This document shows, piece by piece, positions 1 to 64,000 of a stretch of 64,000 bases of DNA. Source of the DNA: Winogradskyella bathintestinalis (GTDB lineage Bacteria; Bacteroidota; Bacteroidia; Flavobacteriales; Flavobacteriaceae). The notes under the pieces were generated by a model. That model did not search any database. It worked only from the letters and a program-made list of their open reading frames with translations, and had not been told where the DNA came from. Each line of letters opens with the position of its first letter. The stretch's first letter is position 1. The translations under genes were made by a program, and so were the position numbers. The stretch lies in the NCBI RefSeq assembly GCF_030407435.1, contig NZ_JASDDK010000002.1, positions 62,001-126,000 of the forward strand, given 5' to 3'.

Positions 1-599
1 ATAACGGGCATTAACTCTACATGTGTAAAATTCATGTCCTTTACATACTTCACCAATTCATCAGCCATTTCTAGATAAGACATAAAACGGTTCTCTTCAA
101 AATGTTTTTTCCATGACCCTAAATGAACCTCGTAAACTGAAAATGGCGCGTCCAATGCATTATACTGTTTACGTTTTTTCATCCATTTGCTGTCTTTCCA
201 CTTGTAAGGTGCTTCCCAAACTATAGAAGCTGTTTTAGGATTATGCTCCGCTCGTCTTGCGTAAGGATCGGCTTTTTCCGTTTTTATGTCATTATTACTA
301 CTGAGAATTTTGTATTTGTATAAACTTCCTTTTCCGATATTAGGAATGAATCCCTCCCAAACACCACTAGAATCCCAACGCACATTTAGTTGATGCGTAC
401 CTTCTATCCAAGAATTAAAGTCACCAATTACAGAAACCATTTTTGCGCTCGGAGCCCATACCGCAAAATATACACCCTCTACCCCATCTACAGTAGTGAT
501 GTGAGATCCGAATTTTTCGTATAATCGATAATGCTTTCCTGCTTTAAAAAGATTAATGTCAAATTCTGTAAATCGACTATGTGCAATTACTTCTGCCAT
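1..599 (-). CDS. glgB: 1,4-alpha-glucan branching enzyme, N-terminal part (5' end present, 3' end outside window)
   Basis: The minus frame opens with ATG at 599 (MAEVIAHSRFTEFD) and stays open to the window edge, giving 199 codons. The visible part is the N-terminal CBM48/E-set domain of glycogen branching enzyme (GVYFAVWAPSAKMVSVIGDFN, then the GVWEGFIP strand and KADPYARRAEHNP) and the start of the catalytic GH13 barrel (FSVYEVHLGSW, then FTHVELMPV). The enzyme cuts alpha-1,4 chains and rejoins them as alpha-1,6 branches. The start lies 3 bases beyond the glgC stop on the same strand, so it is the last gene of a glgA-glgC-glgB operon. The catalytic residues lie outside the window. Confidence 0.93.
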   Translation of the reverse strand, partial: MAEVIAHSRFTEFDINLFKAGKHYRLYEKFGSHITTVDGVEGVYFAVWAPSAKMVSVIGDFNSWIEGTHQLNVRWDSSGVWEGFIPNIGKGSLYKYKILSSNNDIKTEKADPYARRAEHNPKTASIVWEAPYKWKDSKWMKKRKQYNALDAPFSVYEVHLGSWKKHFEENRFMSYLEMADELVKYVKDMNFTHVELMPV

Positions 600-602
600 A
601 AA

Positions 603-1868
603 TTATAGTACAAATCCTTTAGGAATAACAGCTCCTTTTTTTATTACCACAATACCTTCTTTTACGACATACTTATCAGTTTCTGCGTCTTCAAGATGAG
701 GTCCGCCATTTATTCTCACGTCATCACCAATACGAACATTTTTATCTAAAATTGTATTTTTTATAAAACACCTTTCACCAATACCCACTAAAATTTCAGT
801 TTTCATGGTATTAATGACTTCTAAAGATTCATAATCATCATTACCCATCATGTACGTATTAATTATAGTCGAATCTTTTCCTATTCTTGATCGAATACCA
901 ATTACAGATTTTTCTATTTTGGCAGCGCTGATAATACAACCTTCTGCAATTACGGCCTTATCTAGAGCTGTTCCTGAAATTTTTGAGGTTGGTAAAATTC
1001 GAGCATTGGTATACACACGTTGCTTAGTATCATATAAATTAAATTTTGGAAGATCGTCTGTAAAACCAATATTGGCTTCAAAAAACGAATCGATGTTTCC
1101 GATATCCGTCCAATAACCTTCATATTGATAGCTTAAAGTTTTATGTTTTTCAATAGACTGCGGAATAATTTCTTTACCAAAATCATTGGTATCTGGATTA
1201 TTCATCAATTCGATTAATAAATCCCTATTGAATATATATATCCCCATAGACGCTAAATGATTTCTTCCCTGCGCCTGCATATCGTCACTTGTATGGGAAG
1301 TCCAATCTGGCAACAATTCAGTATCTGGTTTTTCTATAAATGAGGTCACAACGTTGTTGTCATCCGTTTTTAAAATGCCAAATGCAGTGGCTTCTTTTTC
1401 ATTGACAGGTATGGTGGCAATGGAAATTTCTGCATTAGCATCAATATGAGCTTGAATCATATCATTAAAATCCATTTGATACAATTGATCACCAGACAAG
1501 ATAAGTGCATACTCAAACTCGTGTCTTAAAAAATGGTGCATACTTTGTCTTACAGCATCTGCAGTACCCTGAAACCATGATTTACTCTCTGGAGTTTGCT
1601 CTGCGGCTAATACATCTACAAAGGCAGAACTAAAAAAACTAAAATGAAACGTATTCTTTATATGTCTATTTAATGACGCTGAATTAAACTGTGTAAGTAC
1701 ATACATCCGTTTAATATTTGAATTTATACAGTTGGAAATCGGAATATCGACCAATCTATACTTCCCTGCTATAGGGACGGCGGGTTTAGACCGTTTTTCT
1801 GTTAATGGATATAATCGAGATCCTTGACCTCCACCAAGTATAATTGATAATACGTTATCGTTAACCAT
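603..1868 (-). CDS. glgC: glucose-1-phosphate adenylyltransferase (ADP-glucose pyrophosphorylase)
   Basis: This 421-residue protein makes ADP-glucose from glucose-1-phosphate and ATP, the committed step of bacterial glycogen synthesis. The N-terminal nucleotidyltransferase signature GGGQGSRLYPLTEKRSKPAV is followed by PIAGKYRLVDIPISNC; the sugar-phosphate region reads SFIEKPD and GIYIFNRD. The C-terminal third is a left-handed beta-helix of hexapeptide character (TALDKAVIAEGCIISAAKIE, then NTILDKNVRIGDDVRING). The length is normal for GlgC. It starts 15 bases after the glgA stop and ends 3 bases before the glgB start, so the three genes are one transcription unit. Allosteric control by glycolytic intermediates is known for the family but cannot be read here. 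Confidence 0.96.
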   Translation of the reverse strand: MVNDNVLSIILGGGQGSRLYPLTEKRSKPAVPIAGKYRLVDIPISNCINSNIKRMYVLTQFNSASLNRHIKNTFHFSFFSSAFVDVLAAEQTPESKSWFQGTADAVRQSMHHFLRHEFEYALILSGDQLYQMDFNDMIQAHIDANAEISIATIPVNEKEATAFGILKTDDNNVVTSFIEKPDTELLPDWTSHTSDDMQAQGRNHLASMGIYIFNRDLLIELMNNPDTNDFGKEIIPQSIEKHKTLSYQYEGYWTDIGNIDSFFEANIGFTDDLPKFNLYDTKQRVYTNARILPTSKISGTALDKAVIAEGCIISAAKIEKSVIGIRSRIGKDSTIINTYMMGNDDYESLEVINTMKTEILVGIGERCFIKNTILDKNVRIGDDVRINGGPHLEDAETDKYVVKEGIVVIKKGAVIPKGFVL

Positions 1869-1883
1869 ATCTTTATCTAGTTT

Positions 1884-3287
1884 TTAGTTAATTGATTTAT
1901 ATAAGTCTATGTAAGCTTTAGCTGATACGTTCCAAGAATGATCAATGCCCATTATATGTTTTCTATTCGCTTTAAAACTCTCTGTATTGTAATAAAACTC
2001 TTTACCTCTATGGATTGATAACACCATATCTTGTACTGAAATATCATTATGGCAAATTCCGAAACCGTTATCTCCAATATCTATTACAGTATCCTTTAAT
2101 CCTCCAATACGTCTAACTATTGGCACTGTACCATACCTTAAAGCATACATCTGATTAAGACCACAAGGCTCTACACGAGAAGGCATTAATAAAAAATCTG
2201 CACCTGCATAAATTATATGAGACAATTTCTCATCATACCCAATAAAAGCGTTATAATTTCCATTATGTTTTGGCATTAACCCAAATAATTGATTTTCAAT
2301 ATCCTTAGACCCAGATCCTAAAACAATGACTGATATATCTTTACTACGCAATGCATAATCTAGCGCATAAGGTAATAACTCTGCCCCTTTCTCGCCTACC
2401 AGCCTGCCTATGAATGCGAAGAGCGGTTTACTTTCATCTAAATTAAATTGAGAACAAAGCCATTTTTTATTAGCTTTTTTACCAGATTCTACTGTAGATT
2501 TTTTATAATTTTTTATGATATAGCTATCAGTTTCTGGATTCCAAACTTTAGAATCAATACCATTTAAAATACCGATAGCTTTAGAACTCTCATGTGCTAA
2601 CAATGACTCTAGTCCATTGGCTTTAAGCTTTAGCTCTTCCATATAACTTGGAGACACAGTTGTAACTCTCCAAGCACATTTAATGGCGGCTGCTAATGGG
2701 TTAATCATGCCGTTCCACATTAAAAGTCCGACTTTTTCAATATTAAACCTTGGTATCTTATAAATATTATCATAAGCCATCCAACCTTGATATTGAGCGT
2801 TATGAATTGTGGTTATTACTGGTATCTTATTTAAAGTCTGGTATTTAAAACTTTCTTGAGTCATAAAGGGAATTAATCCCGTATGATGGTCATGGCAATG
2901 TATAAAATCTGGTATTACTTTTAAGGTTAGTATCCAATCTAAGGCCGCAATTTGGAAGGCTAAAAAGCGATTAGTGTCATTATCGGAATACACATCTTTT
3001 GTATATAGTAGATTTTCTATATGGACGAAAAATACATCAAACTCTAAAACAGAATCGTCAATTTTTAAAATATTGAAATTTACATCATTATTCCCTAACT
3101 TAACTTTAGCTTGATAAAGCGATGAAAACTCGTGTGATTGGGTAAACTTATTATTATAAAATGGCATTATAACAGAACTATGTGCCCCTAAGTCATTTTG
3201 GTATTTAGGTAATGCGCCAACAACATCTGCCAACCCACCTACCTTGGCTATTGGATAACATTCTGCACTTATATGAATAACCTTCAT
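1884..3287 (-). CDS. glgA: glycogen synthase (ADP-glucose type, GT5)
   Basis: This GT5 glycosyltransferase of 467 residues transfers glucose from ADP-glucose to the growing glycogen chain. The chosen start is the ATG at 3287, giving MKVIHISAECYPIAKVGGLADVVGALPK, where the KVGGL loop is the ADP-glucose-binding signature. An 18-codon upstream extension (to 3341) is hydrophobic and not family-like, so I reject it. The C-terminal half carries FAFIGRLVGEKGAELL and MPSRVEPCGLNQMYALRYGT, the acid-base and nucleotide-binding segments of GT-B enzymes. It is the first gene of the glgA-glgC-glgB operon. I found no exact TAnnTTTG box in front of it; its promoter should lie in 3288-3447. Confidence 0.95.
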   Translation of the reverse strand: MKVIHISAECYPIAKVGGLADVVGALPKYQNDLGAHSSVIMPFYNNKFTQSHEFSSLYQAKVKLGNNDVNFNILKIDDSVLEFDVFFVHIENLLYTKDVYSDNDTNRFLAFQIAALDWILTLKVIPDFIHCHDHHTGLIPFMTQESFKYQTLNKIPVITTIHNAQYQGWMAYDNIYKIPRFNIEKVGLLMWNGMINPLAAAIKCAWRVTTVSPSYMEELKLKANGLESLLAHESSKAIGILNGIDSKVWNPETDSYIIKNYKKSTVESGKKANKKWLCSQFNLDESKPLFAFIGRLVGEKGAELLPYALDYALRSKDISVIVLGSGSKDIENQLFGLMPKHNGNYNAFIGYDEKLSHIIYAGADFLLMPSRVEPCGLNQMYALRYGTVPIVRRIGGLKDTVIDIGDNGFGICHNDISVQDMVLSIHRGKEFYYNTESFKANRKHIMGIDHSWNVSAKAYIDLYKSIN

Positions 3288-3447
3288 GGATCGAATTGTA
3301 TTTTTGTCTGTTAAATTTAACAATAATAAAAACATAGGCAATTAAAATATTGAGAATGTTCGCTTAAAATTTAACTGAAATCAATTTTGTAATGTATTGA
3401 ATAATAACACGACCAAAAAGACATCACAAAAACTATTTAATTAAAAT

Positions 3448-3933
3448 ATGAAAAAATTAGCGTTATTAATCATCATCACTGTATTTTTCAGCTGTAACGG
3501 AACGGCTCAAAAAAGTCAAACGAGTAATAAAGAAAGTTATGCTGTTACAAAAACTAAGGCTGAATGGAAAGAGCAGCTAACTGATGAGCAATATTACATA
3601 TTGAGAGAAGCTGGGACAGAACGGCCATTTTCTAGTCCGTTAAATGATAATTCCGAAAAGGGAGTTTATCACTGTGCAGCCTGCAATACTCCATTATTTA
3701 AAAGTGAACATAAATTTGATTCAGGTACAGGATGGCCAAGTTTTGATAGAGAAATTAAAGGCAATGTTGCTTTCGGCACGGATACTAAGATTGGTTATAC
3801 ACGAGACGAAGAACACTGTGCAACTTGCGGTGGCCATTTAGGTCATGTATTTAATGATGGCCCAAAGAATACCACTGGTAAGCGTCACTGTATTAATGGT
3901 GCAGCTTTAAAGTTTGTTGCTGCTGAAGATTAA
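3448..3933 (+). CDS. msrB: peptide-methionine (R)-S-oxide reductase, lipoprotein form
   Basis: This 161-residue protein reduces the R-epimer of methionine sulfoxide in oxidised proteins. Residues 1-16 form a lipoprotein signal (MKKLALLIIITVFFSC, lipidation at Cys16), so it should work outside the cytoplasm, attached to a membrane. The MsrB domain has both zinc CxxC pairs (CAAC at 76-79, CATC at 124-127), the GTGWPSF substrate loop, GGHLGHVFNDGP, and RHCINGAAL with catalytic Cys148. It stands alone on the plus strand, divergent from glgA. I found no clean flavobacterial promoter box in front of it. Confidence 0.94.
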   Translation: MKKLALLIIITVFFSCNGTAQKSQTSNKESYAVTKTKAEWKEQLTDEQYYILREAGTERPFSSPLNDNSEKGVYHCAACNTPLFKSEHKFDSGTGWPSFDREIKGNVAFGTDTKIGYTRDEEHCATCGGHLGHVFNDGPKNTTGKRHCINGAALKFVAAED

Positions 3934-3934
3934 G

Positions 3935-3962
3935 TTGCAAATATTCTGGAATTGTATTTTTG
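3935..3962 (+). promoter_or_regulatory. candidate promoter (TTG-N17-TATTTTTG) with no gene behind it
   Basis: TTG at 3935-3937 is followed after 17 bases by TATTTTTG at 3955-3962, a full match to the flavobacterial TTG-N17..23-TAnnTTTG pattern. No coding frame follows on the plus strand before the terminator at 4142-4180. The TTG partly overlaps the end of msrB context, just after its stop. Assignment as a real promoter is inference from the motif. Confidence 0.4.
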
Positions 3963-3968
3963 ACAGAG

Positions 3969-4181
3969 AAGATTGCTGGTTTTTATGTACTGAATAATGG
4001 ACCATTCAGAAATCTTATCTATTCTAATATTATCGTTTTAGGCTATATCTAATGTACCCTGCGAGACAAATATACCATTTGCTCTTCTTAATTTTCAATT
4101 TAAAAATACGATAGATTTTTACGAGTCGCTCATAAATAAAAAAAAGAGATTATTTGGTTATTCACCAAATAATCTCTTTTT
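3969..4181 (+). ncRNA. candidate small RNA between msrB and the acidic lipoprotein gene
   Basis: Transcription from the promoter-like motif at 3935-3962 would start near 3969 and end at the strong terminator at 4142-4180, giving an RNA of about 210 nt. The interval has no start codon followed by a usable frame; the ATG near 3989 meets a stop two codons later. A local hairpin CTGAAT/ATTCAG with an 8-base loop lies near 3991-4010. I recognise no known RNA family. It could instead be the long 3' untranslated region of msrB, or nothing. The terminator could serve either direction. Confidence 0.3.
4142..4180. terminator. bidirectional intrinsic terminator, 17-bp perfect stem
   Basis: The arms 4142-4158 and 4164-4180 are perfectly complementary (core AGAGATTATTTGGT) around a 5-base loop, with A-runs on the left and T-runs on the right, so it works as an intrinsic terminator on both strands. 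It ends the minus-strand lipoprotein gene at 4201 and anything coming from msrB or the candidate RNA on the plus strand. Confidence 0.85.
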
Positions 4182-4200
4182 TATTTAAAGAAAATTTATA

Positions 4201-4773
4201 TTATTTCTTGTAAACGACTTTTGCGTTTTTTGTCATTTCATCAAGGTCGTTCATTGTATCTACATACATGTAGTTGTTATTAAATGAACGTTCACCCTTT
4301 TTCCCTACTATAATATGCTTAACATCAAGATCTGGAGCATTAATTTCAACTTGGTCTTGTATTCTCATTGTTTTTCCACCTAAATCGGTATCAAGTTCTT
4401 CAATCGTTGAAATTACAATTAAGCGTTTCTGAGAAGCTCTAATTTCTTGGATCTCAAGATTATGTTCATTCCCTGTAACTTCTGCTTCTACCGTGATAGA
4501 ACGTTCCATTTTATCTTCACCTGGCATATCAAAATCCAAATAAGGAACTTCAACTTCTTCTTCTTCCATAACCACGACTACTTTCGGAATTTCGACCATT
4601 TTAGTTTTTGTTCCGACATCTATATCGGCCCAATCCACATCATACTCAGGTAATTCACCAGAATCCGCATCCACATCGACATCTACCGTAGGTAATTCAC
4701 CGCTTTCTTCTTTATCCACCTTACAACTAGTTATAAATAAGGCTACACATAATACTAATAAAATTTTTTTCAT
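4201..4773 (-). CDS. acidic lipoprotein of unknown function
   Basis: I do not recognise this 190-residue protein. Residues 1-17 are a lipoprotein signal (MKKILLVLCVALFITSC). The mature N-terminal half is very acidic, with two SGELP repeats (SGELPTVDVDVDAD and SGELPEYDVDWAD) and a run of valine and glutamate (VVVVMEEEEVEVP). The C-terminal half is more mixed, containing KRLIVISTIEELDTDLGGK and a lysine-rich end. The composition suggests a flexible periplasmic or surface protein that may bind cations; this is inference. It is monocistronic, ending at the shared terminator 4142-4180. Confidence 0.75.
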   Translation of the reverse strand: MKKILLVLCVALFITSCKVDKEESGELPTVDVDVDADSGELPEYDVDWADIDVGTKTKMVEIPKVVVVMEEEEVEVPYLDFDMPGEDKMERSITVEAEVTGNEHNLEIQEIRASQKRLIVISTIEELDTDLGGKTMRIQDQVEINAPDLDVKHIIVGKKGERSFNNNYMYVDTMNDLDEMTKNAKVVYKK

Positions 4774-5129
4774 TATAAATATTTTTTTGGTTTAACTTAA
4801 TTTGAACTTAACCTATAAGGTATCATCCAACTTTAGGCAAGTTACTGAGATAAGTAATATTACTTTGACCCATATAAAATTAACATTTGCGCATTTAAAA
4901 ATTTCCGTTTGAAGATTAGTAGTATACGTCTTACTAAATGGGTTGGATCAGTAATCTCAAAATTGATAAGACCATGAATACGTTATTTTTATTTAATGAC
5001 CTACTTATGGGACAAAGACTTCTTCTCATCTAGAGACTAAAATAAGTGTAGCTAGATAATTTGAAAAGAGACATCGTAGTTTATTTAAATATGATATTCA
5101 TTGCATAGCATTTTTTTAAAGGAATTTCA
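4774..5129. other. non-coding stretch upstream of lpdA with a 14-bp palindrome
   Basis: No coding frame is credible here. A perfect 14-bp palindrome AAGTAATATTACTT lies at 4852-4865. Around it, TTACTGA (4842-4848) and TCAGTAA (4948-4954), and ACCCAT (4868-4873) and ATGGGT (4938-4943), are nested complementary pairs, so the region could fold or bind a dimeric regulator. No function is assigned. Confidence 0.4.
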
Positions 5130-5137
5130 TATTTTTG
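5130..5137 (+). promoter_or_regulatory. -7 box of the lpdA promoter
   Basis: TATTTTTG matches the flavobacterial TAnnTTTG box and lies 30 bases before the lpdA ATG. A TTG is present at 5101-5103, but its spacing of 26 bases is longer than usual. Confidence 0.5.
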
Positions 5138-5167
5138 TTCTTAATTTCAACATAAATAAACTTAAGC

Positions 5168-6544
5168 ATGAGTAAATACGATATTATAGTATTAGGAAGT
5201 GGTCCAGGTGGCTACGTAACTGCCATTAGAGCGTCGCAATTAGGGTTTAAAACTGCCGTTGTAGAAAAAGAAAATCTTGGTGGAGTCTGCTTAAATTGGG
5301 GTTGTATACCTACAAAAGCACTTTTAAAATCTGCTCAAGTTTTCGAATATCTTAAACATGCAGAAGACTATGGATTAAAGGTTAAAGATGCCGAGCACGA
5401 TTTTGATGCCGTTGTTAAACGTAGCCGTGGTGTTGCTGACGGTATGAGTAATGGTGTGAAATTTTTAATGAAAAAGAATAAAATCGATGTTATTGAAGGT
5501 TTTGGAAAACTTAAAGCTGGAAAGAAAGTTGATGTCGATGGTAAAGAATATACAGCTGACCATATTATAGTAGCGACAGGCGCACGTTCTCGTGAGTTAC
5601 CAAGTTTGCCACAAGACGGTAAAAAAGTAATTGGTTATAGAGAAGCCATGAGCTTGAAGAAACAACCTAAAAAAATGATTGTCGTTGGTTCAGGAGCTAT
5701 TGGTGTTGAGTTTGCATATTTTTATAACTCAATAGGCACCGAAGTTACAATCGTAGAATTCTTAGATAAAATTGTACCAGTTGAGGATGATGAAGTATCT
5801 AAACAATTGGAGCGTAGTTTTAAAAAATCTGGAATTAAAATTATGACCTCTTCAGAGGTGACTTCTGTTGACACTACGGGAAAAGGTGTTAAAGCTACAG
5901 TGAAAACAAAAAAGGGAGAAGAAATATTAGAAGCAGATATTGTATTATCAGCGGTAGGCATTAAATCTAATATAGAAAATATAGGATTAGAAGATGTTGG
6001 TATAGCTGTAGATAGAGATAAGATTTTAGTAAATGATTTTTACCAAACTAACATACCGGGCTACTATGCTATTGGAGATGTAACTCCGGGTCAAGCTTTA
6101 GCACACGTTGCATCTGCAGAAGGCATACTTTGTGTGGAAAAAATTGCAGGTCAGCATGTTGAAGCTCTAGATTATGGCAATATTCCTGGTTGTACGTATT
6201 GTTCTCCAGAAATTGCTAGTGTTGGTTTAACTGAAGCACAAGCCAAAGCACAGGGATATGAAATTAAGATTGGTAAATTCCCGTTCTCTGCATCTGGTAA
6301 AGCAAGTGCAAGTGGTGCAAAAGATGGTTTTGTAAAAGTGATTTTTGATGCAAAATATGGCGAATGGTTAGGCTGCCACATGATTGGTGCCGGAGTTACC
6401 GACATGATTGCGGAGGCTGTTTTAGGTCGAAAATTAGAAACTACTGGTCACGAAGTGTTAAAAGCCGTTCATCCACACCCAACGATGAGCGAAGCGGTTA
6501 TGGAAGCTACAGCTGCTGCTTATGATGAAGTTATTCATCTTTAG
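5168..6544 (+). CDS. lpdA: dihydrolipoyl dehydrogenase (E3)
   Basis: This 458-residue flavoprotein reoxidises the dihydrolipoyl groups of 2-oxoacid dehydrogenase complexes with NAD. It opens with the FAD-binding GSGPGGYVTAIRA motif. The redox-active disulfide is in GGVCLNWGCIPTKALL (Cys41, Cys46). The NAD-binding motif is VVGSGAIGVEFAYFY, the second FAD motif is YYAIGDVTPG, and the dimer-interface catalytic His-Glu pair is in HPHPTMSE near the C-terminus (about 437 and 442). It is not next to E1 or E2 genes, so it may be shared by several complexes. A terminator follows at 6566-6593. Confidence 0.95.
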   Translation: MSKYDIIVLGSGPGGYVTAIRASQLGFKTAVVEKENLGGVCLNWGCIPTKALLKSAQVFEYLKHAEDYGLKVKDAEHDFDAVVKRSRGVADGMSNGVKFLMKKNKIDVIEGFGKLKAGKKVDVDGKEYTADHIIVATGARSRELPSLPQDGKKVIGYREAMSLKKQPKKMIVVGSGAIGVEFAYFYNSIGTEVTIVEFLDKIVPVEDDEVSKQLERSFKKSGIKIMTSSEVTSVDTTGKGVKATVKTKKGEEILEADIVLSAVGIKSNIENIGLEDVGIAVDRDKILVNDFYQTNIPGYYAIGDVTPGQALAHVASAEGILCVEKIAGQHVEALDYGNIPGCTYCSPEIASVGLTEAQAKAQGYEIKIGKFPFSASGKASASGAKDGFVKVIFDAKYGEWLGCHMIGAGVTDMIAEAVLGRKLETTGHEVLKAVHPHPTMSEAVMEATAAAYDEVIHL

Positions 6545-6565
6545 AACTAGAAACTATAACAAACA

Positions 6566-6593
6566 AAAAGTTCCAGAATTATCTGGAACTTTT
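6566..6593 (+). terminator. intrinsic terminator after lpdA
   Basis: A 12-bp perfect stem (AAAAGTTCCAGA and its complement) with a 4-base loop is followed by a run of T, 21 bases after the lpdA stop. The A-run on the left arm means it may also serve the converging minus-strand gene at 6622. Confidence 0.85.
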
Positions 6594-6621
6594 TTTATAT
6601 CATTATTTATTGGTTGTTCCA

Positions 6622-7260
6622 CTAGAACATAAAGCCTACGCCAAATTGCCATACTTCATTTTTTCCATCTACATTTTCAAAAAAGGTATCGTCTTTAAAA
6701 ATACTTGTTAATCCCATTGTGTAACGTGCACTTAAAAAGAAACCGCTGTTAAATTTATAAGATGTTCCAAATGCTAAACTTGTATCAAAATCCTTCACGT
6801 AAGAATCATCTTCGTCAATTTCGAAATCACCACCATCTGAGTTTGGCTCGGAATCAAATTCTTCATGGATTTTAAATCCAAATTGAGGACCTGCTTCAAC
6901 GCTCAACCCTTGCACTAAATACACTTTAAGTAATAAAGGAACTTGTATGTAATCTAATTGATATTCTACATTCTGGTCAGTATCAAACACATTATCTTGA
7001 TCTATTTCTTGAATATCGAAACCTTGACCTGAGTAAAATACCTCTGGCTGAAAAGAAAATCTTTCAGAAATTGGGATTTCAGCAACCAAACCTGCATTAA
7101 AACTCGTTCTTGAATCTACCTCATTAAAATCATCACCAGTGAGCTTAGAAAAATTCACACCTCCCTTTGCTCCTAGTTGAAATGCTTTTGAATCGGACTG
7201 CGCATGAACCGATGTTAAAGCCATTAAAAATACTCCTGTAAAAACTATTAATTTTTTCAT
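6622..7260 (-). CDS. outer-membrane beta-barrel protein (PorT-like family)
   Basis: This 212-residue exported protein has a Sec signal peptide (MKKLIVFTGVFLMALTSVHAQ) and a mature start typical of small Bacteroidota barrels (FQLGAKGGVNFSKLTGDDF). Alternating strands follow (GLVAEIPISERFSFQPEVFY, then QVPLLLKVYLVQGLSVEAGP), and it ends in WQFGVGFMF with the terminal aromatic of outer-membrane proteins. This matches the OMP_b-brl_2/PorT-like family. A specific function cannot be read. An acidic loop (EEFDSEPNSDGGDFEIDEDD) probably faces outward. It is monocistronic with a -7 box at 7292-7299. Confidence 0.8.
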   Translation of the reverse strand: MKKLIVFTGVFLMALTSVHAQSDSKAFQLGAKGGVNFSKLTGDDFNEVDSRTSFNAGLVAEIPISERFSFQPEVFYSGQGFDIQEIDQDNVFDTDQNVEYQLDYIQVPLLLKVYLVQGLSVEAGPQFGFKIHEEFDSEPNSDGGDFEIDEDDSYVKDFDTSLAFGTSYKFNSGFFLSARYTMGLTSIFKDDTFFENVDGKNEVWQFGVGFMF

Positions 7261-7291
7261 AATTATTATTGTTTTATTTGGGTTAAAAGCA

Positions 7292-7299
7292 CAAAGCTA
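7292..7299 (-). promoter_or_regulatory. -7 box for the beta-barrel gene at 6622-7260
   Basis: On the minus strand this reads TAGCTTTG, a full match to TAnnTTTG, 31 bases before the start codon. No TTG was found at the usual distance upstream. Confidence 0.45.
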
Positions 7300-7441
7300 A
7301 CAGCTAAAACATCAGTAAAAATAGCACTTAACAGCAGTTTAACAAGTTTTCAATTTTACCAAGAAAACAATCGTGAATGTTGAATAGGTAAGTCAACTCT
7401 ATTACGAAAATGTTTGACTCTTTTCTAAAATGAGATGTAAT

Positions 7442-7924
7442 TTACAGTTTATAGCCTAAACCCAAAAACACCACATTTGGTGATATTTTTTCAAAACCGA
7501 TGGTATATTTTATATGTATATCTATGGCCGAGGCCGCATTATAAGTAAAAGCTAAATCTGCTCTAACCTTAAGTTTAGCATTTAAAAAATCAAAGAAATA
7601 GTTTAAACTCGGACCGACTAGAATATTAAATCTATTCTTAATGTTGTATTTAAAGTAAATTGGTACATTTAAAAAATCAAAATCCCCAAGACTGATATAA
7701 AGTAATTCCGGTTGAAAATGTAATTTTTCATCTATTTGAAAATCTAAAAAACCACCTGCATAATATCCCAACTCTACCTCTGGATCTGTACCAAATTCTC
7801 CTTCATCTACTTTGAAAAATGTAAAATTGAGTCCGCCTTTAATGCCAAATTCAACTTGAGCTTTTAGACTCAGAGTACTAAACATAGCCATGGAAACTAT
7901 AATCAATTGCATTAAATTTTTCAT
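7442..7924 (-). CDS. small outer-membrane beta-barrel protein
   Basis: The ATG at 7924 gives a 160-residue protein with a signal peptide (MKNLMQLIIVSMAMFSTLSLKAQ) and then VEFGIKGGLNFTFFKV, the usual first strand of PorT-like barrels. Later strands include KLHFQPELLYISLGDF, VPIYFKYNIKNRFNILVGP and the terminal VVFLGLGYKL. A TTG three codons upstream (7933) keeps the frame open but is less likely as a start. It belongs to the same broad family as the 6622-7260 gene but is shorter and clearly diverged. The function is unknown; it lies 47 bases after the aroQ start-side neighbour ends, on the same strand, so read-through from aroQ is possible. Confidence 0.75.
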   Translation of the reverse strand: MKNLMQLIIVSMAMFSTLSLKAQVEFGIKGGLNFTFFKVDEGEFGTDPEVELGYYAGGFLDFQIDEKLHFQPELLYISLGDFDFLNVPIYFKYNIKNRFNILVGPSLNYFFDFLNAKLKVRADLAFTYNAASAIDIHIKYTIGFEKISPNVVFLGLGYKL

Positions 7925-7971
7925 CCCAAACAATTTTGATATTATCTACATTAGGGAGAAAAGAAGAATAA

Positions 7972-8397
7972 CTAAGACGGATTTATAAAACTCTGTATAG
8001 CCAACTCATAACTTTGTAAACCAAAACCTAAAATCACACCTCTTGCATTTGGCGAAATAAACGATTTGTGTCTAAACTTTTCTCTTGCGAACGTATTAGA
8101 AATATGCACTTCTACGACAGGAACTGTAACTGCTTTTACTGCATCACCAATACCAATTGAAGTGTGAGTATAGGCGGCTGCATTTAATATGATACCATCA
8201 TAAGAAAAACCAACTTCTTGAATTTTATCAATCAATTCACCTTCAATATTAGACTGAAAATACTCAAGCGATACCTCTGGATATTTTTTAACTATAGTAT
8301 CAAAAAATTCAGTAAAGGTTAGATTACCATATATATTAGTTTCTCGTTTTCCTAATAAATTTAAATTAGGGCCATTGATGATGATTAGTTTTTTCAT
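7972..8397 (-). CDS. aroQ: 3-dehydroquinate dehydratase, type II
   Basis: This 141-residue enzyme performs the third step of the shikimate pathway, 3-dehydroquinate to 3-dehydroshikimate. The type II signature IINGPNLNLLGKRETNIYG carries Arg18 and Tyr23 of the flexible lid. LNAAAYTHTSIGIGDA holds the substrate-binding Asn, and VEVHISN carries the catalytic His98, followed by FRHKSFISPNARGVILGFG. The length is normal for the dodecameric family. No other aro gene is adjacent. Confidence 0.95.
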   Translation of the reverse strand: MKKLIIINGPNLNLLGKRETNIYGNLTFTEFFDTIVKKYPEVSLEYFQSNIEGELIDKIQEVGFSYDGIILNAAAYTHTSIGIGDAVKAVTVPVVEVHISNTFAREKFRHKSFISPNARGVILGFGLQSYELAIQSFINPS

Positions 8398-8423
8398 ATA
8401 GTAAATATATTAAATTATGTCCA

Positions 8424-8453
8424 TAAAAAAACCGAAGCCACAGCATCGGTTTT
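8424..8453 (-). terminator. intrinsic terminator after rny
   Basis: Arms AAAACCGA (8428-8435) and TCGGTTTT (8446-8453) pair around a 10-base loop. On the minus strand the stem is followed by a T-run, as expected for the end of the rny transcript, 40 bases past its stop. Confidence 0.75.
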
Positions 8454-8492
8454 AATATAGTCTAACTTATTCTGTATATTGCAGCCTTATTA

Positions 8493-10070
8493 TTATTTGG
8501 CAATATTTACAGCCCTGGTTTCCCTTATTACGGTCACTTTCACTTGACCTGGATAGGTCATATCCGTTTGAATTTTTTGAGATATCTCAAAAGATAAGCT
8601 CGCTGCCTTATCATCTGTTACTTTTTCACTTTCTACTATAACACGTAATTCTCTACCTGCTTGAATAGCATAGGCTTTCTTTACACCTGTAAATCCAAAA
8701 GCAACATCTTCTAAATCTTTTAATCGTTGAATATATGAATCCAATACTTGTCGTCTTGCTCCTGGTCTCGCGCCAGAAATAGCATCACAAACTTGAATTA
8801 TAGGCGACAATAACGTTGTCATTTCAATTTCATCGTGGTGTGCGCCAATTGCATTGCATACTTCTGGTTTTTCACCATGTTTTTCTGCCCATTGCATTCC
8901 TAAAATAGCATGAGGAGTTTCAACATCTGTTTCAGATGACGGTACTTTTCCAATATCATGTAATAATCCTGCACGTTTTGCTAGCTTAGGATTTAAGCCC
9001 AATTCTGCAGCCATTACACCACAAAGTTTAGCAACTTCACGTGAGTGCTGCAATAAATTCTGACCATATGAAGAACGGTATTTCATACGACCTACCATTT
9101 TTATTAATTCTGGATGTAAACCATGAATTCCTAAATCTATAACAGTGCGTTTACCAACTTCTATAATTTCTTGTTCAATTTGTTTTTCTGTTTTTCTAAC
9201 GATTTCTTCAATACGTGCGGGGTGTATTCTTCCATCGGTAACCAATTTGTGTAATGACAAACGCGCAATTTCACGTCTTACAGAATCAAAACAAGATAAG
9301 ATAATAGCTTCTGGAGTATCATCGACAATAATTTCCACACCTGTTGCAGCTTCGATAGCTCTAATGTTTCTACCTTCTCTACCAATTATTCTTCCTTTAA
9401 CATCGTCACTTTCAATATTGAATACAGATACGCAATTATCAACCGCCTCTTCCGTACCAATACGTTGAATGGTATTAATAATAATTTTCTTAGCTTCTTG
9501 CTGAGCAGTTAATTTTGCTTCTTCCAAATGATCTTGTATAAATACTTGGGCATCTGTTTTAGCTTCTTCTTTAAGCGATTGCACTAACTGTTCTTTAGCT
9601 TCTTCTGCTGACAATGACGAAATAACTTCGAGTTGTTTAATTTGATTTTTATGTGCTTTTTCGATTTCCTCTTGTTTCTTATCGAGAAATTCCATTCTAA
9701 AATCATAATCTTTAATTTTCGATTCTAAAGATTGGGTTGATTTTTTAGATTTAGACAGTTCGCTAGAAACTTGAGATTCTTTATCTCTTATTCGTTTTTC
9801 AGCTTCTGCCATTTTTTTGTCACGAGATAAAATAACTTTTTCGTGCTCAGATTTTAATTCAATGAATTTTTCTTTAGCCTGAAGCATTTTATCCTTTTTA
9901 ATGGATTCCCCATCAGATTTTGCCTGTTTTATAATTGATTTAGATTCATTTTTTGCATTAAGAATTAATTTTGAGGCTTTACTTTTTTCTAATGACTTAG
10001 CGATTATATATCCTAGTATTATACCTACTATTAGCCCGCCAATTATATATATAATTGTGTAAGTGTCCAT
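8493..10070 (-). CDS. rny: ribonuclease Y
   Basis: This 525-residue membrane-anchored endoribonuclease starts mRNA decay in many bacteria. An N-terminal membrane helix ([20 protein letters not shown]) is followed by a long charged coiled coil (about 30-190). A KH RNA-binding domain (about 215-275, with the [15 protein letters not shown] loop) comes next, then an HD domain with metal ligands His342 in [11 protein letters not shown] and His371-Asp372 in LLHDIGKV. The order and length are normal for RNase Y. It is downstream of zapA and the 6S RNA candidate on the same strand, and is terminated at 8424-8453. Confidence 0.96.
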
Positions 10071-10093
10071 GTTTATTATTTAGTTTAGTATAT

Positions 10094-10303
10094 AAAAAAA
10101 GCCTACATAAGTTATCGGTTTTGTATAAACTCCTTAAAAACAAGTTTAGGGCTAACAAGCTGATCAAAAATCTGCCTGAGATACTTTAGATACTGAAATA
10201 AATTCAGCATAAAGCACTAGCAGCACGATTTTACAACTTAAACTCACCCTTTTTAAAGAATTAACGTTGAGTTTATCAAAAAATGTAACTAATGTAGGCA
10301 GTA
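10094..10303 (-). ncRNA. ssrS: 6S RNA candidate between zapA and rny
   Basis: The 259-base zapA-rny gap folds like 6S RNA on the minus strand. The ends pair in a long closing stem: GCCTACATTAGTTA at the 5' end (10299-10286) against TAACTTATGTAGGC (10114-10101), with one mismatch, followed by a T-run at 10100-10094. Inside, TAAACTCA and TGAGTTTA pair perfectly on one side, a CTGAA/TTCAG apical hairpin lies in the middle, and AAACTTG pairs weakly with the GAGTTTA region on the other. The length is about 200 nt, as expected. 6S RNA beside zapA is known from proteobacteria. 6S RNA holds sigma-loaded RNA polymerase in stationary phase. The exact ends are inferred. Confidence 0.65.
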
Positions 10304-10329
10304 ACCTTTTATTTTTAAGAACGTACGAG

Positions 10330-10617
10330 TTAAATATGAGCTTGTAAGAGTTCATTCAAAGCTTCTAACTTGTCTTGAACTTCTTCATTTACATATTCTT
10401 TATCTATAGACTTTTGCTCTACTTGAGCTGCAAATTGCAAGGCACACATGGCCAATACATCTTGTTTATCTCTAACAGAATAATTCTGCTCAAATTGCCC
10501 AATCATAGCCTCAATTTTTTTTGTGGCTTTCCGTAAACCTTCTTCTTGGCCTGGGTTTATCGTTAACGGATAAACTCTATTGGCTATAGACAGTTTAATT
10601 TTTAATTGTTCTGACAT
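10330..10617 (-). CDS. zapA: cell division protein ZapA
   Basis: This 95-residue protein has the ZapA pattern: a short beta-rich head (LKIKLSIANRVYPLTINPGQEEGLRKATKKI) and a C-terminal helix for coiled-coil dimers (NEEVQDKLEALNELLQAH). The IANRVYPL segment and the conserved arginine in GLRKA are typical. ZapA bundles FtsZ filaments and stabilises the Z ring at midcell. It follows the coiled-coil gene at 10641 by 23 bases and precedes the 6S RNA candidate and rny. Confidence 0.88.
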   Translation of the reverse strand: MSEQLKIKLSIANRVYPLTINPGQEEGLRKATKKIEAMIGQFEQNYSVRDKQDVLAMCALQFAAQVEQKSIDKEYVNEEVQDKLEALNELLQAHI

Positions 10618-10640
10618 ATTATTACGTCTAATTTACAACA

Positions 10641-10931
10641 TTATTCTGAAAGTTGTCCAATACAATGGTCTATATCCCTAATAAGTGTATTTATCTTGAG
10701 CTTCGTTTCTCGCTTATTTTCGTCACTACCAAGCATCGAATTTGCCATTTTGAGCGTATCATGTTTTTCAATCCAACCAGCAATTTCATCTTGCTGTATT
10801 AAAAGTTTTTGTTGTTGCTCCTCTAATTGTTCTGAGAGTTTAGCGTTGGTTTGTTTTAAAACCTCTTGCTTATGTAAAATCTTACTGATTTTATTCTCTA
10901 AAGCATCAACAATGTCTTCTATTTTACTCAT
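10641..10931 (-). CDS. small coiled-coil protein upstream of zapA
   Basis: This 96-residue protein is almost entirely helical and charged (IEDIVDALENKISKILHKQE, then NAKLSEQLEEQQQKLLIQQDE). Heptad spacing suggests a coiled coil. It has no signal peptide or membrane helix. Its position directly upstream of zapA on the same strand, from one promoter at 10956-10986, suggests a division-related partner by analogy with small coiled-coil Z-ring factors; this is inference. I do not recognise a named family with certainty. Confidence 0.75.
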   Translation of the reverse strand: MSKIEDIVDALENKISKILHKQEVLKQTNAKLSEQLEEQQQKLLIQQDEIAGWIEKHDTLKMANSMLGSDENKRETKLKINTLIRDIDHCIGQLSE

Positions 10932-10955
10932 TAAAGCAATTCAATACTATTAAAA

Positions 10956-10986
10956 CAAAGTTAACATACCTAATGATAAAACACAA
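10956..10986 (-). promoter_or_regulatory. promoter of the coiled-coil gene, zapA and rny operon
   Basis: On the minus strand TTG (10986-10984), 20 bases and TAACTTTG (10963-10956) make a full match to the flavobacterial promoter pattern, 24 bases before the start codon at 10931. Confidence 0.75.
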
Positions 10987-11520
10987 TTCTTTTTTGATTA
11001 TTTTTTAAATTTTAAAAGATAAATTGAGATGTATATATGCTAAGAAACTCGGTATAGCCTATATAATTAATGGGTTTAATTTATTTTTTAAAAACCGTCT
11101 TAACAACATTACTTAATTGAGAATTACTTATATTAATTACACCTCAAACTTCTCATTATTAGCTTATAAACTCCATTATATTTATTAAATAATCACGGTC
11201 TTCTCCATTTATATTAAAACGCACGGCAGTCTACTAAATCTTAATTTCATAACTCAAAAAAATAAAATACTTTATAAAATCTTAGAGTTTATAAACGGAT
11301 CACTTCAAGTTACATTAACATCTTCCAATTTACTATTCTATTAATCAACAATTTACTTTATATTAATCATATTAATAGTTTGACTACAAGTGTATTATTT
11401 ATAATAAAATAACTAAAGGTTAAGCCTGTCATTCTTCAATGAATTGTAAGTTTTTCAAATCAAAAATTATAAGTAATTACATTGGTAAATTGTTCTCAAA
11501 TTAATATTTTAGCTTAATCT
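10987..11520. other. AT-rich intergenic region, no gene found
   Basis: About 530 bases separate the divergent operons. It is strongly AT-rich, full of stops in all frames, and I see no RNA gene, strong hairpin or exact TAnnTTTG box on the plus strand. It presumably holds the promoter of the M23 peptidase gene at 11521; TATTTTAG near 11505 is a one-mismatch -7 candidate. Confidence 0.5.
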
Positions 11521-13209
11521 ATGAAAAATTTGTTACTCTTTCTTCTTCTTACCTGTTCGGTGTATGGACAATCTGAATATCCTCAGGACTATTTTAGAAA
11601 TCCACTCGATATTCCATTAGTTCTTGCCGGTTCTTTTGCAGAATTGCGATCTACACATTTTCATGGAGGATTAGACATTAAAACTCAACAAAGAGAAGGG
11701 TTAAACGTATATACTGCTGCAGAAGGCTACATAAGTAGAATAAAAATATCAGAATTCGGTTATGGAAAAGCGATTTATATTACGCACCCTAATGGCTACA
11801 CCACTGTCTATGGCCATCTTAAAAGATTTTCACAACGTTTAGAGGATTATATAAAAGAATGCCAATATAAAAACGAAAGTTTTGAAGTAGAAGTTTACCC
11901 TAATTCGGAAGAATTATTAGTCGAAGCCAATGAATTAATTGCTTATTCTGGTAATACTGGCAGCTCTGGTGGACCACATTTACATTTCGAAATCAGAGAT
12001 AATCAAGAAAGACCTTTAAATCCATTATTATTTGGCTTTGAAGTCAAAGATACTAAAGCACCATATGTTACTGCTGTTTTTGCTTATCCTAAAGATGCGA
12101 GTTCTACTATAAATGGTAAAAACGAACGTGTTGAATTACGTTTAATACCAAAAGAAACAGGCGCTTATGAGGTCGAAAAAATAACCGCTTACGGTAATAT
12201 AGGGTTTGGCATCGTTTCTAATGACAAACAAGATTTGGCACCAAATAATAATGGGATTAGTAATATTCAGACGTTCTTTAATGGCAATAAAAGCTTGGAA
12301 GTTGATTTTAAACGGTTCAGTTTTGATGAAACTAAACACATTAGACGCTACGTGGATTATGAATATTATAGAGATAAAAAATCAAAAATTCAAAAATTAT
12401 TTATTGAACAAAATAATCCTTTAAGTCTTTTTAAAGATGCCTATGATAATGGATATGTTTTGGTACAAGATAGTACAGCTTCTGTTTATAAAATAAAAAT
12501 TAATGATTACCATAAAAACGAAACGTGGGTGACCATACCAATCGAAGGTAAGCCTGAAACCATTAATTACGATAACATTGTAGATGTATCCAATAAAATC
12601 ATGGTATATAGTGACAAACCAACCACATTGTCTTCAGGATTTGTTACAGTTAATTTTTATAATAATACACTATATGATGACACTTATATAGATTTTAAAG
12701 TAAGTTCTGATACGCTTTTTCTAGACGACGATAAAATCCCGATGCAAAAGAACTTTTATATAAATTACGATTTAAGTAATTATAAAAGTGAGCATCAAGA
12801 AAAACTATTTGTTGCGAGGTACTATGGAAATTATTGGAAACCTTATTACGTATCCAGCACCCGCAAAGGTAATATCTTAACCGCCAAAACTAAATCTTTA
12901 GGAACTTTCGCTCTCGCTACAGATACCGTACCTCCAACGATTAAACCCGTTAACTTTCAAAATAAAAAATGGATCAGTAAATACAGATATCTAAAAGTTA
13001 AAATCACAGACGATCTTTCTGGAGTTAGTAAATATAGAGCCACAGTTAATGGCAAATGGATTCTTATGGAATACGATTATAAAACAAATACGTTAATACA
13101 TGATTTTAATGATAACATTGTTAAAGATACCAAAAACGAATTAAAAATAATTGTAACCGATAATGTTGGAAATAGTTCTACATTTGAAGCAACCTTTTTT
13201 AGAAAATAA
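11521..13209 (+). CDS. exported M23 family metallopeptidase (LytM/peptidoglycan hydrolase type)
   Basis: This 562-residue protein has a signal peptide (MKNLLLFLLLTCSVYGQ) and an early LytM domain. Zinc ligands are His48 and Asp52 in THFHGGLDIK and His155 in GPHLHFEIRD, with His153 alongside; the core GYGKAIYITHPNGYTTVYGHL lies between. M23 enzymes cut peptide bridges in peptidoglycan. After about residue 170 comes a long beta-rich region with Ig-like character, ending in VKITDDLSGVSKYRATVNGK and ELKIIVTDNVGNSSTFEATF, a bacterial Ig-like domain. The large C-terminal part is unusual compared with minimal LytM enzymes, and may place the enzyme at the wall or outer membrane. Confidence 0.88.
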   Translation: MKNLLLFLLLTCSVYGQSEYPQDYFRNPLDIPLVLAGSFAELRSTHFHGGLDIKTQQREGLNVYTAAEGYISRIKISEFGYGKAIYITHPNGYTTVYGHLKRFSQRLEDYIKECQYKNESFEVEVYPNSEELLVEANELIAYSGNTGSSGGPHLHFEIRDNQERPLNPLLFGFEVKDTKAPYVTAVFAYPKDASSTINGKNERVELRLIPKETGAYEVEKITAYGNIGFGIVSNDKQDLAPNNNGISNIQTFFNGNKSLEVDFKRFSFDETKHIRRYVDYEYYRDKKSKIQKLFIEQNNPLSLFKDAYDNGYVLVQDSTASVYKIKINDYHKNETWVTIPIEGKPETINYDNIVDVSNKIMVYSDKPTTLSSGFVTVNFYNNTLYDDTYIDFKVSSDTLFLDDDKIPMQKNFYINYDLSNYKSEHQEKLFVARYYGNYWKPYYVSSTRKGNILTAKTKSLGTFALATDTVPPTIKPVNFQNKKWISKYRYLKVKITDDLSGVSKYRATVNGKWILMEYDYKTNTLIHDFNDNIVKDTKNELKIIVTDNVGNSSTFEATFFRK

Positions 13210-13351
13210 ATTAAAAATTACTATACCGCTAAGCTTTTTAACGTTTAATAATACCTGATTTTAGAGGCAAACGTAGTTTGAAGATGGTATTCGGTAATTA
13301 TTAAAATTATTAGCTAAACCCAAATTTGAACTAACGTAAAACAATACATAC

Positions 13352-15820
13352 TTGAAACGAATTCAATTTATCCTCTTACTAAGCTTACTTTTTAGTGCGC
13401 TTTCTTTTTCACAATCATCAATTATTAGAGGTGTTATTTTAGATGAAGCCAATATGCCGATTGAAGGCGTTAACATTAAAGCGAATACTGGTGAAGGTAC
13501 AGCTACAAATAGTAATGGATTTTACGAACTTAAAGTACCTTCAGAAATAGAAGTAACTCTTATCTTTACTCACATATCACACAAACATGTAGAACAGAAG
13601 TTCAACTTAAAAAATGGTCAGGAAATAGAATATAACCCTGTACTGCTCATTGATGTCGAACAAATTGCAACTGTAGTAATTAATACCAATACTCGTCTTT
13701 CCATTGAAGGTGTTGTTTCCATCGACCCGTCAACATTGAGAACAATAAAAGGGGCACAGCCCGGTGTAGAAAACATTTTAAAAACCTTGCCTGGGGTTAA
13801 TATCTCGAATGAACTAAGTACACAATACTCCGTAAGAGGTGGAAATTTTGACGAGAACCTAGTTTACGTTAATGAAATTGAAGTTTATAGACCTTTTTTA
13901 ATTCGCTCAGGAAATCAAGAAGGATTGAGTTTTGTAAACACGGATATGGTGCACAACGTGGATTTCTCAGCAGGTGGGTTTCAAGCTAAATATGGAGATA
14001 AATTATCGTCTGTATTAGATATCACTTATCGGAATCCGGTGAATTTTGGGATTAGAACAGATTTAAGCTTGTTAGGCGGAAGCCTTACTGCCGAGACGGT
14101 TTCGAAAGATGGTAAATTTTCAGGTATTGCTGGCGTACGGTACAGAGATAATAGCTTATTGCTCAATAGTCTGGAAACAGAAGGTAATGTAGAACCTGTT
14201 TTTGCGGATGCTCAGACTTATTTGACTTATCGATTTTCAAGTAAGTTCCATTTAAATTTTCTCGGAAATATCTCATTGAACAAATACAACTTTCAACCTG
14301 AAAACAGACAAACCAATTTTGGTACCTTAGAAGATCCTATAGCACTCTTAGTGTTTTATGATGGCCAAGAAAAAGACCAATATCAAACCTACTTCGGTGC
14401 ATTTAAAGCCAATTATTTTGCTAATGAAGATGTAACACTAAAATTGGTGGCATCAGCTTATCACACTACAGAACAAGAATATTTCGACATTTTAGCACAG
14501 TATCGTTTAGGAGAAGTCAATACTAATATTGGGGATGAGAATTTAGGTGAAGTGGAGTTTAGTGAAGGTATTGGTTCGCAATTAACACATGCGCGTAACG
14601 ATTTGGATGCGTTTATAATTAATGCAGAACACCGAGGAGATTATAAAATTGATAATGAAAGCACTTTAGAATGGTCTGTAAAATACACGCACGAAGATAT
14701 TAGGGATCGATTAGCAGAATATGAAGTAATTGACTCCGCAGGCTTCTCCATTAGACCGCCTCGTTTTAGCGAACCTAATTCTCAGCCTTACACTCCGTTT
14801 GCAGGACCAATAACCGCTTTTGAAAACATTAGAGCGCTTAATTTTATTAAGATTAACAGACTTCAAGCGTTTGCACAATACAGTAAACGAACCACTTGGA
14901 ACGACCATGAGATTTTCTATAATGCCGGCGTAAGAACACATACTTGGTCTGTTAGTGGAGATGGTATTTCTGATGGAGAAGCACAGACTGTTGTTAGTCC
15001 AAGAGCTCAATTTGCCATTAAACCAAATTGGCAAAAAGACATGCTTTTTAGAGTCGCAGGAGGTTTATATTATCAACCACCGTTTTATAGAGAATTACGA
15101 GATTCGTCAGGTACAGTAAAACCAAATGTAAAAGCGCAACAATCGTTTCATATTGTTTTAGGTAACGAATATAGTTTCGAGATTTGGGAAAGACCTTTCA
15201 AACTGGTGACCGAAGCTTATTACAAAGGGATGTCTGACGTAAATCCATACACCCTTGAAAATGTCAGAATTCGTTATAGTGCTGATAATAATGCCAAAGC
15301 ATACGCTTATGGGTTAGACTTAAGGCTTAATGGAGAATTTGTACCCGGTACAGAATCTTGGTTCAGCTTTGGCTATTTAAAAACTGAAGAAAATATTGAT
15401 AACCGTGGCTATATTTCGAGACCAACTGATCAGCGTTTAAAGTTTGGAGCTTTGTTTCAAGATTATGTACCCAATATGCCCGACTTAAAAATGTACTTGA
15501 ATCTGGTTTACAACACAGGAGTTCCTGGAGGATCGCCTAGTTACGCAGACCCTTATGTTTATCAGCTTAGATTGCGAGATTATAGACGTGCTGATTTAGG
15601 AATTTCATATCAATTGGTCAATCCTGAAAAGACCTACACCTCTAATTGGAAAAAATCAGTGAAAGAACTTTCCATTGGTTTCGAAATTTATAACATGTTT
15701 AACAATCAAAATTCAATAACCAATACTTGGGTAAGAGATGTTTATTCTAAAGCACAATATGCTATTCCTAATTATTTGACACCACGCGTTTTTAATGTGA
15801 GATTATCGGCTAGGTTTTAA
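13352..15820 (+). CDS. TonB-dependent receptor with carboxypeptidase-like N-terminal domain
   Basis: This 822-residue outer-membrane receptor starts at a TTG codon; no ATG precedes the signal peptide (KRIQFILLLSLLFSALSFSQ). Residues about 22-105 are a CarboxypepD_reg-like fold (IRGVILDEANMPIEGVNIKA) common in Bacteroidota receptors. The plug domain follows (GVENILKTLPGVNISNELST, QYSVRGGNFDENLVYVNEIE), then a 22-strand-type barrel ending in VFNVRLSARF. There is no SusD gene beside it, so it is not a SusC of a polysaccharide locus. The substrate is unknown. It lies 142 bases after the M23 gene and converges with the cysteine desulfurase gene 7 bases away. Confidence 0.88.
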   Translation: MKRIQFILLLSLLFSALSFSQSSIIRGVILDEANMPIEGVNIKANTGEGTATNSNGFYELKVPSEIEVTLIFTHISHKHVEQKFNLKNGQEIEYNPVLLIDVEQIATVVINTNTRLSIEGVVSIDPSTLRTIKGAQPGVENILKTLPGVNISNELSTQYSVRGGNFDENLVYVNEIEVYRPFLIRSGNQEGLSFVNTDMVHNVDFSAGGFQAKYGDKLSSVLDITYRNPVNFGIRTDLSLLGGSLTAETVSKDGKFSGIAGVRYRDNSLLLNSLETEGNVEPVFADAQTYLTYRFSSKFHLNFLGNISLNKYNFQPENRQTNFGTLEDPIALLVFYDGQEKDQYQTYFGAFKANYFANEDVTLKLVASAYHTTEQEYFDILAQYRLGEVNTNIGDENLGEVEFSEGIGSQLTHARNDLDAFIINAEHRGDYKIDNESTLEWSVKYTHEDIRDRLAEYEVIDSAGFSIRPPRFSEPNSQPYTPFAGPITAFENIRALNFIKINRLQAFAQYSKRTTWNDHEIFYNAGVRTHTWSVSGDGISDGEAQTVVSPRAQFAIKPNWQKDMLFRVAGGLYYQPPFYRELRDSSGTVKPNVKAQQSFHIVLGNEYSFEIWERPFKLVTEAYYKGMSDVNPYTLENVRIRYSADNNAKAYAYGLDLRLNGEFVPGTESWFSFGYLKTEENIDNRGYISRPTDQRLKFGALFQDYVPNMPDLKMYLNLVYNTGVPGGSPSYADPYVYQLRLRDYRRADLGISYQLVNPEKTYTSNWKKSVKELSIGFEIYNMFNNQNSITNTWVRDVYSKAQYAIPNYLTPRVFNVRLSARF

Positions 15821-15827
15821 AAAATAT

Positions 15828-16973
15828 CTAGGAATTTACAAACTCTTTTAAAATGCTAATGACATAATCCAATTCTTCTTTTGTATTATAAATACTGAAT
15901 GAAAAGCGGACTGATGGCCGTCTCAATTGGTCGTCATTTAAAATTTCAGTTAACACATGCGAAGATTGGTTGCTACCACTCTGACAAGCGCTCCCTTTAG
16001 AACAAGCAATGCCTTTTAGATCAAGTTGAAATTGTAACATCGGTGCTTTCTCGGGCGCAATCGGCAAACATACATTGACTAAGGTGTAAGTACTATTGAT
16101 GGCATCATCGCATCCACCATTAAAACTGGCTTTCGGTAGATGTTTTTTTATTTCTTGAATGAAATATGTTTTTAAACCTGAGACAAATTCCTTTTCAGTT
16201 TCAAGATTGGCATAAGCGATTTTTAAAGCTTCGTCCATCCCAATAATGTTATGAATAGATTCTGTTCCTGCTCTATAACCTCGCTCTTGTTCACCTCCAA
16301 AAATCAAAGGTTTTAGACCAGAGTCTTTTCTGATATAACAAAACCCTACACCTTTGGGGCCATGAAACTTATGTGCGCTCGCTGCTAAAAAATCAATAGA
16401 AACTTCTTTTAAGTCTATCTTATAATGTCCAACAGACTGTACGGTATCTGTATGAAACATGGCCTTATATTTTTTACAAAGTTGAGCAACTCGGCTTAGG
16501 TTTAAAATATTACCGACCTCATTATTAATATGCATTAAACTGACTAGAGCTTTGTTACCCGATTGTAGCAGTTCTTCTAAATGCTCATAATCTACCTGCC
16601 CACATGCATCAATGTTTACAAACTTCAATGCTATATTATATTCATTTTGTAATTGTTCCGCAGTATGTAAAACGGCGTGATGCTCTATTTTAGATGTGAT
16701 AATTTCTGTAACTCCTAAATCTCTAACCGCACTACGTAACGCCAAATTATCGGCTTCTGTGCCACCCGAAGTAAATACAATTTCTGAAGCAGAAACGTTA
16801 AAGTATAACGCAATATTTTTTCGACATTGCTCCAAAAGCGCTTTAGAAGAACGACCAAAACTATGTGTGGATGAAGCATTACCGTAATTGTCGTTTAAAA
16901 CCTCCACCATACGCTCAATAACTTCGGGTCTTATACTAGTTGTGGCTGCATTATCTAAATATATTTGCTTCAT
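15828..16973 (-). CDS. cysteine desulfurase family protein (NifS/IscS type, class V aminotransferase fold)
   Basis: This 381-residue PLP enzyme has the expected N-terminus (YLDNAATTSIRPEVIERM), the cofactor lysine Lys202 in LAASAHKFHGPKGVGF, and a mobile-loop cysteine at Cys330 in CSKGSACQSGSNQSSHVL. It removes sulfur from cysteine as a persulfide for Fe-S clusters or tRNA thiolation. The RYRAGTESI-like sequence (ERGYRAGTES) is typical of the NifS/IscS branch, not SufS. No isc or suf genes are nearby, so which pathway it serves is open; tRNA thiolation is possible. Confidence 0.88.
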   Translation of the reverse strand: MKQIYLDNAATTSIRPEVIERMVEVLNDNYGNASSTHSFGRSSKALLEQCRKNIALYFNVSASEIVFTSGGTEADNLALRSAVRDLGVTEIITSKIEHHAVLHTAEQLQNEYNIALKFVNIDACGQVDYEHLEELLQSGNKALVSLMHINNEVGNILNLSRVAQLCKKYKAMFHTDTVQSVGHYKIDLKEVSIDFLAASAHKFHGPKGVGFCYIRKDSGLKPLIFGGEQERGYRAGTESIHNIIGMDEALKIAYANLETEKEFVSGLKTYFIQEIKKHLPKASFNGGCDDAINSTYTLVNVCLPIAPEKAPMLQFQLDLKGIACSKGSACQSGSNQSSHVLTEILNDDQLRRPSVRFSFSIYNTKEELDYVISILKEFVNS

Positions 16974-16992
16974 ATTTTATACTTCTTTGCTG

Positions 16993-17000
16993 CAAAAATA
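16993..17000 (-). promoter_or_regulatory. -7 box for the cysteine desulfurase gene
   Basis: The minus strand reads TATTTTTG, a full TAnnTTTG match, 19 bases before the start at 16973. No TTG at normal spacing was found. Confidence 0.45.
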
Positions 17001-17051
17001 TTGTAAATAAAATTATTTAGTTAATGGAGCGTTATAATTTTACAAATCCTT

Positions 17052-17059
17052 TATTTTTG
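17052..17059 (+). promoter_or_regulatory. -7 box that fixes the start of the 17075 lipoprotein gene
   Basis: TATTTTTG matches TAnnTTTG and lies 15 bases before the ATG at 17075. It sits inside the possible longer frame opening at 17024, which supports the downstream start. Confidence 0.45.
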
Positions 17060-17074
17060 CTTAAAATTATTACT

Positions 17075-18034
17075 ATGATTCGTCGTTTTTATATCCTTTT
17101 CTGTTTGGTCATTTTTGTTTCTTGCGATGATGGCGATATTCTTACGGTAGACTTAGATTTTGCAGGAAATTTGAAACGTTGTGATAACTTTGAGGAATTT
17201 CACCTTATTTATGATACGCGCGATGACCCAAGCGAATCTTTGATCTTGATTCTCCCAAAAAACACAGTCAATAACGCATTGTTTACAACTCCCACTCCGG
17301 TTGGAGAACCAGTAAGTTTAGATTTGAGTAATTCTAATAATAGATTTTTATACAGATCTTACAATAGAAATTTGAACAGTGACGAATTGTGTGAAATTGT
17401 ACCTCCGGCTAGTTTAACTATTGATGAAAATTATGAAGCCAATGCTGGAGAAGTACTAATTACTGTTACTGTGGTAGATGACGATAATGATGGAATTCCT
17501 ACTGAGTTTGAAGGTTTAGCAGGTGAACCAAATGAAGACGGCATTTATATGGATTCTTTAGATTCTGATGGAGATGGAATTCCTGACTATCTCGATGAAG
17601 ATGACGACAACGACAATGTATTGACTAAAGATGAAATTGATAATACTGATGAGGATAATAACCCTAATACAAACCCAAAAAATACGGATGCCGATTTAAC
17701 AAGTGGAGATACGATTCCAGATTATTTAGATGATGACGATGATGGCGATGGAATTCCAACTTATTTAGAAGATGTTGACGGGGACAAAAATCCTCGCAGT
17801 GGCTTAGTAGATAAAGTTGTGAATGCTGAAGGATTAGAAGTTTATCGCTATTTGTATAATGATGAAGACTATATGGACACGTATCCAGATCCAGGTAAAA
17901 GAATTACGACATTTAGTAGAGATGTAACTACTAATTTTGAAGTAAAAGATTTTGATTTAGAAATATTAAGAACTACAATGATAAATTTTGGCACATTAAG
18001 TACGCCACTAATTCTTACACCAAATGTATTCTAA
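17075..18034 (+). CDS. lipoprotein with thrombospondin type 3-like calcium-binding repeats
   Basis: The ATG at 17075 gives a 319-residue protein with a lipoprotein signal (MIRRFYILFCLVIFVSC); a start at 17024 would add 17 residues before the signal and is less likely. Several aspartate-rich loops of the form DxDxDGxPD follow, such as DDDNDGIPTEFEG, DSDGDGIPDYLDEDDDND and DDDDDGDGIPTYLEDVDGD. In thrombospondin type 3 and related repeats these bind calcium. The protein is probably on the outer membrane and its fold may depend on calcium. No T9SS sorting domain is visible. The function is unknown. Confidence 0.78.
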   Translation: MIRRFYILFCLVIFVSCDDGDILTVDLDFAGNLKRCDNFEEFHLIYDTRDDPSESLILILPKNTVNNALFTTPTPVGEPVSLDLSNSNNRFLYRSYNRNLNSDELCEIVPPASLTIDENYEANAGEVLITVTVVDDDNDGIPTEFEGLAGEPNEDGIYMDSLDSDGDGIPDYLDEDDDNDNVLTKDEIDNTDEDNNPNTNPKNTDADLTSGDTIPDYLDDDDDGDGIPTYLEDVDGDKNPRSGLVDKVVNAEGLEVYRYLYNDEDYMDTYPDPGKRITTFSRDVTTNFEVKDFDLEILRTTMINFGTLSTPLILTPNVF

Positions 18035-18045
18035 TTAGATGACCA

Positions 18046-18603
18046 TTAAGGTGCTATATTTTGTAAAATTCGAACCTCAGTAGCACCCAAACCATAAATT
18101 TTATAATCAGCGTCATAGAATTTTACATTGTTATAACGACCAAATAAGGTTTCTAATTCTTGGCGAAGTACGCCCTCTCCAACGCCATGAATAAATACAA
18201 TTTTAGGAATACGCTTTCTTATGGCAAACTCTAGCTGTCCTCTTGCTGTATCTAATTGCAAATTTAGTATCTCAAAATTAGACATTCCTTTAGATGATTT
18301 TGTTAAATGATGAATGTGTAGATCGACCTCAAATTTTGGCGCATGCCGTTCTTTTGGTCTCAAAGGTGGTGCCGATCGGCGTTTCTTAGATGCCTTTTCT
18401 TTTTTAATGGCGTCAAAATCGGTATTATAAACCGCATTTTCTATAGAGTTCCCAGAAGAGGTTAACATAAGTTCATGCGCTTCAAACTGTAAGCCGAAAC
18501 CGTCATTATCTTCAACTGTAATTTGATTTTCTGATATTTTAGTTATTATCCCATAGATATCATCATCTATAGTTTCAACAGCATCTCCAACTTTAAACTT
18601 CAT
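18046..18603 (-). CDS. Smr/MutS2 C-terminal-like domain protein (DUF2027-type N-terminus)
   Basis: This 185-residue protein has a short beta-rich N-terminal domain (MKFKVGDAVETIDDDIYGII) and a C-terminal Smr domain with the diagnostic VDLHIHHL and IVFIHGVGEGVLR motifs and a final GLGATEVRI strand. Smr domains bind and sometimes nick nucleic acids. The linker (KKRRSAPPLRPKERHAPK) is basic and may contact nucleic acid. Its start overlaps the end of the upstream gene by 11 bases, so the two are translated together. Confidence 0.85.
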   Translation of the reverse strand: MKFKVGDAVETIDDDIYGIITKISENQITVEDNDGFGLQFEAHELMLTSSGNSIENAVYNTDFDAIKKEKASKKRRSAPPLRPKERHAPKFEVDLHIHHLTKSSKGMSNFEILNLQLDTARGQLEFAIRKRIPKIVFIHGVGEGVLRQELETLFGRYNNVKFYDADYKIYGLGATEVRILQNIAP

Positions 18604-18808
18604 CTTCTTTTTCGGTTTTTATAAAGGATTCTTCAGGTTTATCAAACTTACTTGGAATATTTCTAGAGGTTCTATAAATACCAAAAAATAACAATACTAT
18701 ACCACCTATTAATAAATAGGTATTATTTTCTTTTTCAGCTTGGGCATAAAAAGCGACCAAACCACCAAAAACAATGCAAATTAAATTTATGATTCTGGAT
18801 CTATTCAT
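18593..18808 (-). CDS. small two-helix membrane protein
   Basis: The ATG at 18808 gives 71 residues with two membrane helices (IINLICIVFGGLVAFYAQA and TYLLIGGIVLLFFGIY) and a charged C-terminal tail (KPEESFIKTEKEDEV). A start six codons earlier is possible but adds little. It overlaps the Smr gene by 11 bases. I do not recognise a named family. Confidence 0.65.
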   Translation of the reverse strand: MNRSRIINLICIVFGGLVAFYAQAEKENNTYLLIGGIVLLFFGIYRTSRNIPSKFDKPEESFIKTEKEDEV

Positions 18809-18920
18809 AGTATATATTTTTAACAAAATACAAAAGTAAGGTTTAGATAAATAGCAACCGCTATAGCAAATGAATTTTAAAATATGTTGTAAATATTTTT
18901 CTAATTATTAATTTAGCCAC

Positions 18921-19223
18921 ATGCTAATATTTCTGAAAGGATTAGAAGATTATATGTTACCATGCTTATGGAAACAAACGTTTAATATTGATTGCATGGG
19001 TTGTGGTATGCAAAGATCAATTGCGCTTATTTTACATGGTGATTTGGTCGCAGCGTTTTATATGTATCCCGCGATATACAGCCTAATTGCTTTGTTTTCT
19101 TTTTTATTACTACATCTTAAATTTCATTTCAAAAATGGTCATCGTATTATTTTAGGCTTATTTCTTTTAAATATTAGTATTATTGTAATAAGCTTTATTA
19201 TAAAAACCTTTTTAATCAACTAA
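18921..19223 (+). CDS. DUF2752 family membrane protein
   Basis: This 100-residue protein carries the DUF2752 signature, a cysteine pair in NIDCMGCGMQRSI followed by two hydrophobic helices (IYSLIALFSFLLLHLKFHF and IILGLFLLNISIIVISFI). The CxGCGxxR motif is the family hallmark; its role is unknown. It is followed after 15 bases by the CCC-motif gene, and the two are often neighbours in Bacteroidota, as far as I recall. Confidence 0.8.
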   Translation: MLIFLKGLEDYMLPCLWKQTFNIDCMGCGMQRSIALILHGDLVAAFYMYPAIYSLIALFSFLLLHLKFHFKNGHRIILGLFLLNISIIVISFIIKTFLIN

Positions 19224-19238
19224 AACAACAAAAAAAAC

Positions 19239-19580
19239 ATGGAACAACATCAACAACAAATACCAAATGGCACGTTAATTCTAGTGATGGGAATTTTATC
19301 AATAGTTGGCTGTTGCTGCTATGGTATCCCTGGCTTAATTTTTGGAATAGTGGCCATTGTCCTTGCTAGCAAAGCCAATAAATTATATATGGAATCCCCT
19401 GAAAATTATTCTGGTTATGGAAATGTAAAAGCCGGAAAAATTATGGGAATTATCGGTGTAGTGCTTAGTGTTTTAATGGTGGCTTACATTATCTGGATTA
19501 TTTCTTATTTTGGATGGGAAACTATACAAAACCAAGAATTATTACAAGAACGAATTGAAGAGATGATGCAACAGCAATAA
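19239..19580 (+). CDS. CCC-motif membrane protein
   Basis: This 113-residue protein has two membrane helices; the first carries three cysteines in a row (SIVGCCCYGIPGLIFGIV), the second is GIIGVVLSVLMVAYIIWIIS. The N-terminus is glutamine-rich and the C-terminus is a glutamine/glutamate helix. This pattern is annotated in Bacteroidota as CCC-motif or DUF4190-like membrane protein, without known function. It forms a two-gene unit with the DUF2752 gene and is followed by the terminator at 19601-19644. Confidence 0.75.
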   Translation: MEQHQQQIPNGTLILVMGILSIVGCCCYGIPGLIFGIVAIVLASKANKLYMESPENYSGYGNVKAGKIMGIIGVVLSVLMVAYIIWIISYFGWETIQNQELLQERIEEMMQQQ

Positions 19581-19600
19581 TCGAATCTAATAAAAATATT

Positions 19601-19644
19601 AAAAGCGATTTTCTTACTCGAGACTACGAGAGAAAATCGCTTTT
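19601..19644. terminator. intrinsic terminator between the CCC-motif gene and rocD
   Basis: AAAAGCGATTTTCT (19601-19614) pairs perfectly with 19631-19644, with an inner CTCG/CGAG pair, and is followed by a T-run. The A-run on the left lets it also stop converging rocD transcription from the minus strand. Confidence 0.85.
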
Positions 19645-19665
19645 TTTTATAGACAATAAATTCTG

Positions 19666-20907
19666 TTATTCAAACTCCTTTAAAGTTTTTGTAACAATTG
19701 CAACACAGTCTAACAACTGTTCCTTAGTCATTACCAATGGAGGAGCAAATCTAATAATGTTACCATGTGTTGGTTTTGCCAGCAATCCGTTATCCCTTAA
19801 TTTTAAACAGATATTCCATGCTGTATCACTATCTTCAGTATCGTTAATTAAGATAGCATTTAACAAACCTTTACCTCTTACTGCGTTAACAATAGAACTC
19901 GTTTCAATGAATTTTGATAATTCTGATCTAAACAATTCACCTAATTGATGCGCATTGTTTGCCAAATCTTCATCTTTCACCACTTCTAAAGCGGCCATCG
20001 CTACGGCTGCAGCAATAGGATTTCCACCAAATGTACTTCCGTGATTTCCAGGTTGAATAACATTCATAATATTATCATTGGCTAAAACTGCAGAAACAGG
20101 ATAGGCGCCACCTGACAATGCTTTACCTAAAATTAGAATATCTGGTTTTACGTTTTCATGATCTACGGCCAACATCTTGCCTGTTCTGGCAATTCCCGTT
20201 TGTACTTCATCGGCGATAAACAAAACATTATATTTTTTGCATAAAGCCTTAGCTTTTTCGAGATAACCTTCTGTAGGAACATATACTCCGGCCTCACCTT
20301 GAATTGGTTCTACTAAAAAACCAGCAACATTACTGTTAGTTTTTAAGGTGTGCTCTAAAGCGTCTAGATTATCATAATCTATTTTGATAAAACCTTTAGT
20401 ATAAGGTCCAAAATTTTTACGAGCAACTGGATCGTTACTAAATGAAATAATGGTAGTTGTCCGTCCATGAAAATTGTTTTCGCACACTACAATTTCAGCT
20501 TCATTCTCATCAATACCTTTAACCTCGTAAGCCCATTTTCTACAGATTTTTAAAGCAGTTTCAACCGCTTCTGCTCCCGTATTCATCGGTAAAAGTTTAT
20601 CGAACTTAAAGGTTTCTGATGCATATTTTTCAAACTTACCCAACATGTCGTTGTAAAATGCTCTTGACGTTAAGGTCAATGTTTGTGCTTGTTCAGTCAT
20701 TGCGCCTACAATCCTAGGATGGCAATGCCCTTGATTTACTGCGGAATATGCAGACAAAAAATCGTAATATTTTTTGCCTTCTACATCCCAAACAAAAACA
20801 CCTTCTCCTCTACTCAAAACTACAGGTAGTGGATGGTAATTGTGCGCACCATATTTGTTTTCTAAATTTATCGCTTGTTGCGATGTTACGTGGTCTAAAA
20901 CAGCCAT
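19666..20907 (-). CDS. rocD: ornithine--oxo-acid transaminase
   Basis: This 413-residue class III aminotransferase converts ornithine and 2-oxoglutarate to glutamate-5-semialdehyde and glutamate, linking arginine breakdown to proline and glutamate. The N-terminus ([20 protein letters not shown]) and [19 protein letters not shown] are typical of ornithine aminotransferases. The cofactor aspartate is in [15 protein letters not shown] and the PLP lysine is Lys262 in [13 protein letters not shown]. The length fits OAT. No arginine pathway genes are adjacent; it appears monocistronic. Confidence 0.94.
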
Positions 20908-21104
20908 TTTAAAAATAATTTAATAAATGAATAAAATATCCATTCCTTATCTACCTTTATCCTTTCGAAGTTTAAAACACTTTATAACTTTAGTTACGAA
21001 GTGAGTCGAAAATTCAGCGTGGGAAAGAAATCATCCCTAAAGAGGTTTGCAATTTACTAAATTCTGCAGAAATATTCATTACACTTATGCTTCAAATTAT
21101 GCCG

Positions 21105-21132
21105 TTGTATTACCAAAATAAGAATATCTTTG
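21105..21132 (+). promoter_or_regulatory. promoter of the RlmD-like gene
   Basis: TTG at 21105-21107, 17 bases and TATCTTTG at 21125-21132 fully match the flavobacterial pattern, 20 bases before the ATG at 21153. Confidence 0.7.
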
Positions 21133-21152
21133 CATTCAAATTATTTTAAAAA

Positions 21153-22610
21153 ATGCCAAGAAGAGAACGGAACAAATTTGTAAAGCGCGGACAGATCATA
21201 GAACTTTTAATTGAAGATTATGCTTTTGGAGGTAAAGGTATTGGTCGTATTAGAAATGAACATGGCGAGTTTGTAGTTTTTGTTCCTAACACATTGCCAG
21301 GACAATTGGTGAAAACTCAAATCAAAAAAAGTAGTAAGAAATATGCAGAAGGAAAACTTTTTGAAGTTTTAAAGGCGTCTGAAGATGAAATTGACATGCC
21401 TTACCAAAGCATTCCGGGTGCTCCTTATATTAATTTACCGATTGAAAAACAACACGATTATAAAAAGCAAAGTACACTCGAATTATTTAAGCGCATAGGT
21501 AAAGTAGCAGATATTGAAGATAAGTTTGATGAATTCGTTACCTCACCTAACACATTTCATTACAGAAATAAAATGGAATATGGTTTTTCAGCTATAGGGT
21601 ATGATCACGATTTAAAAACTGACGTTGATGAATTTACGCTAGGCTTCAAAAAGCGAGGTACTTGGTGGTGTGGTGATAATCTCAATAACGATTCTGGTCT
21701 ATTTGATGCCGAATTTGAAAACCAATTAAAAGATATTAGGGCCTATTGCATAGCAACAGGATTAGACCCTTGGCATGCACCAAAAAGAGAAGGATTTTTT
21801 AGATATTTTGTAGTTCGAAAATCTTATAAAACTAACAGACTATTATTTAATTTAGTAACGACATCTTACGATTTACCTAAATTTGATTTAGATAAATTCG
21901 CGAATTATCTAGTAGAGCTATTTGGCGACAGAGTTGCTGGTTTATTACATACTATAAACGATGAAGTTGGAGACAGAACCATTGCTACTACAGGAAGTAT
22001 TTCTTTAATTTATGGTGATGACAAAATTGTTGAGGAGTTATTAGACTTAAATTTTGAAATCAGCATGAAAAGCTTTTTTCAAACCAATCCTAAATGTGCG
22101 GAAAAACTATATTCTAAAGTGGTAGACTATGCTTTAGAAAACAAAGAAGCGATAGATAATACAGTTGTTTTAGATTTATTCTGTGGGACTGGGACCATAG
22201 GACAAATTATAGCCAATAAAGCCAATAATACTAAAATTGTTGGTGTAGATATCGTCGCAGCGGCGATTAAAGATGCTAAAGAGAATGCTAAACGAAATAA
22301 TATTGAGGGTTTAAAATTCTATGCTGCTGATGTTGGTAAATTTCTAACCGAACATCCCGAATACACCAATAAAATAAGAACTATTATTTTGGATCCTGCA
22401 AGGGCTGGAATTGCACCCAAAACTCTTAAAAAAATGATAAACCTAAATGCAGAACGTTTGGTTTATGTATCTTGTAATCCTGCTACTCAAGCAAGAGATA
22501 CGGAACAATTACGGGAAGCTGGTTATACACTTAAAAAAATAAGTTTGGTAGATCAATTTCCGCATACAGCGCATATTGAAACGGTGGTGTTGTTTGAAAA
22601 AATAAACTAA
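21153..22610 (+). CDS. rlmD: RlmD/TrmA-family RNA uracil-C5 methyltransferase
   Basis: This 485-residue SAM-dependent enzyme has an N-terminal TRAM RNA-binding domain (IIELLIEDYAFGGKGIGRI), SAM motif I (LDLFCGTGTIGQII), the FFQTNP motif, the LDPARAGI motif, and the catalytic cysteine Cys441 in VYVSCNPATQARD. The family methylates C5 of uracil in 23S rRNA (U1939 in E. coli) or tRNA. Unusually, the Cys-rich Fe-S segment seen in E. coli RlmD is absent: the matching region reads YQSIPGAPYINLPIEKQ with no cysteine. It may therefore be a paralogue with a different target, so the symbol is tentative. DUF6452 and DUF6048 genes follow. Confidence 0.82.
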   Translation: MPRRERNKFVKRGQIIELLIEDYAFGGKGIGRIRNEHGEFVVFVPNTLPGQLVKTQIKKSSKKYAEGKLFEVLKASEDEIDMPYQSIPGAPYINLPIEKQHDYKKQSTLELFKRIGKVADIEDKFDEFVTSPNTFHYRNKMEYGFSAIGYDHDLKTDVDEFTLGFKKRGTWWCGDNLNNDSGLFDAEFENQLKDIRAYCIATGLDPWHAPKREGFFRYFVVRKSYKTNRLLFNLVTTSYDLPKFDLDKFANYLVELFGDRVAGLLHTINDEVGDRTIATTGSISLIYGDDKIVEELLDLNFEISMKSFFQTNPKCAEKLYSKVVDYALENKEAIDNTVVLDLFCGTGTIGQIIANKANNTKIVGVDIVAAAIKDAKENAKRNNIEGLKFYAADVGKFLTEHPEYTNKIRTIILDPARAGIAPKTLKKMINLNAERLVYVSCNPATQARDTEQLREAGYTLKKISLVDQFPHTAHIETVVLFEKIN

Positions 22611-22674
22611 GAAAGAAGACCGCATTACTTTACGCTCACTATAAAATAAATTTAGAGCACTGAAATAATTTAAT

Positions 22675-23283
22675 TTGAAGCGATTAATAATATTTTTAAG
22701 TTTTATCACATTAGCCATAGCTAACTTTAGCTGCGAACGTGATGATATTTGTGCTGAAACTACCTCCACTACTCCACGGTTAATTGTCGAATTCTATGAT
22801 AATGACGATTTCGAAGTGTTGAAAAATGTTCCTAGGATTACGGCATACGGTGAAGACCTATTTACAGATTTAGATGGTACTCTCAACGAACCTTTAGAAG
22901 CGTCCGATAAAATAATATTAACATTAGGCTCTGAAACCCCACCTTCTTATGTGTTTAACATCAATAGCAATAAGATAGCATTACCGTTAAGAATTGGACC
23001 AGAAAACGAAGAGATTACAGTTAGATATGTGCTTGAAAAAGATACAAATCTACGTTTAGACACTAATAATACACAAACGTCCAATATAGATATTATTGAA
23101 ATTAAATATATAACAGAATTTGTATATGTCTCTAGAGCATGCGGTTATAAAAGCATATTTACACAATTGAGCATTTCGAGTGTAACAGATAATGACCCAT
23201 GGATAGCTAATATCATTAATGATGTAGTCACTGAAAATATTGTAGAAAATGAAGATACAACCCATGTACGCATCTTTCATTAA
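22675..23283 (+). CDS. DUF6452-type lipoprotein
   Basis: This 202-residue protein starts at TTG (22675) and has a lipoprotein signal (KRLIIFLSFITLAIANFSC). The mature part begins ERDDICAETTSTTPRLIVEFYD and ends in a conserved-looking CGYKSIF segment. This pattern, and its position after an RlmD-like gene and before a DUF6048 gene, matches the DUF6452 family of Flavobacteriaceae. The function is unknown. It overlaps the next gene by 35 bases, suggesting coupled translation. Confidence 0.75.
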   Translation: MKRLIIFLSFITLAIANFSCERDDICAETTSTTPRLIVEFYDNDDFEVLKNVPRITAYGEDLFTDLDGTLNEPLEASDKIILTLGSETPPSYVFNINSNKIALPLRIGPENEEITVRYVLEKDTNLRLDTNNTQTSNIDIIEIKYITEFVYVSRACGYKSIFTQLSISSVTDNDPWIANIINDVVTENIVENEDTTHVRIFH

Positions 23284-24007
23284 AAGTGTAGTTGTAATGC
23301 TATTGTTTTCTGCAATGGCTTTTGCACAAGAAGAAAAGAAAACTATAAATGATACTTTAGTATATAAACAAAAGTATGGTTTAAGATTAGGAGCCGATTT
23401 CAGCAAATTAGCACGTACGTTAATAGATGATGACTATTCTGGGTTCGAAATTATGGGAGATTACCGGCTTACAAAACGAATCTATATTGCAGGTGAAATC
23501 GGTAATGAAGAGCGCACATTAGAAACTGATTATTTAAATAACACCACTAAAGGTAGTTATTTTAAAGGTGGAGTAGATATGAATTTCTACAGAAACTGGC
23601 TCGATATGGAGAATATGATTTATGCCGGTTTACGTGTTGGAGCTAGCTCTTTTAGTCAAACCCTTAATAATTATACCGTTTACGATGTGTATAACCAATA
23701 TTGGAATGACCGATTTACGGTTGATGAAGGGGAAGAATTCAATGGCTTATCTGCGTTGTGGGTAGAACTTCAGGTTGGCTTAAAAGCAGAATTATTTAAT
23801 AATTTTTTCGCCGGAGTCAATGTACAATTAAAAGTGCTCCTTACCGAAAAAGAAATAGATAGTTACGAAAACCTCTATATTCCTGGTTACAACCGTACTT
23901 ACGATAGCAGTGCTTTTAGTGGTGGTTTCGGATTTAACTTGTCTTATTTAGTCCCTCTATTTAAAAAAGATAAAATTGTGATTCAAGAGATTGAAGTTGA
24001 AGAGTAA
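23249..24007 (+). CDS. DUF6048-type outer-membrane barrel protein
   Basis: This 252-residue protein has a signal peptide ending AMAFAQ and a beta-barrel pattern (KYGLRLGADFSKLARTLIDD, MNFYRNWLDMENMIYAGLRV, GGFGFNLSYLVPLFKKDK). It fits the DUF6048 family found beside DUF6452. The start could also be the ATG at 23264, which trims five residues before the signal. Given the overlap and conserved pairing, the lipoprotein and barrel may act together at the outer membrane; this is inference. Confidence 0.75.
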   Translation: MKIQPMYASFIKSVVVMLLFSAMAFAQEEKKTINDTLVYKQKYGLRLGADFSKLARTLIDDDYSGFEIMGDYRLTKRIYIAGEIGNEERTLETDYLNNTTKGSYFKGGVDMNFYRNWLDMENMIYAGLRVGASSFSQTLNNYTVYDVYNQYWNDRFTVDEGEEFNGLSALWVELQVGLKAELFNNFFAGVNVQLKVLLTEKEIDSYENLYIPGYNRTYDSSAFSGGFGFNLSYLVPLFKKDKIVIQEIEVEE

Positions 24008-24172
24008 AAATTTATATCTCCTATTACAAATAAATATAATCTCAAGTTATTTCGAATTCCTTGTTATTTATAATCAATATTTAAAGGCTTTCTATAGTCG
24101 TAAACAACTTCTCTATTCTGCTAGGTAACTTTCATCAAAATTGCTTATCTTTTCTTTATTAAATTCATTGAA

Positions 24173-24697
24173 ATGCATAAAGATGAGATTGCAGATTTAA
24201 TTGATGCTAAATATTCCGAATTAATTTTGTGGTTAGAAAAACAGCCAGACGATTTTTGGACACAAGGGCCAAAAGGAAAATGGACTACAGGTCAACAAGC
24301 GTTGCATTTACTACAAAGTATAGTTCCCGTTAACAACGCTCTAAGTATGCCCAAATATTTGCTAAGATTTAAATTCGGAAAAGCAAATAGACCAGTTAGA
24401 GACTATGAAACTATTGTGAATCGCTATCAAGAGCGGTTATCTGATGCACATGGAAAAACTTACGAAGGTTCTAAAGATATGAGGGTTCCAACCTTGGTCG
24501 ACAAACAATACCTTTTAAATCGCATACAAACTGAAGAAAAGAAACTACAATACAAAACCAGACGAATAAGCGATAAAAATTTAGATACCGTAGTCTTACC
24601 ACACCCTTTAATGGGAAAAATGCCCGTTAGAGAAATTATTATGTGGACCGCGCATCATGTTGAACATCATACTAAAATATTAAAAGCTAATTATTAA
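24173..24697 (+). CDS. DinB-like four-helix protein
   Basis: This 174-residue protein has the DinB/YfiT fold pattern: a histidine in the second helix (WTTGQQALHLLQSIVPVN) and a histidine-rich C-terminal helix (MWTAHHVEHHTKILKANY) that usually forms a three-His metal site. DinB proteins in Bacteroidota are mostly thiol-related transferases or of unknown role. No signal peptide. It stands alone. Confidence 0.72.
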   Translation: MHKDEIADLIDAKYSELILWLEKQPDDFWTQGPKGKWTTGQQALHLLQSIVPVNNALSMPKYLLRFKFGKANRPVRDYETIVNRYQERLSDAHGKTYEGSKDMRVPTLVDKQYLLNRIQTEEKKLQYKTRRISDKNLDTVVLPHPLMGKMPVREIIMWTAHHVEHHTKILKANY

Positions 24698-25001
24698 CTT
24701 TCATGAATGGTTTAGAATAGTTGTTATTTAATGAAAATTTTTTATACAACCCTCACATTCGAAATTTATAATCAATAGTTTTTTCCTGAATATGACACAC
24801 CCAATTATTCTTTCTTTAGCACAGATTCTATATAGTAAAATTCTCGTCACAATTTCGCTCAAATTTATATTTAAGGGTTTCATAAACTCAAATAATTTAA
24901 AAACTTTTTTTATAATGTTAAATTAAACTACATTTGACCGACTTAAATTATCGTTTCACCGATAAAATAAGTGTTATTACCTAATCTTTAAAACCTACTT
25001 T
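24698..25001 (+). promoter_or_regulatory. intergenic region with a -7 box for the T9SS/collagen-like operon
   Basis: The only recognisable element in these 304 bases is TACATTTG at 24929-24936, a full TAnnTTTG match, 65 bases before the start at 25002. It implies a leader of about 60 bases. No gene or strong hairpin was found in the rest. Confidence 0.45.
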
Positions 25002-25520
25002 ATGAAACAAAAAAAAATGGCTAATGTATGCTTTATGCATTTTAGCCGAAAAACTCTATTATTTTATGGAGCTCTCCTCGCAAGCTTTAGTTATGCAGAA
25101 GCTCAAGAAACAATTTTAACTTCAGGTGGTGATATTATTGACACTGGTGGGAATGTAAATTATTCTGTCGGACAGATCGTACAGCATACAATTTCAAATT
25201 CAGACACATCGATCATCCAAGGTATTCAGTTCTACTTTGAAGATCAATCTTTAACTATAGTTGATATAAAAACGAATATAGATATTACTACATATCCTAA
25301 TCCTACTTCATCAAAATTAAACATGACCATTGAGGGTTTTAAACCAGATACACTTACGTATAAGTTGTATAACCTCTTAGGTCAATTAGTAACGGAAGGA
25401 AATGTGGTTGCTAAAGCGACTATAATCAATGTAGATCATTTAGACATGGCGACCTATTTACTAAAAATTGAAAATACAACAAATCAAACATCCCAAACCT
25501 TTAAAATTATTAAAAACTAA
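25002..25520 (+). CDS. small T9SS-sorted protein (type A sorting domain)
   Basis: This 172-residue protein has a signal peptide ([19 protein letters not shown]) and a short mature region ([40 protein letters not shown]). It ends in a C-terminal sorting domain: [16 protein letters not shown], then [11 protein letters not shown] and a final TFKIIKN. The YPNP and GQLV motifs mark a type A T9SS signal, so the protein is exported to the surface. It is followed after 5 bases by the collagen-like gene, forming one operon. The small pre-domain is typical of proteins that partner a second surface protein. Confidence 0.8.
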
Positions 25521-25525
25521 CCTAC

Positions 25526-26548
<1,023 letters not shown>

Positions 26549-26581
26549 TTTTGCATTCAATCTATAAACCACACTAAAAAA

Positions 26582-26616
26582 AAAAAGATGTATAGCCTAA
26601 AACTATACATCTTTTT
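26582..26616. terminator. intrinsic terminator between the collagen-like gene and purC
   Basis: AAAAAGATGTATAG (26582-26595) pairs perfectly with 26603-26616 around a 7-base loop, with A-runs and T-runs outside. It serves the plus-strand operon and the converging purC transcript. Confidence 0.85.
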
Positions 26617-26647
26617 CATTTATATAATAAACTTTAAAATTTCAACT

Positions 26648-27595
26648 TTAAGATTTCAAATACTCCAAAACATTAGCTTCAATCCTACCTTCAATATTAC
26701 TAACATCTCCTTTTACAAATGAATCGCCAGTAATATTTTCATACAATTCAATATAACGCTCGCTTACAGATTGAATATAGTCATCACTCATAAAAGGCAC
26801 GGTTTGCCCTTCTAACCCTTGAAAATCATTCGCAATTAACCATTGTCTCACAAATTCCTTAGATAATTGCTTTTGAGCCTCCCCTCTATCTTGGCGTTCT
26901 TGATACCCATCTGCATAAAAATAACGTGACGAATCTGGAGTGTGAATTTCATCAATTAAGACAATTTTACCATCCTTAGTTTTCCCAAATTCATATTTGG
27001 TATCCACCAAAATTAAACCTCTTTCTGCAGCGATTTCTGTCCCTCGTTGAAAAAGTTTTCTGGTGTAATCCTCTAATACTAAATAATCATCTTCTGAAAC
27101 GATTCCTTTTTTCAAAATATCTTCTCTCGAAATATCCTCATCATGGTCTCCCATTTCAGCTTTCGTTGCAGGTGTAATAATTGGTTCAGGAAATTTATCA
27201 TTTTCTTTCATACCTTCTGGCATTGCAACTCCACAAAGCATTCGTTTACCCGCTTTATATTCTCTCGCTGCATGGCCAGACATATAACCACGGATTACCA
27301 TTTCTACCTTAAAAGGCTCACATAAATGACCAACCGCCACATTAGGATCTGGAGTAGCCACCAACCAATTAGGCACCAAATCTTCAGTTTCCTTCATCAT
27401 TTTAGTGGCTATTTGGTTTAAAATTTGTCCTTTGTAAGGAATCCCTTTTGGCATCACCACATCAAAAGCACTTAAGCGATCCGTAGCAACCATAACCAGT
27501 TGCTCATCATTTATATTGTAAACGGCTCTTACCTTTCCTTTATAAAAACTTTTTTGCTTCGGAAAATTGAAATTGGTTTCTATTATGGTGTTCAT
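26648..27595 (-). CDS. purC: phosphoribosylaminoimidazolesuccinocarboxamide synthase (SAICAR synthase)
   Basis: This 315-residue enzyme joins aspartate to CAIR in purine synthesis. It has the [21 protein letters not shown]-terminus, the [15 protein letters not shown] motif and the [25 protein letters not shown] pair around the catalytic site. At 315 residues it is longer than E. coli PurC (about 237), matching the longer form I know from Bacteroidota and yeast. No other pur genes are adjacent. Promoter at 27620-27650. Confidence 0.95.
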
Positions 27596-27619
27596 CTATT
27601 CATCATTTATTGTGAAATA

Positions 27620-27650
27620 CAAATGTAATTTCTTTACTTGGGTACGACAA
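27620..27650 (-). promoter_or_regulatory. promoter of purC
   Basis: The minus strand reads TTG (27650-27648), 20 bases, TACATTTG (27627-27620), a full match to the flavobacterial pattern, 24 bases before the start at 27595. Confidence 0.75.
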
Positions 27651-27662
27651 TAAACTCAATAA

Positions 27663-27691
27663 AAAAAGGAGAAATAAAATTTCTCCTTTTT
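27663..27691. terminator. intrinsic terminator after the beta-barrel gene at 27715
   Basis: AAAAAGGAGAAAT (27663-27675) pairs perfectly with 27679-27691 around 3 bases. On the minus strand it is followed by a T-run, 23 bases past the stop of the 27715 gene and just ahead of the purC promoter. Confidence 0.8.
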
Positions 27692-27714
27692 AATTTAATC
27701 TATGCTATTTTTAA

Positions 27715-28230
27715 TTATTTGAATCTAATATTATAGGTTGCACCAATTCCAATAGATTGTATATCGATATCATTCTCTGCAAAGGTGTTTTGATAATACG
27801 CATAAATATTCCAATCTCTGTTGTGGTAACCTATTTGAGGATTCACATAAAGTCCACCTTCGGTATCATCTGCTCCAGTTAAAAAACCATAACCGATGTC
27901 AGACCCAAAGAAAAGACCGTTAGGTGTAAAATAATAACGGATAAAACCTGCTAGAGGAATAATCCCAAAATCATCATTTTCATCTTCCCCAAAATAATTA
28001 CTATATCCTGAAGCTATACCAACTCCTAAATTTGGGTTGAATAAATATTGTCCTCTTAAATCTACACCTAAAGTGAAAGACGAAAAATCACCTGCATCAC
28101 TTACAGGCACGCCTGCCGTTACACCTGCTTTAAGCCAAGCATTATCCGAACTGATATCTAAATCATCTTCTTGAGCAAATAATGGGTTTAATCCTAATGT
28201 TATTCCAATAATTAAAATTACTTTTTTCAT
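27715..28230 (-). CDS. outer-membrane beta-barrel protein
   Basis: This 171-residue protein has a signal peptide (MKKVILIIGITLGLNPLFAQ), an acidic start (EDDLDISSDNAWLKAG) and barrel strands (GVTAGVPVSDAGDF, FTLGVDLRGQYLFNPNLGVG, WNIYAYYQNTFAE), ending IGIGATYNIRFK. It is a small OmpA/PorT-like barrel of unknown function, monocistronic between purC and phoH. Confidence 0.78.
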   Translation of the reverse strand: MKKVILIIGITLGLNPLFAQEDDLDISSDNAWLKAGVTAGVPVSDAGDFSSFTLGVDLRGQYLFNPNLGVGIASGYSNYFGEDENDDFGIIPLAGFIRYYFTPNGLFFGSDIGYGFLTGADDTEGGLYVNPQIGYHNRDWNIYAYYQNTFAENDIDIQSIGIGATYNIRFK

Positions 28231-28255
28231 GTTGTTTAAGTTTTTATTACTTCAG

Positions 28256-28263
28256 CAAATTTA
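28256..28263 (-). promoter_or_regulatory. -7 box for the beta-barrel gene at 27715-28230
   Basis: The minus strand reads TAAATTTG, a full TAnnTTTG match, 25 bases before the start. No TTG at normal spacing was found. Confidence 0.45.
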
Positions 28264-28361
28264 TACAGGATTGTTACTAGAATATTTATATGATTTCTAG
28301 TATATCTTATATAATCTTAAGGTCAAACCCCCTAAAAACCTAACTAACCACATCATACATA

Positions 28362-29315
28362 TTATTCCCTATTTTCTATACTTTTATACGCAGCAATTAC
28401 TTTTTTAACGAGCTTATGACGAATGACATCTTTATCATCTAAATAAATCATACCTATACCTTCTACATTTTTCAATACCAATAGAGCTTCCTTCAATCCA
28501 GAAATTGTACGTCGTGGTAAGTCGACCTGTCCAGGATCCCCTGTTAAAAGAAACTTGGCATTTTTACCCATTCTTGTTAAAAACATCTTCATTTGGGCAT
28601 GGGTGGTATTTTGGCCTTCATCTAATATTACAAATGCATTATCTAACGTTCTACCGCGCATAAATGCTAAAGGTGCTATTTGAATAACCCCTTTTTCTAT
28701 ATAGCTTTCTAACTTTTCTGCAGGAATCATATCGCGTAAAGCATCGTATAAGGGTTGCATGTAAGGGTCAAGCTTTTCTTTTAAATCTCCAGGTAGAAAT
28801 CCTAAATTTTCACCGGCTTCTACAGCAGGTCGCGTTAATATTATACGCTTAACCTCTTTCTTTTTTAAAGCTTCAACAGCTAAAGCAACACCTGTATAGG
28901 TTTTTCCTGTACCGGCTGGACCAATAGCAAAAACCATATCGTTTTTACGCATACTATCCACCAACTTGCGCTGATTTGCCGTTTGTGCTTTTATTAATTT
29001 TCCACCGACACCGTGTACTAATACCTCGCCACTTTTTGCGGTGGTTTCGTAATCATCTGTACTCTGACTAGTAAGTACACGTTCAATAACATTCTCGTCT
29101 AACTTATTGTATTTTGCAAAATGCTTTATTAGCATATTTATCCTCCGATCAAACTCTTCGAGTAAATCTTCATCACCATAGGCCTTTATTTTATTACCTC
29201 TAGCGACTATTTTAAGTTTAGGAAAGTATTTTTTTAATAATTCAATATTTGCATTTTGTGCACCGAAGAATTCTTTTGGAGATATTTCTTCGAGTTCTAG
29301 GATTAGTTCGTTCAA
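28362..29315 (-). CDS. PhoH family ATPase
   Basis: This 317-residue protein starts at TTG (29315), reading NELILELEEISPKEFFGAQN after the initiator, as in other flavobacterial homologues. The ATPase core has Walker A at 132-139 (GPAGTGKT), the PhoH-specific TRPAVEAGENLGFLPGD loop and Walker B in FVILDEGQNTTHAQMKMFLT. PhoH proteins are cytoplasmic ATPases linked to RNA metabolism and phosphate response. It diverges from the SAM hydroxide adenosyltransferase gene. Confidence 0.92.
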   Translation of the reverse strand: MNELILELEEISPKEFFGAQNANIELLKKYFPKLKIVARGNKIKAYGDEDLLEEFDRRINMLIKHFAKYNKLDENVIERVLTSQSTDDYETTAKSGEVLVHGVGGKLIKAQTANQRKLVDSMRKNDMVFAIGPAGTGKTYTGVALAVEALKKKEVKRIILTRPAVEAGENLGFLPGDLKEKLDPYMQPLYDALRDMIPAEKLESYIEKGVIQIAPLAFMRGRTLDNAFVILDEGQNTTHAQMKMFLTRMGKNAKFLLTGDPGQVDLPRRTISGLKEALLVLKNVEGIGMIYLDDKDVIRHKLVKKVIAAYKSIENRE

Positions 29316-29387
29316 AAGCGTGCTTTATTTAGTTTACACCGAACAAATATTAAAATTCTTTCGGTCCGTTAATCTGTTTTCTTTTCT

Positions 29388-29395
29388 TAATTTTG
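29388..29395 (+). promoter_or_regulatory. -7 box for the 29469 gene operon
   Basis: TAATTTTG fully matches TAnnTTTG and lies 73 bases before the start at 29469, implying a leader of about 65 bases. No TTG was seen at normal spacing. Confidence 0.4.
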
Positions 29396-29468
29396 TGCAA
29401 CAATTGTGTACACACAAAGCTAGTAATTTTACAAATATTAATTTTAAAAAAATATTAACAATTAATCC

Positions 29469-30320
29469 ATGGCGATAATCACTTTAACGACTGATTTTGG
29501 AGAAAAGGACCATTTTGTAGGTGCCATAAAAGGAGCGATTTATAGTGAACTTGAGGACATTAGGATTGTTGACATATCGCATTCTGTATCGCCATTTAAT
29601 ATTTCTGAAGCCGCTTATATCATTCAGAATGCATATAGTAGCTTTCCTAAAGGAACAATTCACTTAATAGGAATTGATTCTGAATTAAGCCCTGAAAATA
29701 AGCACATTGCAGTAAAATTAGACGACCATTACTTTATATGTGCCAATAATGGTATTATGAGTATGATTTGTACCGAAATTGCTCCTGAAAAAATTGTGGA
29801 AATTAACATTCACGATCGTGTAGAAACTAACTTCCCAGTATTAGATATTTTTGTAAAAGTAGCCTGCCATATTGCTAGAGGAGGAACTTTGGATGTAATT
29901 GGTAAAGTTATTAACACCATTAAGCCAATTAAAAATTTAGTGCCATTTGTAAATGATGAGCAAAACCAAATTATTGGTAGTGTCATTTATATTGATAATT
30001 ATGGAAATGTGGTCACAAATATAAAGCGCAAATTTTTTGAAAACATTCAAAAAGGAAGAGCTTATGAGGTTTTCGCTCGAAACCATAAATTCAAAAAAAT
30101 TCATAATAAATTTAGTGACATAATTAATTTTGAAATTGAGGAATCTAAACGCGATATCGAAGGCAAAGGTTTAGTGGTATTTAATTCTTCTGGGTATTTA
30201 GAAATCGCCGTTTATAAAAGTAATTGTACTACAGTTGGTGGCGCCTCAACATTAATGGGTTTACAAACCATGGATACGGTGACGGTTAATTTTATATCAT
30301 CTTCTATACTTTCTCAATAA
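29469..30320 (+). CDS. SAM hydroxide adenosyltransferase (DUF62 family)
   Basis: This 283-residue protein is of the DUF62 family, related to SAM-dependent chlorinase/fluorinase. The N-terminal signature TLTTDFGEKDHFVGAIKGAI and IHLIGIDSELSPENKHIAVK are typical, and IIGSVIYIDNYGNVVTNI is the conserved C-terminal segment. Family members hydrolyse SAM to adenosine and methionine with hydroxide rather than halide. A halogenase role is unlikely in this genomic context, but cannot be ruled out from sequence alone. It leads the operon that includes gldF and gldG. Confidence 0.88.
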   Translation: MAIITLTTDFGEKDHFVGAIKGAIYSELEDIRIVDISHSVSPFNISEAAYIIQNAYSSFPKGTIHLIGIDSELSPENKHIAVKLDDHYFICANNGIMSMICTEIAPEKIVEINIHDRVETNFPVLDIFVKVACHIARGGTLDVIGKVINTIKPIKNLVPFVNDEQNQIIGSVIYIDNYGNVVTNIKRKFFENIQKGRAYEVFARNHKFKKIHNKFSDIINFEIEESKRDIEGKGLVVFNSSGYLEIAVYKSNCTTVGGASTLMGLQTMDTVTVNFISSSILSQ

Positions 30321-30385
30321 AAGGATGCTATAGATTTAAAGAATGATAGTAGAATGAGTTGCATAATAAATAAGAATTTAAAACA

Positions 30386-30724
30386 ATGACTATAGAAAAT
30401 AGAGATTCACAATTTAGCGAAAATTCGTTGTTAGTAAGAATTGTAAAAATGAGTTTTGAACCTTCGAAAATTGAAGAATTCTTGGCTAATTTTGAAACAG
30501 TTAAACAAAAAATTCGGGATTTTGAAGGTTGTCAATTTTTAGAATTGTATCGCGACCATAATAACACCAATATCTTTTTCACCTATAGTTATTGGAATTC
30601 TGAAAACGATTTGAATAATTACAGACATTCTGAATTATTTAAAGGAGTTTGGGCACAAACCAAAGTTTTATTTAATGCCAAACCTGAGGCTTGGAGCGTT
30701 AATAAAATCGCTTCGCTTGAATAG
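30386..30724 (+). CDS. antibiotic biosynthesis monooxygenase (ABM)-domain protein
   Basis: This 112-residue protein has the ABM dimeric alpha-beta barrel pattern: LLVRIVKMSFEPSKIEEFLA, then FEGCQFLELYRDHNNTNIFF and TYSYWNSENDLNNYRHSELF, ending with a W-containing helix. The fold is shared by quinol monooxygenases and detoxifying enzymes. It lies between the DUF62 gene and gldF, the place where I recall such a protein in other Flavobacteriaceae. No specific substrate can be read. Confidence 0.8.
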   Translation: MTIENRDSQFSENSLLVRIVKMSFEPSKIEEFLANFETVKQKIRDFEGCQFLELYRDHNNTNIFFTYSYWNSENDLNNYRHSELFKGVWAQTKVLFNAKPEAWSVNKIASLE

Positions 30725-30767
30725 TTGTTAATTATTAGTAAAAACTATAAATACTGAACACTAAAAA

Positions 30768-31490
30768 ATGCTCGCAATACTTAAAAAAGAAATAAACACT
30801 TTTTTCGCCTCACCAATTGGCTATTTAGTTATTGGTGTTTTTTTATTACTCAACGGCTTATTTCTCTGGGTCTTTAAAGGAGAATTCAATATTTTAGACA
30901 ACGGTTTGGCAAGTTTGTCATCATTTTTTTTATTGGCACCATGGATACTTATTTTTCTTGTTCCTGCCGTAACCATGCGAAGTTTTAGTGATGAGAAAAA
31001 ACAAGGGACCTTAGAGTTGTTGGTTACAAAACCGATTTCGCATTTTCAGATTGTTTTGGGGAAATATCTGGGAGCTTTTGTGCTGATTATAATGGCATTG
31101 ATTCCGACGTTGTTATATGTTTATACTGTATCACAATTAGGAAATCCGGAAGGGAATCTCGATATGGGAAGTACTGCCGGGTCATATTTTGGCCTATTAT
31201 TTTTAGTGGGTGCTTATACAGCAATTGGTGTGTTTGCCTCTACCCTTTCCGATAATCAGATTGTGGCTTTTATCATTGCTGTTTTTATTTGTTTCTTTTT
31301 CTATTTTGGATTTGAAGGTTTGTCCAATTATAACCTTTTCGACAACCTTGTTTATATGGAAAATCTAGGCATGTCTGCACATTATAACAGCATGAGCAGA
31401 GGGGTAATAGACACAAGAGATTTAGTGTATTTTATTAGTATTACATTGGCATTTTTACTGTTTACTAAATTGAGAATTCAAAAACAATAG
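30768..31490 (+). CDS. gldF: gliding motility ABC transporter permease GldF
   Basis: This 240-residue protein has six membrane helices of the ABC-2 type (SPIGYLVIGVFLLLNGLFLW, APWILIFLVPAVTMRSFSDE, FIIAVFICFFFYFGFEGLS). The TMRSFSDEKKQGTLELLVTKP loop is the permease coupling segment. GldF, GldG and the ATPase GldA are needed for gliding in Flavobacterium johnsoniae. The ATPase is not in this window. It is followed after 1 base by a small membrane gene and then gldG. Confidence 0.92.
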   Translation: MLAILKKEINTFFASPIGYLVIGVFLLLNGLFLWVFKGEFNILDNGLASLSSFFLLAPWILIFLVPAVTMRSFSDEKKQGTLELLVTKPISHFQIVLGKYLGAFVLIIMALIPTLLYVYTVSQLGNPEGNLDMGSTAGSYFGLLFLVGAYTAIGVFASTLSDNQIVAFIIAVFICFFFYFGFEGLSNYNLFDNLVYMENLGMSAHYNSMSRGVIDTRDLVYFISITLAFLLFTKLRIQKQ

Positions 31491-31491
31491 C

Positions 31492-31989
31492 ATGATTATT
31501 ACACCTTTATTAATTCTTTTTTTAGTTGTCGTTTTTGTACTGCTGTTTTTATTTTTAAATACTGTTGATAAACGTAAATGGCTTTCAGGATTAATTAGTT
31601 TAATATTGACTCCCATTGTATATTTCTTTATGTTCTATCCGTTTTTGAATATCATTAGTAATTATCATCATCAAAAATATTTTGATAGCGAAACTTGGTC
31701 GGAAAACCCTGCGTTACGCTACGAAATGGTGGATAACACTATATCATCAGATACGTTAATCGGAAAATCAAAACATAAAATTTTAAAGTTATTAGGTACT
31801 TACGAATGGTTATCATGGGATGAAACTAAAAAAACTCATGTTGAAAATAAATGGAATTACGGTCTTGGAATTGAACCTGGAGCATTTAATAACCAAAAAG
31901 AGTGTTTAGAAATAACTTTTAAAAATGATAACGTTGTTGCCGTAAAAACCTATCAAGAAGACATAACTTTTGAGAATGAAGAAGAATAA
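31492..31989 (+). CDS. membrane-anchored protein between gldF and gldG with BamE-like tail
   Basis: This 165-residue protein has two N-terminal membrane helices (PLLILFLVVVFVLLFLFL and GLISLILTPIVYFFMFYPFL) and a soluble C-terminal domain. The segment DTLIGKSKHKILKLLGTYEW plus the strand ECLEITFKNDNVVAVKTYQ resembles the SmpA/BamE-type fold seen in small envelope proteins. It starts 1 base after gldF and overlaps gldG by 14 bases, so all three are translated together. In F. johnsoniae, as I recall, gldF and gldG are adjacent, so this is an inserted gene. The role is unknown. Confidence 0.75.
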   Translation: MIITPLLILFLVVVFVLLFLFLNTVDKRKWLSGLISLILTPIVYFFMFYPFLNIISNYHHQKYFDSETWSENPALRYEMVDNTISSDTLIGKSKHKILKLLGTYEWLSWDETKKTHVENKWNYGLGIEPGAFNNQKECLEITFKNDNVVAVKTYQEDITFENEEE

Positions 31990-33646
31990 ATATACATTAT
32001 ATATTGTCGCTATCCTTTTTGGGCTCATCATTATAAATATAATTTCGAGTTCAATATACCAACGTTTCGATCTCACTAAAGATAATCGTTATACACTTTC
32101 GGGGGCATCAAAATCATTACTTAGTGATTTAGATTCACCATTAATTATCGATATCTTTTTAGAAGGCGATTTTCCTTCGGAATTTCGATTGCTTCAAACC
32201 GAAGTAAGACAAATTGTTGATGAATTTCAATTAGAATCGCCTCGAATAATTGTTAATTATATCGATCCAATTAAAAACGAAACGACACGACAACAGTATA
32301 TTGAAGAATTAACTAAACAAGGGTTAGAACCGTATATCAATACTGATAATAGCACAGGAAAAGTTACTCAAGACATTATTTTTCCTTGGGCTTACGCAAG
32401 TTATAAAGAGGGACGCGTAAAAATTCCGCTTTTAAAACGAAGTATTACTCAAGGTTTACAAGAGCAGATTAATAGTTCTGTTCAATCTTTAGAATACGCT
32501 TTTGCCGATGGCTTTAGTAAATTAGTAAATGCTAAATCAAAAAAGATCGCCATTTTAAAAGGTAACGGACAGCTCAATGATATTTATATCGCTGATTTTC
32601 TTCAAACTATAAAACCTTATTATAATTTAGCACAATTCACGTTAGATAGTGTAGCGACCAATCCACAAGGTACTTTAGAAAAATTACAAAATTACGATTT
32701 AATTATTTCAGCCAAACCGAGTATCGCGTTTTCAGAAAATGAAAAACTGGTATTAGATCAATATACTATGGGTGGTGGTAAAAGCCTTTGGTTGACAGAA
32801 GCCGTAGTTATGGACCAAGACAGTTTAAAGAATGCTGCTGGAACAGGTGTTTCCATTATGCGCGATTTAAAATTGAATGATTTCTTCTTCAAATATGGCG
32901 TCCGTGTGAACCCTACTTTAGTAAAGGACCTCTACTCTGCCCCAATAATGCTATCGATTGGCGAAGGCAGCCAAGCACAAATGCAGCCTATTCAATGGCA
33001 ATATTCACCGTTGGCAGCGTCTAACCCTGAACATCCTATTACCAAAAATTTAAACTTGGTAAAATTTGATTTTGCTAGTCCGATTGACACATTGAAAAAC
33101 AGCATTAAGAAATCGATTTTATTGCAGAGTTCCCCAAAATCTAAAACTGAAGGAGCACCCACTACTATTTCTTTAGCGAACGTAACGAAAGCAACAGATG
33201 AAGCAAGCTATAATTCTGGGTCTCAAAACCTGGCAGTTCTTTTAGAAGGTGAATTTTCATCGGTTTATGATAAACGTGTTTTACCTTTTAAAATAAACAA
33301 TTATAAATCTAAAAGTGCACCTACTAAAATGGTGGTTATATCGGATGGTAACGTTATTAAAAATGACGTTATTAAAAATCGTCCGTTAGAGTTAGGCTTT
33401 GATCAATTCACAGGAAAGTCCTTTGGTAACAAAGAATTTCTTCTAAATGCTGTGAACTATCTTTTAGATGACAAAGGACTTATAAACATTAGAGCTAAAG
33501 AGATTACGGTCGCATTTTTGGACACAGATAAAATAAAAGACAGTAAAAGTACATGGCAGCTTCTAAATATTGCATTGCCATTAGCTGTATTAGCGATGTT
33601 TGGCTTTTTATTCAACTACTTCAGAAAGAGAAAATACGCCAAGTAA
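31976..33646 (+). CDS. gldG: gliding motility-associated protein GldG
   Basis: The ATG at 31976 gives a 556-residue protein; a TTG two codons upstream (31970) is less likely. It has an N-terminal membrane helix (YTLYIVAILFGLIIINIISS), the segment QRFDLTKDNRYTLSGASKSL typical of GldG and the IFT/ABC-associated family, a periplasmic body and a C-terminal helix (NIALPLAVLAMFGFLFNYF). GldG acts with GldF in the gliding ABC complex. It overlaps the previous gene by 14 bases. Confidence 0.92.
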   Translation: MKKNKYTLYIVAILFGLIIINIISSSIYQRFDLTKDNRYTLSGASKSLLSDLDSPLIIDIFLEGDFPSEFRLLQTEVRQIVDEFQLESPRIIVNYIDPIKNETTRQQYIEELTKQGLEPYINTDNSTGKVTQDIIFPWAYASYKEGRVKIPLLKRSITQGLQEQINSSVQSLEYAFADGFSKLVNAKSKKIAILKGNGQLNDIYIADFLQTIKPYYNLAQFTLDSVATNPQGTLEKLQNYDLIISAKPSIAFSENEKLVLDQYTMGGGKSLWLTEAVVMDQDSLKNAAGTGVSIMRDLKLNDFFFKYGVRVNPTLVKDLYSAPIMLSIGEGSQAQMQPIQWQYSPLAASNPEHPITKNLNLVKFDFASPIDTLKNSIKKSILLQSSPKSKTEGAPTTISLANVTKATDEASYNSGSQNLAVLLEGEFSSVYDKRVLPFKINNYKSKSAPTKMVVISDGNVIKNDVIKNRPLELGFDQFTGKSFGNKEFLLNAVNYLLDDKGLINIRAKEITVAFLDTDKIKDSKSTWQLLNIALPLAVLAMFGFLFNYFRKRKYAK

Positions 33647-33730
33647 ATTTCGTTTTTAGAACAATAGAATTCCAATATTTAATGAAACAATTTGTTAATA
33701 AGTTTGTTTTATAAAACCCTTCTATTAAGA

Positions 33731-33738
33731 TATATTTG
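33731..33738 (+). promoter_or_regulatory. -7 box for dnaN
   Basis: TATATTTG fully matches TAnnTTTG, 129 bases before the dnaN start. TTG at 33704-33706 is 24 bases upstream, slightly wide. This would give a leader of about 120 bases. Confidence 0.45.
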
Positions 33739-33866
33739 TAAGACGAACCAAAAGTATTAAACACATCCATTTAATATGAAACATCTGGCCTTACAGGTTG
33801 GATTTTATCTTAGAATTCTATTAAGATGTTCCATGTGATGAATACAAAATAATTAATATAGAACAC

Positions 33867-34985
33867 ATGAAATTTATAGTTTCAAGCACTTATCTATTAA
33901 AGCAACTTCAAGTATTGGGAGGCGTTATTAATAACAGTAATACACTTCCAATTTTAGACAACTTTCTATTTGAGCTTAGCCAATCGAAACTAACCATTTC
34001 GGCTAGCGATTTGGAAACTACAATGTCTTCTACAATGGATGTTGAAAGTGATTCTGAAGGTAGTATTGCTTTACCAGCCAGGTTATTATTAGATACACTG
34101 AAGACGTTTCCAGAGCAACCTTTAACTTTTGTTATCGAAGATAATAACACGGTTGAAATTAGCTCTAATCATGGTAAATATGCTTTAGCTTATGCTGATG
34201 GTGCAGAATTCCCAAATGCAGTTTCTATAGAAGACGCTAGTAAAACGACCATTATGGGAGATATTTTGGCAACGGCGATAAGCAAAACTATTTTTGCTGC
34301 TGGTAACGATGATTTAAGACCTGTAATGAGTGGTGTGTTTTTTCAATTTTCACAAGATAATTTAACCTTTGTAGCTACTGATGCACACAAATTGGTAAAG
34401 TATACTAGAAACGATGTGAGCGCCACAGAGACTACCGAATTTATAATGCCTAAAAAGCCCCTCACACTTTTAAAGGGTATTTTAGCAGGTAGTGATGATG
34501 ATGTGTTAGTAGAATATAACGAGTCTAATGCCAAGTTTACTTTTGAAAACTCAGTATTGATTTGTCGCTTAATTGATGGAAAATACCCTAATTATGAAGC
34601 GGTAATCCCTAAAGAGAATCCAAATAAATTAGTTATTGATAGAAATCAATTTTTAAATTCGGTAAAGCGTGTTAGTATTTTCTCGAATAAAACAACGCAT
34701 CAAATTAGACTTAAAATTGCAGGTGCAGAATTAAACATTTCTGCTGAAGATATCGATTACTCAAACAAAGCTGAAGAACGTTTAACTTGTGATTATCAAG
34801 GTGACGATATGCAAATTGGGTTTAACTCGCGTTTCTTAACCGAAATGATCAACAACTTAGGTTCAGATAATGTGCAATTAGAAATGAGCTTACCTAATAG
34901 AGCTGGAATCTTAACACCAATTGATGGTTTAGATGAAGGAGAACTTGTTACGATGTTGGTAATGCCTGTGATGCTGAATAGTTAA
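33867..34985 (+). CDS. dnaN: DNA polymerase III beta subunit (sliding clamp)
   Basis: This 372-residue protein has the three-domain clamp pattern: FIVSSTYLLKQLQVLGGVIN at the start, ISASDLETTMSSTMDVES, then FVATDAHKLVKYTRNDV, IDGKYPNYEAVIPKENPNKL and a C-terminal VMPVML. It encircles DNA and holds the polymerase. It is not next to dnaA, as is common in Bacteroidota. The terminator at 35024-35054 follows. Confidence 0.95.
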   Translation: MKFIVSSTYLLKQLQVLGGVINNSNTLPILDNFLFELSQSKLTISASDLETTMSSTMDVESDSEGSIALPARLLLDTLKTFPEQPLTFVIEDNNTVEISSNHGKYALAYADGAEFPNAVSIEDASKTTIMGDILATAISKTIFAAGNDDLRPVMSGVFFQFSQDNLTFVATDAHKLVKYTRNDVSATETTEFIMPKKPLTLLKGILAGSDDDVLVEYNESNAKFTFENSVLICRLIDGKYPNYEAVIPKENPNKLVIDRNQFLNSVKRVSIFSNKTTHQIRLKIAGAELNISAEDIDYSNKAEERLTCDYQGDDMQIGFNSRFLTEMINNLGSDNVQLEMSLPNRAGILTPIDGLDEGELVTMLVMPVMLNS

Positions 34986-35023
34986 ACTAATAATATTATT
35001 GCTATTTATAATAATTACTTATT

Positions 35024-35054
35024 AAAAGACTCACTGTAATGGTGAGTCTTTTTT
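35024..35054 (+). terminator. intrinsic terminator after dnaN
   Basis: AAAAGACTCAC (35024-35034) pairs perfectly with 35042-35052 around 7 bases and is followed by T residues, 38 bases after the dnaN stop. Confidence 0.85.
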
Positions 35055-35060
35055 ATTTAT

Positions 35061-35093
35061 AAAAAAAAGGTTCATCACTCATAGATGAACCTT
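35061..35093 (-). terminator. intrinsic terminator after the 35117 lipoprotein gene
   Basis: AAGGTTCATC (35067-35076) pairs perfectly with 35084-35093; on the minus strand it is followed by a run of T. It sits back to back with the dnaN terminator. Confidence 0.85.
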
Positions 35094-35116
35094 AACTTAA
35101 TAGTTTTTAGAACAAC

Positions 35117-35665
35117 TTATTCATCATTTGAAGTCTGATATAAATAAGCGCCTTTATAAATTCCTGTGATTTCTTCACCATCTGCTCGTGTAAAACTAAA
35201 CGATAAACTAATAGTCTCCATAGCGTAATCTAAAACGGTAATACTACCATCAACGACTCTTAAATCCGAAGTTCCATCCCCTAAATAAAATTGACTCAGA
35301 CCATTTTCAAAGTCGGCACCAATAAATTCACCATCAACAACAAACTCTAAACTTGAAATTTCTGATAAATTATAAGTTATATTAGGTGTAAGATCCAAGG
35401 CATTAATTCGAGCCGAAAACATATCTACATTATTAAGTGTCGTCCCATTAATAGCAGCTGTTATTTCATCCTCTTTTTTATTGGTTATATTTAAATATAT
35501 CTTATTACCTATTGAGGGTTCTACCATGGCTGTTTTCATTTCATAAACCGATGCTCCTACTGTAATATTGTTTTCGTTTTGAGAGCTGGAACTATCATCA
35601 TCGGATGAACAAGACACACTTAAAATAACTAAGATTGCGAATGCAAAACGTTTTATATGTTTCAT
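35117..35665 (-). CDS. lipoprotein of unknown function
   Basis: This 182-residue protein has a lipoprotein signal (MKHIKRFAFAILVILSVSC) followed by SSDDDSSSSQNEN, the acidic-serine stretch after Cys+1 that, in Bacteroidota, often sends lipoproteins to the cell surface. The body is beta-rich (GNKIYLNITNKKEDEITAAI, SLEFVVDGEFIGADFENG). I do not recognise a family. It is separated from the large LRR gene by the terminator at 35691-35715. Confidence 0.75.
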   Translation of the reverse strand: MKHIKRFAFAILVILSVSCSSDDDSSSSQNENNITVGASVYEMKTAMVEPSIGNKIYLNITNKKEDEITAAINGTTLNNVDMFSARINALDLTPNITYNLSEISSLEFVVDGEFIGADFENGLSQFYLGDGTSDLRVVDGSITVLDYAMETISLSFSFTRADGEEITGIYKGAYLYQTSNDE

Positions 35666-35690
35666 ATATTAAGACATTTTAAAAGTTAGA

Positions 35691-35715
35691 AAAGGCCCAC
35701 TTTTTACAATGGGCC
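35691..35715 (-). terminator. intrinsic terminator after the LRR gene
   Basis: GGCCCA (35694-35699) pairs with TGGGCC (35710-35715) around 10 bases; on the minus strand TTTTC follows. The stem is short but GC-rich. Confidence 0.6.
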
Positions 35716-35742
35716 ATTTAATATAGATCTGAAAATACAGAC

Positions 35743-38700
35743 TTATTTTTTTAAGATTTTTTGAGTTGTAGTATTGGTGTTTGTTTTTATTTGCACCATA
35801 TATAAACCACTTGGTAGTTGCGATACATCAACACCGTTTGTTACTGTATTAGTTTGCTTTACCAATTGACCGTTTATGTTGTAAATAACAAGATGTTCTA
35901 CCTGCTCAGTAGAGCTAACAAACAATTTGTCGGTTGCCGGATTTGGATATAATTTCAATTCAGAAATGTAAACTTCATCATTTAATCCTAATGAAGAATT
36001 ATACTCATAAGCACCTAAATCTATAGTAATATTGAAAAATCTTTCGTTTCCAGATAAATCCAAGCTTGCAAAAATGGCTGTATCATAATAAGAATTTTCA
36101 CCTTGATCTAAGATATAATTTGAAGCTGATGTTGGTTTGTAATCACTATCTAAGTTCAAATTATCGGTTGCAGGATCTAATTGAGTAATGTTTAAAGCGT
36201 TATAAGTACCAGAAGTAGCAGCTGAAGTTACCTGTATAACCGAGTTATATACATTGATCGTTTGGCTATCCCCTTCGCCTGTTTTGCTATTATCAATATC
36301 TACAGTATTGAATTGGTTTCCATTATATTTATTTTGCCAAAAAATACTATTTCTTGTTTCTAGACGGATCCATCCACTTCCACTAACATTAATAACTTGT
36401 TGTACGGTTGTGTGGTTGTTGACGTTATTTACAATTGTGGCATTATTTAAATAGTGTACTATACTTCTGTTACCATTGGAAGATGAACTTCTTCTAAACC
36501 ATATTGCACCAAAATCTGAATTATAAACATTATCAGCAAAAAGAATATTTGACCAATGAGACGTTAATGCATCTGAATTTGAAGCACTATGCTCTAATAA
36601 AACAACACCATTATTGGTAGCATTGTTGGTTATTGCTACATTTTCTACCACCAAGTCTCCAGAAAAATTTCTCCAATCTAATAGTAAGCCTTCACTATAA
36701 TTTTCTGTAATCCACGTATTTTTTAATGTAAAATCGGTGATATTTGAATTAGTAGCTATTACAGGACTAGAACCAGATGTGTAGGTATTTTGAAGAACAA
36801 AGCCATCAAAAATGACATGATCGGCTTCAAGACTTACTAATGCTGTGGCATTATCGGTTTTATTAGTTGTGAAATCACCTTCAATATCATCACCATTAAT
36901 ATCTCCAGAAATAATAGTCGCGTTATCTGTAAATACTTTAGTTAAATCTCGGTCTGCTAAGGTTAACTCAGTACCATCAAAACCACCATAGATTTTTAAG
37001 TTTTCTAAATCTAAAGTTAATACTGAAGCGGCTGTTGCTGAAGTATAAACACCACTAGACACCCAAATTTCATCATTTAATAATGCATTACTTAATGCAT
37101 CGTTTATGGTAGTAAAAGCATCTGCCCAAGAGCTTCCACCATTATTTCCAGTGGCATTTGCATTCACATAATACACTGTAGGTGTACAATTTTCACTATA
37201 GTTTGTGGATGCATCTTTAGTCCATCCATTATCATACACACCTACTTGGTTTGGTGTATATCCTGAATCAATCTGTACACATGTTAAATCAGGATTATTA
37301 TACACCTTCATATATACAAAATTAGAGTTATTACCATTAGCTACATTTAAATTTGTAAGCTGATTGTCATATATTAACAATTGATTTATTTGGGGGTAGG
37401 CGCTAATATCAAAAGTTGTAAATTGGTTAAAAGCAGCGTGAATCCTAGTTAAATCAGGGTTATTGCTAATATCTAGGCTACTGATTGAATTATCTTGAAA
37501 ATCTACAGCAGTAAGCATTGTGTTATTAGTAATATCTATACTCGTTAAGCTATTACTTGCCACAATTAAATCAGTTAACATCGTATTATTAGATACATCA
37601 ACACTAGATAAGTTATTATCGTTTGCTGTTAATGTATTTAAATTTGAATTCGTGATAAGTATAATTGATGAGATGGTATTATCACCAAAATTTAAATCTG
37701 TTAGCGACGTTAAATTAGTTACATCTAAAGTCGTTAAGTTATTATCACTACAATTTAAATCAATAAGATTAGTATTTAAACTTACATTTAAAGTGGTTAA
37801 GCTATTATCGCTACAATCTAAAACCTCAAGACCAATTGCACCTTGAAGATTTAAATTTGAAATACTATTTGATCTCGTATTTAAAGTTGTTAAGCTCGCT
37901 AAATTTGAAACATCTAAACTTGTTAAACTGTTATCTTCAGCATCTAAAGTAATTAAAGAAGTCCCCTGCACATTTAAATTACCAATATTATTTTCTTTAC
38001 AATTTAAATTGGTAAGACCTGAAATAGTTGACACATCTAAAGCAGTAATTGTATTATCACTACAATCTAATTCGGTAAGATTAATAAAAGCTTCAATCCC
38101 AGTTAAATCTGAAATTTCCAAACTACTAACATCTAATGCTCCTGTAACAGCTTGTGCTTCTGCAACAGAAATTTCTTGATCATAATCTGTGTTAACTGCA
38201 CTGTTAACTAAATAAGATTTAAAATTTGCATCTGGTATAGTGACGTAAGAAATACTTGTACTGCAATCTTCTACGACTCTAGTTTCTAGATCTCTCGTCC
38301 AACCCACATCATACAAACCTACGTTAGATGGTGGTACAGTTCCAGCATCTACTTGAATACAAGTAAGACTAGGGTTATTGTAAGATTTCATGTATGTAAA
38401 CGCAGCACCTTGACCATTGGCTATATTTAACTCTTCTAATAGATTGTTTTGGCAATGAACTTGATTTAATGTAGGAATGTTACTAACATCTAATTGGGTT
38501 ATTTGGTTATCTGCACAATGTAATCGTGTTAACTGAGTGTTGTTACTAACGTCTATAGATGTTAGGCTATTTGAATATACCTCTAATATGGTAATATTTA
38601 CAAAGGCTTCAATTCCTGTTAAATCTGTAATTCCAAGTCCTGTTGCCGATATAGTTCCTGTAAAAGCTTGTGCTTCTGCGACAGAGATTTCTGAATCATT

Positions 38701-38832
38701 ATTGACGTTAATGGCTACGTCTGCTAATAAATAGATTTTAAAATTAGCGTCTGGAATGTTTACGTTTTGAGCAAAAGCCGAAAACAAACCTAAACACAAG
38801 TAGGCTGTAAATAAGAGTAATGTTTTTTTCAT
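35743..38832 (-). CDS. large secreted leucine-rich-repeat protein with T9SS sorting domain
   Basis: This 1029-residue protein has a signal peptide (MKKTLLLFTAYLCLGLFSAFAQ). Two similar N-terminal modules start with VNIPDANFKIYLL and VTIPDANFKSYLV, each with a SVAEAQA segment. They are followed by internalin-like leucine-rich repeats of about 21 residues (LTSLDVSNLASLTTLNTRSN, LTTLNVSLNTNLIDLNCSDN). From about 555 the protein changes to a beta-helix domain (YVNANATGNNGGSSWADAFT), as in choice-of-anchor and pectin-lyase-like proteins. It ends in a type A sorting domain (LKLYPNPATDKLFV, GQLVKQT, TTQKILKK). It is exported to the surface. The function is unknown; adhesion or polymer binding is inference. 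Confidence 0.88.
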   Translation of the reverse strand: MKKTLLLFTAYLCLGLFSAFAQNVNIPDANFKIYLLADVAINVNNDSEISVAEAQAFTGTISATGLGITDLTGIEAFVNITILEVYSNSLTSIDVSNNTQLTRLHCADNQITQLDVSNIPTLNQVHCQNNLLEELNIANGQGAAFTYMKSYNNPSLTCIQVDAGTVPPSNVGLYDVGWTRDLETRVVEDCSTSISYVTIPDANFKSYLVNSAVNTDYDQEISVAEAQAVTGALDVSSLEISDLTGIEAFINLTELDCSDNTITALDVSTISGLTNLNCKENNIGNLNVQGTSLITLDAEDNSLTSLDVSNLASLTTLNTRSNSISNLNLQGAIGLEVLDCSDNSLTTLNVSLNTNLIDLNCSDNNLTTLDVTNLTSLTDLNFGDNTISSIILITNSNLNTLTANDNNLSSVDVSNNTMLTDLIVASNSLTSIDITNNTMLTAVDFQDNSISSLDISNNPDLTRIHAAFNQFTTFDISAYPQINQLLIYDNQLTNLNVANGNNSNFVYMKVYNNPDLTCVQIDSGYTPNQVGVYDNGWTKDASTNYSENCTPTVYYVNANATGNNGGSSWADAFTTINDALSNALLNDEIWVSSGVYTSATAASVLTLDLENLKIYGGFDGTELTLADRDLTKVFTDNATIISGDINGDDIEGDFTTNKTDNATALVSLEADHVIFDGFVLQNTYTSGSSPVIATNSNITDFTLKNTWITENYSEGLLLDWRNFSGDLVVENVAITNNATNNGVVLLEHSASNSDALTSHWSNILFADNVYNSDFGAIWFRRSSSSNGNRSIVHYLNNATIVNNVNNHTTVQQVINVSGSGWIRLETRNSIFWQNKYNGNQFNTVDIDNSKTGEGDSQTINVYNSVIQVTSAATSGTYNALNITQLDPATDNLNLDSDYKPTSASNYILDQGENSYYDTAIFASLDLSGNERFFNITIDLGAYEYNSSLGLNDEVYISELKLYPNPATDKLFVSSTEQVEHLVIYNINGQLVKQTNTVTNGVDVSQLPSGLYMVQIKTNTNTTTQKILKK

Positions 38833-38864
38833 TGTAGATAATATTTTTTATGATTAATCGACTA

Positions 38865-38894
38865 CAAAGCAACAATCAACTGAAAGGTTTTCAA
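38865..38894 (-). promoter_or_regulatory. candidate promoter of the LRR gene, one mismatch
   Basis: The minus strand reads TTG (38894-38892), 19 bases, TTGCTTTG (38872-38865). The second box differs from TAnnTTTG at one position. It lies 32 bases before the start at 38832. Confidence 0.4.
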
Positions 38895-38966
38895 TTTACT
38901 TTTTTCTGAATAACTGAAATTTCTTTCTAAATGAAACTTAAAGTTTACACCTGCATTATAGGTTAT

Positions 38967-38998
38967 AAAAAAAAGCCTGCTTTAATAAGCAGACTTTA
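38967..38998 (-). terminator. intrinsic terminator after the 39024 gene
   Basis: On the minus strand AAGTCTGCTT pairs with AAGCAGGCTT (one G-U pair) and is followed by a run of seven or more T. It lies 26 bases past the stop of the 39024 gene. Confidence 0.8.
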
Positions 38999-39023
38999 AT
39001 GAACCATAAAACAATAACTCCTT

Positions 39024-40247
39024 TTACTCGCAATTCATTTTTTGACCATAAGGCATTTGGCCGTGTATAATGCCACCAAATTCCGAACTACCATAGCCAG
39101 AACCGTTGTAGTGTTGCTTAATTAAAAAGCCTTGTAAGTAGCAATCATTATTTTTATTTTTTTCGGTAAAAGCACCTTTAATCCAACGGTACAAAATGTG
39201 TCCGGTATATTTGTTCTTTACAACACTCCAGTCGTTAGATTCTATATTTAACTTCAAAAGTTTAGCACCATCTTTTTCAATAGTCGTGGACACATTTTGT
39301 TTAGCAAAACTTACTAATGACGCAGTATTATTCATGCTGCCAGCTTTTGGCATTTTAATAGCATCCATCGTTGATTGTGCCGCAGCATCATAATTCGCTT
39401 TTAAGGTTGCTTCGAACTCTTGTACTATTGGTTTTGCTTTTTCTAGCCATTCTAAATGAAATTGTTGCTCTCCTTTACCAATAACATTCAAAATAGTTAT
39501 ATCCTTTTGATGCATATACGATGGTACATTAAACGCATGGCCACCTTGATGCGATGCTGCATAAATAACAAATACATCGTCTGTAATAAGCATTCCTCTG
39601 ACCAGTATTGGCATTCCTGTACCAAGCTCTAACGTTTGTGATCTGTCTGCTCCGACTTTGGTTGTAAACATTCCTGAAACCAACTCGTAACCAATATAAC
39701 CTTCTGGTGACATGGCTTCTAATTCTGGTGTGGTTAAAAAACGTAACCACGAATATTCTGGATCTTGTGCAGGTAATACATCTACATTATCACCCATATC
39801 TGTCATTTGGCGTCTCAACTTTACACGGTCTACCCCAACAGCACTCATACCTTTAGTCATTGCAAAAGGATAAGACATGTATAAAAAGTCGTCACTTATA
39901 CTAGAGCCTGTTTTAGGTTTATTAGCTTCGGCTTTCTGTTGTTTTTTCTCAAGATATTTTTGATAGTATAAATCTTGCTTCTCTTGGTCGTTAGGGTATT
40001 TTTTAGCTAATTCTGCTTTAAATTCTTCATCAGTATATTCAGATTTAGATGAATTTTGACTGGAAGTTGAAGTATTACCAACCATTCCTGTTGAGCTTTC
40101 AGATCTTGAAGATGAACTTGTCTCCTCTTTTTTATTCATCTTCTTCTCTACTGCAGCTTTGGCTTTTTTCTTTAACATTTTGCCCAATTGTGCATTGGAT
40201 GTATTGTAGCATAATGCTAAAACTAATAATAGAATTATTTTTTTCAT
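39024..40247 (-). CDS. exported protein of unknown function
   Basis: This 407-residue protein has a signal peptide (MKKIILLLVLALCYNTSNAQ), then a highly basic segment (GKMLKKKAKAAVEKKMNKKE), a serine-rich low-complexity stretch (SSSSRSESSTGM) and a lysine/glutamine-rich helix (YYQKYLEKKQQKAEANKPK). The C-terminal 270 residues look globular, with WLRFLTTPELEAMSPEGYIG and YLQGFLIKQHYNGSGYGSS. I recognise no family. It begins 113 bases after the LytTR regulator on the same strand and may be transcribed with it. Confidence 0.7.
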   Translation of the reverse strand: MKKIILLLVLALCYNTSNAQLGKMLKKKAKAAVEKKMNKKEETSSSSRSESSTGMVGNTSTSSQNSSKSEYTDEEFKAELAKKYPNDQEKQDLYYQKYLEKKQQKAEANKPKTGSSISDDFLYMSYPFAMTKGMSAVGVDRVKLRRQMTDMGDNVDVLPAQDPEYSWLRFLTTPELEAMSPEGYIGYELVSGMFTTKVGADRSQTLELGTGMPILVRGMLITDDVFVIYAASHQGGHAFNVPSYMHQKDITILNVIGKGEQQFHLEWLEKAKPIVQEFEATLKANYDAAAQSTMDAIKMPKAGSMNNTASLVSFAKQNVSTTIEKDGAKLLKLNIESNDWSVVKNKYTGHILYRWIKGAFTEKNKNNDCYLQGFLIKQHYNGSGYGSSEFGGIIHGQMPYGQKMNCE

Positions 40248-40360
40248 AAGAATTGTGTTTAATAGACCTCAAAAGAAGCAACTAAACCACTATTCTTAAT
40301 AGTGTTTTTTCTAAAGTTGTGGATTTTTTTTCTGAATGAAAACGAATTTTTAAGCTAATA

Positions 40361-41113
40361 TCACAAAAATGTTTCCTTAATAACTTCTAAAAACTGATCG
40401 CGTTTAGATTTTGAAATAGGAATACGCTTTTGATTGTTCATGAGTAAATAGTCTCCGTCGTCTTTCACCAATTCGTCTACGTATTTTAGGTTAATTAAAT
40501 AGGAACGATGACATTTAAAAAACATGGCATTGTTTTCTAATTGTTCTACAAAATGCTTTAAGGGCTTGCAAATTGTTTTTTGTTTTCCATCAATTAATTG
40601 TACGTTGGTGTACATGCTATCAGCTTCAAAATAAACAATGTCGTTATGAGACGCAAACATAATCCCTTTAGGAATTTCTAAGGCTATTTTATCTATAGCG
40701 AGTTGTTTTAGTGAGTCGCGCAACTTATTTAATTGGTCGTTTAAATTATTGGCTTTTATTGCTTCTTCCGCTTTTGCAACTGCCTCTTTTAGTTCGCTCG
40801 TATCTACAGGTTTTAATAGGTAATCTACCGCAGATAATTTAAAGGCTTCAATAGCGTATTGGTTATAAGCGGTAACAAAAATGATTTTAAAATTAATCTG
40901 ATTTGGAAAGTATTCTAAAATATCTAAACCTGATTGATTTGGCATTTCAATATCTAAAAATACAATATCTGGTTTTGAAGACTTTATTAAGCCTACACCA
41001 GATGCTAAATCCTGCGCTTCATCTATGCTTGAGATGCTTGCACAATGTTCATTTAGGAGTTTAGATAGTAAATGTCTGGCGCGTTTTTCGTCGTCTATAA
41101 TTATGGCTTTCAT
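40361..41113 (-). CDS. LytTR family response regulator
   Basis: This 250-residue regulator has an N-terminal receiver domain (acidic pair Asp7-Asp8, phospho-acceptor Asp54 in IVFLDIEMP, and Lys in YLLKPVD), a short coiled linker and a C-terminal LytTR DNA-binding domain (IVYFEADSMYTNVQLIDGK, FFKCHRSYLINLKYVDEL). It starts 5 bases after the sensor kinase ends, so they form one operon. The target genes cannot be read; the exported protein at 39024 downstream is a candidate. Confidence 0.93.
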   Translation of the reverse strand: MKAIIIDDEKRARHLLSKLLNEHCASISSIDEAQDLASGVGLIKSSKPDIVFLDIEMPNQSGLDILEYFPNQINFKIIFVTAYNQYAIEAFKLSAVDYLLKPVDTSELKEAVAKAEEAIKANNLNDQLNKLRDSLKQLAIDKIALEIPKGIMFASHNDIVYFEADSMYTNVQLIDGKQKTICKPLKHFVEQLENNAMFFKCHRSYLINLKYVDELVKDDGDYLLMNNQKRIPISKSKRDQFLEVIKETFL

Positions 41114-41118
41114 CTATA

Positions 41119-44028
41119 TTATATAGGCATTATTATAACCACTTTGGTTCCTGAAGCTATTTGATTTTCATCGTATAAATCTTCAATAGCAATGGTTATA
41201 TTTCGTTTTAATTTGTTTTTGTAAAGGTGAACCCGTTCTTCATTGGCTTTGGTAGCAAAAGGTTTGTGCTGTTGGTTCGGTCGTTTTAATTTTTCAGATT
41301 GTGTTCTACCTATACCATTATCTTCAATGGTAATTTGTAAGTTATTGTTTTCAATAATTTTAGCTTCAACCTTTAATTGTCGGTCATTTAGTTTATGCAA
41401 TAAGCCGTGTTTTAACGCATTTTCAACGTAAGGTTGAACGAATAAAGACGGCACTTTTATTTGTTGCGTTTTAAGTTGATGATCTATGTGAATTTGATAT
41501 TCTAACTCCTCTTCAAAACGTACTTTCTCTAATTCTAAATACAATTTTAAAGCATTTAATTCTTCTTGAAGAGTGATTTCATTTTGCTGACTGTAATCTA
41601 AATACATTCGGATTAATCGGCTAAACTTTACTAAATACGAGCTTGCCAATTCTTTTTCATTCGATACAATATAATCTTGAATAGAATTTAAAGCATTGAA
41701 AATAAAATGCGGATTCATTTGCGAACGCAGATTTTCTAATCTTAAATTGGTAATTTTTTTATCGATTAAAATTTTATCAATTTCGCTAATACGTTGTTCT
41801 TCTTTTTGTTTTAAACGCCATTTGAAATACAACCAAATTAAACCAAAGATCACAAATAAAATAATTGCATAAAACCACCATGTTTCCCAAAAGGGTTTGG
41901 TAATCACAAAGGTCATCGGAGTCGCAAAAACAGCCTTTTCTGCACTTACATTTTTTGCTTTTAATTCTACGTTATAAGTTCCGCTTGCCAAACTATTAAA
42001 ATTAACCACATTTGTATTTAGTGGTATGCTCTGCCAAGCAGTATCTAATTGCTGTACGCGATATTGATATTTAACATTCTTATTGGTTTGAAAGCCATTA
42101 GAATTAAACTCCAAACCAATTTTATTTAAGTCATAAGGCAGTTTATAATAAGACTGTACCAAGGTATCACGATCGTTAATGTGTACAGCTTTAACCTCAA
42201 CTTTAGAAGTTTTAAAATTCTTAAATAAACCTTCTCCTTTTGGCAGTGCATAAAGGGATTGCGGTAAGCTAAGAATAATAACATCTTTAAGAACAAGAAA
42301 GTCATTTATAGCCGTATTCAACCCATCTTGCCCATTTAAAAATCTTGAAGTTTTAGTTATTGTATTATATTGATACAGTCCAGAATCCGTTGAAATCCAT
42401 AGGAAATCACCATCAGATTTTAGCGTATTTATTTGTAAATTCTTAAATAAATTAGCCGAAGGCTGGCTTAAAGTATTATTCTCAAACTTCATTAAGCCAT
42501 TATGCTGAGTTGCAAGCCAAATTGCTTTGTTTGATGTGCTCATTGCATTAACCAACAAATTATGGCCTTTAAACCGTATGCCTTCCGAAGAAAAGCTATT
42601 TAAATCATATTGAAAAAAGCCATCAATATAAGATACAAAAAGTTTATCATTATGTACCACTGAAGCCTTTACCCGACTAGAACGCAAGCTCTTTTTCTCT
42701 TTTGAATTATAAGGTTTATTATACACTATACCTTCTTTATAATTACCATAAAACAATAAGGTATCGTTTAATTTTGAAATAGTTTTAGCTACTGAAAATT
42801 TGTTAATGACATCTGTAATTTTGTTATTTTTCAGATTAACTACAAAAGATTCGGAAGCATTAATACTTACAATTAATCGCTGTCGTTGGGCGTCGTGAAA
42901 TAGATTACCTATTATTTTCTCTCCAGGCAATTGCAATGTTTTAAAACGCTGAAGCTTGTCATAAAATAAAAGTTTACCATCGTTTGTACCTAATACATAT
43001 TGATTATTTTGTAAAGCGCAAGATGCCGTAATTTTAGACTTTGTAGACTCCAAGTCTGCACGCCTAATATTTAAATTTGGAGATACAAAGACTCCATTAT
43101 CCAAGGTCGCAAACCAATAATTATTATTATAATCTATCTCAACGTCCGTAATAGACTCTGTATTAAAAAGTTGTTCTTTCAGACTGAAAACCTGATCTTT
43201 AAATTCATAAACAAAAATACCTGCAGTGGTTAAAAACCAATATTCGTTGTCAAAACTTAAGAGATTGTAAAAGATTTTATTATTTAATTGAGGTGGAGTT
43301 TCAAGTTTTATTACTGAATTATCACCCCTGTTTATGAGATAAATTATGTTTTTATCATCACTTTTATAAATAAAAAATACTTCATTTTTAAAAGCGAATA
43401 ATTTAGGAGACTGTATAAGGCCTAAGCTTTCAATATCAAATATTTTAATCCTATGATCACCTTCTATTTTATAAATACAATTTTTATTTAAACCTGCCGC
43501 CTCATTAATTGTAAACACATAATTACTATCGTGACTATTAGCATTACTTATGCATAGACCTTCAAAAATCTTGGTGATTTTTTTTGTAGTTTTATTTACA
43601 TCATAGATGCCTGTTATAGTAAACAAGCGGATATCATTTTCTAAAATAGTGTAGGCTGCTAATTGCCCTTTTACTAATTGACTTGCATCTAGAAACAAAT
43701 GTAATTGGTCATTTTCCGCATAAAACAGTTGACCATATATGTTATTACACCATAACTTACCATCATCATCTTCCTTTAATTGAAATAATGAATTTGCTTT
43801 TTGATTTGGGTGACTGTAACGCTGGTAGGTATTACCATCATATCTAAACAAACCTTTATCCGCCGCAAACCAAATATAGTGGTTGTGGTCTTCTAAAATA
43901 TCATAAAACTCAACATCTGGCAGATTAGAGATATTTGCGAGATGCTCAAAAACAGGATCTTGAGCGACTACCACTTCATGTAAAAGAAGTAGTATTAAAA
44001 ATAAAATATTTCTAAAATTTACAGGCAT
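41119..44028 (-). CDS. LytS-type histidine kinase with two-component beta-propeller sensor
   Basis: The ATG at 44028 gives a 969-residue membrane sensor; a TTG two codons upstream (44034) is less likely. It has a signal peptide (ILFLILLLLHEVVVAQ) and a long periplasmic region with propeller repeats (YDILEDHNHYIWFAADKGLF, DYNNNYWFATLDNGVFVSPN, LKSDGDFLWISTDSGLYQYN). A Y_Y_Y domain follows (YQYRVQQLDTAWQSIPLNTN), then one membrane helix (WWFYAIILFVIFGLIWLYF). The kinase part has the phospho-His motif LRSQMNPHFIFNALNSIQDY and the ATP site VQPYVENALKHGL. It differs from polysaccharide hybrid sensors in that the regulator is a separate gene. Confidence 0.92.
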   Translation of the reverse strand: MPVNFRNILFLILLLLHEVVVAQDPVFEHLANISNLPDVEFYDILEDHNHYIWFAADKGLFRYDGNTYQRYSHPNQKANSLFQLKEDDDGKLWCNNIYGQLFYAENDQLHLFLDASQLVKGQLAAYTILENDIRLFTITGIYDVNKTTKKITKIFEGLCISNANSHDSNYVFTINEAAGLNKNCIYKIEGDHRIKIFDIESLGLIQSPKLFAFKNEVFFIYKSDDKNIIYLINRGDNSVIKLETPPQLNNKIFYNLLSFDNEYWFLTTAGIFVYEFKDQVFSLKEQLFNTESITDVEIDYNNNYWFATLDNGVFVSPNLNIRRADLESTKSKITASCALQNNQYVLGTNDGKLLFYDKLQRFKTLQLPGEKIIGNLFHDAQRQRLIVSINASESFVVNLKNNKITDVINKFSVAKTISKLNDTLLFYGNYKEGIVYNKPYNSKEKKSLRSSRVKASVVHNDKLFVSYIDGFFQYDLNSFSSEGIRFKGHNLLVNAMSTSNKAIWLATQHNGLMKFENNTLSQPSANLFKNLQINTLKSDGDFLWISTDSGLYQYNTITKTSRFLNGQDGLNTAINDFLVLKDVIILSLPQSLYALPKGEGLFKNFKTSKVEVKAVHINDRDTLVQSYYKLPYDLNKIGLEFNSNGFQTNKNVKYQYRVQQLDTAWQSIPLNTNVVNFNSLASGTYNVELKAKNVSAEKAVFATPMTFVITKPFWETWWFYAIILFVIFGLIWLYFKWRLKQKEEQRISEIDKILIDKKITNLRLENLRSQMNPHFIFNALNSIQDYIVSNEKELASSYLVKFSRLIRMYLDYSQQNEITLQEELNALKLYLELEKVRFEEELEYQIHIDHQLKTQQIKVPSLFVQPYVENALKHGLLHKLNDRQLKVEAKIIENNNLQITIEDNGIGRTQSEKLKRPNQQHKPFATKANEERVHLYKNKLKRNITIAIEDLYDENQIASGTKVVIIMPI

Positions 44029-44042
44029 ATACAAGGAAAAAA

Positions 44043-44050
44043 CAAACTTA
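44043..44050 (-). promoter_or_regulatory. -7 box for the sensor-regulator operon
   Basis: The minus strand reads TAAGTTTG, a full TAnnTTTG match, 14 bases before the ATG at 44028. No TTG at normal spacing was found. Confidence 0.45.
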
Positions 44051-44110
44051 AGATATAATTATAATATCTCATTTTGATTTTTTCTGTAATAAGGATTTTT
44101 TTTTCTAAAC

Positions 44111-44140
44111 AAAAAAAGCCTCACCAATTGGCAAAGCTTT
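44111..44140 (-). terminator. intrinsic terminator after the DUF4870 gene
   Basis: On the minus strand AAGCTTTGCC pairs with GGTGAGGCTT through 10 pairs including three G-U pairs, and is followed by seven T residues. It lies 21 bases past the stop of the 44162 gene. Confidence 0.7.
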
Positions 44141-44161
44141 TTAATTTCCATTATTTAATTT

Positions 44162-44524
44162 CTAACTAATAAAATTAATAGACAATGGATAAGAAGGTAA
44201 TTCGCCATTACTAACTTTTATAGCATTTATAATTGGCATAACAAATGCTAAAATTGCAATTAAGATTAAGGTTAGTATTCCTAATCCAAAGGCTATAATT
44301 AATGGTATACTGATCAGTGAATAAATAAGAACACTCAATTGAAAATTCAAGATAGATTTTCCATGGGCATCCATATCTTCAACTTTCTCTTTTTGAGTTG
44401 CCCAAATGATTAACGGTGCTATAAGACCACCAAATCCAGTAATGTAAGTTAATAATTGCGATAAATGTGTAATAACTAATAATTGATTGTCTCTACGTTT
44501 AAGTGAATGGTAATTCGATTCCAT
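44162..44524 (-). CDS. DUF4870 family membrane protein
   Basis: This 120-residue protein has three membrane helices (LLTYITGFGGLIAPLIIWAT, QLSVLIYSLISIPLIIAFGL, ILTLILIAILAFVMPIINAI) and the DUF4870 feature of a histidine-asparagine segment in MDAHGKSILNFQLS. The family is of unknown function. It begins a group of small membrane genes on the minus strand up to cydB. Confidence 0.82.
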   Translation of the reverse strand: MESNYHSLKRRDNQLLVITHLSQLLTYITGFGGLIAPLIIWATQKEKVEDMDAHGKSILNFQLSVLIYSLISIPLIIAFGLGILTLILIAILAFVMPIINAIKVSNGELPSYPLSINFIS

Positions 44525-44702
44525 AATTGATGATTTTACTTATATGACGTGATTTTATTTAAAACGTTACATTTTTCATCTACCGGTCTGTCTCGTGTAT
44601 CATTTCGTTGCGTATTTTAGCAATAGAGTTAGTAAATAAATCTTAGATAGAAAGTCCGCGATGACGTTGGTAAGTAGGCTATAACCAGCAATGAATTATA
44701 CA

Positions 44703-45266
44703 CATTGTTGTGCATCGTATTTTTATTCATTCCGTTTATAATTCCGACCAGTTTCAAATCCGCAAAAAGCAAGTAAAATCAGTAAGAATATATGGGTAAA
44801 GAAAAGGATACTTGATAAAAGTCCTAAATTATTTTTTTTCGGTTTAAAATCAGGTTTAACTTCTCCCGCACTCAAAGGTGGATAGATTGTCCAGCTCGTT
44901 GTTTGCCTAATTAAAGCATTTAAAATCGAATCAATTCCGATTAATACTAAAATCAGAAGTATTGTCGAAATCATTAAAATTAGATTTGCAGTCAAATTTT
45001 TGAAATTCCTGCGTAATGTTCTAACCAAATAAATTGCAAAAAATACCAGAACTCCGATTAATAGAATGACATGAAAATTCGTAATTACATAATACGTATC
45101 GTGAACATTAATATCTAGAGTTGAGTCAGATTTCAGTCCGTCAATTCCGAAAATCAGCGTGTTCAAAATCAACACAAAAATTGTCGTTCCAATCAGCCAA
45201 AATATTTCTTTTTTTCTCAAACTATAATTCAGATTACGGTTTTTGGGACATTATGCACAACAAATG
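44703..45266. repeat. inverted repeat pair flanking the 44723 gene, cassette-like
   Basis: CATTGTTGTGCAT at 44703-44715 is the reverse complement of ATGCACAACAAATG at 45253-45266 apart from one extra A. The pair encloses one gene (44723-45220) with little spare DNA. The left flank also contains a longer characteristic run, including AATTCATTGCTGG on the minus strand. Inverted repeats of this kind beside single small genes suggest a mobile or integron-like cassette; no recombinase is nearby. Confidence 0.45.
44723..45220 (-). CDS. small membrane protein with a cytochrome-oxidase-like histidine segment
   Basis: This 165-residue protein starts at TTG (45220), since no ATG precedes the first helix in frame. 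It has four predicted membrane helices (IFWLIGTTIFVLILNTLIFG, VILLIGVLVFFAIYLVRTL, LILMISTILLILVLIGI, SSILFFTHIFLLILLAFCGF). The segment INVHDTYYVITNFHVILL strongly resembles the helix of cytochrome c oxidase subunit I that holds heme ligands (HDTYxVVxHFHYVL), but one histidine is replaced by asparagine and the rest of the protein is unrelated. The function is unknown. It lies between the inverted repeats at 44703 and 45253. Confidence 0.65.
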   Translation of the reverse strand: MRKKEIFWLIGTTIFVLILNTLIFGIDGLKSDSTLDINVHDTYYVITNFHVILLIGVLVFFAIYLVRTLRRNFKNLTANLILMISTILLILVLIGIDSILNALIRQTTSWTIYPPLSAGEVKPDFKPKKNNLGLLSSILFFTHIFLLILLAFCGFETGRNYKRNE

Positions 45267-45435
45267 ATATATAACTGTTTCGTCGTTATTCCGATAGTAA
45301 ATGGCAGCATACTAAAATTTCTTATAAATAGAAAAGACAAACCGAAAGTTTCACACAATAGAACTTATGGTAGTTTAACTGTAATCAATTGAACGTATGG
45401 TTATAACTGATGTTCTGCTTCTGCATTAACTCAAT

Positions 45436-45738
45436 TTACGCTTTTCTATTTATTTTTTGAACCATCCATTTTCCAATTATCAGCCCCAAAATACCACCGA
45501 GCGCAGACACTAATATATTTATCATTAATCGGAAACCATCAAAATCACCATTATTCATTATAGACCAAGGCGTGAAACCCAATCGTCCAAACGATTTAAT
45601 GAGAAGAATGCTACCAAAAACGCCAATCACCGTATTTCCTATAAAACCAAAAGTGTATTTTTTCTTAAAATTGGCAAACGTATGTGCAGCAACAATACCT
45701 ACGATAATACTAATTAATGAAATTAATGTCCCTGTCAT
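45436..45738 (-). CDS. small membrane protein, GlsB/YeaQ-like
   Basis: This 100-residue protein has three hydrophobic segments (LISLISIIVGIVAAHTFANF, IGNTVIGVFGSILLIKSFG, LMINILVSALGGILGLIIGK) with glycine-rich helices, which resembles GlsB/YeaQ/YmgE stress-associated membrane proteins. The match is by pattern only. It stands alone on the minus strand between the cassette-like gene and cydB. Confidence 0.6.
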   Translation of the reverse strand: MTGTLISLISIIVGIVAAHTFANFKKKYTFGFIGNTVIGVFGSILLIKSFGRLGFTPWSIMNNGDFDGFRLMINILVSALGGILGLIIGKWMVQKINRKA

Positions 45739-45876
45739 AATTATTTACTCATCTTGAATATGTCATTGATTTGTAAGATTGTCATTATAAACTTTTATTG
45801 CGACCGCAAAATCGATACCCAATCTAGACTAGATTCGATTAAAAACTACGTCAAAGTTGAATTCAATAGTTCTAAA

Positions 45877-46950
45877 CTAATGACCATAATCCATATCATC
45901 AACCTTTCCTCCTTTTAATCTATTTTGAACAATAGCATATACAACGATTAAGCTTAAACCGATAATACCCCAAATAAAAGCCACGGACAGTCCATACTCT
46001 GATGCTGCAGTATTGTAAATGGTTAAATCTTGATGAACCTCATTAATAGAAGGTAATATTACAGGAAATAAGGAAGCTAATGACGATGTAATTCCACCTA
46101 ATATTAATAAGGTGGATAATAAAAACGCATGACGTTCTTTTTTAATTTTTTTAATAAATAGTAGGCCCACTAAGCCTGTTAAATAAATTATTGGAAACAC
46201 TAATAAGTAAGGTTTATCAGCAAAATTATCTAATGCATTCGGATTGATTATTTGCCAAGTAATCAAAGATATCAACGTAAGTACGGTCAACGCTATAGTT
46301 AATTTAAAAATGACACTTTTCAATTTAGTATTAATGGATGAATTGGTTTTAAGAATAACCCAGTTCGCACCATGAATGGTTAGGGTTACCACTGAGATTA
46401 AACCAATTAAAATTGTAAACCAATCGATAACTCCGGGATGATCTGTCAAAGGACTAAAACTACTGTCCCACAATGGTAAGAAAAAGTAATGACCTTCGTG
46501 CGTAGCTATTCCGTTTTCAACGATTCCTAAATTTACACCTCTCACAATATTGCCCAATGCAATTCCAAAAAATAAGGCTAATAGTAAACTCGAAACCCCA
46601 AAGGATTTATCCCAAATGTCTTTCCACATTTGATATTTGAATTGACCTCTAAATTCTAAGCCTATTGCTCTAAAGATAATCAACCATAATACCAGTATCA
46701 ACGGTAAATAAAAGCCACTAAACACAGAAGCATAAAACGTAGGAAAGGCCATAAAGAGCATACCTCCTGCGGCCACTAACCACACTTCGTTAGAATCCCA
46801 AAACAGGCCTGCTGATTTTGTAATGACTTCCTTGTCTTTTTCCTCCTTGGCAAAAAAGAGATGAATAATCCCTGCACCAAAATCATAACCATCTAAAATA
46901 AAAAAGACCGTTAAAACAATACCAATGGCTATGTACCAAAATAATTCCAT
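45877..46950 (-). CDS. cydB: cytochrome bd ubiquinol oxidase subunit II
   Basis: This 357-residue membrane protein is CydB: it starts LFWYIAIGIVLTVFFILDGY, with DGYDFGAGIIHLFF and SAGLFWDSNEVWLVAAGGML, and has the LIIFRAIGLEFRGQF helix. CydB stabilises the heme b595/d site in the bd-type quinol oxidase, which reduces oxygen with high affinity and tolerates low oxygen. It starts 2 bases after the cydA stop in one operon. Confidence 0.95.
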   Translation of the reverse strand: MELFWYIAIGIVLTVFFILDGYDFGAGIIHLFFAKEEKDKEVITKSAGLFWDSNEVWLVAAGGMLFMAFPTFYASVFSGFYLPLILVLWLIIFRAIGLEFRGQFKYQMWKDIWDKSFGVSSLLLALFFGIALGNIVRGVNLGIVENGIATHEGHYFFLPLWDSSFSPLTDHPGVIDWFTILIGLISVVTLTIHGANWVILKTNSSINTKLKSVIFKLTIALTVLTLISLITWQIINPNALDNFADKPYLLVFPIIYLTGLVGLLFIKKIKKERHAFLLSTLLILGGITSSLASLFPVILPSINEVHQDLTIYNTAASEYGLSVAFIWGIIGLSLIVVYAIVQNRLKGGKVDDMDYGH

Positions 46951-46952
46951 TT

Positions 46953-48284
46953 TTAATGTGTTTTAGGTGTTGGACCTTCGTTAATAATTTTACCAACCAA
47001 GACTAAAAATAACAAGCCGAGAAGCATATACAACGCTATAAAACCTAATAAAGTAAATAACGTATTACCCGATGAGACCGTAGGTGAAATACCATCGCTA
47101 GTTTTTAGTAAACCGTAAACTAAATAAGGTTGTCTACCAAGCTCTGCCGTGTACCATCCTGTAAGATTTGCAATGTATGGAAAAGGTACTAAAAACATAA
47201 TGGTCCAAAGTAACGGTTTTATGGTGTATAATTTTTTTCGCCATAAGAGAAAAATTGCCAAGGCCATAACACCAATAAATATAGTGCCCAAACCAACCAT
47301 TATATGATAGGAATAATAGAGCGCCGGAATATTATCTGGCAATTCTTCCTTTTCAAACTGATCCATGCCAATAACCTGTTTATTCCATTCTTGATAGGTT
47401 AAAAAGCTGAGAATATTAGGCACGGCAATTTTATTGTCCAATTTTTTGTCCACCATATTAGGTTGACCAATGAGAACAATTTCAGCGCCTGCATCTTCAG
47501 TTTCAAAAATTCCTTCCATCGCTGCAAAAGTTCCGGGTTGATATTTCGCTACGTTTTTTGCATTCCAGTCGCCTGTAGGAAATGCAACCAGAACGCTTGA
47601 AATAAACCCGAAGACCACACCAGTTCTTAAGAACAGTTTACCATATTCGGAATGTTTGTTTCTTAAAATATAGAAAGCGCCAATACTAGCCATTACAAAA
47701 GCAGAGGTTACTACTGAAGCCACTTGATTATGCAAAAAAGCAGGCAAGAGCCAAGGATTAGTAAATAGCGAAGAGAAGTTATCTAATACAAATTTTCCAT
47801 TGTCTAGTATTTCATAACCTACAGGATATTGCATCCAGGCATTTGTAGCCAAAATAAACCAACCACTTGCCCATGAGCCTAAAAACACAAGAAATCCCGT
47901 TAAGAAATGTAATTTTTGACCCATTAATTTTTCGCCAAAAATAAATAGTGCTAAAAATGAGGATTCTAGTACAAAGGAAAATATACCTTCCATGGCTAAG
48001 GTCTGACCGATAATGTCGCCCGTGAGTTCAGAAAATTTTGCCCAATTAGTACCAAATTGAAATTCCATAGGAATACCTGTTATAACTCCCATAGTGAAAT
48101 TGATAGCAAAAATCTTCATGAAAAATTTCGCAGCATTGTTATATTTTTCAATTTTGTTTCTTAAATATCTCCACTTAAAATAGACAATCATTAAAGATAA
48201 GCCCATGGTTAATTGAGGAAATATGTAGTGGAATGTAATCGTAAATGCAAACTGCACTCTATCGTAAAAGAGCATGTCTTCCAT
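46953..48284 (-). CDS. cydA: cytochrome bd ubiquinol oxidase subunit I
   Basis: This 443-residue protein carries the heme b558 and heme b595/d ligand helices: VQFAFTITFHYIFPQLTMGL (axial histidine), TLAMEGIFSFVLESSFLALF (acidic residues) and GWYTAELGRQPYLVYGLL. The GRQPY form of the GRQPW motif and the 443-residue length suggest a short Q-loop, unlike E. coli CydA (about 522). It acts as a terminal oxidase under low oxygen. It is the first gene of the cydA-cydB operon and is separated by 73 bases from the transferase gene at 48358. Confidence 0.95.
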   Translation of the reverse strand: MEDMLFYDRVQFAFTITFHYIFPQLTMGLSLMIVYFKWRYLRNKIEKYNNAAKFFMKIFAINFTMGVITGIPMEFQFGTNWAKFSELTGDIIGQTLAMEGIFSFVLESSFLALFIFGEKLMGQKLHFLTGFLVFLGSWASGWFILATNAWMQYPVGYEILDNGKFVLDNFSSLFTNPWLLPAFLHNQVASVVTSAFVMASIGAFYILRNKHSEYGKLFLRTGVVFGFISSVLVAFPTGDWNAKNVAKYQPGTFAAMEGIFETEDAGAEIVLIGQPNMVDKKLDNKIAVPNILSFLTYQEWNKQVIGMDQFEKEELPDNIPALYYSYHIMVGLGTIFIGVMALAIFLLWRKKLYTIKPLLWTIMFLVPFPYIANLTGWYTAELGRQPYLVYGLLKTSDGISPTVSSGNTLFTLLGFIALYMLLGLLFLVLVGKIINEGPTPKTH

Positions 48285-48357
48285 AGCCAGAATTTAAGCT
48301 ATAAAAATACGAAGTAAATGAGAAAATGTACGTTACTTATGTTACAGAATAATTAGA

Positions 48358-49143
48358 TTATGTTCTATTTATACTTTTAAATTCTATCAACTCCTGTAAA
48401 GTCGTTGGAAGATTAGAAACTACAATTTCCTCAGAAATCATTGTTTCACTAAAAGCTACAGCAGCTTTATATTTTTCATCTAAGTCAAAACTAAATACAG
48501 TCATATTTTTGAACTCGCCTAGCAAATGAGAAGCTTTAGTATGTTGACCATCTAATGCAGGAATTTGCGCAATATTATCATCGATACCTTTCCCTGTTGC
48601 CTTAACGAAAGCTTCTTTACGCGTCCAACATGTATAAAAAGCTTCTTTTTTATTAGCCGCTTTTAAAACGGATCTAATTTCTAAGTCATTGAATGTAGAC
48701 GGAATAATTTCCAAAAAATTAAAATCTCGATTCATATATTCTACATCAATACCTACCGAAGCATGGCTTAATGCTATTAAAGCATAATTTTCGGAGTGCG
48801 AAACATTAAAATTTATTGATCTATCAAAAGGTAAATACGGCTTTTTATTATTATCTTTTTCAAAAATAATATTTTCAATTTCAAGTCCTGTTTTCTGAGC
48901 GAGTATAAATTTTAGTAACGTCCTACAGATTATAAAGCGTGATTTATCTTTCGGAGAATAATATCTTTCTGCACGTTGCATTTCAACAGGCGTAAGAAAT
49001 TGTAAAAAATCAATCACCAAGTTTTGATACAGTGAGAGCTTAATTTTAAAAATATTTAAATATTCTGAATTATTTTCAAATTTATCAAAGGGTACAATAA
49101 TAACCTTAGTGCTGTGACAGAACACATTATAAACCTGACTCAT
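48358..49143 (-). CDS. 4'-phosphopantetheinyl transferase, Sfp type
   Basis: This 261-residue enzyme loads the phosphopantetheine arm of coenzyme A onto carrier domains. The Sfp signatures are present: INFNVSHSENYALIALSHAS, GIDVEYMNR (metal-binding Asp and Glu) and CWTRKEAFVKATGKGIDD. It starts 4 bases after the stop of the C-A-T-TE gene at 49148, so its translation is coupled to the cluster. It should activate the five carrier domains visible nearby. The length is typical for Sfp-type enzymes. Confidence 0.93.
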   Translation of the reverse strand: MSQVYNVFCHSTKVIIVPFDKFENNSEYLNIFKIKLSLYQNLVIDFLQFLTPVEMQRAERYYSPKDKSRFIICRTLLKFILAQKTGLEIENIIFEKDNNKKPYLPFDRSINFNVSHSENYALIALSHASVGIDVEYMNRDFNFLEIIPSTFNDLEIRSVLKAANKKEAFYTCWTRKEAFVKATGKGIDDNIAQIPALDGQHTKASHLLGEFKNMTVFSFDLDEKYKAAVAFSETMISEEIVVSNLPTTLQELIEFKSINRT

Positions 49144-49147
49144 TTTA

Positions 49148-52100
49148 TTAACGGTCTAGAATGTTTTGTAATATTTTTCCAAGCTTTTTATCATTTGGAG
49201 GCGAAAGCATATTGACATGGTTTCCTGGTATTAAGTGCTTATTGACACCCTTTGTGGCTAGTTGTCCCCATCCGAGCATATCTGGATCATGAGCATAAAA
49301 AACATCATCTTCTGCCACTCTTAATAAATCTACTTTTATGTCTAAGGGTAAAATTTGATAATTATTAATAGCTTTTTTATGCATCTGATCTAACTCAAAC
49401 GGCCAGCTATGCAGCATTTTGTGATGTGCTTCTTTTCCATATTTGAATTTTAAATACTTTTGTTTTAAGCTTTCTTTAAATAATCGCATGCGATGCTCAA
49501 AGTTGGACTTGCTATGAAACATTTTCTGAGACATATAAAGCACCATTTCCAAAGTATATTTTGTACGTGAAATCTTTTTTCTTGCGGACGGTGTATAACA
49601 ATAATAAGGATATACATAACTATCTAAAAGAATTACTTTATGTACGGTTTTATTCTGCGACATAAGTTGCCTTGCCATTTCAAAAGCAATGACTCCCCCA
49701 AAAGAATAACCAGCAAGTATATAAGGGCCTTCTGGGTTAGATTTCACAATTTCAGAAATGTAATATGAAGCCATATCTTCAATCTTATCATGTGGTGTAT
49801 CCACACCATCAAGTCCTTTTGATTGTAAACCATACATAGGCTGGTCGTTATCTAGATTCTTTGCTAAAGAATTTAGAAACAAAACATTATGTTCTGCACC
49901 ATGTACGACATAAAGCGGTGTTTTTGTTCCTTCTGGTTTTATGGGCACAAAAGAACTCCAACAAATTTCTTTAGTCTCTAAATCTATGAATTCTGCCAAT
50001 TTTTCGACAGTTGGATAAATCATTAAGGCAGATAATGGTAATCGTTTTCCTGTTTTCTTATCTAACAGGGACATGACTTTAACAGCAATTAACGAATGAC
50101 CACCAAGCTCGAAAAAGTCACTGAATATGTCTATTTTGTCTCGTTTTAGGCAATCTTCCCAAATAGAGGTTACTATTTTTTCTGTTTCAGTTCGCGGAGC
50201 TGTATATTCCGCTAATCGGTTATTTTTATAAGCTTGACCTTTAAGTGCATTTCGATCTATTTTCCCGTTTAATGTGGTTGGAAATTCTTTTAAAAAATAA
50301 AAATCTACAGGCACCATATAAGCTGGAAGTTCTTCCGCAAGGCTTTGTTTCCAGCTGTTAGTAAGGTCTGTTGACACCTCTTCATTTTTTTTCAAAATAA
50401 CAAAACCTTCAAGTCGTTCTTCATTAACCAACACAACAGAATTTTCTATATCCTCTAAGTTGTTAATAGCCTCTTCTATTTCACCAAGTTCTATACGATG
50501 ACCTCTTATTTTAACTTGTTGATCCATACGGCCTAAACATTGAACCTCTCCTGAAGGTAGCATTTTAGCCAAATCCCCTGTTCTGTATAATAGTGTCTCT
50601 TCGTCTTGATTAAAGGTATCAGCTATAAATTTTTCAGAAGTTAAATCTTTTCGTTTCCAATACCCTTTTGCAACACCGTCGCCCGCAATACATAATTCAC
50701 CTATTTTACCAGGTGCCATGAGTTGACCTTTATCATTTAAGATATACAATTGGGTGTTGGCAATTGGTTTTCCAATACTAATTAATGTATCTTCTGTTTT
50801 AATCTGTTTTACCGTTGACCAAATTGTAGTTTCTGTTGGTCCGTACATGTTCCAAAGCTCATCCACGCGCTGCAACAATTTAGTCGCTAAATTCAGGGAA
50901 AGAGCTTCACCTCCACAAAGTGCTTTTAATGGCAAATGATTTTCCCATCCAGCATCTAATAACATTTGCCAAGTTGTTGGTGTCGCTTGCAATATGTTGA
51001 TTTTTTCTGCTTTGAGAACATCGAGCATTAAACGGGTATCTTTAGCTGTTTCGTCGTTTGCGATAACCAATGTAGCTCCTTTTAATAATGGTAGGTACAA
51101 CTCTAAACCTGCAATATCGAATGAAATTGTAGTTATGGATAATAATCGATCTGTTTCTTGTATGCCTGGTTTTTCAAGCATACTATAAAGAAAATTTACA
51201 AGGTTTCTGTGCGTTACCTGAACGCCCTTCGGATTACCAGTAGATCCAGAAGTATATAACAAATACACCATTTTATCTATATCTACAGCAGTATTGGTTG
51301 GGCTTGCAGAATATTTTGATAAATCCGAAAACAAATGTTCTATTGTTAATTGTTTTGGAATGGCGTCTAACTTTAGTCGTATTTTTTCTGATGAAATTAA
51401 TATTTCAGCCTCTGAGTCTTTCATCATAAAATCTAGACGCTGTTGCGGATAACTAGGATCTAACGGTAAATACGCGGCACCGCATTGCATAATAGCCACT
51501 AAACTTATAACGAGCTCAATAGACCGAGGTAATGCCACCGCCGTAATCGTCCCTGGTTTTACCCCTTCTTCAAATAAACAATGTGTAAGCTGGTTGACTT
51601 GTATCTCAAAATCTTTATATGAAATTTCAGAATTTTCAAATTTCAAGGCAATCTTTTCAGGTCTTAGCTGTGCTTGTTTAGATATAAGTTGATGTAATGT
51701 GATCTTTGGATAATCTATTTTAGTAGCATTTACTAATTGATATAACGCATCATCTACTTTGAGAATTTCTTCTATATTTTTTTGGGGTGTATTTACAAAT
51801 TGTTCTAGTAAATCTTGAAATGACATCATCATTTCTTTAATGGTTTCTCTTTTGAACAATGCCGTATTAAAAGACCATTCCAATGTTAAATTCGCCTCAG
51901 AACCAGTTACATTTAAAAAAATTTCGAAGGCGTCATAAGCTCTTGGGTTACTTTCCAGCTCACAATTTAAACCTGAAAAATAGACAGCCTCCATAATGCC
52001 CATATTATTATTAAAAACTATAGGGATTAAAGGGACTCTAGACGGGTCTCTAGCAATTGAAAATTTTTGGAGTAATTGACCAAAACTGAATTCTTGATGA

Positions 52101-53074
52101 TTATAAGCTTCTTGTAATTGAGGAATTCGTTGTTCTAAATATTCTTTAAAACTTAAAGCCGTGTCAATTTTACTTCGTAATGGTAATAAATTTAAGAAAT
52201 TACCTATCATATGCGTCTTATTTTCCGTTATCTTATCAGTTGCGGTTAAGCCAAGAACTATATCATTACGGCCTGTTTGTTCAGATAAAAAAATCTCAAA
52301 AGCAAATAGTAGTGTATTAATGAAATTACAACCTGCTTGTTCACCAATATTCTTCAAACCGTCTACAAGGTCTGTTTTTAAGGAAAAATTCAATCGATCA
52401 CTTCTGTACGTTCTAAGTTCTGGTCTCGGAAAATCCGTTGGTAATGTCAATTGTGGAACCGTATCTTTATACTGATTTAACCAATATTTTTCAGCAACAT
52501 CAAAAGCATCATTGCCCAAATTAGCATGTTTTTTCGCCGCATAAGAACCGAATGCTATTGGTTGTGGTAAATTTAGATTAGTGTTAAGTACATCGGCAGT
52601 ATAGATACGTCCTAATTCTTCTAATAAATTTCCTATAGACCAACCATCACATACTAGATGATGCACGGTAAGAATAAAGCGATGTTCTGTTTCTGATAAC
52701 TTAATCAGACCTACTTTAAATAGTGGTCCCTTAACTAAATCGAAAATAAAATTGGCTTCTGAAGCTAAATAGTTAGCAATGATTTTATCCTTTTCGACGG
52801 CATCACATTCAGAAATGTTTTTATCATTAATAATTGCTGACCAATCCTTAGGGACCTTAATGAAACGACCGTCAGAACTAAAGGTAGATCTTAAGGATTC
52901 ATGCCGTTCTACTAATAATCTTACCGCTTTTTTAAATGCTTTTTTATTTAAACGGCCCAATAACTTCAAGGAGATAGATTCGTTATATCCTCGATTAGCA
53001 TCTATACCACCTAATTTACAAGCAGTCCAAATTTCTGCTTGAGATTGTGTAGTATAAATTTTTGGTTGCTTCAT
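49148..53074 (-). CDS. single-module NRPS, C-A-T-TE, predicted glycine-activating
   Basis: This 1308-residue synthetase has the order C (about 5-440, HHLVCDG at 138-144), A (about 458-945, YTSGSTGNPKG and NGKIDR with Lys938), T (Ser994 in GGHSL) and TE (nucleophile Ser1124 in GYSFG, Asp1151, His1286). All catalytic motifs are intact. The ten A-domain pocket residues read DILQLGMIWK, the established glycine type. The C-domain start (TTQSQAEIWTACKLGG, NESISL) fits hybrid C domains that act on aminated polyketides. It is closely similar to the module at 53558 throughout, so one arose by duplication. Its promoter is at 53279-53309; the transferase gene follows. Confidence 0.92.
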   Translation of the reverse strand: MKQPKIYTTQSQAEIWTACKLGGIDANRGYNESISLKLLGRLNKKAFKKAVRLLVERHESLRSTFSSDGRFIKVPKDWSAIINDKNISECDAVEKDKIIANYLASEANFIFDLVKGPLFKVGLIKLSETEHRFILTVHHLVCDGWSIGNLLEELGRIYTADVLNTNLNLPQPIAFGSYAAKKHANLGNDAFDVAEKYWLNQYKDTVPQLTLPTDFPRPELRTYRSDRLNFSLKTDLVDGLKNIGEQAGCNFINTLLFAFEIFLSEQTGRNDIVLGLTATDKITENKTHMIGNFLNLLPLRSKIDTALSFKEYLEQRIPQLQEAYNHQEFSFGQLLQKFSIARDPSRVPLIPIVFNNNMGIMEAVYFSGLNCELESNPRAYDAFEIFLNVTGSEANLTLEWSFNTALFKRETIKEMMMSFQDLLEQFVNTPQKNIEEILKVDDALYQLVNATKIDYPKITLHQLISKQAQLRPEKIALKFENSEISYKDFEIQVNQLTHCLFEEGVKPGTITAVALPRSIELVISLVAIMQCGAAYLPLDPSYPQQRLDFMMKDSEAEILISSEKIRLKLDAIPKQLTIEHLFSDLSKYSASPTNTAVDIDKMVYLLYTSGSTGNPKGVQVTHRNLVNFLYSMLEKPGIQETDRLLSITTISFDIAGLELYLPLLKGATLVIANDETAKDTRLMLDVLKAEKINILQATPTTWQMLLDAGWENHLPLKALCGGEALSLNLATKLLQRVDELWNMYGPTETTIWSTVKQIKTEDTLISIGKPIANTQLYILNDKGQLMAPGKIGELCIAGDGVAKGYWKRKDLTSEKFIADTFNQDEETLLYRTGDLAKMLPSGEVQCLGRMDQQVKIRGHRIELGEIEEAINNLEDIENSVVLVNEERLEGFVILKKNEEVSTDLTNSWKQSLAEELPAYMVPVDFYFLKEFPTTLNGKIDRNALKGQAYKNNRLAEYTAPRTETEKIVTSIWEDCLKRDKIDIFSDFFELGGHSLIAVKVMSLLDKKTGKRLPLSALMIYPTVEKLAEFIDLETKEICWSSFVPIKPEGTKTPLYVVHGAEHNVLFLNSLAKNLDNDQPMYGLQSKGLDGVDTPHDKIEDMASYYISEIVKSNPEGPYILAGYSFGGVIAFEMARQLMSQNKTVHKVILLDSYVYPYYCYTPSARKKISRTKYTLEMVLYMSQKMFHSKSNFEHRMRLFKESLKQKYLKFKYGKEAHHKMLHSWPFELDQMHKKAINNYQILPLDIKVDLLRVAEDDVFYAHDPDMLGWGQLATKGVNKHLIPGNHVNMLSPPNDKKLGKILQNILDR

Positions 53075-53557
53075 GAGACGTAGGTTAACTGAATTAAAAT
53101 CTATGGATTTGGTATAAGCGAAACGGTTAATTTATTTCAGGGAATTTATTAAAAAATAAGATGACTAAAAAGAAAAATTAGACAAGTTGTTGCGTTTATC
53201 GTTTAAAACCAATATGTTGATTTTATAGGCTTAAATCATTTAGAAATCAACCATTGTTTCATAATTAATTGTTCAGACCAAACATAAGTTAAAAATACAT
53301 ATTTATCAATAAAAAAACGATAAAAACTCTCATATAATCACTTGGTTTTTAGAGATAAAGCCTATCGCACCACTCAAAATCTAGGTTTATGAATTATATG
53401 ACAATATCTACATCAGCTTAGATGACAATGGCATAGTAAACGTTTTCCCGAGAGCTATTAAAATTATTTCATTTTTATGAAGTAAAAAGTTTAAAATCGA
53501 AATAAATAAAATTATGTAGTCTTAGATTATTAGGAAAATTGTCAGATGAAAATTTAT
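53075..53557. other. intergenic region between the two glycine-type NRPS genes
   Basis: These 483 bases hold no gene. The minus-strand promoter at 53279-53309 gives the 49148 gene a leader of about 195 bases. A 12-bp inverted repeat (53522-53569) overlaps the end of the upstream NRPS gene. The rest shows no convincing structure. Confidence 0.6.
53279..53309 (-). promoter_or_regulatory. internal promoter for the 49148 NRPS and transferase genes
   Basis: The minus strand reads TTG (53309-53307), 20 bases, TATGTTTG (53286-53279), a full match with the same spacing as the zapA and purC promoters here. Transcription would start about 53272, about 200 bases before the start codon at 53074. Confidence 0.7.
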
Positions 53558-53569
53558 CTAATAATCTAA
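53522..53569 (-). repeat. inverted repeat at the end of the 53558 NRPS gene
   Basis: TTAGATTATTAG (53522-53533) and CTAATAATCTAA (53558-53569) are perfect complements separated by 24 bases. The right arm contains the stop codon. There is no T-run directly after the stem on the minus strand, so it is a weak or non-standard terminator, or an mRNA-stabilising hairpin. Confidence 0.5.
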
Positions 53570-56500
53570 AATTTGTTGCAGCACCTCACTAAATTTTTTA
53601 TCATTTGGTGCTATGAACATAGTAGCATGATTACCAGGAACACTATGCCGCTTTACTCCTTGCTTAGCCAATGCGTTCCAACCGTAGTACTTTTTATCAT
53701 GTTTAAAGAAAGTAGGTATTTCTGCGATCATTAAATCAACTTTAATATCTTCTGTAGTTATATGATAACGTCTCGCAGCTAAATCGTGCTTTTTACTTAA
53801 TTCCATCAAAGCTTTACTTCCTATATTGAGCTCTAATAATTCCCGTAACTCTCTGCGCTCAAGCTTTTGCTCTTTATTGTTTTCTTTTATACTAAAAAAC
53901 AGCTTTTTAAATTGATCTTTAAATAATCGCATTCTTTGATTAAATTTTGCTGCACTACTAAACATCTTCGATATCGCAAATATCATTTTTCCAGACGTAT
54001 AATATCCGGCCATTATGTTCTTTCTAAAAGTATCGGGATAATAATAAACAGGAAAGACATAACTATCAAACGAGATAAATTTTTCAACGGTTTTACCCTG
54101 AGCCTTTAATTGTTTGGCCATTTCAAAAGCTATAATCCCTCCGAATGAGTATCCTGCTATAGAATAAGGACCATTTGGATTGGTTTTTATAATTTCAGAA
54201 ATATAATGCGCAGCCATCTCCTCTATAGTGTCATTAGGTGTATCTTCCCCATTAAGCCCTTTAGCTTGCAAACCATACATTGGTTGGTTCTCATCCAGAT
54301 GTTTAGCCAACGAATTCAAAAACAAAACGTTATAAAACTCACCATGAATAACGTAAAGAGGCGTTTTGTTTCCATCAGGTTTTATGGGTACTAATGAACT
54401 CCAAGTATTTTCTTCACTACCAGCATCCATGAATTGCGACAGTTTCTCTATGGTAGAGTGCGTCATTAATGTTGATAATGGCAATCGCTTTCCTGTCTCT
54501 TTCTCTAAAAGTGCCATCACGCGAACGGCGACCAACGAATGGCCTCCTATCTCAAAGAAATTACTAAATACATCTATATTTTTTACATTTAGACACTCCT
54601 CCCATATCTCAGCTACTAAGTGTTCTGTTGCAGACCTAGGTGGCGTTTTTTCACCAACATTTTCTAAAGATAACTTTGAATTTCTTAATAATGATTTACG
54701 ATCAATTTTGCCATTTAAAGTTGTAGGAAATTCATCAATAACGTTGATCTCATGAGGCACCATATAAAGTGGTAAAAGTTCTTTTAGGGCCACTTTCCAC
54801 TTTTGTACTGAATTTTCAGTTGAATCAACAGTATTACCTGTTGTCACAAAAGCTTTTAAGCGCTCTTCATCTATCATTACAACACAAGACTCTATGTCTT
54901 CTATTCCTATAATAACCTCTTCTATCTCACCCAGTTCTATTCGATGGCCTCTAATTTTTACTTGGTCATCCATACGCCCTAGACATTCGAACTCGCCATT
55001 ACTTAATAAGCGACCGAGATCACCAGTTCTGTACAATTTAGTATTGGTTTTCGAATCCAATGGATTAGAAATAAATTTCTCGGAAGTTAAATCCGCTCTT
55101 TTCCAATAACCTTTTGCCACACCATCTCCGCCTATAACAATTTCACCTATTGTACCCGGCTTCATCAAAAGACCTTGATCACTAAAAATATAAACCTGCG
55201 TATTGGCTATTGGTTTTCCTATAGTAAGGATGTCATCTTCCGCTAAAATTTGTTTGGTAGTAGACCAAATAGTGGTTTCTGTAGGCCCATACATATTCCA
55301 TAGTTCATCTACTTTAGACACTATTACTTTTGATAGCGACAAAGGAAGTTTTTCGCCACCACTTAATGCTTTTATGGGCAGCGGATTTGTCCATCCAGAG
55401 TCTAATAACATTTGCCAAGTTGTAGGTGTGGCCTGTAACATGGTTATGTTTTCTTTTTCTATAAATTCTAAAAGTAATCGGCCATCTTTAGCAATATCAT
55501 CATTTGCGATGACTAATGTTGCACCACTTATTAATGGTAAAAACAGCTCAAGTCCAGCGATATCAAAAGAAATTGTTGTTATAGACACTAGCCTATCACT
55601 TTCATCTATTCCAGGCTCTTGCAACATGCTAAATAGAAAATTGACAAGATTTTTATGCGTTACCTGTACTCCTTTTGGATTTCCTGTTGAACCCGATGTG
55701 TAAAGCAAATAAGCTGTTTCTATATTGTTTACAGTCGTCGATAATGGGTCTGAGGAATAATTTTTTAAGTCGAAAAATAAATCTTCCAACACCAATTTGT
55801 TTGAAACTGCTTCTGACTCAATCGAAACTTCCTTTGAAGTTATAATAACTTTCGCCTCAGAATCATTGAGCATAAAATCAATTCTATGTTTCGGATAACT
55901 TGGGTCTAATGGCAAATAGGCCGCTCCACATTGCACTATGGCTAACAAACTTACCACAAGCTCTATGGAACGCGGGGAAGCGACTGCCACCACTGAATAT
56001 GGTTTTACACCTTTTTCTAATAAACAATGTGCCAACCGATTGACTTGCAAGGCCAAATCTCGATAGTTAATTTCGGATTTTTCAAATTTTAAAGCTTGTT
56101 TATCTGGGGAAATTTTAGCGCGTTCAGCAATTATTTGATGTAATGTTAATTTCGGATATGTTTTATGAGTGTTATTAACGCTCGTATAAGCAGAATCGTC
56201 AACCTTAAAAATTTCTTTTAATTCAACGTGAGGTGTTTCAATAATTTGTTGTAATAAATTTTGAAATGAAACCATCATTTGTTCAATCGTTTCGCTTTTG
56301 AACAATGCCGTATTATAAGACCATTCTAAAACTAAATCGTCCTCCGATCCTGTGGCGTTTAGAAAAAGCTCAAAAGTTTCGTAAGCTCTTGGATTACTTT
56401 TCACACTATAATTTAAGCCTAAAAATGATACCGCAGAAGTCATTCCCATATCAATATTGAAAACTACGGGAACCAAAGGTACTCTCGAAGGATCTCTTGC

Positions 56501-57580
56501 AATAGACAATTTTTGAAGCAATTGTCCAAACGTTAATTTTTGGTGTTCATAGGCATCAAAAAGTTGTGACTTCCGTTGTTTTAGATAGTCCGTAAAACTA
56601 ATATTTAAATCAATTTTACTACGTAAAGGCAATAAATTTACACAATGCCCAATCATTTGGGTTTTACCACTTGCTGCCTGATCCGCTGAAGGCAGTCCCA
56701 AAACAATATCATTTTGTCCGGTTTCTGAACTTAAAAATATCTCAAAAGCGGATAAAATTGTGGTAACTAAACTACAGCCTGCTTTTACTCCTGTTTTTTT
56801 GAGGGCAGTCACTAAAGTAGATCCCATAGTAAAATCTAAACGCTCACTTTTAAACGTTCGAAGTTCTGGTCTCTGAAAGTCAGTTGGTAATGTTAATTCT
56901 GGAATAGAGCTTTTGTAGAGATCTAGCCAATATTTTTCAGTCTTAGAATGTGCTTCACTTTGTAAATAGAGTTGCAAATCATCTGCGTAAGAACTGAAGC
57001 TATCCACATCTGGAAGTAAGGGAGATTCATTATTGACTCCTGCGGAATATAACTGGCCTAATTCTTCGAGCATAATACCAAAAGACCAACCATCGCATAC
57101 AATATGGTGGGCTGTTATGATTAATTGATGCGCTTTGTCATTTATTTTAAGTAATCCTACTTTAATCAATGGCCCTTTGACCAAGTCAAAAATAAAATTG
57201 GAATCTTTTAATAGATAGTCTGATACCGTTTTCTTTGTTTCATCAGAAGTTAATTCCGATAAATCCTGAAGTTTAAACTCCAAGGGTACAAAACTTAGAA
57301 CACTCATAAAGCGTCCATCTGGACTAAATACAGAGCGTAAAGCTTCATGTCTTTTCACTAAACCTTGAACGGCATTTTCTAATGCTGAAATATTTAAGTC
57401 ACCGTTTAAAATCAGTGATATCGATTCATTAAAAGACTTATTTGCATCTTCGCCTCCCAATTTACAAGCAATCCAAATTTCTGCTTGAGATTGTGTGGTA
57501 TGAATAACTTTCTCAATAGTAGGTCCTGCAAATGGGTTAAATGAAATACTGCTTTTTTGGTTAGTTACTGTTGATTGCAT
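53558..57580 (-). CDS. single-module NRPS, C-A-T-TE, predicted glycine-activating
   Basis: This 1340-residue synthetase has C (about 25-460, HHIVCDG at 158-164), A (about 478-965, YTSGSTGNPKG, YGPTE, Lys958 in NGKIDR), T (Ser1015 in GGHSL) and TE (Ser1145 in GYSFG, Asp1172, His1317). The pocket residues read DILQLGMIWK, identical to the 49148 module: glycine type. The first 25 residues (MQSTVTNQKSSISFNPFAGP) form a tail ahead of the C domain, possibly a docking segment for the aminotransferase protein encoded 48 bases upstream. The C domain is of the hybrid type expected after an aminotransferase. The region 1185-1265 in the TE lid is long and basic. Confidence 0.92.
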   Translation of the reverse strand: MQSTVTNQKSSISFNPFAGPTIEKVIHTTQSQAEIWIACKLGGEDANKSFNESISLILNGDLNISALENAVQGLVKRHEALRSVFSPDGRFMSVLSFVPLEFKLQDLSELTSDETKKTVSDYLLKDSNFIFDLVKGPLIKVGLLKINDKAHQLIITAHHIVCDGWSFGIMLEELGQLYSAGVNNESPLLPDVDSFSSYADDLQLYLQSEAHSKTEKYWLDLYKSSIPELTLPTDFQRPELRTFKSERLDFTMGSTLVTALKKTGVKAGCSLVTTILSAFEIFLSSETGQNDIVLGLPSADQAASGKTQMIGHCVNLLPLRSKIDLNISFTDYLKQRKSQLFDAYEHQKLTFGQLLQKLSIARDPSRVPLVPVVFNIDMGMTSAVSFLGLNYSVKSNPRAYETFELFLNATGSEDDLVLEWSYNTALFKSETIEQMMVSFQNLLQQIIETPHVELKEIFKVDDSAYTSVNNTHKTYPKLTLHQIIAERAKISPDKQALKFEKSEINYRDLALQVNRLAHCLLEKGVKPYSVVAVASPRSIELVVSLLAIVQCGAAYLPLDPSYPKHRIDFMLNDSEAKVIITSKEVSIESEAVSNKLVLEDLFFDLKNYSSDPLSTTVNNIETAYLLYTSGSTGNPKGVQVTHKNLVNFLFSMLQEPGIDESDRLVSITTISFDIAGLELFLPLISGATLVIANDDIAKDGRLLLEFIEKENITMLQATPTTWQMLLDSGWTNPLPIKALSGGEKLPLSLSKVIVSKVDELWNMYGPTETTIWSTTKQILAEDDILTIGKPIANTQVYIFSDQGLLMKPGTIGEIVIGGDGVAKGYWKRADLTSEKFISNPLDSKTNTKLYRTGDLGRLLSNGEFECLGRMDDQVKIRGHRIELGEIEEVIIGIEDIESCVVMIDEERLKAFVTTGNTVDSTENSVQKWKVALKELLPLYMVPHEINVIDEFPTTLNGKIDRKSLLRNSKLSLENVGEKTPPRSATEHLVAEIWEECLNVKNIDVFSNFFEIGGHSLVAVRVMALLEKETGKRLPLSTLMTHSTIEKLSQFMDAGSEENTWSSLVPIKPDGNKTPLYVIHGEFYNVLFLNSLAKHLDENQPMYGLQAKGLNGEDTPNDTIEEMAAHYISEIIKTNPNGPYSIAGYSFGGIIAFEMAKQLKAQGKTVEKFISFDSYVFPVYYYPDTFRKNIMAGYYTSGKMIFAISKMFSSAAKFNQRMRLFKDQFKKLFFSIKENNKEQKLERRELRELLELNIGSKALMELSKKHDLAARRYHITTEDIKVDLMIAEIPTFFKHDKKYYGWNALAKQGVKRHSVPGNHATMFIAPNDKKFSEVLQQILDY

Positions 57581-57628
57581 TACGGTATAACTGATTTACA
57601 ATTTGAAAAATAATAGTTTTGATTTAAA

Positions 57629-60600
57629 TTATAAATCTATTTGAACATAGTTATTATTATATTTCTCATCTTCAACAAACCAAGCTGGATTACCTGATTT
57701 ATCAAAACCTAATTTTGCTCCAGATACTGGAGGTTTGTTCAATTCTTTAGTCAAGTATTTATTTCCATTGGCTGATGCCTCATCTTTTTTTTCCGATTCA
57801 AAAATACCCGCAGCTGTGAGTTTTTCAATACATTCTATAAAAGAATTGATTAAACGCGTTACATCGTCTTCTGTGTATGCAGCAGTCATATAGCAAGGAA
57901 AACCATCCCAAACATGGATGCCTTTTTGTCTCATCATTACAAACAGCAATTCTGAATAAGGAATATCTTCCAATATTTGTAATTTCCACAAAGATCTATA
58001 ATAAGGGACTTGAATTGGAAGATTTTTCTCATTGCAGTAGGCGGTAAGTTCAGTGGCCACACGTTCCGTTTTTTCCGCTAAATCATCTTGAAGTTTTGCT
58101 CCCTGTTTTTTCATTTCTAGAAGTGTTGCTTTAGCAGAAGCTAATGCTAATGGATGACGAACAAAAGTGCCAGCAAAATAAGTCACACCAGCCTCAGGAA
58201 AAGAATCGTCACCATATTGCCAAAATCCTCCATCAAGAGCATCCATGCAACGCTTATTACCCACTATTGCGCCAATAGAAATACCGCCACCAATTACCTT
58301 TCCGTATGTTGCAAGGTCTGCTTTAACACCAAACAGTGCTTGTGCTCCACCAGGATGCATTCTAAAACCTGTAATAATTTCATCAAAAATTAAAATGGTA
58401 TCTGAAGCTCTAGTTACTTTTCGTACTTCCTTCAAGAATTCTATAGGTCTGAAATCGGGTCTTCTACTTTGAACAGGTTCAACTAGAACAGCGGCAATTT
58501 CGTGTGCGCGTTCTTTAATAATTGCTAAACTTTCATCAGTACCATAATCTAATATCAACATATTCTGCACGGCTTCAGGCAAGATACCAGAAGCAGCTGG
58601 GAAGGTTTTCAATTTTTTTGAGCCTCTTACAATGACCTCATCATTGATGCCATGATAAGAACGCGAAAATGCTACAATCAGTGAACGTTCTGTAACCGTT
58701 CTAGCAATACGCATAGCTCCAAGTACGGCTTCGGATCCTGTATTACACAAAGCGGCACGATCTTGACCTGTGAATTCACACAATAGTTCGCTAACTTCAC
58801 CAGCGAGAGGATGCTGAGGACCAACTTCAAAACCAAGTTCTACTTGATTGTGTATGGCTTCTTTTATAAAATCGGGCTGATAACCAAATAAACTAGAACC
58901 AAAACCATTTAATGTATCGATATACTCATTGCCATCTAAATCCCAAAGTCGATTACCTGAAGAACGCTCCACAACAATAGGGTAAACAAGCTCTTTCGTT
59001 AAGGGTTTAAAACCTGTAACTACCCTTGGGTCTGACATATGACCACGATGTTTTTGGGAATAGGCTTTACTCTTCGCTGTTTTTTTATTGTACGTATCAA
59101 TTAAATTCTCTAAAAATGCTTTTTTATGACCATCTAATTCTGAGGCATTTCTATCTATCTTAGGTGCTGCTCCAAATGGTTTTTGGTGTTCTTTCTTTTC
59201 GTCTTCAGATAATTCATCATTGGAAGACACAACTCGAGGTGTTTCAACCACTTTCTTATCTTCTACATTTGGCATAGGACTTGGAGCAACTTCATTACTA
59301 GTTCCCTGAAGTAATTCTATTTGTTTTCCTAATAGTTGTAATTGCTGAGCGATAAGGCTCAATGCCGAATTTTGATTAGAATGGCTTACAAAATTTTGAT
59401 TATTTGCTGTATTTTGAGTTTGTTGAGGTGCAACATAAGGTTGTTCTGACACATGCTGAGATGGCTCAACTTGATTATTAATATTAGTTGCTGGTGCAAA
59501 AATTTCTTTAGGCAAAACGTCATCTAAATAATCTGCCAGCACATTTGGAGATTCAAATTCATCATTCAATTGTCTAAAGGTAATTTCAGCATTAAATTCC
59601 TTCTTAAACGATATGGCCATTTGTGTTAAGATCAAAGAATCTAAGCCAAGTTCTAAAAAACTTTGATCAAATTGGTTAGCGGTAATTTCAACTCCTGAGT
59701 TTTCCTCTATGATCTCAGCTATTTTTTCGAGTAGAATAGGTTTTCTCATCAATTTAGTATTTATATTCGATTTAGGTGTGATTGGTGTACTATTATTAAG
59801 ATTTACAGAAATAGGTACGTTGGCAAGATTAGTAATTGAAGAATACGTAGCAGGCGGATCTAACCAGCATGGTTTTCGATCAAAAACATAAGAAGGTAAC
59901 TCTACGTTCTGTCTGGTTTGATTCTTGTAAAAGGCGTTCCAATCTGGATCTATGCCATGCAGCCACAAATCTCCTAGAGCGGTTATTACGGTATGATAGG
60001 CCGTTTCATCTTCTTTCGGAATCGTTAAACTAGCAATGGAAGCTACAGACTTTAAACCTTTCTTTTGCATTGATAATGTAGTTAATGCACGTCCAGGCCC
60101 TATCTCTAACAGTACAGGATCTTCTAATGCCAAAACCGTTTCCATCGCTCCAGAAAAGTTAACAGCTGCCCTTAAATGATTTGTCCAATAGGTTGAACTT
60201 GTTGCTTCTGCATCAGTTAACCATTTCGCCGTTACAGTGGAAACAATTGGTACACGCGGCACATTTAAGGTTACTTTTTTAACTTCGTCTTCAAAGGTAT
60301 CCAATACCGGATTCATCATTGTAGAATGAAATGCATGACTGGTGAGTAAAAGCATATTCGCTATACCTTCGTCATTCAGGACTTTAGAAAAACTATCAAT
60401 TTCAGTATCTGGACCAGAAATCACAGTTAATCGATCTGAATTGATAGCTGCAATGGACAGCGTATCTGGAATTAAACCTTTTATGTCTTCTACATTTTTT
60501 CGAACAGATAACATACTTCCTCCTGGAAGTTCACTAACTAGCTTACCACGCACAGTAATAAGATGTAAAGCGTCTTTTAAAGAGAAAATACCAGCTAAAT

Positions 60601-63600
60601 GGGCGGCGACAAATTCTCCAATACTATGTCCGCAAAGTAGTGTCGGTTTTATTCCCCAACTCATCCATAACTGTGCTAGGGCATATTCAATAACAAATAA
60701 TGCTGGCTGAGTGAATTTAGTATCTTTTAATTTTTGTTCTGCGTTTTCAGAATTATTTTCAGGATAAATTATGGTTTTAATATCAAGTTTTAAATCGGCT
60801 TTTAAAATTTCTGCACATTGATCAACTGCAGCTCTAAATACGTTTTCTTCGTGATAAAGTGCTTTTCCCATTTGAAGGTATTGAGAACCTTGACCTGGAA
60901 ATAAAAATACTAGTTCGTTTGGTAGTACTTTTAATGCATTGGTTTTTATAGCCTTTTGGTCTTTAGATAGAAGTTTCTCACTTGCTGCTTTAGATTTATC
61001 CGCTATCGCAAAACTCCGATGCGCAAACGCATCTCTTGTAAACGTTAAGCTATGAGCAACATCTGCCAATGAACCTTCTGAATGTGATTTTAAATAATTA
61101 CCCAATTTTGTTTGATAGCCATCTAAACTATTAGGTGTTTTAGCTGACCATGGTAAAAGTTGTACGGGTCTGCTAGCATCTGATACTTTCTGTTCTGCCA
61201 CATATTCTTCAACTACAATATGAACGTTGGTACCACCAATGCCGAAGGAACTGACTCCTGCTTTTCTAGTACCTTCAGAGTCCCACGGGATTAATGTATT
61301 ATTTACATAAAATGGACTGTTTTCAAAATCAATAGCAGGATTTGGTTTTTCAAAACCTAAAGTTGGAGGAATCTGACGATGCTTTAATGCTAAAACCGTT
61401 TTAATAAGACCTGCTACACCAGCGGCAGCTGTTAGGTGCCCCATATTACTCTTAATAGAACCAATGGCGCAATAGCCGTTTAAATCTTGTTCACCAAAAG
61501 CAATGTTTAAACCTTCAACTTCTATAGGATCCCCTAAAGGAGTTGCTGTACCATGCGCTTCAACATAGCTAATTTCTGATGCTCTAATGTCTGCATCTAA
61601 ATGGGCATTACTGATGGCTCCTGCCTCGCCTTCAACACTTGGTGCCGTAAAACTTCCTTTATCTCCACCATCGTTGTTAATTCCTATACCTTTTATAACC
61701 CCATGGATTGTATCACCATCTTTTATAGCATCCTCTAAACTTTTAAGAAGCACTACTCCTGCTCCATCGCTAAATACAGTACCTTTTGCGTCTGCATCAA
61801 AAGAACGGCAATGTCCATCAGCACTATGTATAGAACCTTCTTGGTATAAATGACCACTGTACATGGGAGACGTTACACTTGATCCTCCTGCAATAGCAAC
61901 ATCACATTGACCACTTCTTATGGCTTCGACCGCTTCGGCTATAGCTAACAATGAGGTAGAACAAGCCGAATGCACACTAACTGCTGGCCCTTTTAGATTC
62001 ATATGATAGGCAATTCTCGACGCTACATAATCTTTATCGTTTACGGTGTTTGCTTGAATGATTCCTATCTGAGCCATTAAATCCTTATTAGGAAACACAT
62101 TGTTCACATAATAACTATTCGCATTTACCCCAGTGTAAACAGCAATACTGCCATTATAATGTTTTGGTAAATGACCAGATTGCTCCAACAATTCCCATAC
62201 AATCTCTAAAAGAAGACGTTGTTGCGGATCCATAGCTTTAGCCAATTTAGGATTCAGTCCGAAGAACTTCGCATCAAAAGCTTTAGCTGTTGGCACAATA
62301 CCTCTGGCCGCCACATAAAGTGGGTTTTTATATAATTCTTCAGGAATACTTTCATCTAGTTCTTCGGGAGAGAAAAACGTAATGGTTTCTTCTCCACTTG
62401 CTAGAACATTCCATAATTCTTCAATTGAATTCGCCCCAGGGAACCGGCCCGCCATACCTATAATCGCAATATCACCAGTTGATTTTTTTCTTCTTTTCTT
62501 TTTTGATTTATCAACTTTGGATTTATTATGGTCAATTTCTAAAAATTCTGAAAGTCCTGCTATCGTAGGAAACTGATAAATCTTTGTAACTGGTAGTTTT
62601 AAATCGAGATGCTTTTCAATGAGAACGGCTACTTTTTGAGTTAAGAGCGAGTTGCCACCCATTTCGAAAAAGTTATCGTCAATACCAATCTCTGGAATAG
62701 ATAGATGAGTACTCCATATATCAGCAATATCTTTCTCTAAAGCCGTTTTGGGCTTTTTTAAAGGGGGCGCATTATGAGGTCTTTGATATTCTGGGAGCGG
62801 TAATTTTTTCTTGTCAATTTTTCCATTTGGAGTCATTGGGAACTCTTCCATCCAAACAAATAGGGATGGTACCATATAATCTGGTAACGACTCTGCTAAT
62901 TTATATTTTACAATACTATCATCTTTAAAGTCCTCAGTTGACTTTATATAAGCAATTAATCGCGGCGCTCCCAAATTATCAGTGGCAATGACGGTAACTC
63001 TGCTTATATTAGGTAAATTAGTAATAGCGGTTTCAATTTCTCCTAATTCAACACGATAACCCCTAATTTTTACTTGGTCATCTTTTCTACCTATAAATTC
63101 GATATTACCATCTGGTAGCCATTTTGCTAAATCACCAGAGCGATACATATATTCCCCTTCTGAGAACGGGTTTTTAATAAATTTTTCTTCACTAAGCTCG
63201 GGTAAGTTTAGATAACCACGAGCCAAGCCACTGCCCGACAAACATAATTCACCGATAGCGCCTACAGGTAATAATTCTAACGTATCAGATACGATATGTG
63301 CTTTTGTATTATAAATTGGTTTACCTATTGGCAAAGCCCCTACTATAACATCAGCAGTAGAAAATTTGTAAATCGTTGAAGTTACTGTATTCTCTGTAGG
63401 TCCATATTCATTATAAAAGTCGCATATTTTATCAATTCTTTCAGCTAGATTTATTGGACATACTTCACCACCAACTACGATTCTTTTTAAACTTGTCACC
63501 TCTGACAAATCTGGTAAGGTTTCGATATAACTCGTGGTTCCGCTTAAATGGGTTATCTGATTATTTTTTAGAAAATTTGGTAACATGAAATTTTTGATCG

Positions 63601-64000
63601 TATCAATATCAACAATAACGATTGCTGCACCATTAAATAATGCTAAAAATAGCTGCTCTACAGAGGCATCGAAAAAATAATTAGAAAATAACAATACCCT
63701 TTCATTATTTTCAAATCCATAAAGTTTGGTCTGAGAGCTGATTAAGTTGACTACAGACTGATGTTCGATCATTACCCCTTTTGGATTACCTGTAGTACCA
63801 GAAGTGTATATAACATAAGCCAAATCATTTGGGTTAGCATTAATGTTTAACGGATATTCATTGGTATGCGCTTCTTTTGTAGTCGTGAAATTCTCTATTA
63901 GAGCCGAATCAACAGTAATTTTACAATTACTATCGTCCTTTATAAATCCTTTTCTAGATTGCGGAGATTCTATATCTATAGGAACATAAATCGCTCCTGC
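57629..64000 (-). CDS. hybrid NRPS-PKS: A-T-KS-AT-ACP-aminotransferase (N-terminus outside window)
   Basis: The frame is open to the right edge and the visible part is 2123 residues. By position: A domain (64000-62790; A3 core YTSGTTGNPKGV), T (Ser codon at 62650), KS (62476-61205; Cys codon at 61963 in SACSTSL, His in EAHGTA and NMGHL), AT (60910-60014; Ser in GHSIGE; HAFH, malonyl type), ACP (Ser in GLDSL near 59638), a Gln/Asn-rich linker, and a class III aminotransferase of the glutamate-1-semialdehyde type (59146-57811; FDEIITGFR, PLP Lys in TYGKVIGGG). There is no KR, DH or ER. The A pocket reads DAESVGEVTK, with Asp first, so an alpha-amino acid is expected; it is near Lys-type codes as I recall them. 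The protein ends in a linker GNPAWFVEDEKYNNNYVQID. Confidence 0.93.
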   Translation of the reverse strand, partial: AGAIYVPIDIESPQSRKGFIKDDSNCKITVDSALIENFTTTKEAHTNEYPLNINANPNDLAYVIYTSGTTGNPKGVMIEHQSVVNLISSQTKLYGFENNERVLLFSNYFFDASVEQLFLALFNGAAIVIVDIDTIKNFMLPNFLKNNQITHLSGTTSYIETLPDLSEVTSLKRIVVGGEVCPINLAERIDKICDFYNEYGPTENTVTSTIYKFSTADVIVGALPIGKPIYNTKAHIVSDTLELLPVGAIGELCLSGSGLARGYLNLPELSEEKFIKNPFSEGEYMYRSGDLAKWLPDGNIEFIGRKDDQVKIRGYRVELGEIETAITNLPNISRVTVIATDNLGAPRLIAYIKSTEDFKDDSIVKYKLAESLPDYMVPSLFVWMEEFPMTPNGKIDKKKLPLPEYQRPHNAPPLKKPKTALEKDIADIWSTHLSIPEIGIDDNFFEMGGNSLLTQKVAVLIEKHLDLKLPVTKIYQFPTIAGLSEFLEIDHNKSKVDKSKKKRRKKSTGDIAIIGMAGRFPGANSIEELWNVLASGEETITFFSPEELDESIPEELYKNPLYVAARGIVPTAKAFDAKFFGLNPKLAKAMDPQQRLLLEIVWELLEQSGHLPKHYNGSIAVYTGVNANSYYVNNVFPNKDLMAQIGIIQANTVNDKDYVASRIAYHMNLKGPAVSVHSACSTSLLAIAEAVEAIRSGQCDVAIAGGSSVTSPMYSGHLYQEGSIHSADGHCRSFDADAKGTVFSDGAGVVLLKSLEDAIKDGDTIHGVIKGIGINNDGGDKGSFTAPSVEGEAGAISNAHLDADIRASEISYVEAHGTATPLGDPIEVEGLNIAFGEQDLNGYCAIGSIKSNMGHLTAAAGVAGLIKTVLALKHRQIPPTLGFEKPNPAIDFENSPFYVNNTLIPWDSEGTRKAGVSSFGIGGTNVHIVVEEYVAEQKVSDASRPVQLLPWSAKTPNSLDGYQTKLGNYLKSHSEGSLADVAHSLTFTRDAFAHRSFAIADKSKAASEKLLSKDQKAIKTNALKVLPNELVFLFPGQGSQYLQMGKALYHEENVFRAAVDQCAEILKADLKLDIKTIIYPENNSENAEQKLKDTKFTQPALFVIEYALAQLWMSWGIKPTLLCGHSIGEFVAAHLAGIFSLKDALHLITVRGKLVSELPGGSMLSVRKNVEDIKGLIPDTLSIAAINSDRLTVISGPDTEIDSFSKVLNDEGIANMLLLTSHAFHSTMMNPVLDTFEDEVKKVTLNVPRVPIVSTVTAKWLTDAEATSSTYWTNHLRAAVNFSGAMETVLALEDPVLLEIGPGRALTTLSMQKKGLKSVASIASLTIPKEDETAYHTVITALGDLWLHGIDPDWNAFYKNQTRQNVELPSYVFDRKPCWLDPPATYSSITNLANVPISVNLNNSTPITPKSNINTKLMRKPILLEKIAEIIEENSGVEITANQFDQSFLELGLDSLILTQMAISFKKEFNAEITFRQLNDEFESPNVLADYLDDVLPKEIFAPATNINNQVEPSQHVSEQPYVAPQQTQNTANNQNFVSHSNQNSALSLIAQQLQLLGKQIELLQGTSNEVAPSPMPNVEDKKVVETPRVVSSNDELSEDEKKEHQKPFGAAPKIDRNASELDGHKKAFLENLIDTYNKKTAKSKAYSQKHRGHMSDPRVVTGFKPLTKELVYPIVVERSSGNRLWDLDGNEYIDTLNGFGSSLFGYQPDFIKEAIHNQVELGFEVGPQHPLAGEVSELLCEFTGQDRAALCNTGSEAVLGAMRIARTVTERSLIVAFSRSYHGINDEVIVRGSKKLKTFPAASGILPEAVQNMLILDYGTDESLAIIKERAHEIAAVLVEPVQSRRPDFRPIEFLKEVRKVTRASDTILIFDEIITGFRMHPGGAQALFGVKADLATYGKVIGGGISIGAIVGNKRCMDALDGGFWQYGDDSFPEAGVTYFAGTFVRHPLALASAKATLLEMKKQGAKLQDDLAEKTERVATELTAYCNEKNLPIQVPYYRSLWKLQILEDIPYSELLFVMMRQKGIHVWDGFPCYMTAAYTEDDVTRLINSFIECIEKLTAAGIFESEKKDEASANGNKYLTKELNKPPVSGAKLGFDKSGNPAWFVEDEKYNNNYVQIDL

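Follow-up and report, generated by a model that had tools for sequence, protein, structure and literature searches.

A hybrid NRPS-PKS gene cluster with an embedded aminotransferase lies at the right-hand end of the window, by which we mean the whole 64,000-nucleotide stretch of Winogradskyella bathintestinalis DNA that was analysed. The cluster is real, intact and conserved, and its kind is known. It encodes a starter and extension protein, P1, two terminal proteins of the same domain order, P2 and P3, and a Sfp-type PPTase. The reading that we favour, with moderate confidence, is that an amino acid, malonate, an amination and glycine would be combined into a 3,4-diaminoacyl-glycine, with P3 serving as a separate second terminator. 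Judged from the genes, the variant has no description in the literature covered: it combines a predicted amino-acid starter, a glycine-type terminator, swapped heads and, in three Winogradskyella, a leaderless second terminator.

Organisation of the cluster and its neighbours

All four genes are on the minus strand, in the transcription order P1, P2, P3 and PPTase according to the list of open reading frames and Pfam. P1 (57629..64000, continuing beyond the right edge) has the domain order A-T-KS-AT-ACP-class III aminotransferase, assigned from its reading frame, Pfam and motifs. P2 (53558..57580, minus strand) is a C-A-T-TE protein of 1340 aa that starts with an N-terminal NPFAGP leader, and P3 (49148..53074, minus strand) is a C-A-T-TE protein of 1308 aa without such a leader; reading frames and Pfam identify both, and both A domains carry the code DILQLGMIWK. 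The Sfp-type PPTase (48358..49143, minus strand) matches Pfam ACPS (E 1.2e-13) and AASDHPPT_N, and its best NCBIfam model, HetI, scores 106 bits, below the cut-off of 370; cytochrome bd oxidase genes flank it on its far side. In the host genome, an assembly of 35 contigs of which the one carrying the window has 1,042,040 bp, P1 begins at a GTG 303 bp outside the window, which places 101 N-terminal residues there and gives a full gene of 2224 aa (2222 aa in the database form, P0001). Upstream of P1 on the same strand follow a methyltransferase gene (L003:9612-10460) and a membrane protein gene (L003:10613-11443); the YdjM-like and PLA1 genes farther out have no evident link to the cluster.

Within P1, the starter adenylation domain (62708..64000, minus strand, running over the edge) was identified by Pfam and has the motif-read code DAESVGEVTK. 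The ketosynthase (60986..62479, minus strand), recognised from motifs and structure matches, has its Cys in HSACSTS at 61972-61952, and the acyltransferase (59951..60910, minus strand; Pfam and motifs) contains GHSIG and HAFH, the latter being the malonyl type. The closest solved KS-AT structures are 8xju/8xjy. Among solved class III enzymes, the aminotransferase (57803..59128, minus strand) is nearest to the MycA aminotransferase of mycosubtilin synthase (6kfu/6kfm; E 6.5e-111), the next group being the glutamate-1-semialdehyde aminomutases (1.1e-45). The preliminary description had claimed the one-strand layout with these gene and domain orders, intact catalytic motifs and a continuation past the right edge. 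The layout and orders were reproduced from reading frames and Pfam, and the continuation was confirmed in the host genome, where the 101 N-terminal residues of P1 and two further genes lie on its strand. Every motif sought by script was present: in P1 the KS Cys with its two His, the AT motifs GHSIG and HAFH and the aminotransferase GK; across P1 to P3 the carrier Ser motifs GGNSL, GLDSL and, twice, GGHSL; the C-domain HHxxxDG twice; and, in P2 as well as P3, the Ser, Asp and His motifs of the TE.

The C-terminal quarter of P1 was found at at least 67% identity in 17 of 68 genus genomes, and P1 carriers make up 15 of 397 genomes in the family sample, the window's genome being counted in both cases. 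Scanning species genomes, we obtained 30 loci, and the 28 that fall in the P1 family come from Winogradskyella, Maribacter, Gelidibacter, Psychroserpens, Algibacter, Seonamhaeicola and others; loci in Kordia (L031) and a gammaproteobacterium (L034), 35-37% identical to P1, were not counted, and in one locus (L032) P1 is interrupted by the contig end. The best 120 relatives of the C-terminal third of P1, including the window's own, come from genera that include Winogradskyella, Psychroserpens, Gelidibacter, Maribacter and Algibacter, and 111 of these 120 are 2100-2300 aa long. Of 27 loci with P1, 26 have a methyltransferase gene close to it (the contig of the 27th starts inside P1), on the opposite strand in three Maribacter; 26 likewise have a PPTase gene downstream of P1, and 17 a membrane protein gene close by. 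The cluster of the window has the gene set of the P1 family, namely P1, a glycine-type C-A-T-TE protein, PPTase and methyltransferase. The methyltransferase gave weak PADLOC and NCBIfam matches only. The membrane protein past the edge has a CPBP (CAAX-protease) fold. The window's own protein gave no match in Pfam, NCBIfam or PADLOC, and a relative in another locus (L005) has a borderline match to PF02517. Intramembrane proteases of the CPBP/Rce1 family use a catalytic Glu pair and His residues; an alignment of 17 sequences contains no invariant or nearly invariant His. As a guess, it might serve in immunity or export.

A variable starter and a glycine-type tail

The A-T part of P1 matches the amino-acid A domains of solved NRPSs and keeps the pocket Asp and the A10 Lys. 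The pocket Asp usually binds the alpha-amino group of an A-domain substrate, and it is this residue that the code DAESVGEVTK retains. Codes were taken from motifs, with GrsA numbering, and single letters may be misread. The P1 code agrees at 7 of 10 positions with DAESIGSVCK, which we take to be the lysine code of bacitracin synthetase. The PDB neighbours of the pocket stretch are LgrA, TycA and GrsA, with ApnA lower, and these do not settle the substrate. Amongst the best 120 P1 relatives listed, 53 have a DVQ-type starter code, presumably proline-like, and 30, including the window, a DAE-type code; three have DFWNIGMVHK, which we assume to be a threonine code, three DILQLGMIWK and one a DAT-type code, while 23 codes were unread and seven proteins were without a readable A domain. 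Two loci of the genome scan (L015 and L026) have DFW-type codes, and the DAE codes themselves differ among loci, for example DAEHIGEVTK and DAEEVAKVAK.

Further indication of the substrate comes from gene neighbourhoods. In all eight loci coded DAE[NK]VGAVTK, a GNAT gene and an ornithine-racemase-like gene directly precede P1, and the pair was found in 0 of the remaining 19 P1 loci, among them L016, whose sequence does not extend upstream of P1. The two racemase genes scanned match NF040742 with E 3.1e-75 and 1.9e-72 (253 and 244 bits, below the cut-off of 480), and the racemase gene of L022 is split. A racemase beside P1 suggests that the starter of the DAE[NK]VGAVTK group is a basic amino acid, and does so indirectly for the window, whose code differs. 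A locus with the near code DAENVGTVTK (L024) lacks both genes, and the window likewise has no racemase there; since the eight loci are mostly Winogradskyella, the association of code and racemase may reflect ancestry. Judged by its code, the starter amino acid of the window is probably basic, perhaps lysine, ornithine or arginine.

The starter A domain has been swapped between lineages. P1 of the window and its counterpart in Winogradskyella helgolandensis (locus L067) are 41% identical in the A domain, 76% in the KS and 72% in the aminotransferase, and the W. helgolandensis starter code, read by eye, is of the glycine type. The A domain is thus far more diverged than the KS and the aminotransferase, which indicates its exchange on a conserved core. 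For the opposite end of the line we took the 118 single-module proteins among the best 120 P3 relatives listed, leaving out two longer than 2100 aa. The terminal A code has the form D[IM]...WK in 114 of these 118 listed proteins and the form DILQLG..WK in 54 of the 114; for the other 60, glycine is less sure because codes vary or have unread positions. With DILQLGMIWK taken to be a glycine-type code, the tail of the family is predicted to be mostly constant.

In the scheme that we favour, the A-T of P1 would load an alpha-amino acid, and KS-AT-ACP would extend it once with malonate. The built-in aminotransferase would convert the beta-ketone to an amine, so that an amino acid starter, one malonate and transamination would yield an ACP-bound 3,4-diamino acid. 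P2 would take over this product through the P1 tail and its own leader, which may act as docking elements, and couple it to glycine; its thioesterase would release the 3,4-diaminoacyl-glycine in open or ring-closed form, and the conserved methyltransferase probably methylates the product. No natural product is known to arise from amination directly after an aminoacyl starter, nor is an assembly-line precedent known for a 3,4-diaminoacyl-glycine scaffold. Were the scheme true, a widespread marine cluster family could be assigned a structure class open to testing, in which a vicinal diamine acid is linked to glycine, and natural starter swaps on its conserved KS-aminotransferase-glycine core would provide a ready template for assembly-line engineering. 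The wider picture is more tentative: marine flavobacteria would possess a line of constant tail and variable head that makes small cationic 3,4-diaminoacyl-glycines from lineage-specific starters (basic, proline-like, threonine and glycine codes), with a switchable second product in a few Winogradskyella.

The second terminal protein

Among the neighbourhoods examined, the P1-P2-P3 arrangement was seen only in the window and in W. helgolandensis, most loci having one C-A-T-TE protein; Winogradskyella sp. PC D3.3 also encodes a P2-like (P0134) and a P3-like (P0122) protein on one contig. P3 of the window and its counterparts in two other Winogradskyella are all 1308 aa long. An [NDHS]PF leader stands near the start of 115 of the 118 listed relatives, and the three without it are P3 and its two orthologs; reading the 483-bp gap upstream of P3 in three frames by eye, we found no leftover leader. 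P2 and P3 are 57.7% identical. In a tree of 33 proteins, the P3 clade (three rows) and the P2 clade, which includes P0139, are separate, each with support of 100/100; the fragment from L022 and, for some trees, three Maribacter outliers were excluded. By domain, identity is 67-77% between P2 and its W. helgolandensis ortholog, 58-76% between P3 and its ortholog and 53-63% between P2 and P3. Since P2 and P3 are less alike than each is to its ortholog, the pair predates these species, and a recent tandem duplication as the origin of P3 is ruled out by the 57.7% identity, the orthologs of its own and the separate clades. The thioesterases of P2 and P3 group with different relatives, so one or both proteins may be mosaic.

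The gap between P2 and P3 contains a 41-bp block (53275..53315, minus strand) with TATGTTTG, which we take to be the -7 type of flavobacterial promoters, making it a candidate promoter for P3. The block is conserved in W. helgolandensis (92.7%, blastn E 4.6e-13), where the gap measures 577 bp as against 483 bp in the window, and has thus been seen in two species, W. helgolandensis being the one ortholog locus read. A -33 TTG lies at a fitting distance in the window, where W. helgolandensis has TAG. With up to three mismatches allowed, its 32-bp core has one match in the window and a 23-bp core one match in the host genome; the 23-bp core occurs exactly in only 2 of 68 genus genomes, those of the window and W. 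helgolandensis, and a third genome has one match with three mismatches. Because this promoter-like block has been kept in the gap, P3 is probably read from a putative promoter of its own. P3 would be a second glycine-adding and releasing module that is not docked via a leader; with a promoter probably its own, it likely supplies either another product, made under certain conditions, or another route of release. If true, the P2/P3 pair would show an assembly line acquiring a second, separately read terminator.

The same features bear on the possibility that P1, P2 and P3 form a single line, in which P3 would add a second glycine to yield X-Gly-Gly and the P2 thioesterase would be idle or serve in editing. 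Added modules do occur in the family, since in three loci (L007, L008 and L013) a single fused protein, some 2420 aa long, contains two A domains, with the order C-A-T-C-A-T-TE in the two scanned. In an analysis of 31 A domains, the P3 domain has its nearest neighbour in the second one of W. costae (75%, support 100/99). However, the P2 thioesterase keeps its Ser, Asp and His motifs, P3 is leaderless and preceded by the promoter-like block, and its C domain belongs to the post-aminotransferase type, standing nearer to C domains located after P1, at a mean of 51% (n=23), than to internal ones, at a mean of 43% (n=3). We consider such a line unlikely.

The C domain of P3 is fast-evolving, with an end branch of 0.87 as against 0.34, and relaxed constraint would also fit this. 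A spare or decaying paralog that contributes nothing to the product could in addition account for the absent leader and for the 20 departures of P3 from columns invariant in 20 relatives, as against seven in P2; 13 of these 20 fall within residues 72-357 and two are the absent leader itself. P3 is, however, free of stops and intact in its motifs, its 1308-aa orthologs persist in two more species that both also have a P2 relative, and the upstream 41-bp block is conserved. Moreover, a protein encoded by the one C-A-T-TE gene at its locus (L023) departs at 28 columns. Decay of P3 seems to us slightly less probable again than the single line, and a separate second terminator remains the role that we prefer for it.

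Comparison with known systems

We found no product for P1-family clusters in the open-access literature searched. The preliminary description knew of no described flavobacterial product with this order; this stands for the literature covered, with the amendment that the cluster is not an isolated one and has many relatives. The product may already be known with no genes assigned to it, or such an assignment may have been made in subscription literature or in MIBiG. The wide spread of the P1 family, and literature coverage confined to open-access sources, would allow for this; on the other side stand the absence of a product from that literature and one NRPS-T1PKS cluster of W. bathintestinalis that is reported to have no known-cluster match (PMC7615552). 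On balance we regard a known product as improbable. A survey describes PKS/NRPS hybrids as exclusive to Winogradskyella (PMC10734526). The passages covered of both papers name no product and give no domain order, and the likeness of their clusters to the P1 cluster is one of genus and cluster class.

P1 combines KS-AT-ACP with a class III aminotransferase in one protein, as in PKS modules of the McyE/MycA kind. The mycosubtilin and iturin synthases (MycA, ItuA) resemble it in this type I KS-AT-ACP block and the class III aminotransferase that follows. Their lines are started by a fatty-acid ligase and lead into an NRPS of seven residues. In contrast, the loading domain of P1 is an AMP-binding A domain with a T domain, an amino-acid starter in place of a fatty-acid adenylating domain, and instead of a multimodular heptapeptide NRPS there are two separate proteins, each of a single one-residue module with a TE at its end. 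In microcystin biosynthesis, the aminotransferase of McyE follows an ACP, and McyG has an A-T-KS-AT start. Unlike the P1 cluster, these proteins have extra domains and belong to the long line for the toxin microcystin. The likeness to iturin and microcystin synthases that had been proposed earlier thus applies to the KS-AT-ACP-aminotransferase part and fails for the starter, which is an amino-acid A domain and not a fatty-acid ligase.

A lipopeptide of the iturin or puwainaphycin kind, for which P1 would load a fatty acid and make a beta-amino fatty acid, is very improbable: the shared block and the closeness of the aminotransferase to MycA speak for it, but fatty-acid loading is dismissed on the features of the P1 loading domain, which is a normal A domain for amino acids and has both the amino-group Asp and the A10 Lys, no other ligase gene was found among 19 scanned neighbours, and just one or two single-residue modules follow P1.

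TAN-1057, which we take to be a Flexibacter dipeptide of a beta-amino basic acid and a second residue with a diaminopropionate-type ring, resembles the proposed 3,4-diaminoacyl-glycine in that it comes from Bacteroidota and contains such an acid, and differs in having no glycine. We rejected it as the product, given that the glycine tail is incompatible with it and that a search of the open-access literature found no TAN-1057 gene cluster. Many carriers of the P1 family are deposited culture strains (DSM, KCTC, CECT), which opens the cluster to direct testing.

Genes inserted beside the hybrid synthase

In L005, one of the loci in other genomes that encode a hybrid synthase of the P1 type, a GNAT gene and an ornithine-racemase-like gene (L005:8009-9613) are inserted between the methyltransferase gene and P1, and the pair is found at the equivalent site in L014, L022, L023, L027, L029, L030 and L033. 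The loci with this insertion are those in which the substrate-pocket letters of the P1 A domain read DAE[NK]VGAVTK. The W. thalassocola locus carries a Cupin_8/JmjC-type gene on either side of P1 (L028:7392-8255 and L028:16645-17523), and these perhaps encode tailoring hydroxylases. At the position matching L028:16645-17523, L066 has a predicted 297-aa gene.

C-A-T-TE genes and a free-standing thioesterase-like protein

Downstream of the C-A-T-TE gene, L005 encodes a free-standing protein (L005:20780-21664) with counterparts in L014, L022, L030 and L067 (285-294 aa). The single representative scanned matched a thioesterase domain, and identity to the thioesterase end of P3 or P2, the C-A-T-TE proteins of the window, is ~42-46%. 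In W. psychrotolerans RS-3, the C-A-T-TE gene (L022:16742-20729) reads as three pieces; either the gene itself is disrupted or the assembly contains mistakes.

Divergent layouts and distant labels

The Maribacter loci L015, L018 and L026 are arranged differently, with the C-A-T-TE gene upstream, the methyltransferase on the opposite strand and a longer P1, which in L015, the sole Maribacter P1 scanned, carries a partial condensation domain at its front. Among the matches listed, the P1 relative P0018 (71% identity over the C-terminal third) has several sources, including a MAG labelled Glaciecola, a gammaproteobacterium, indicating either transfer or a mislabelled bin.

Regulatory genes elsewhere in the window

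At window 40361-44034, a LytTR response regulator lies next to a sensor kinase whose domains include a two-component propeller and Y_Y_Y.
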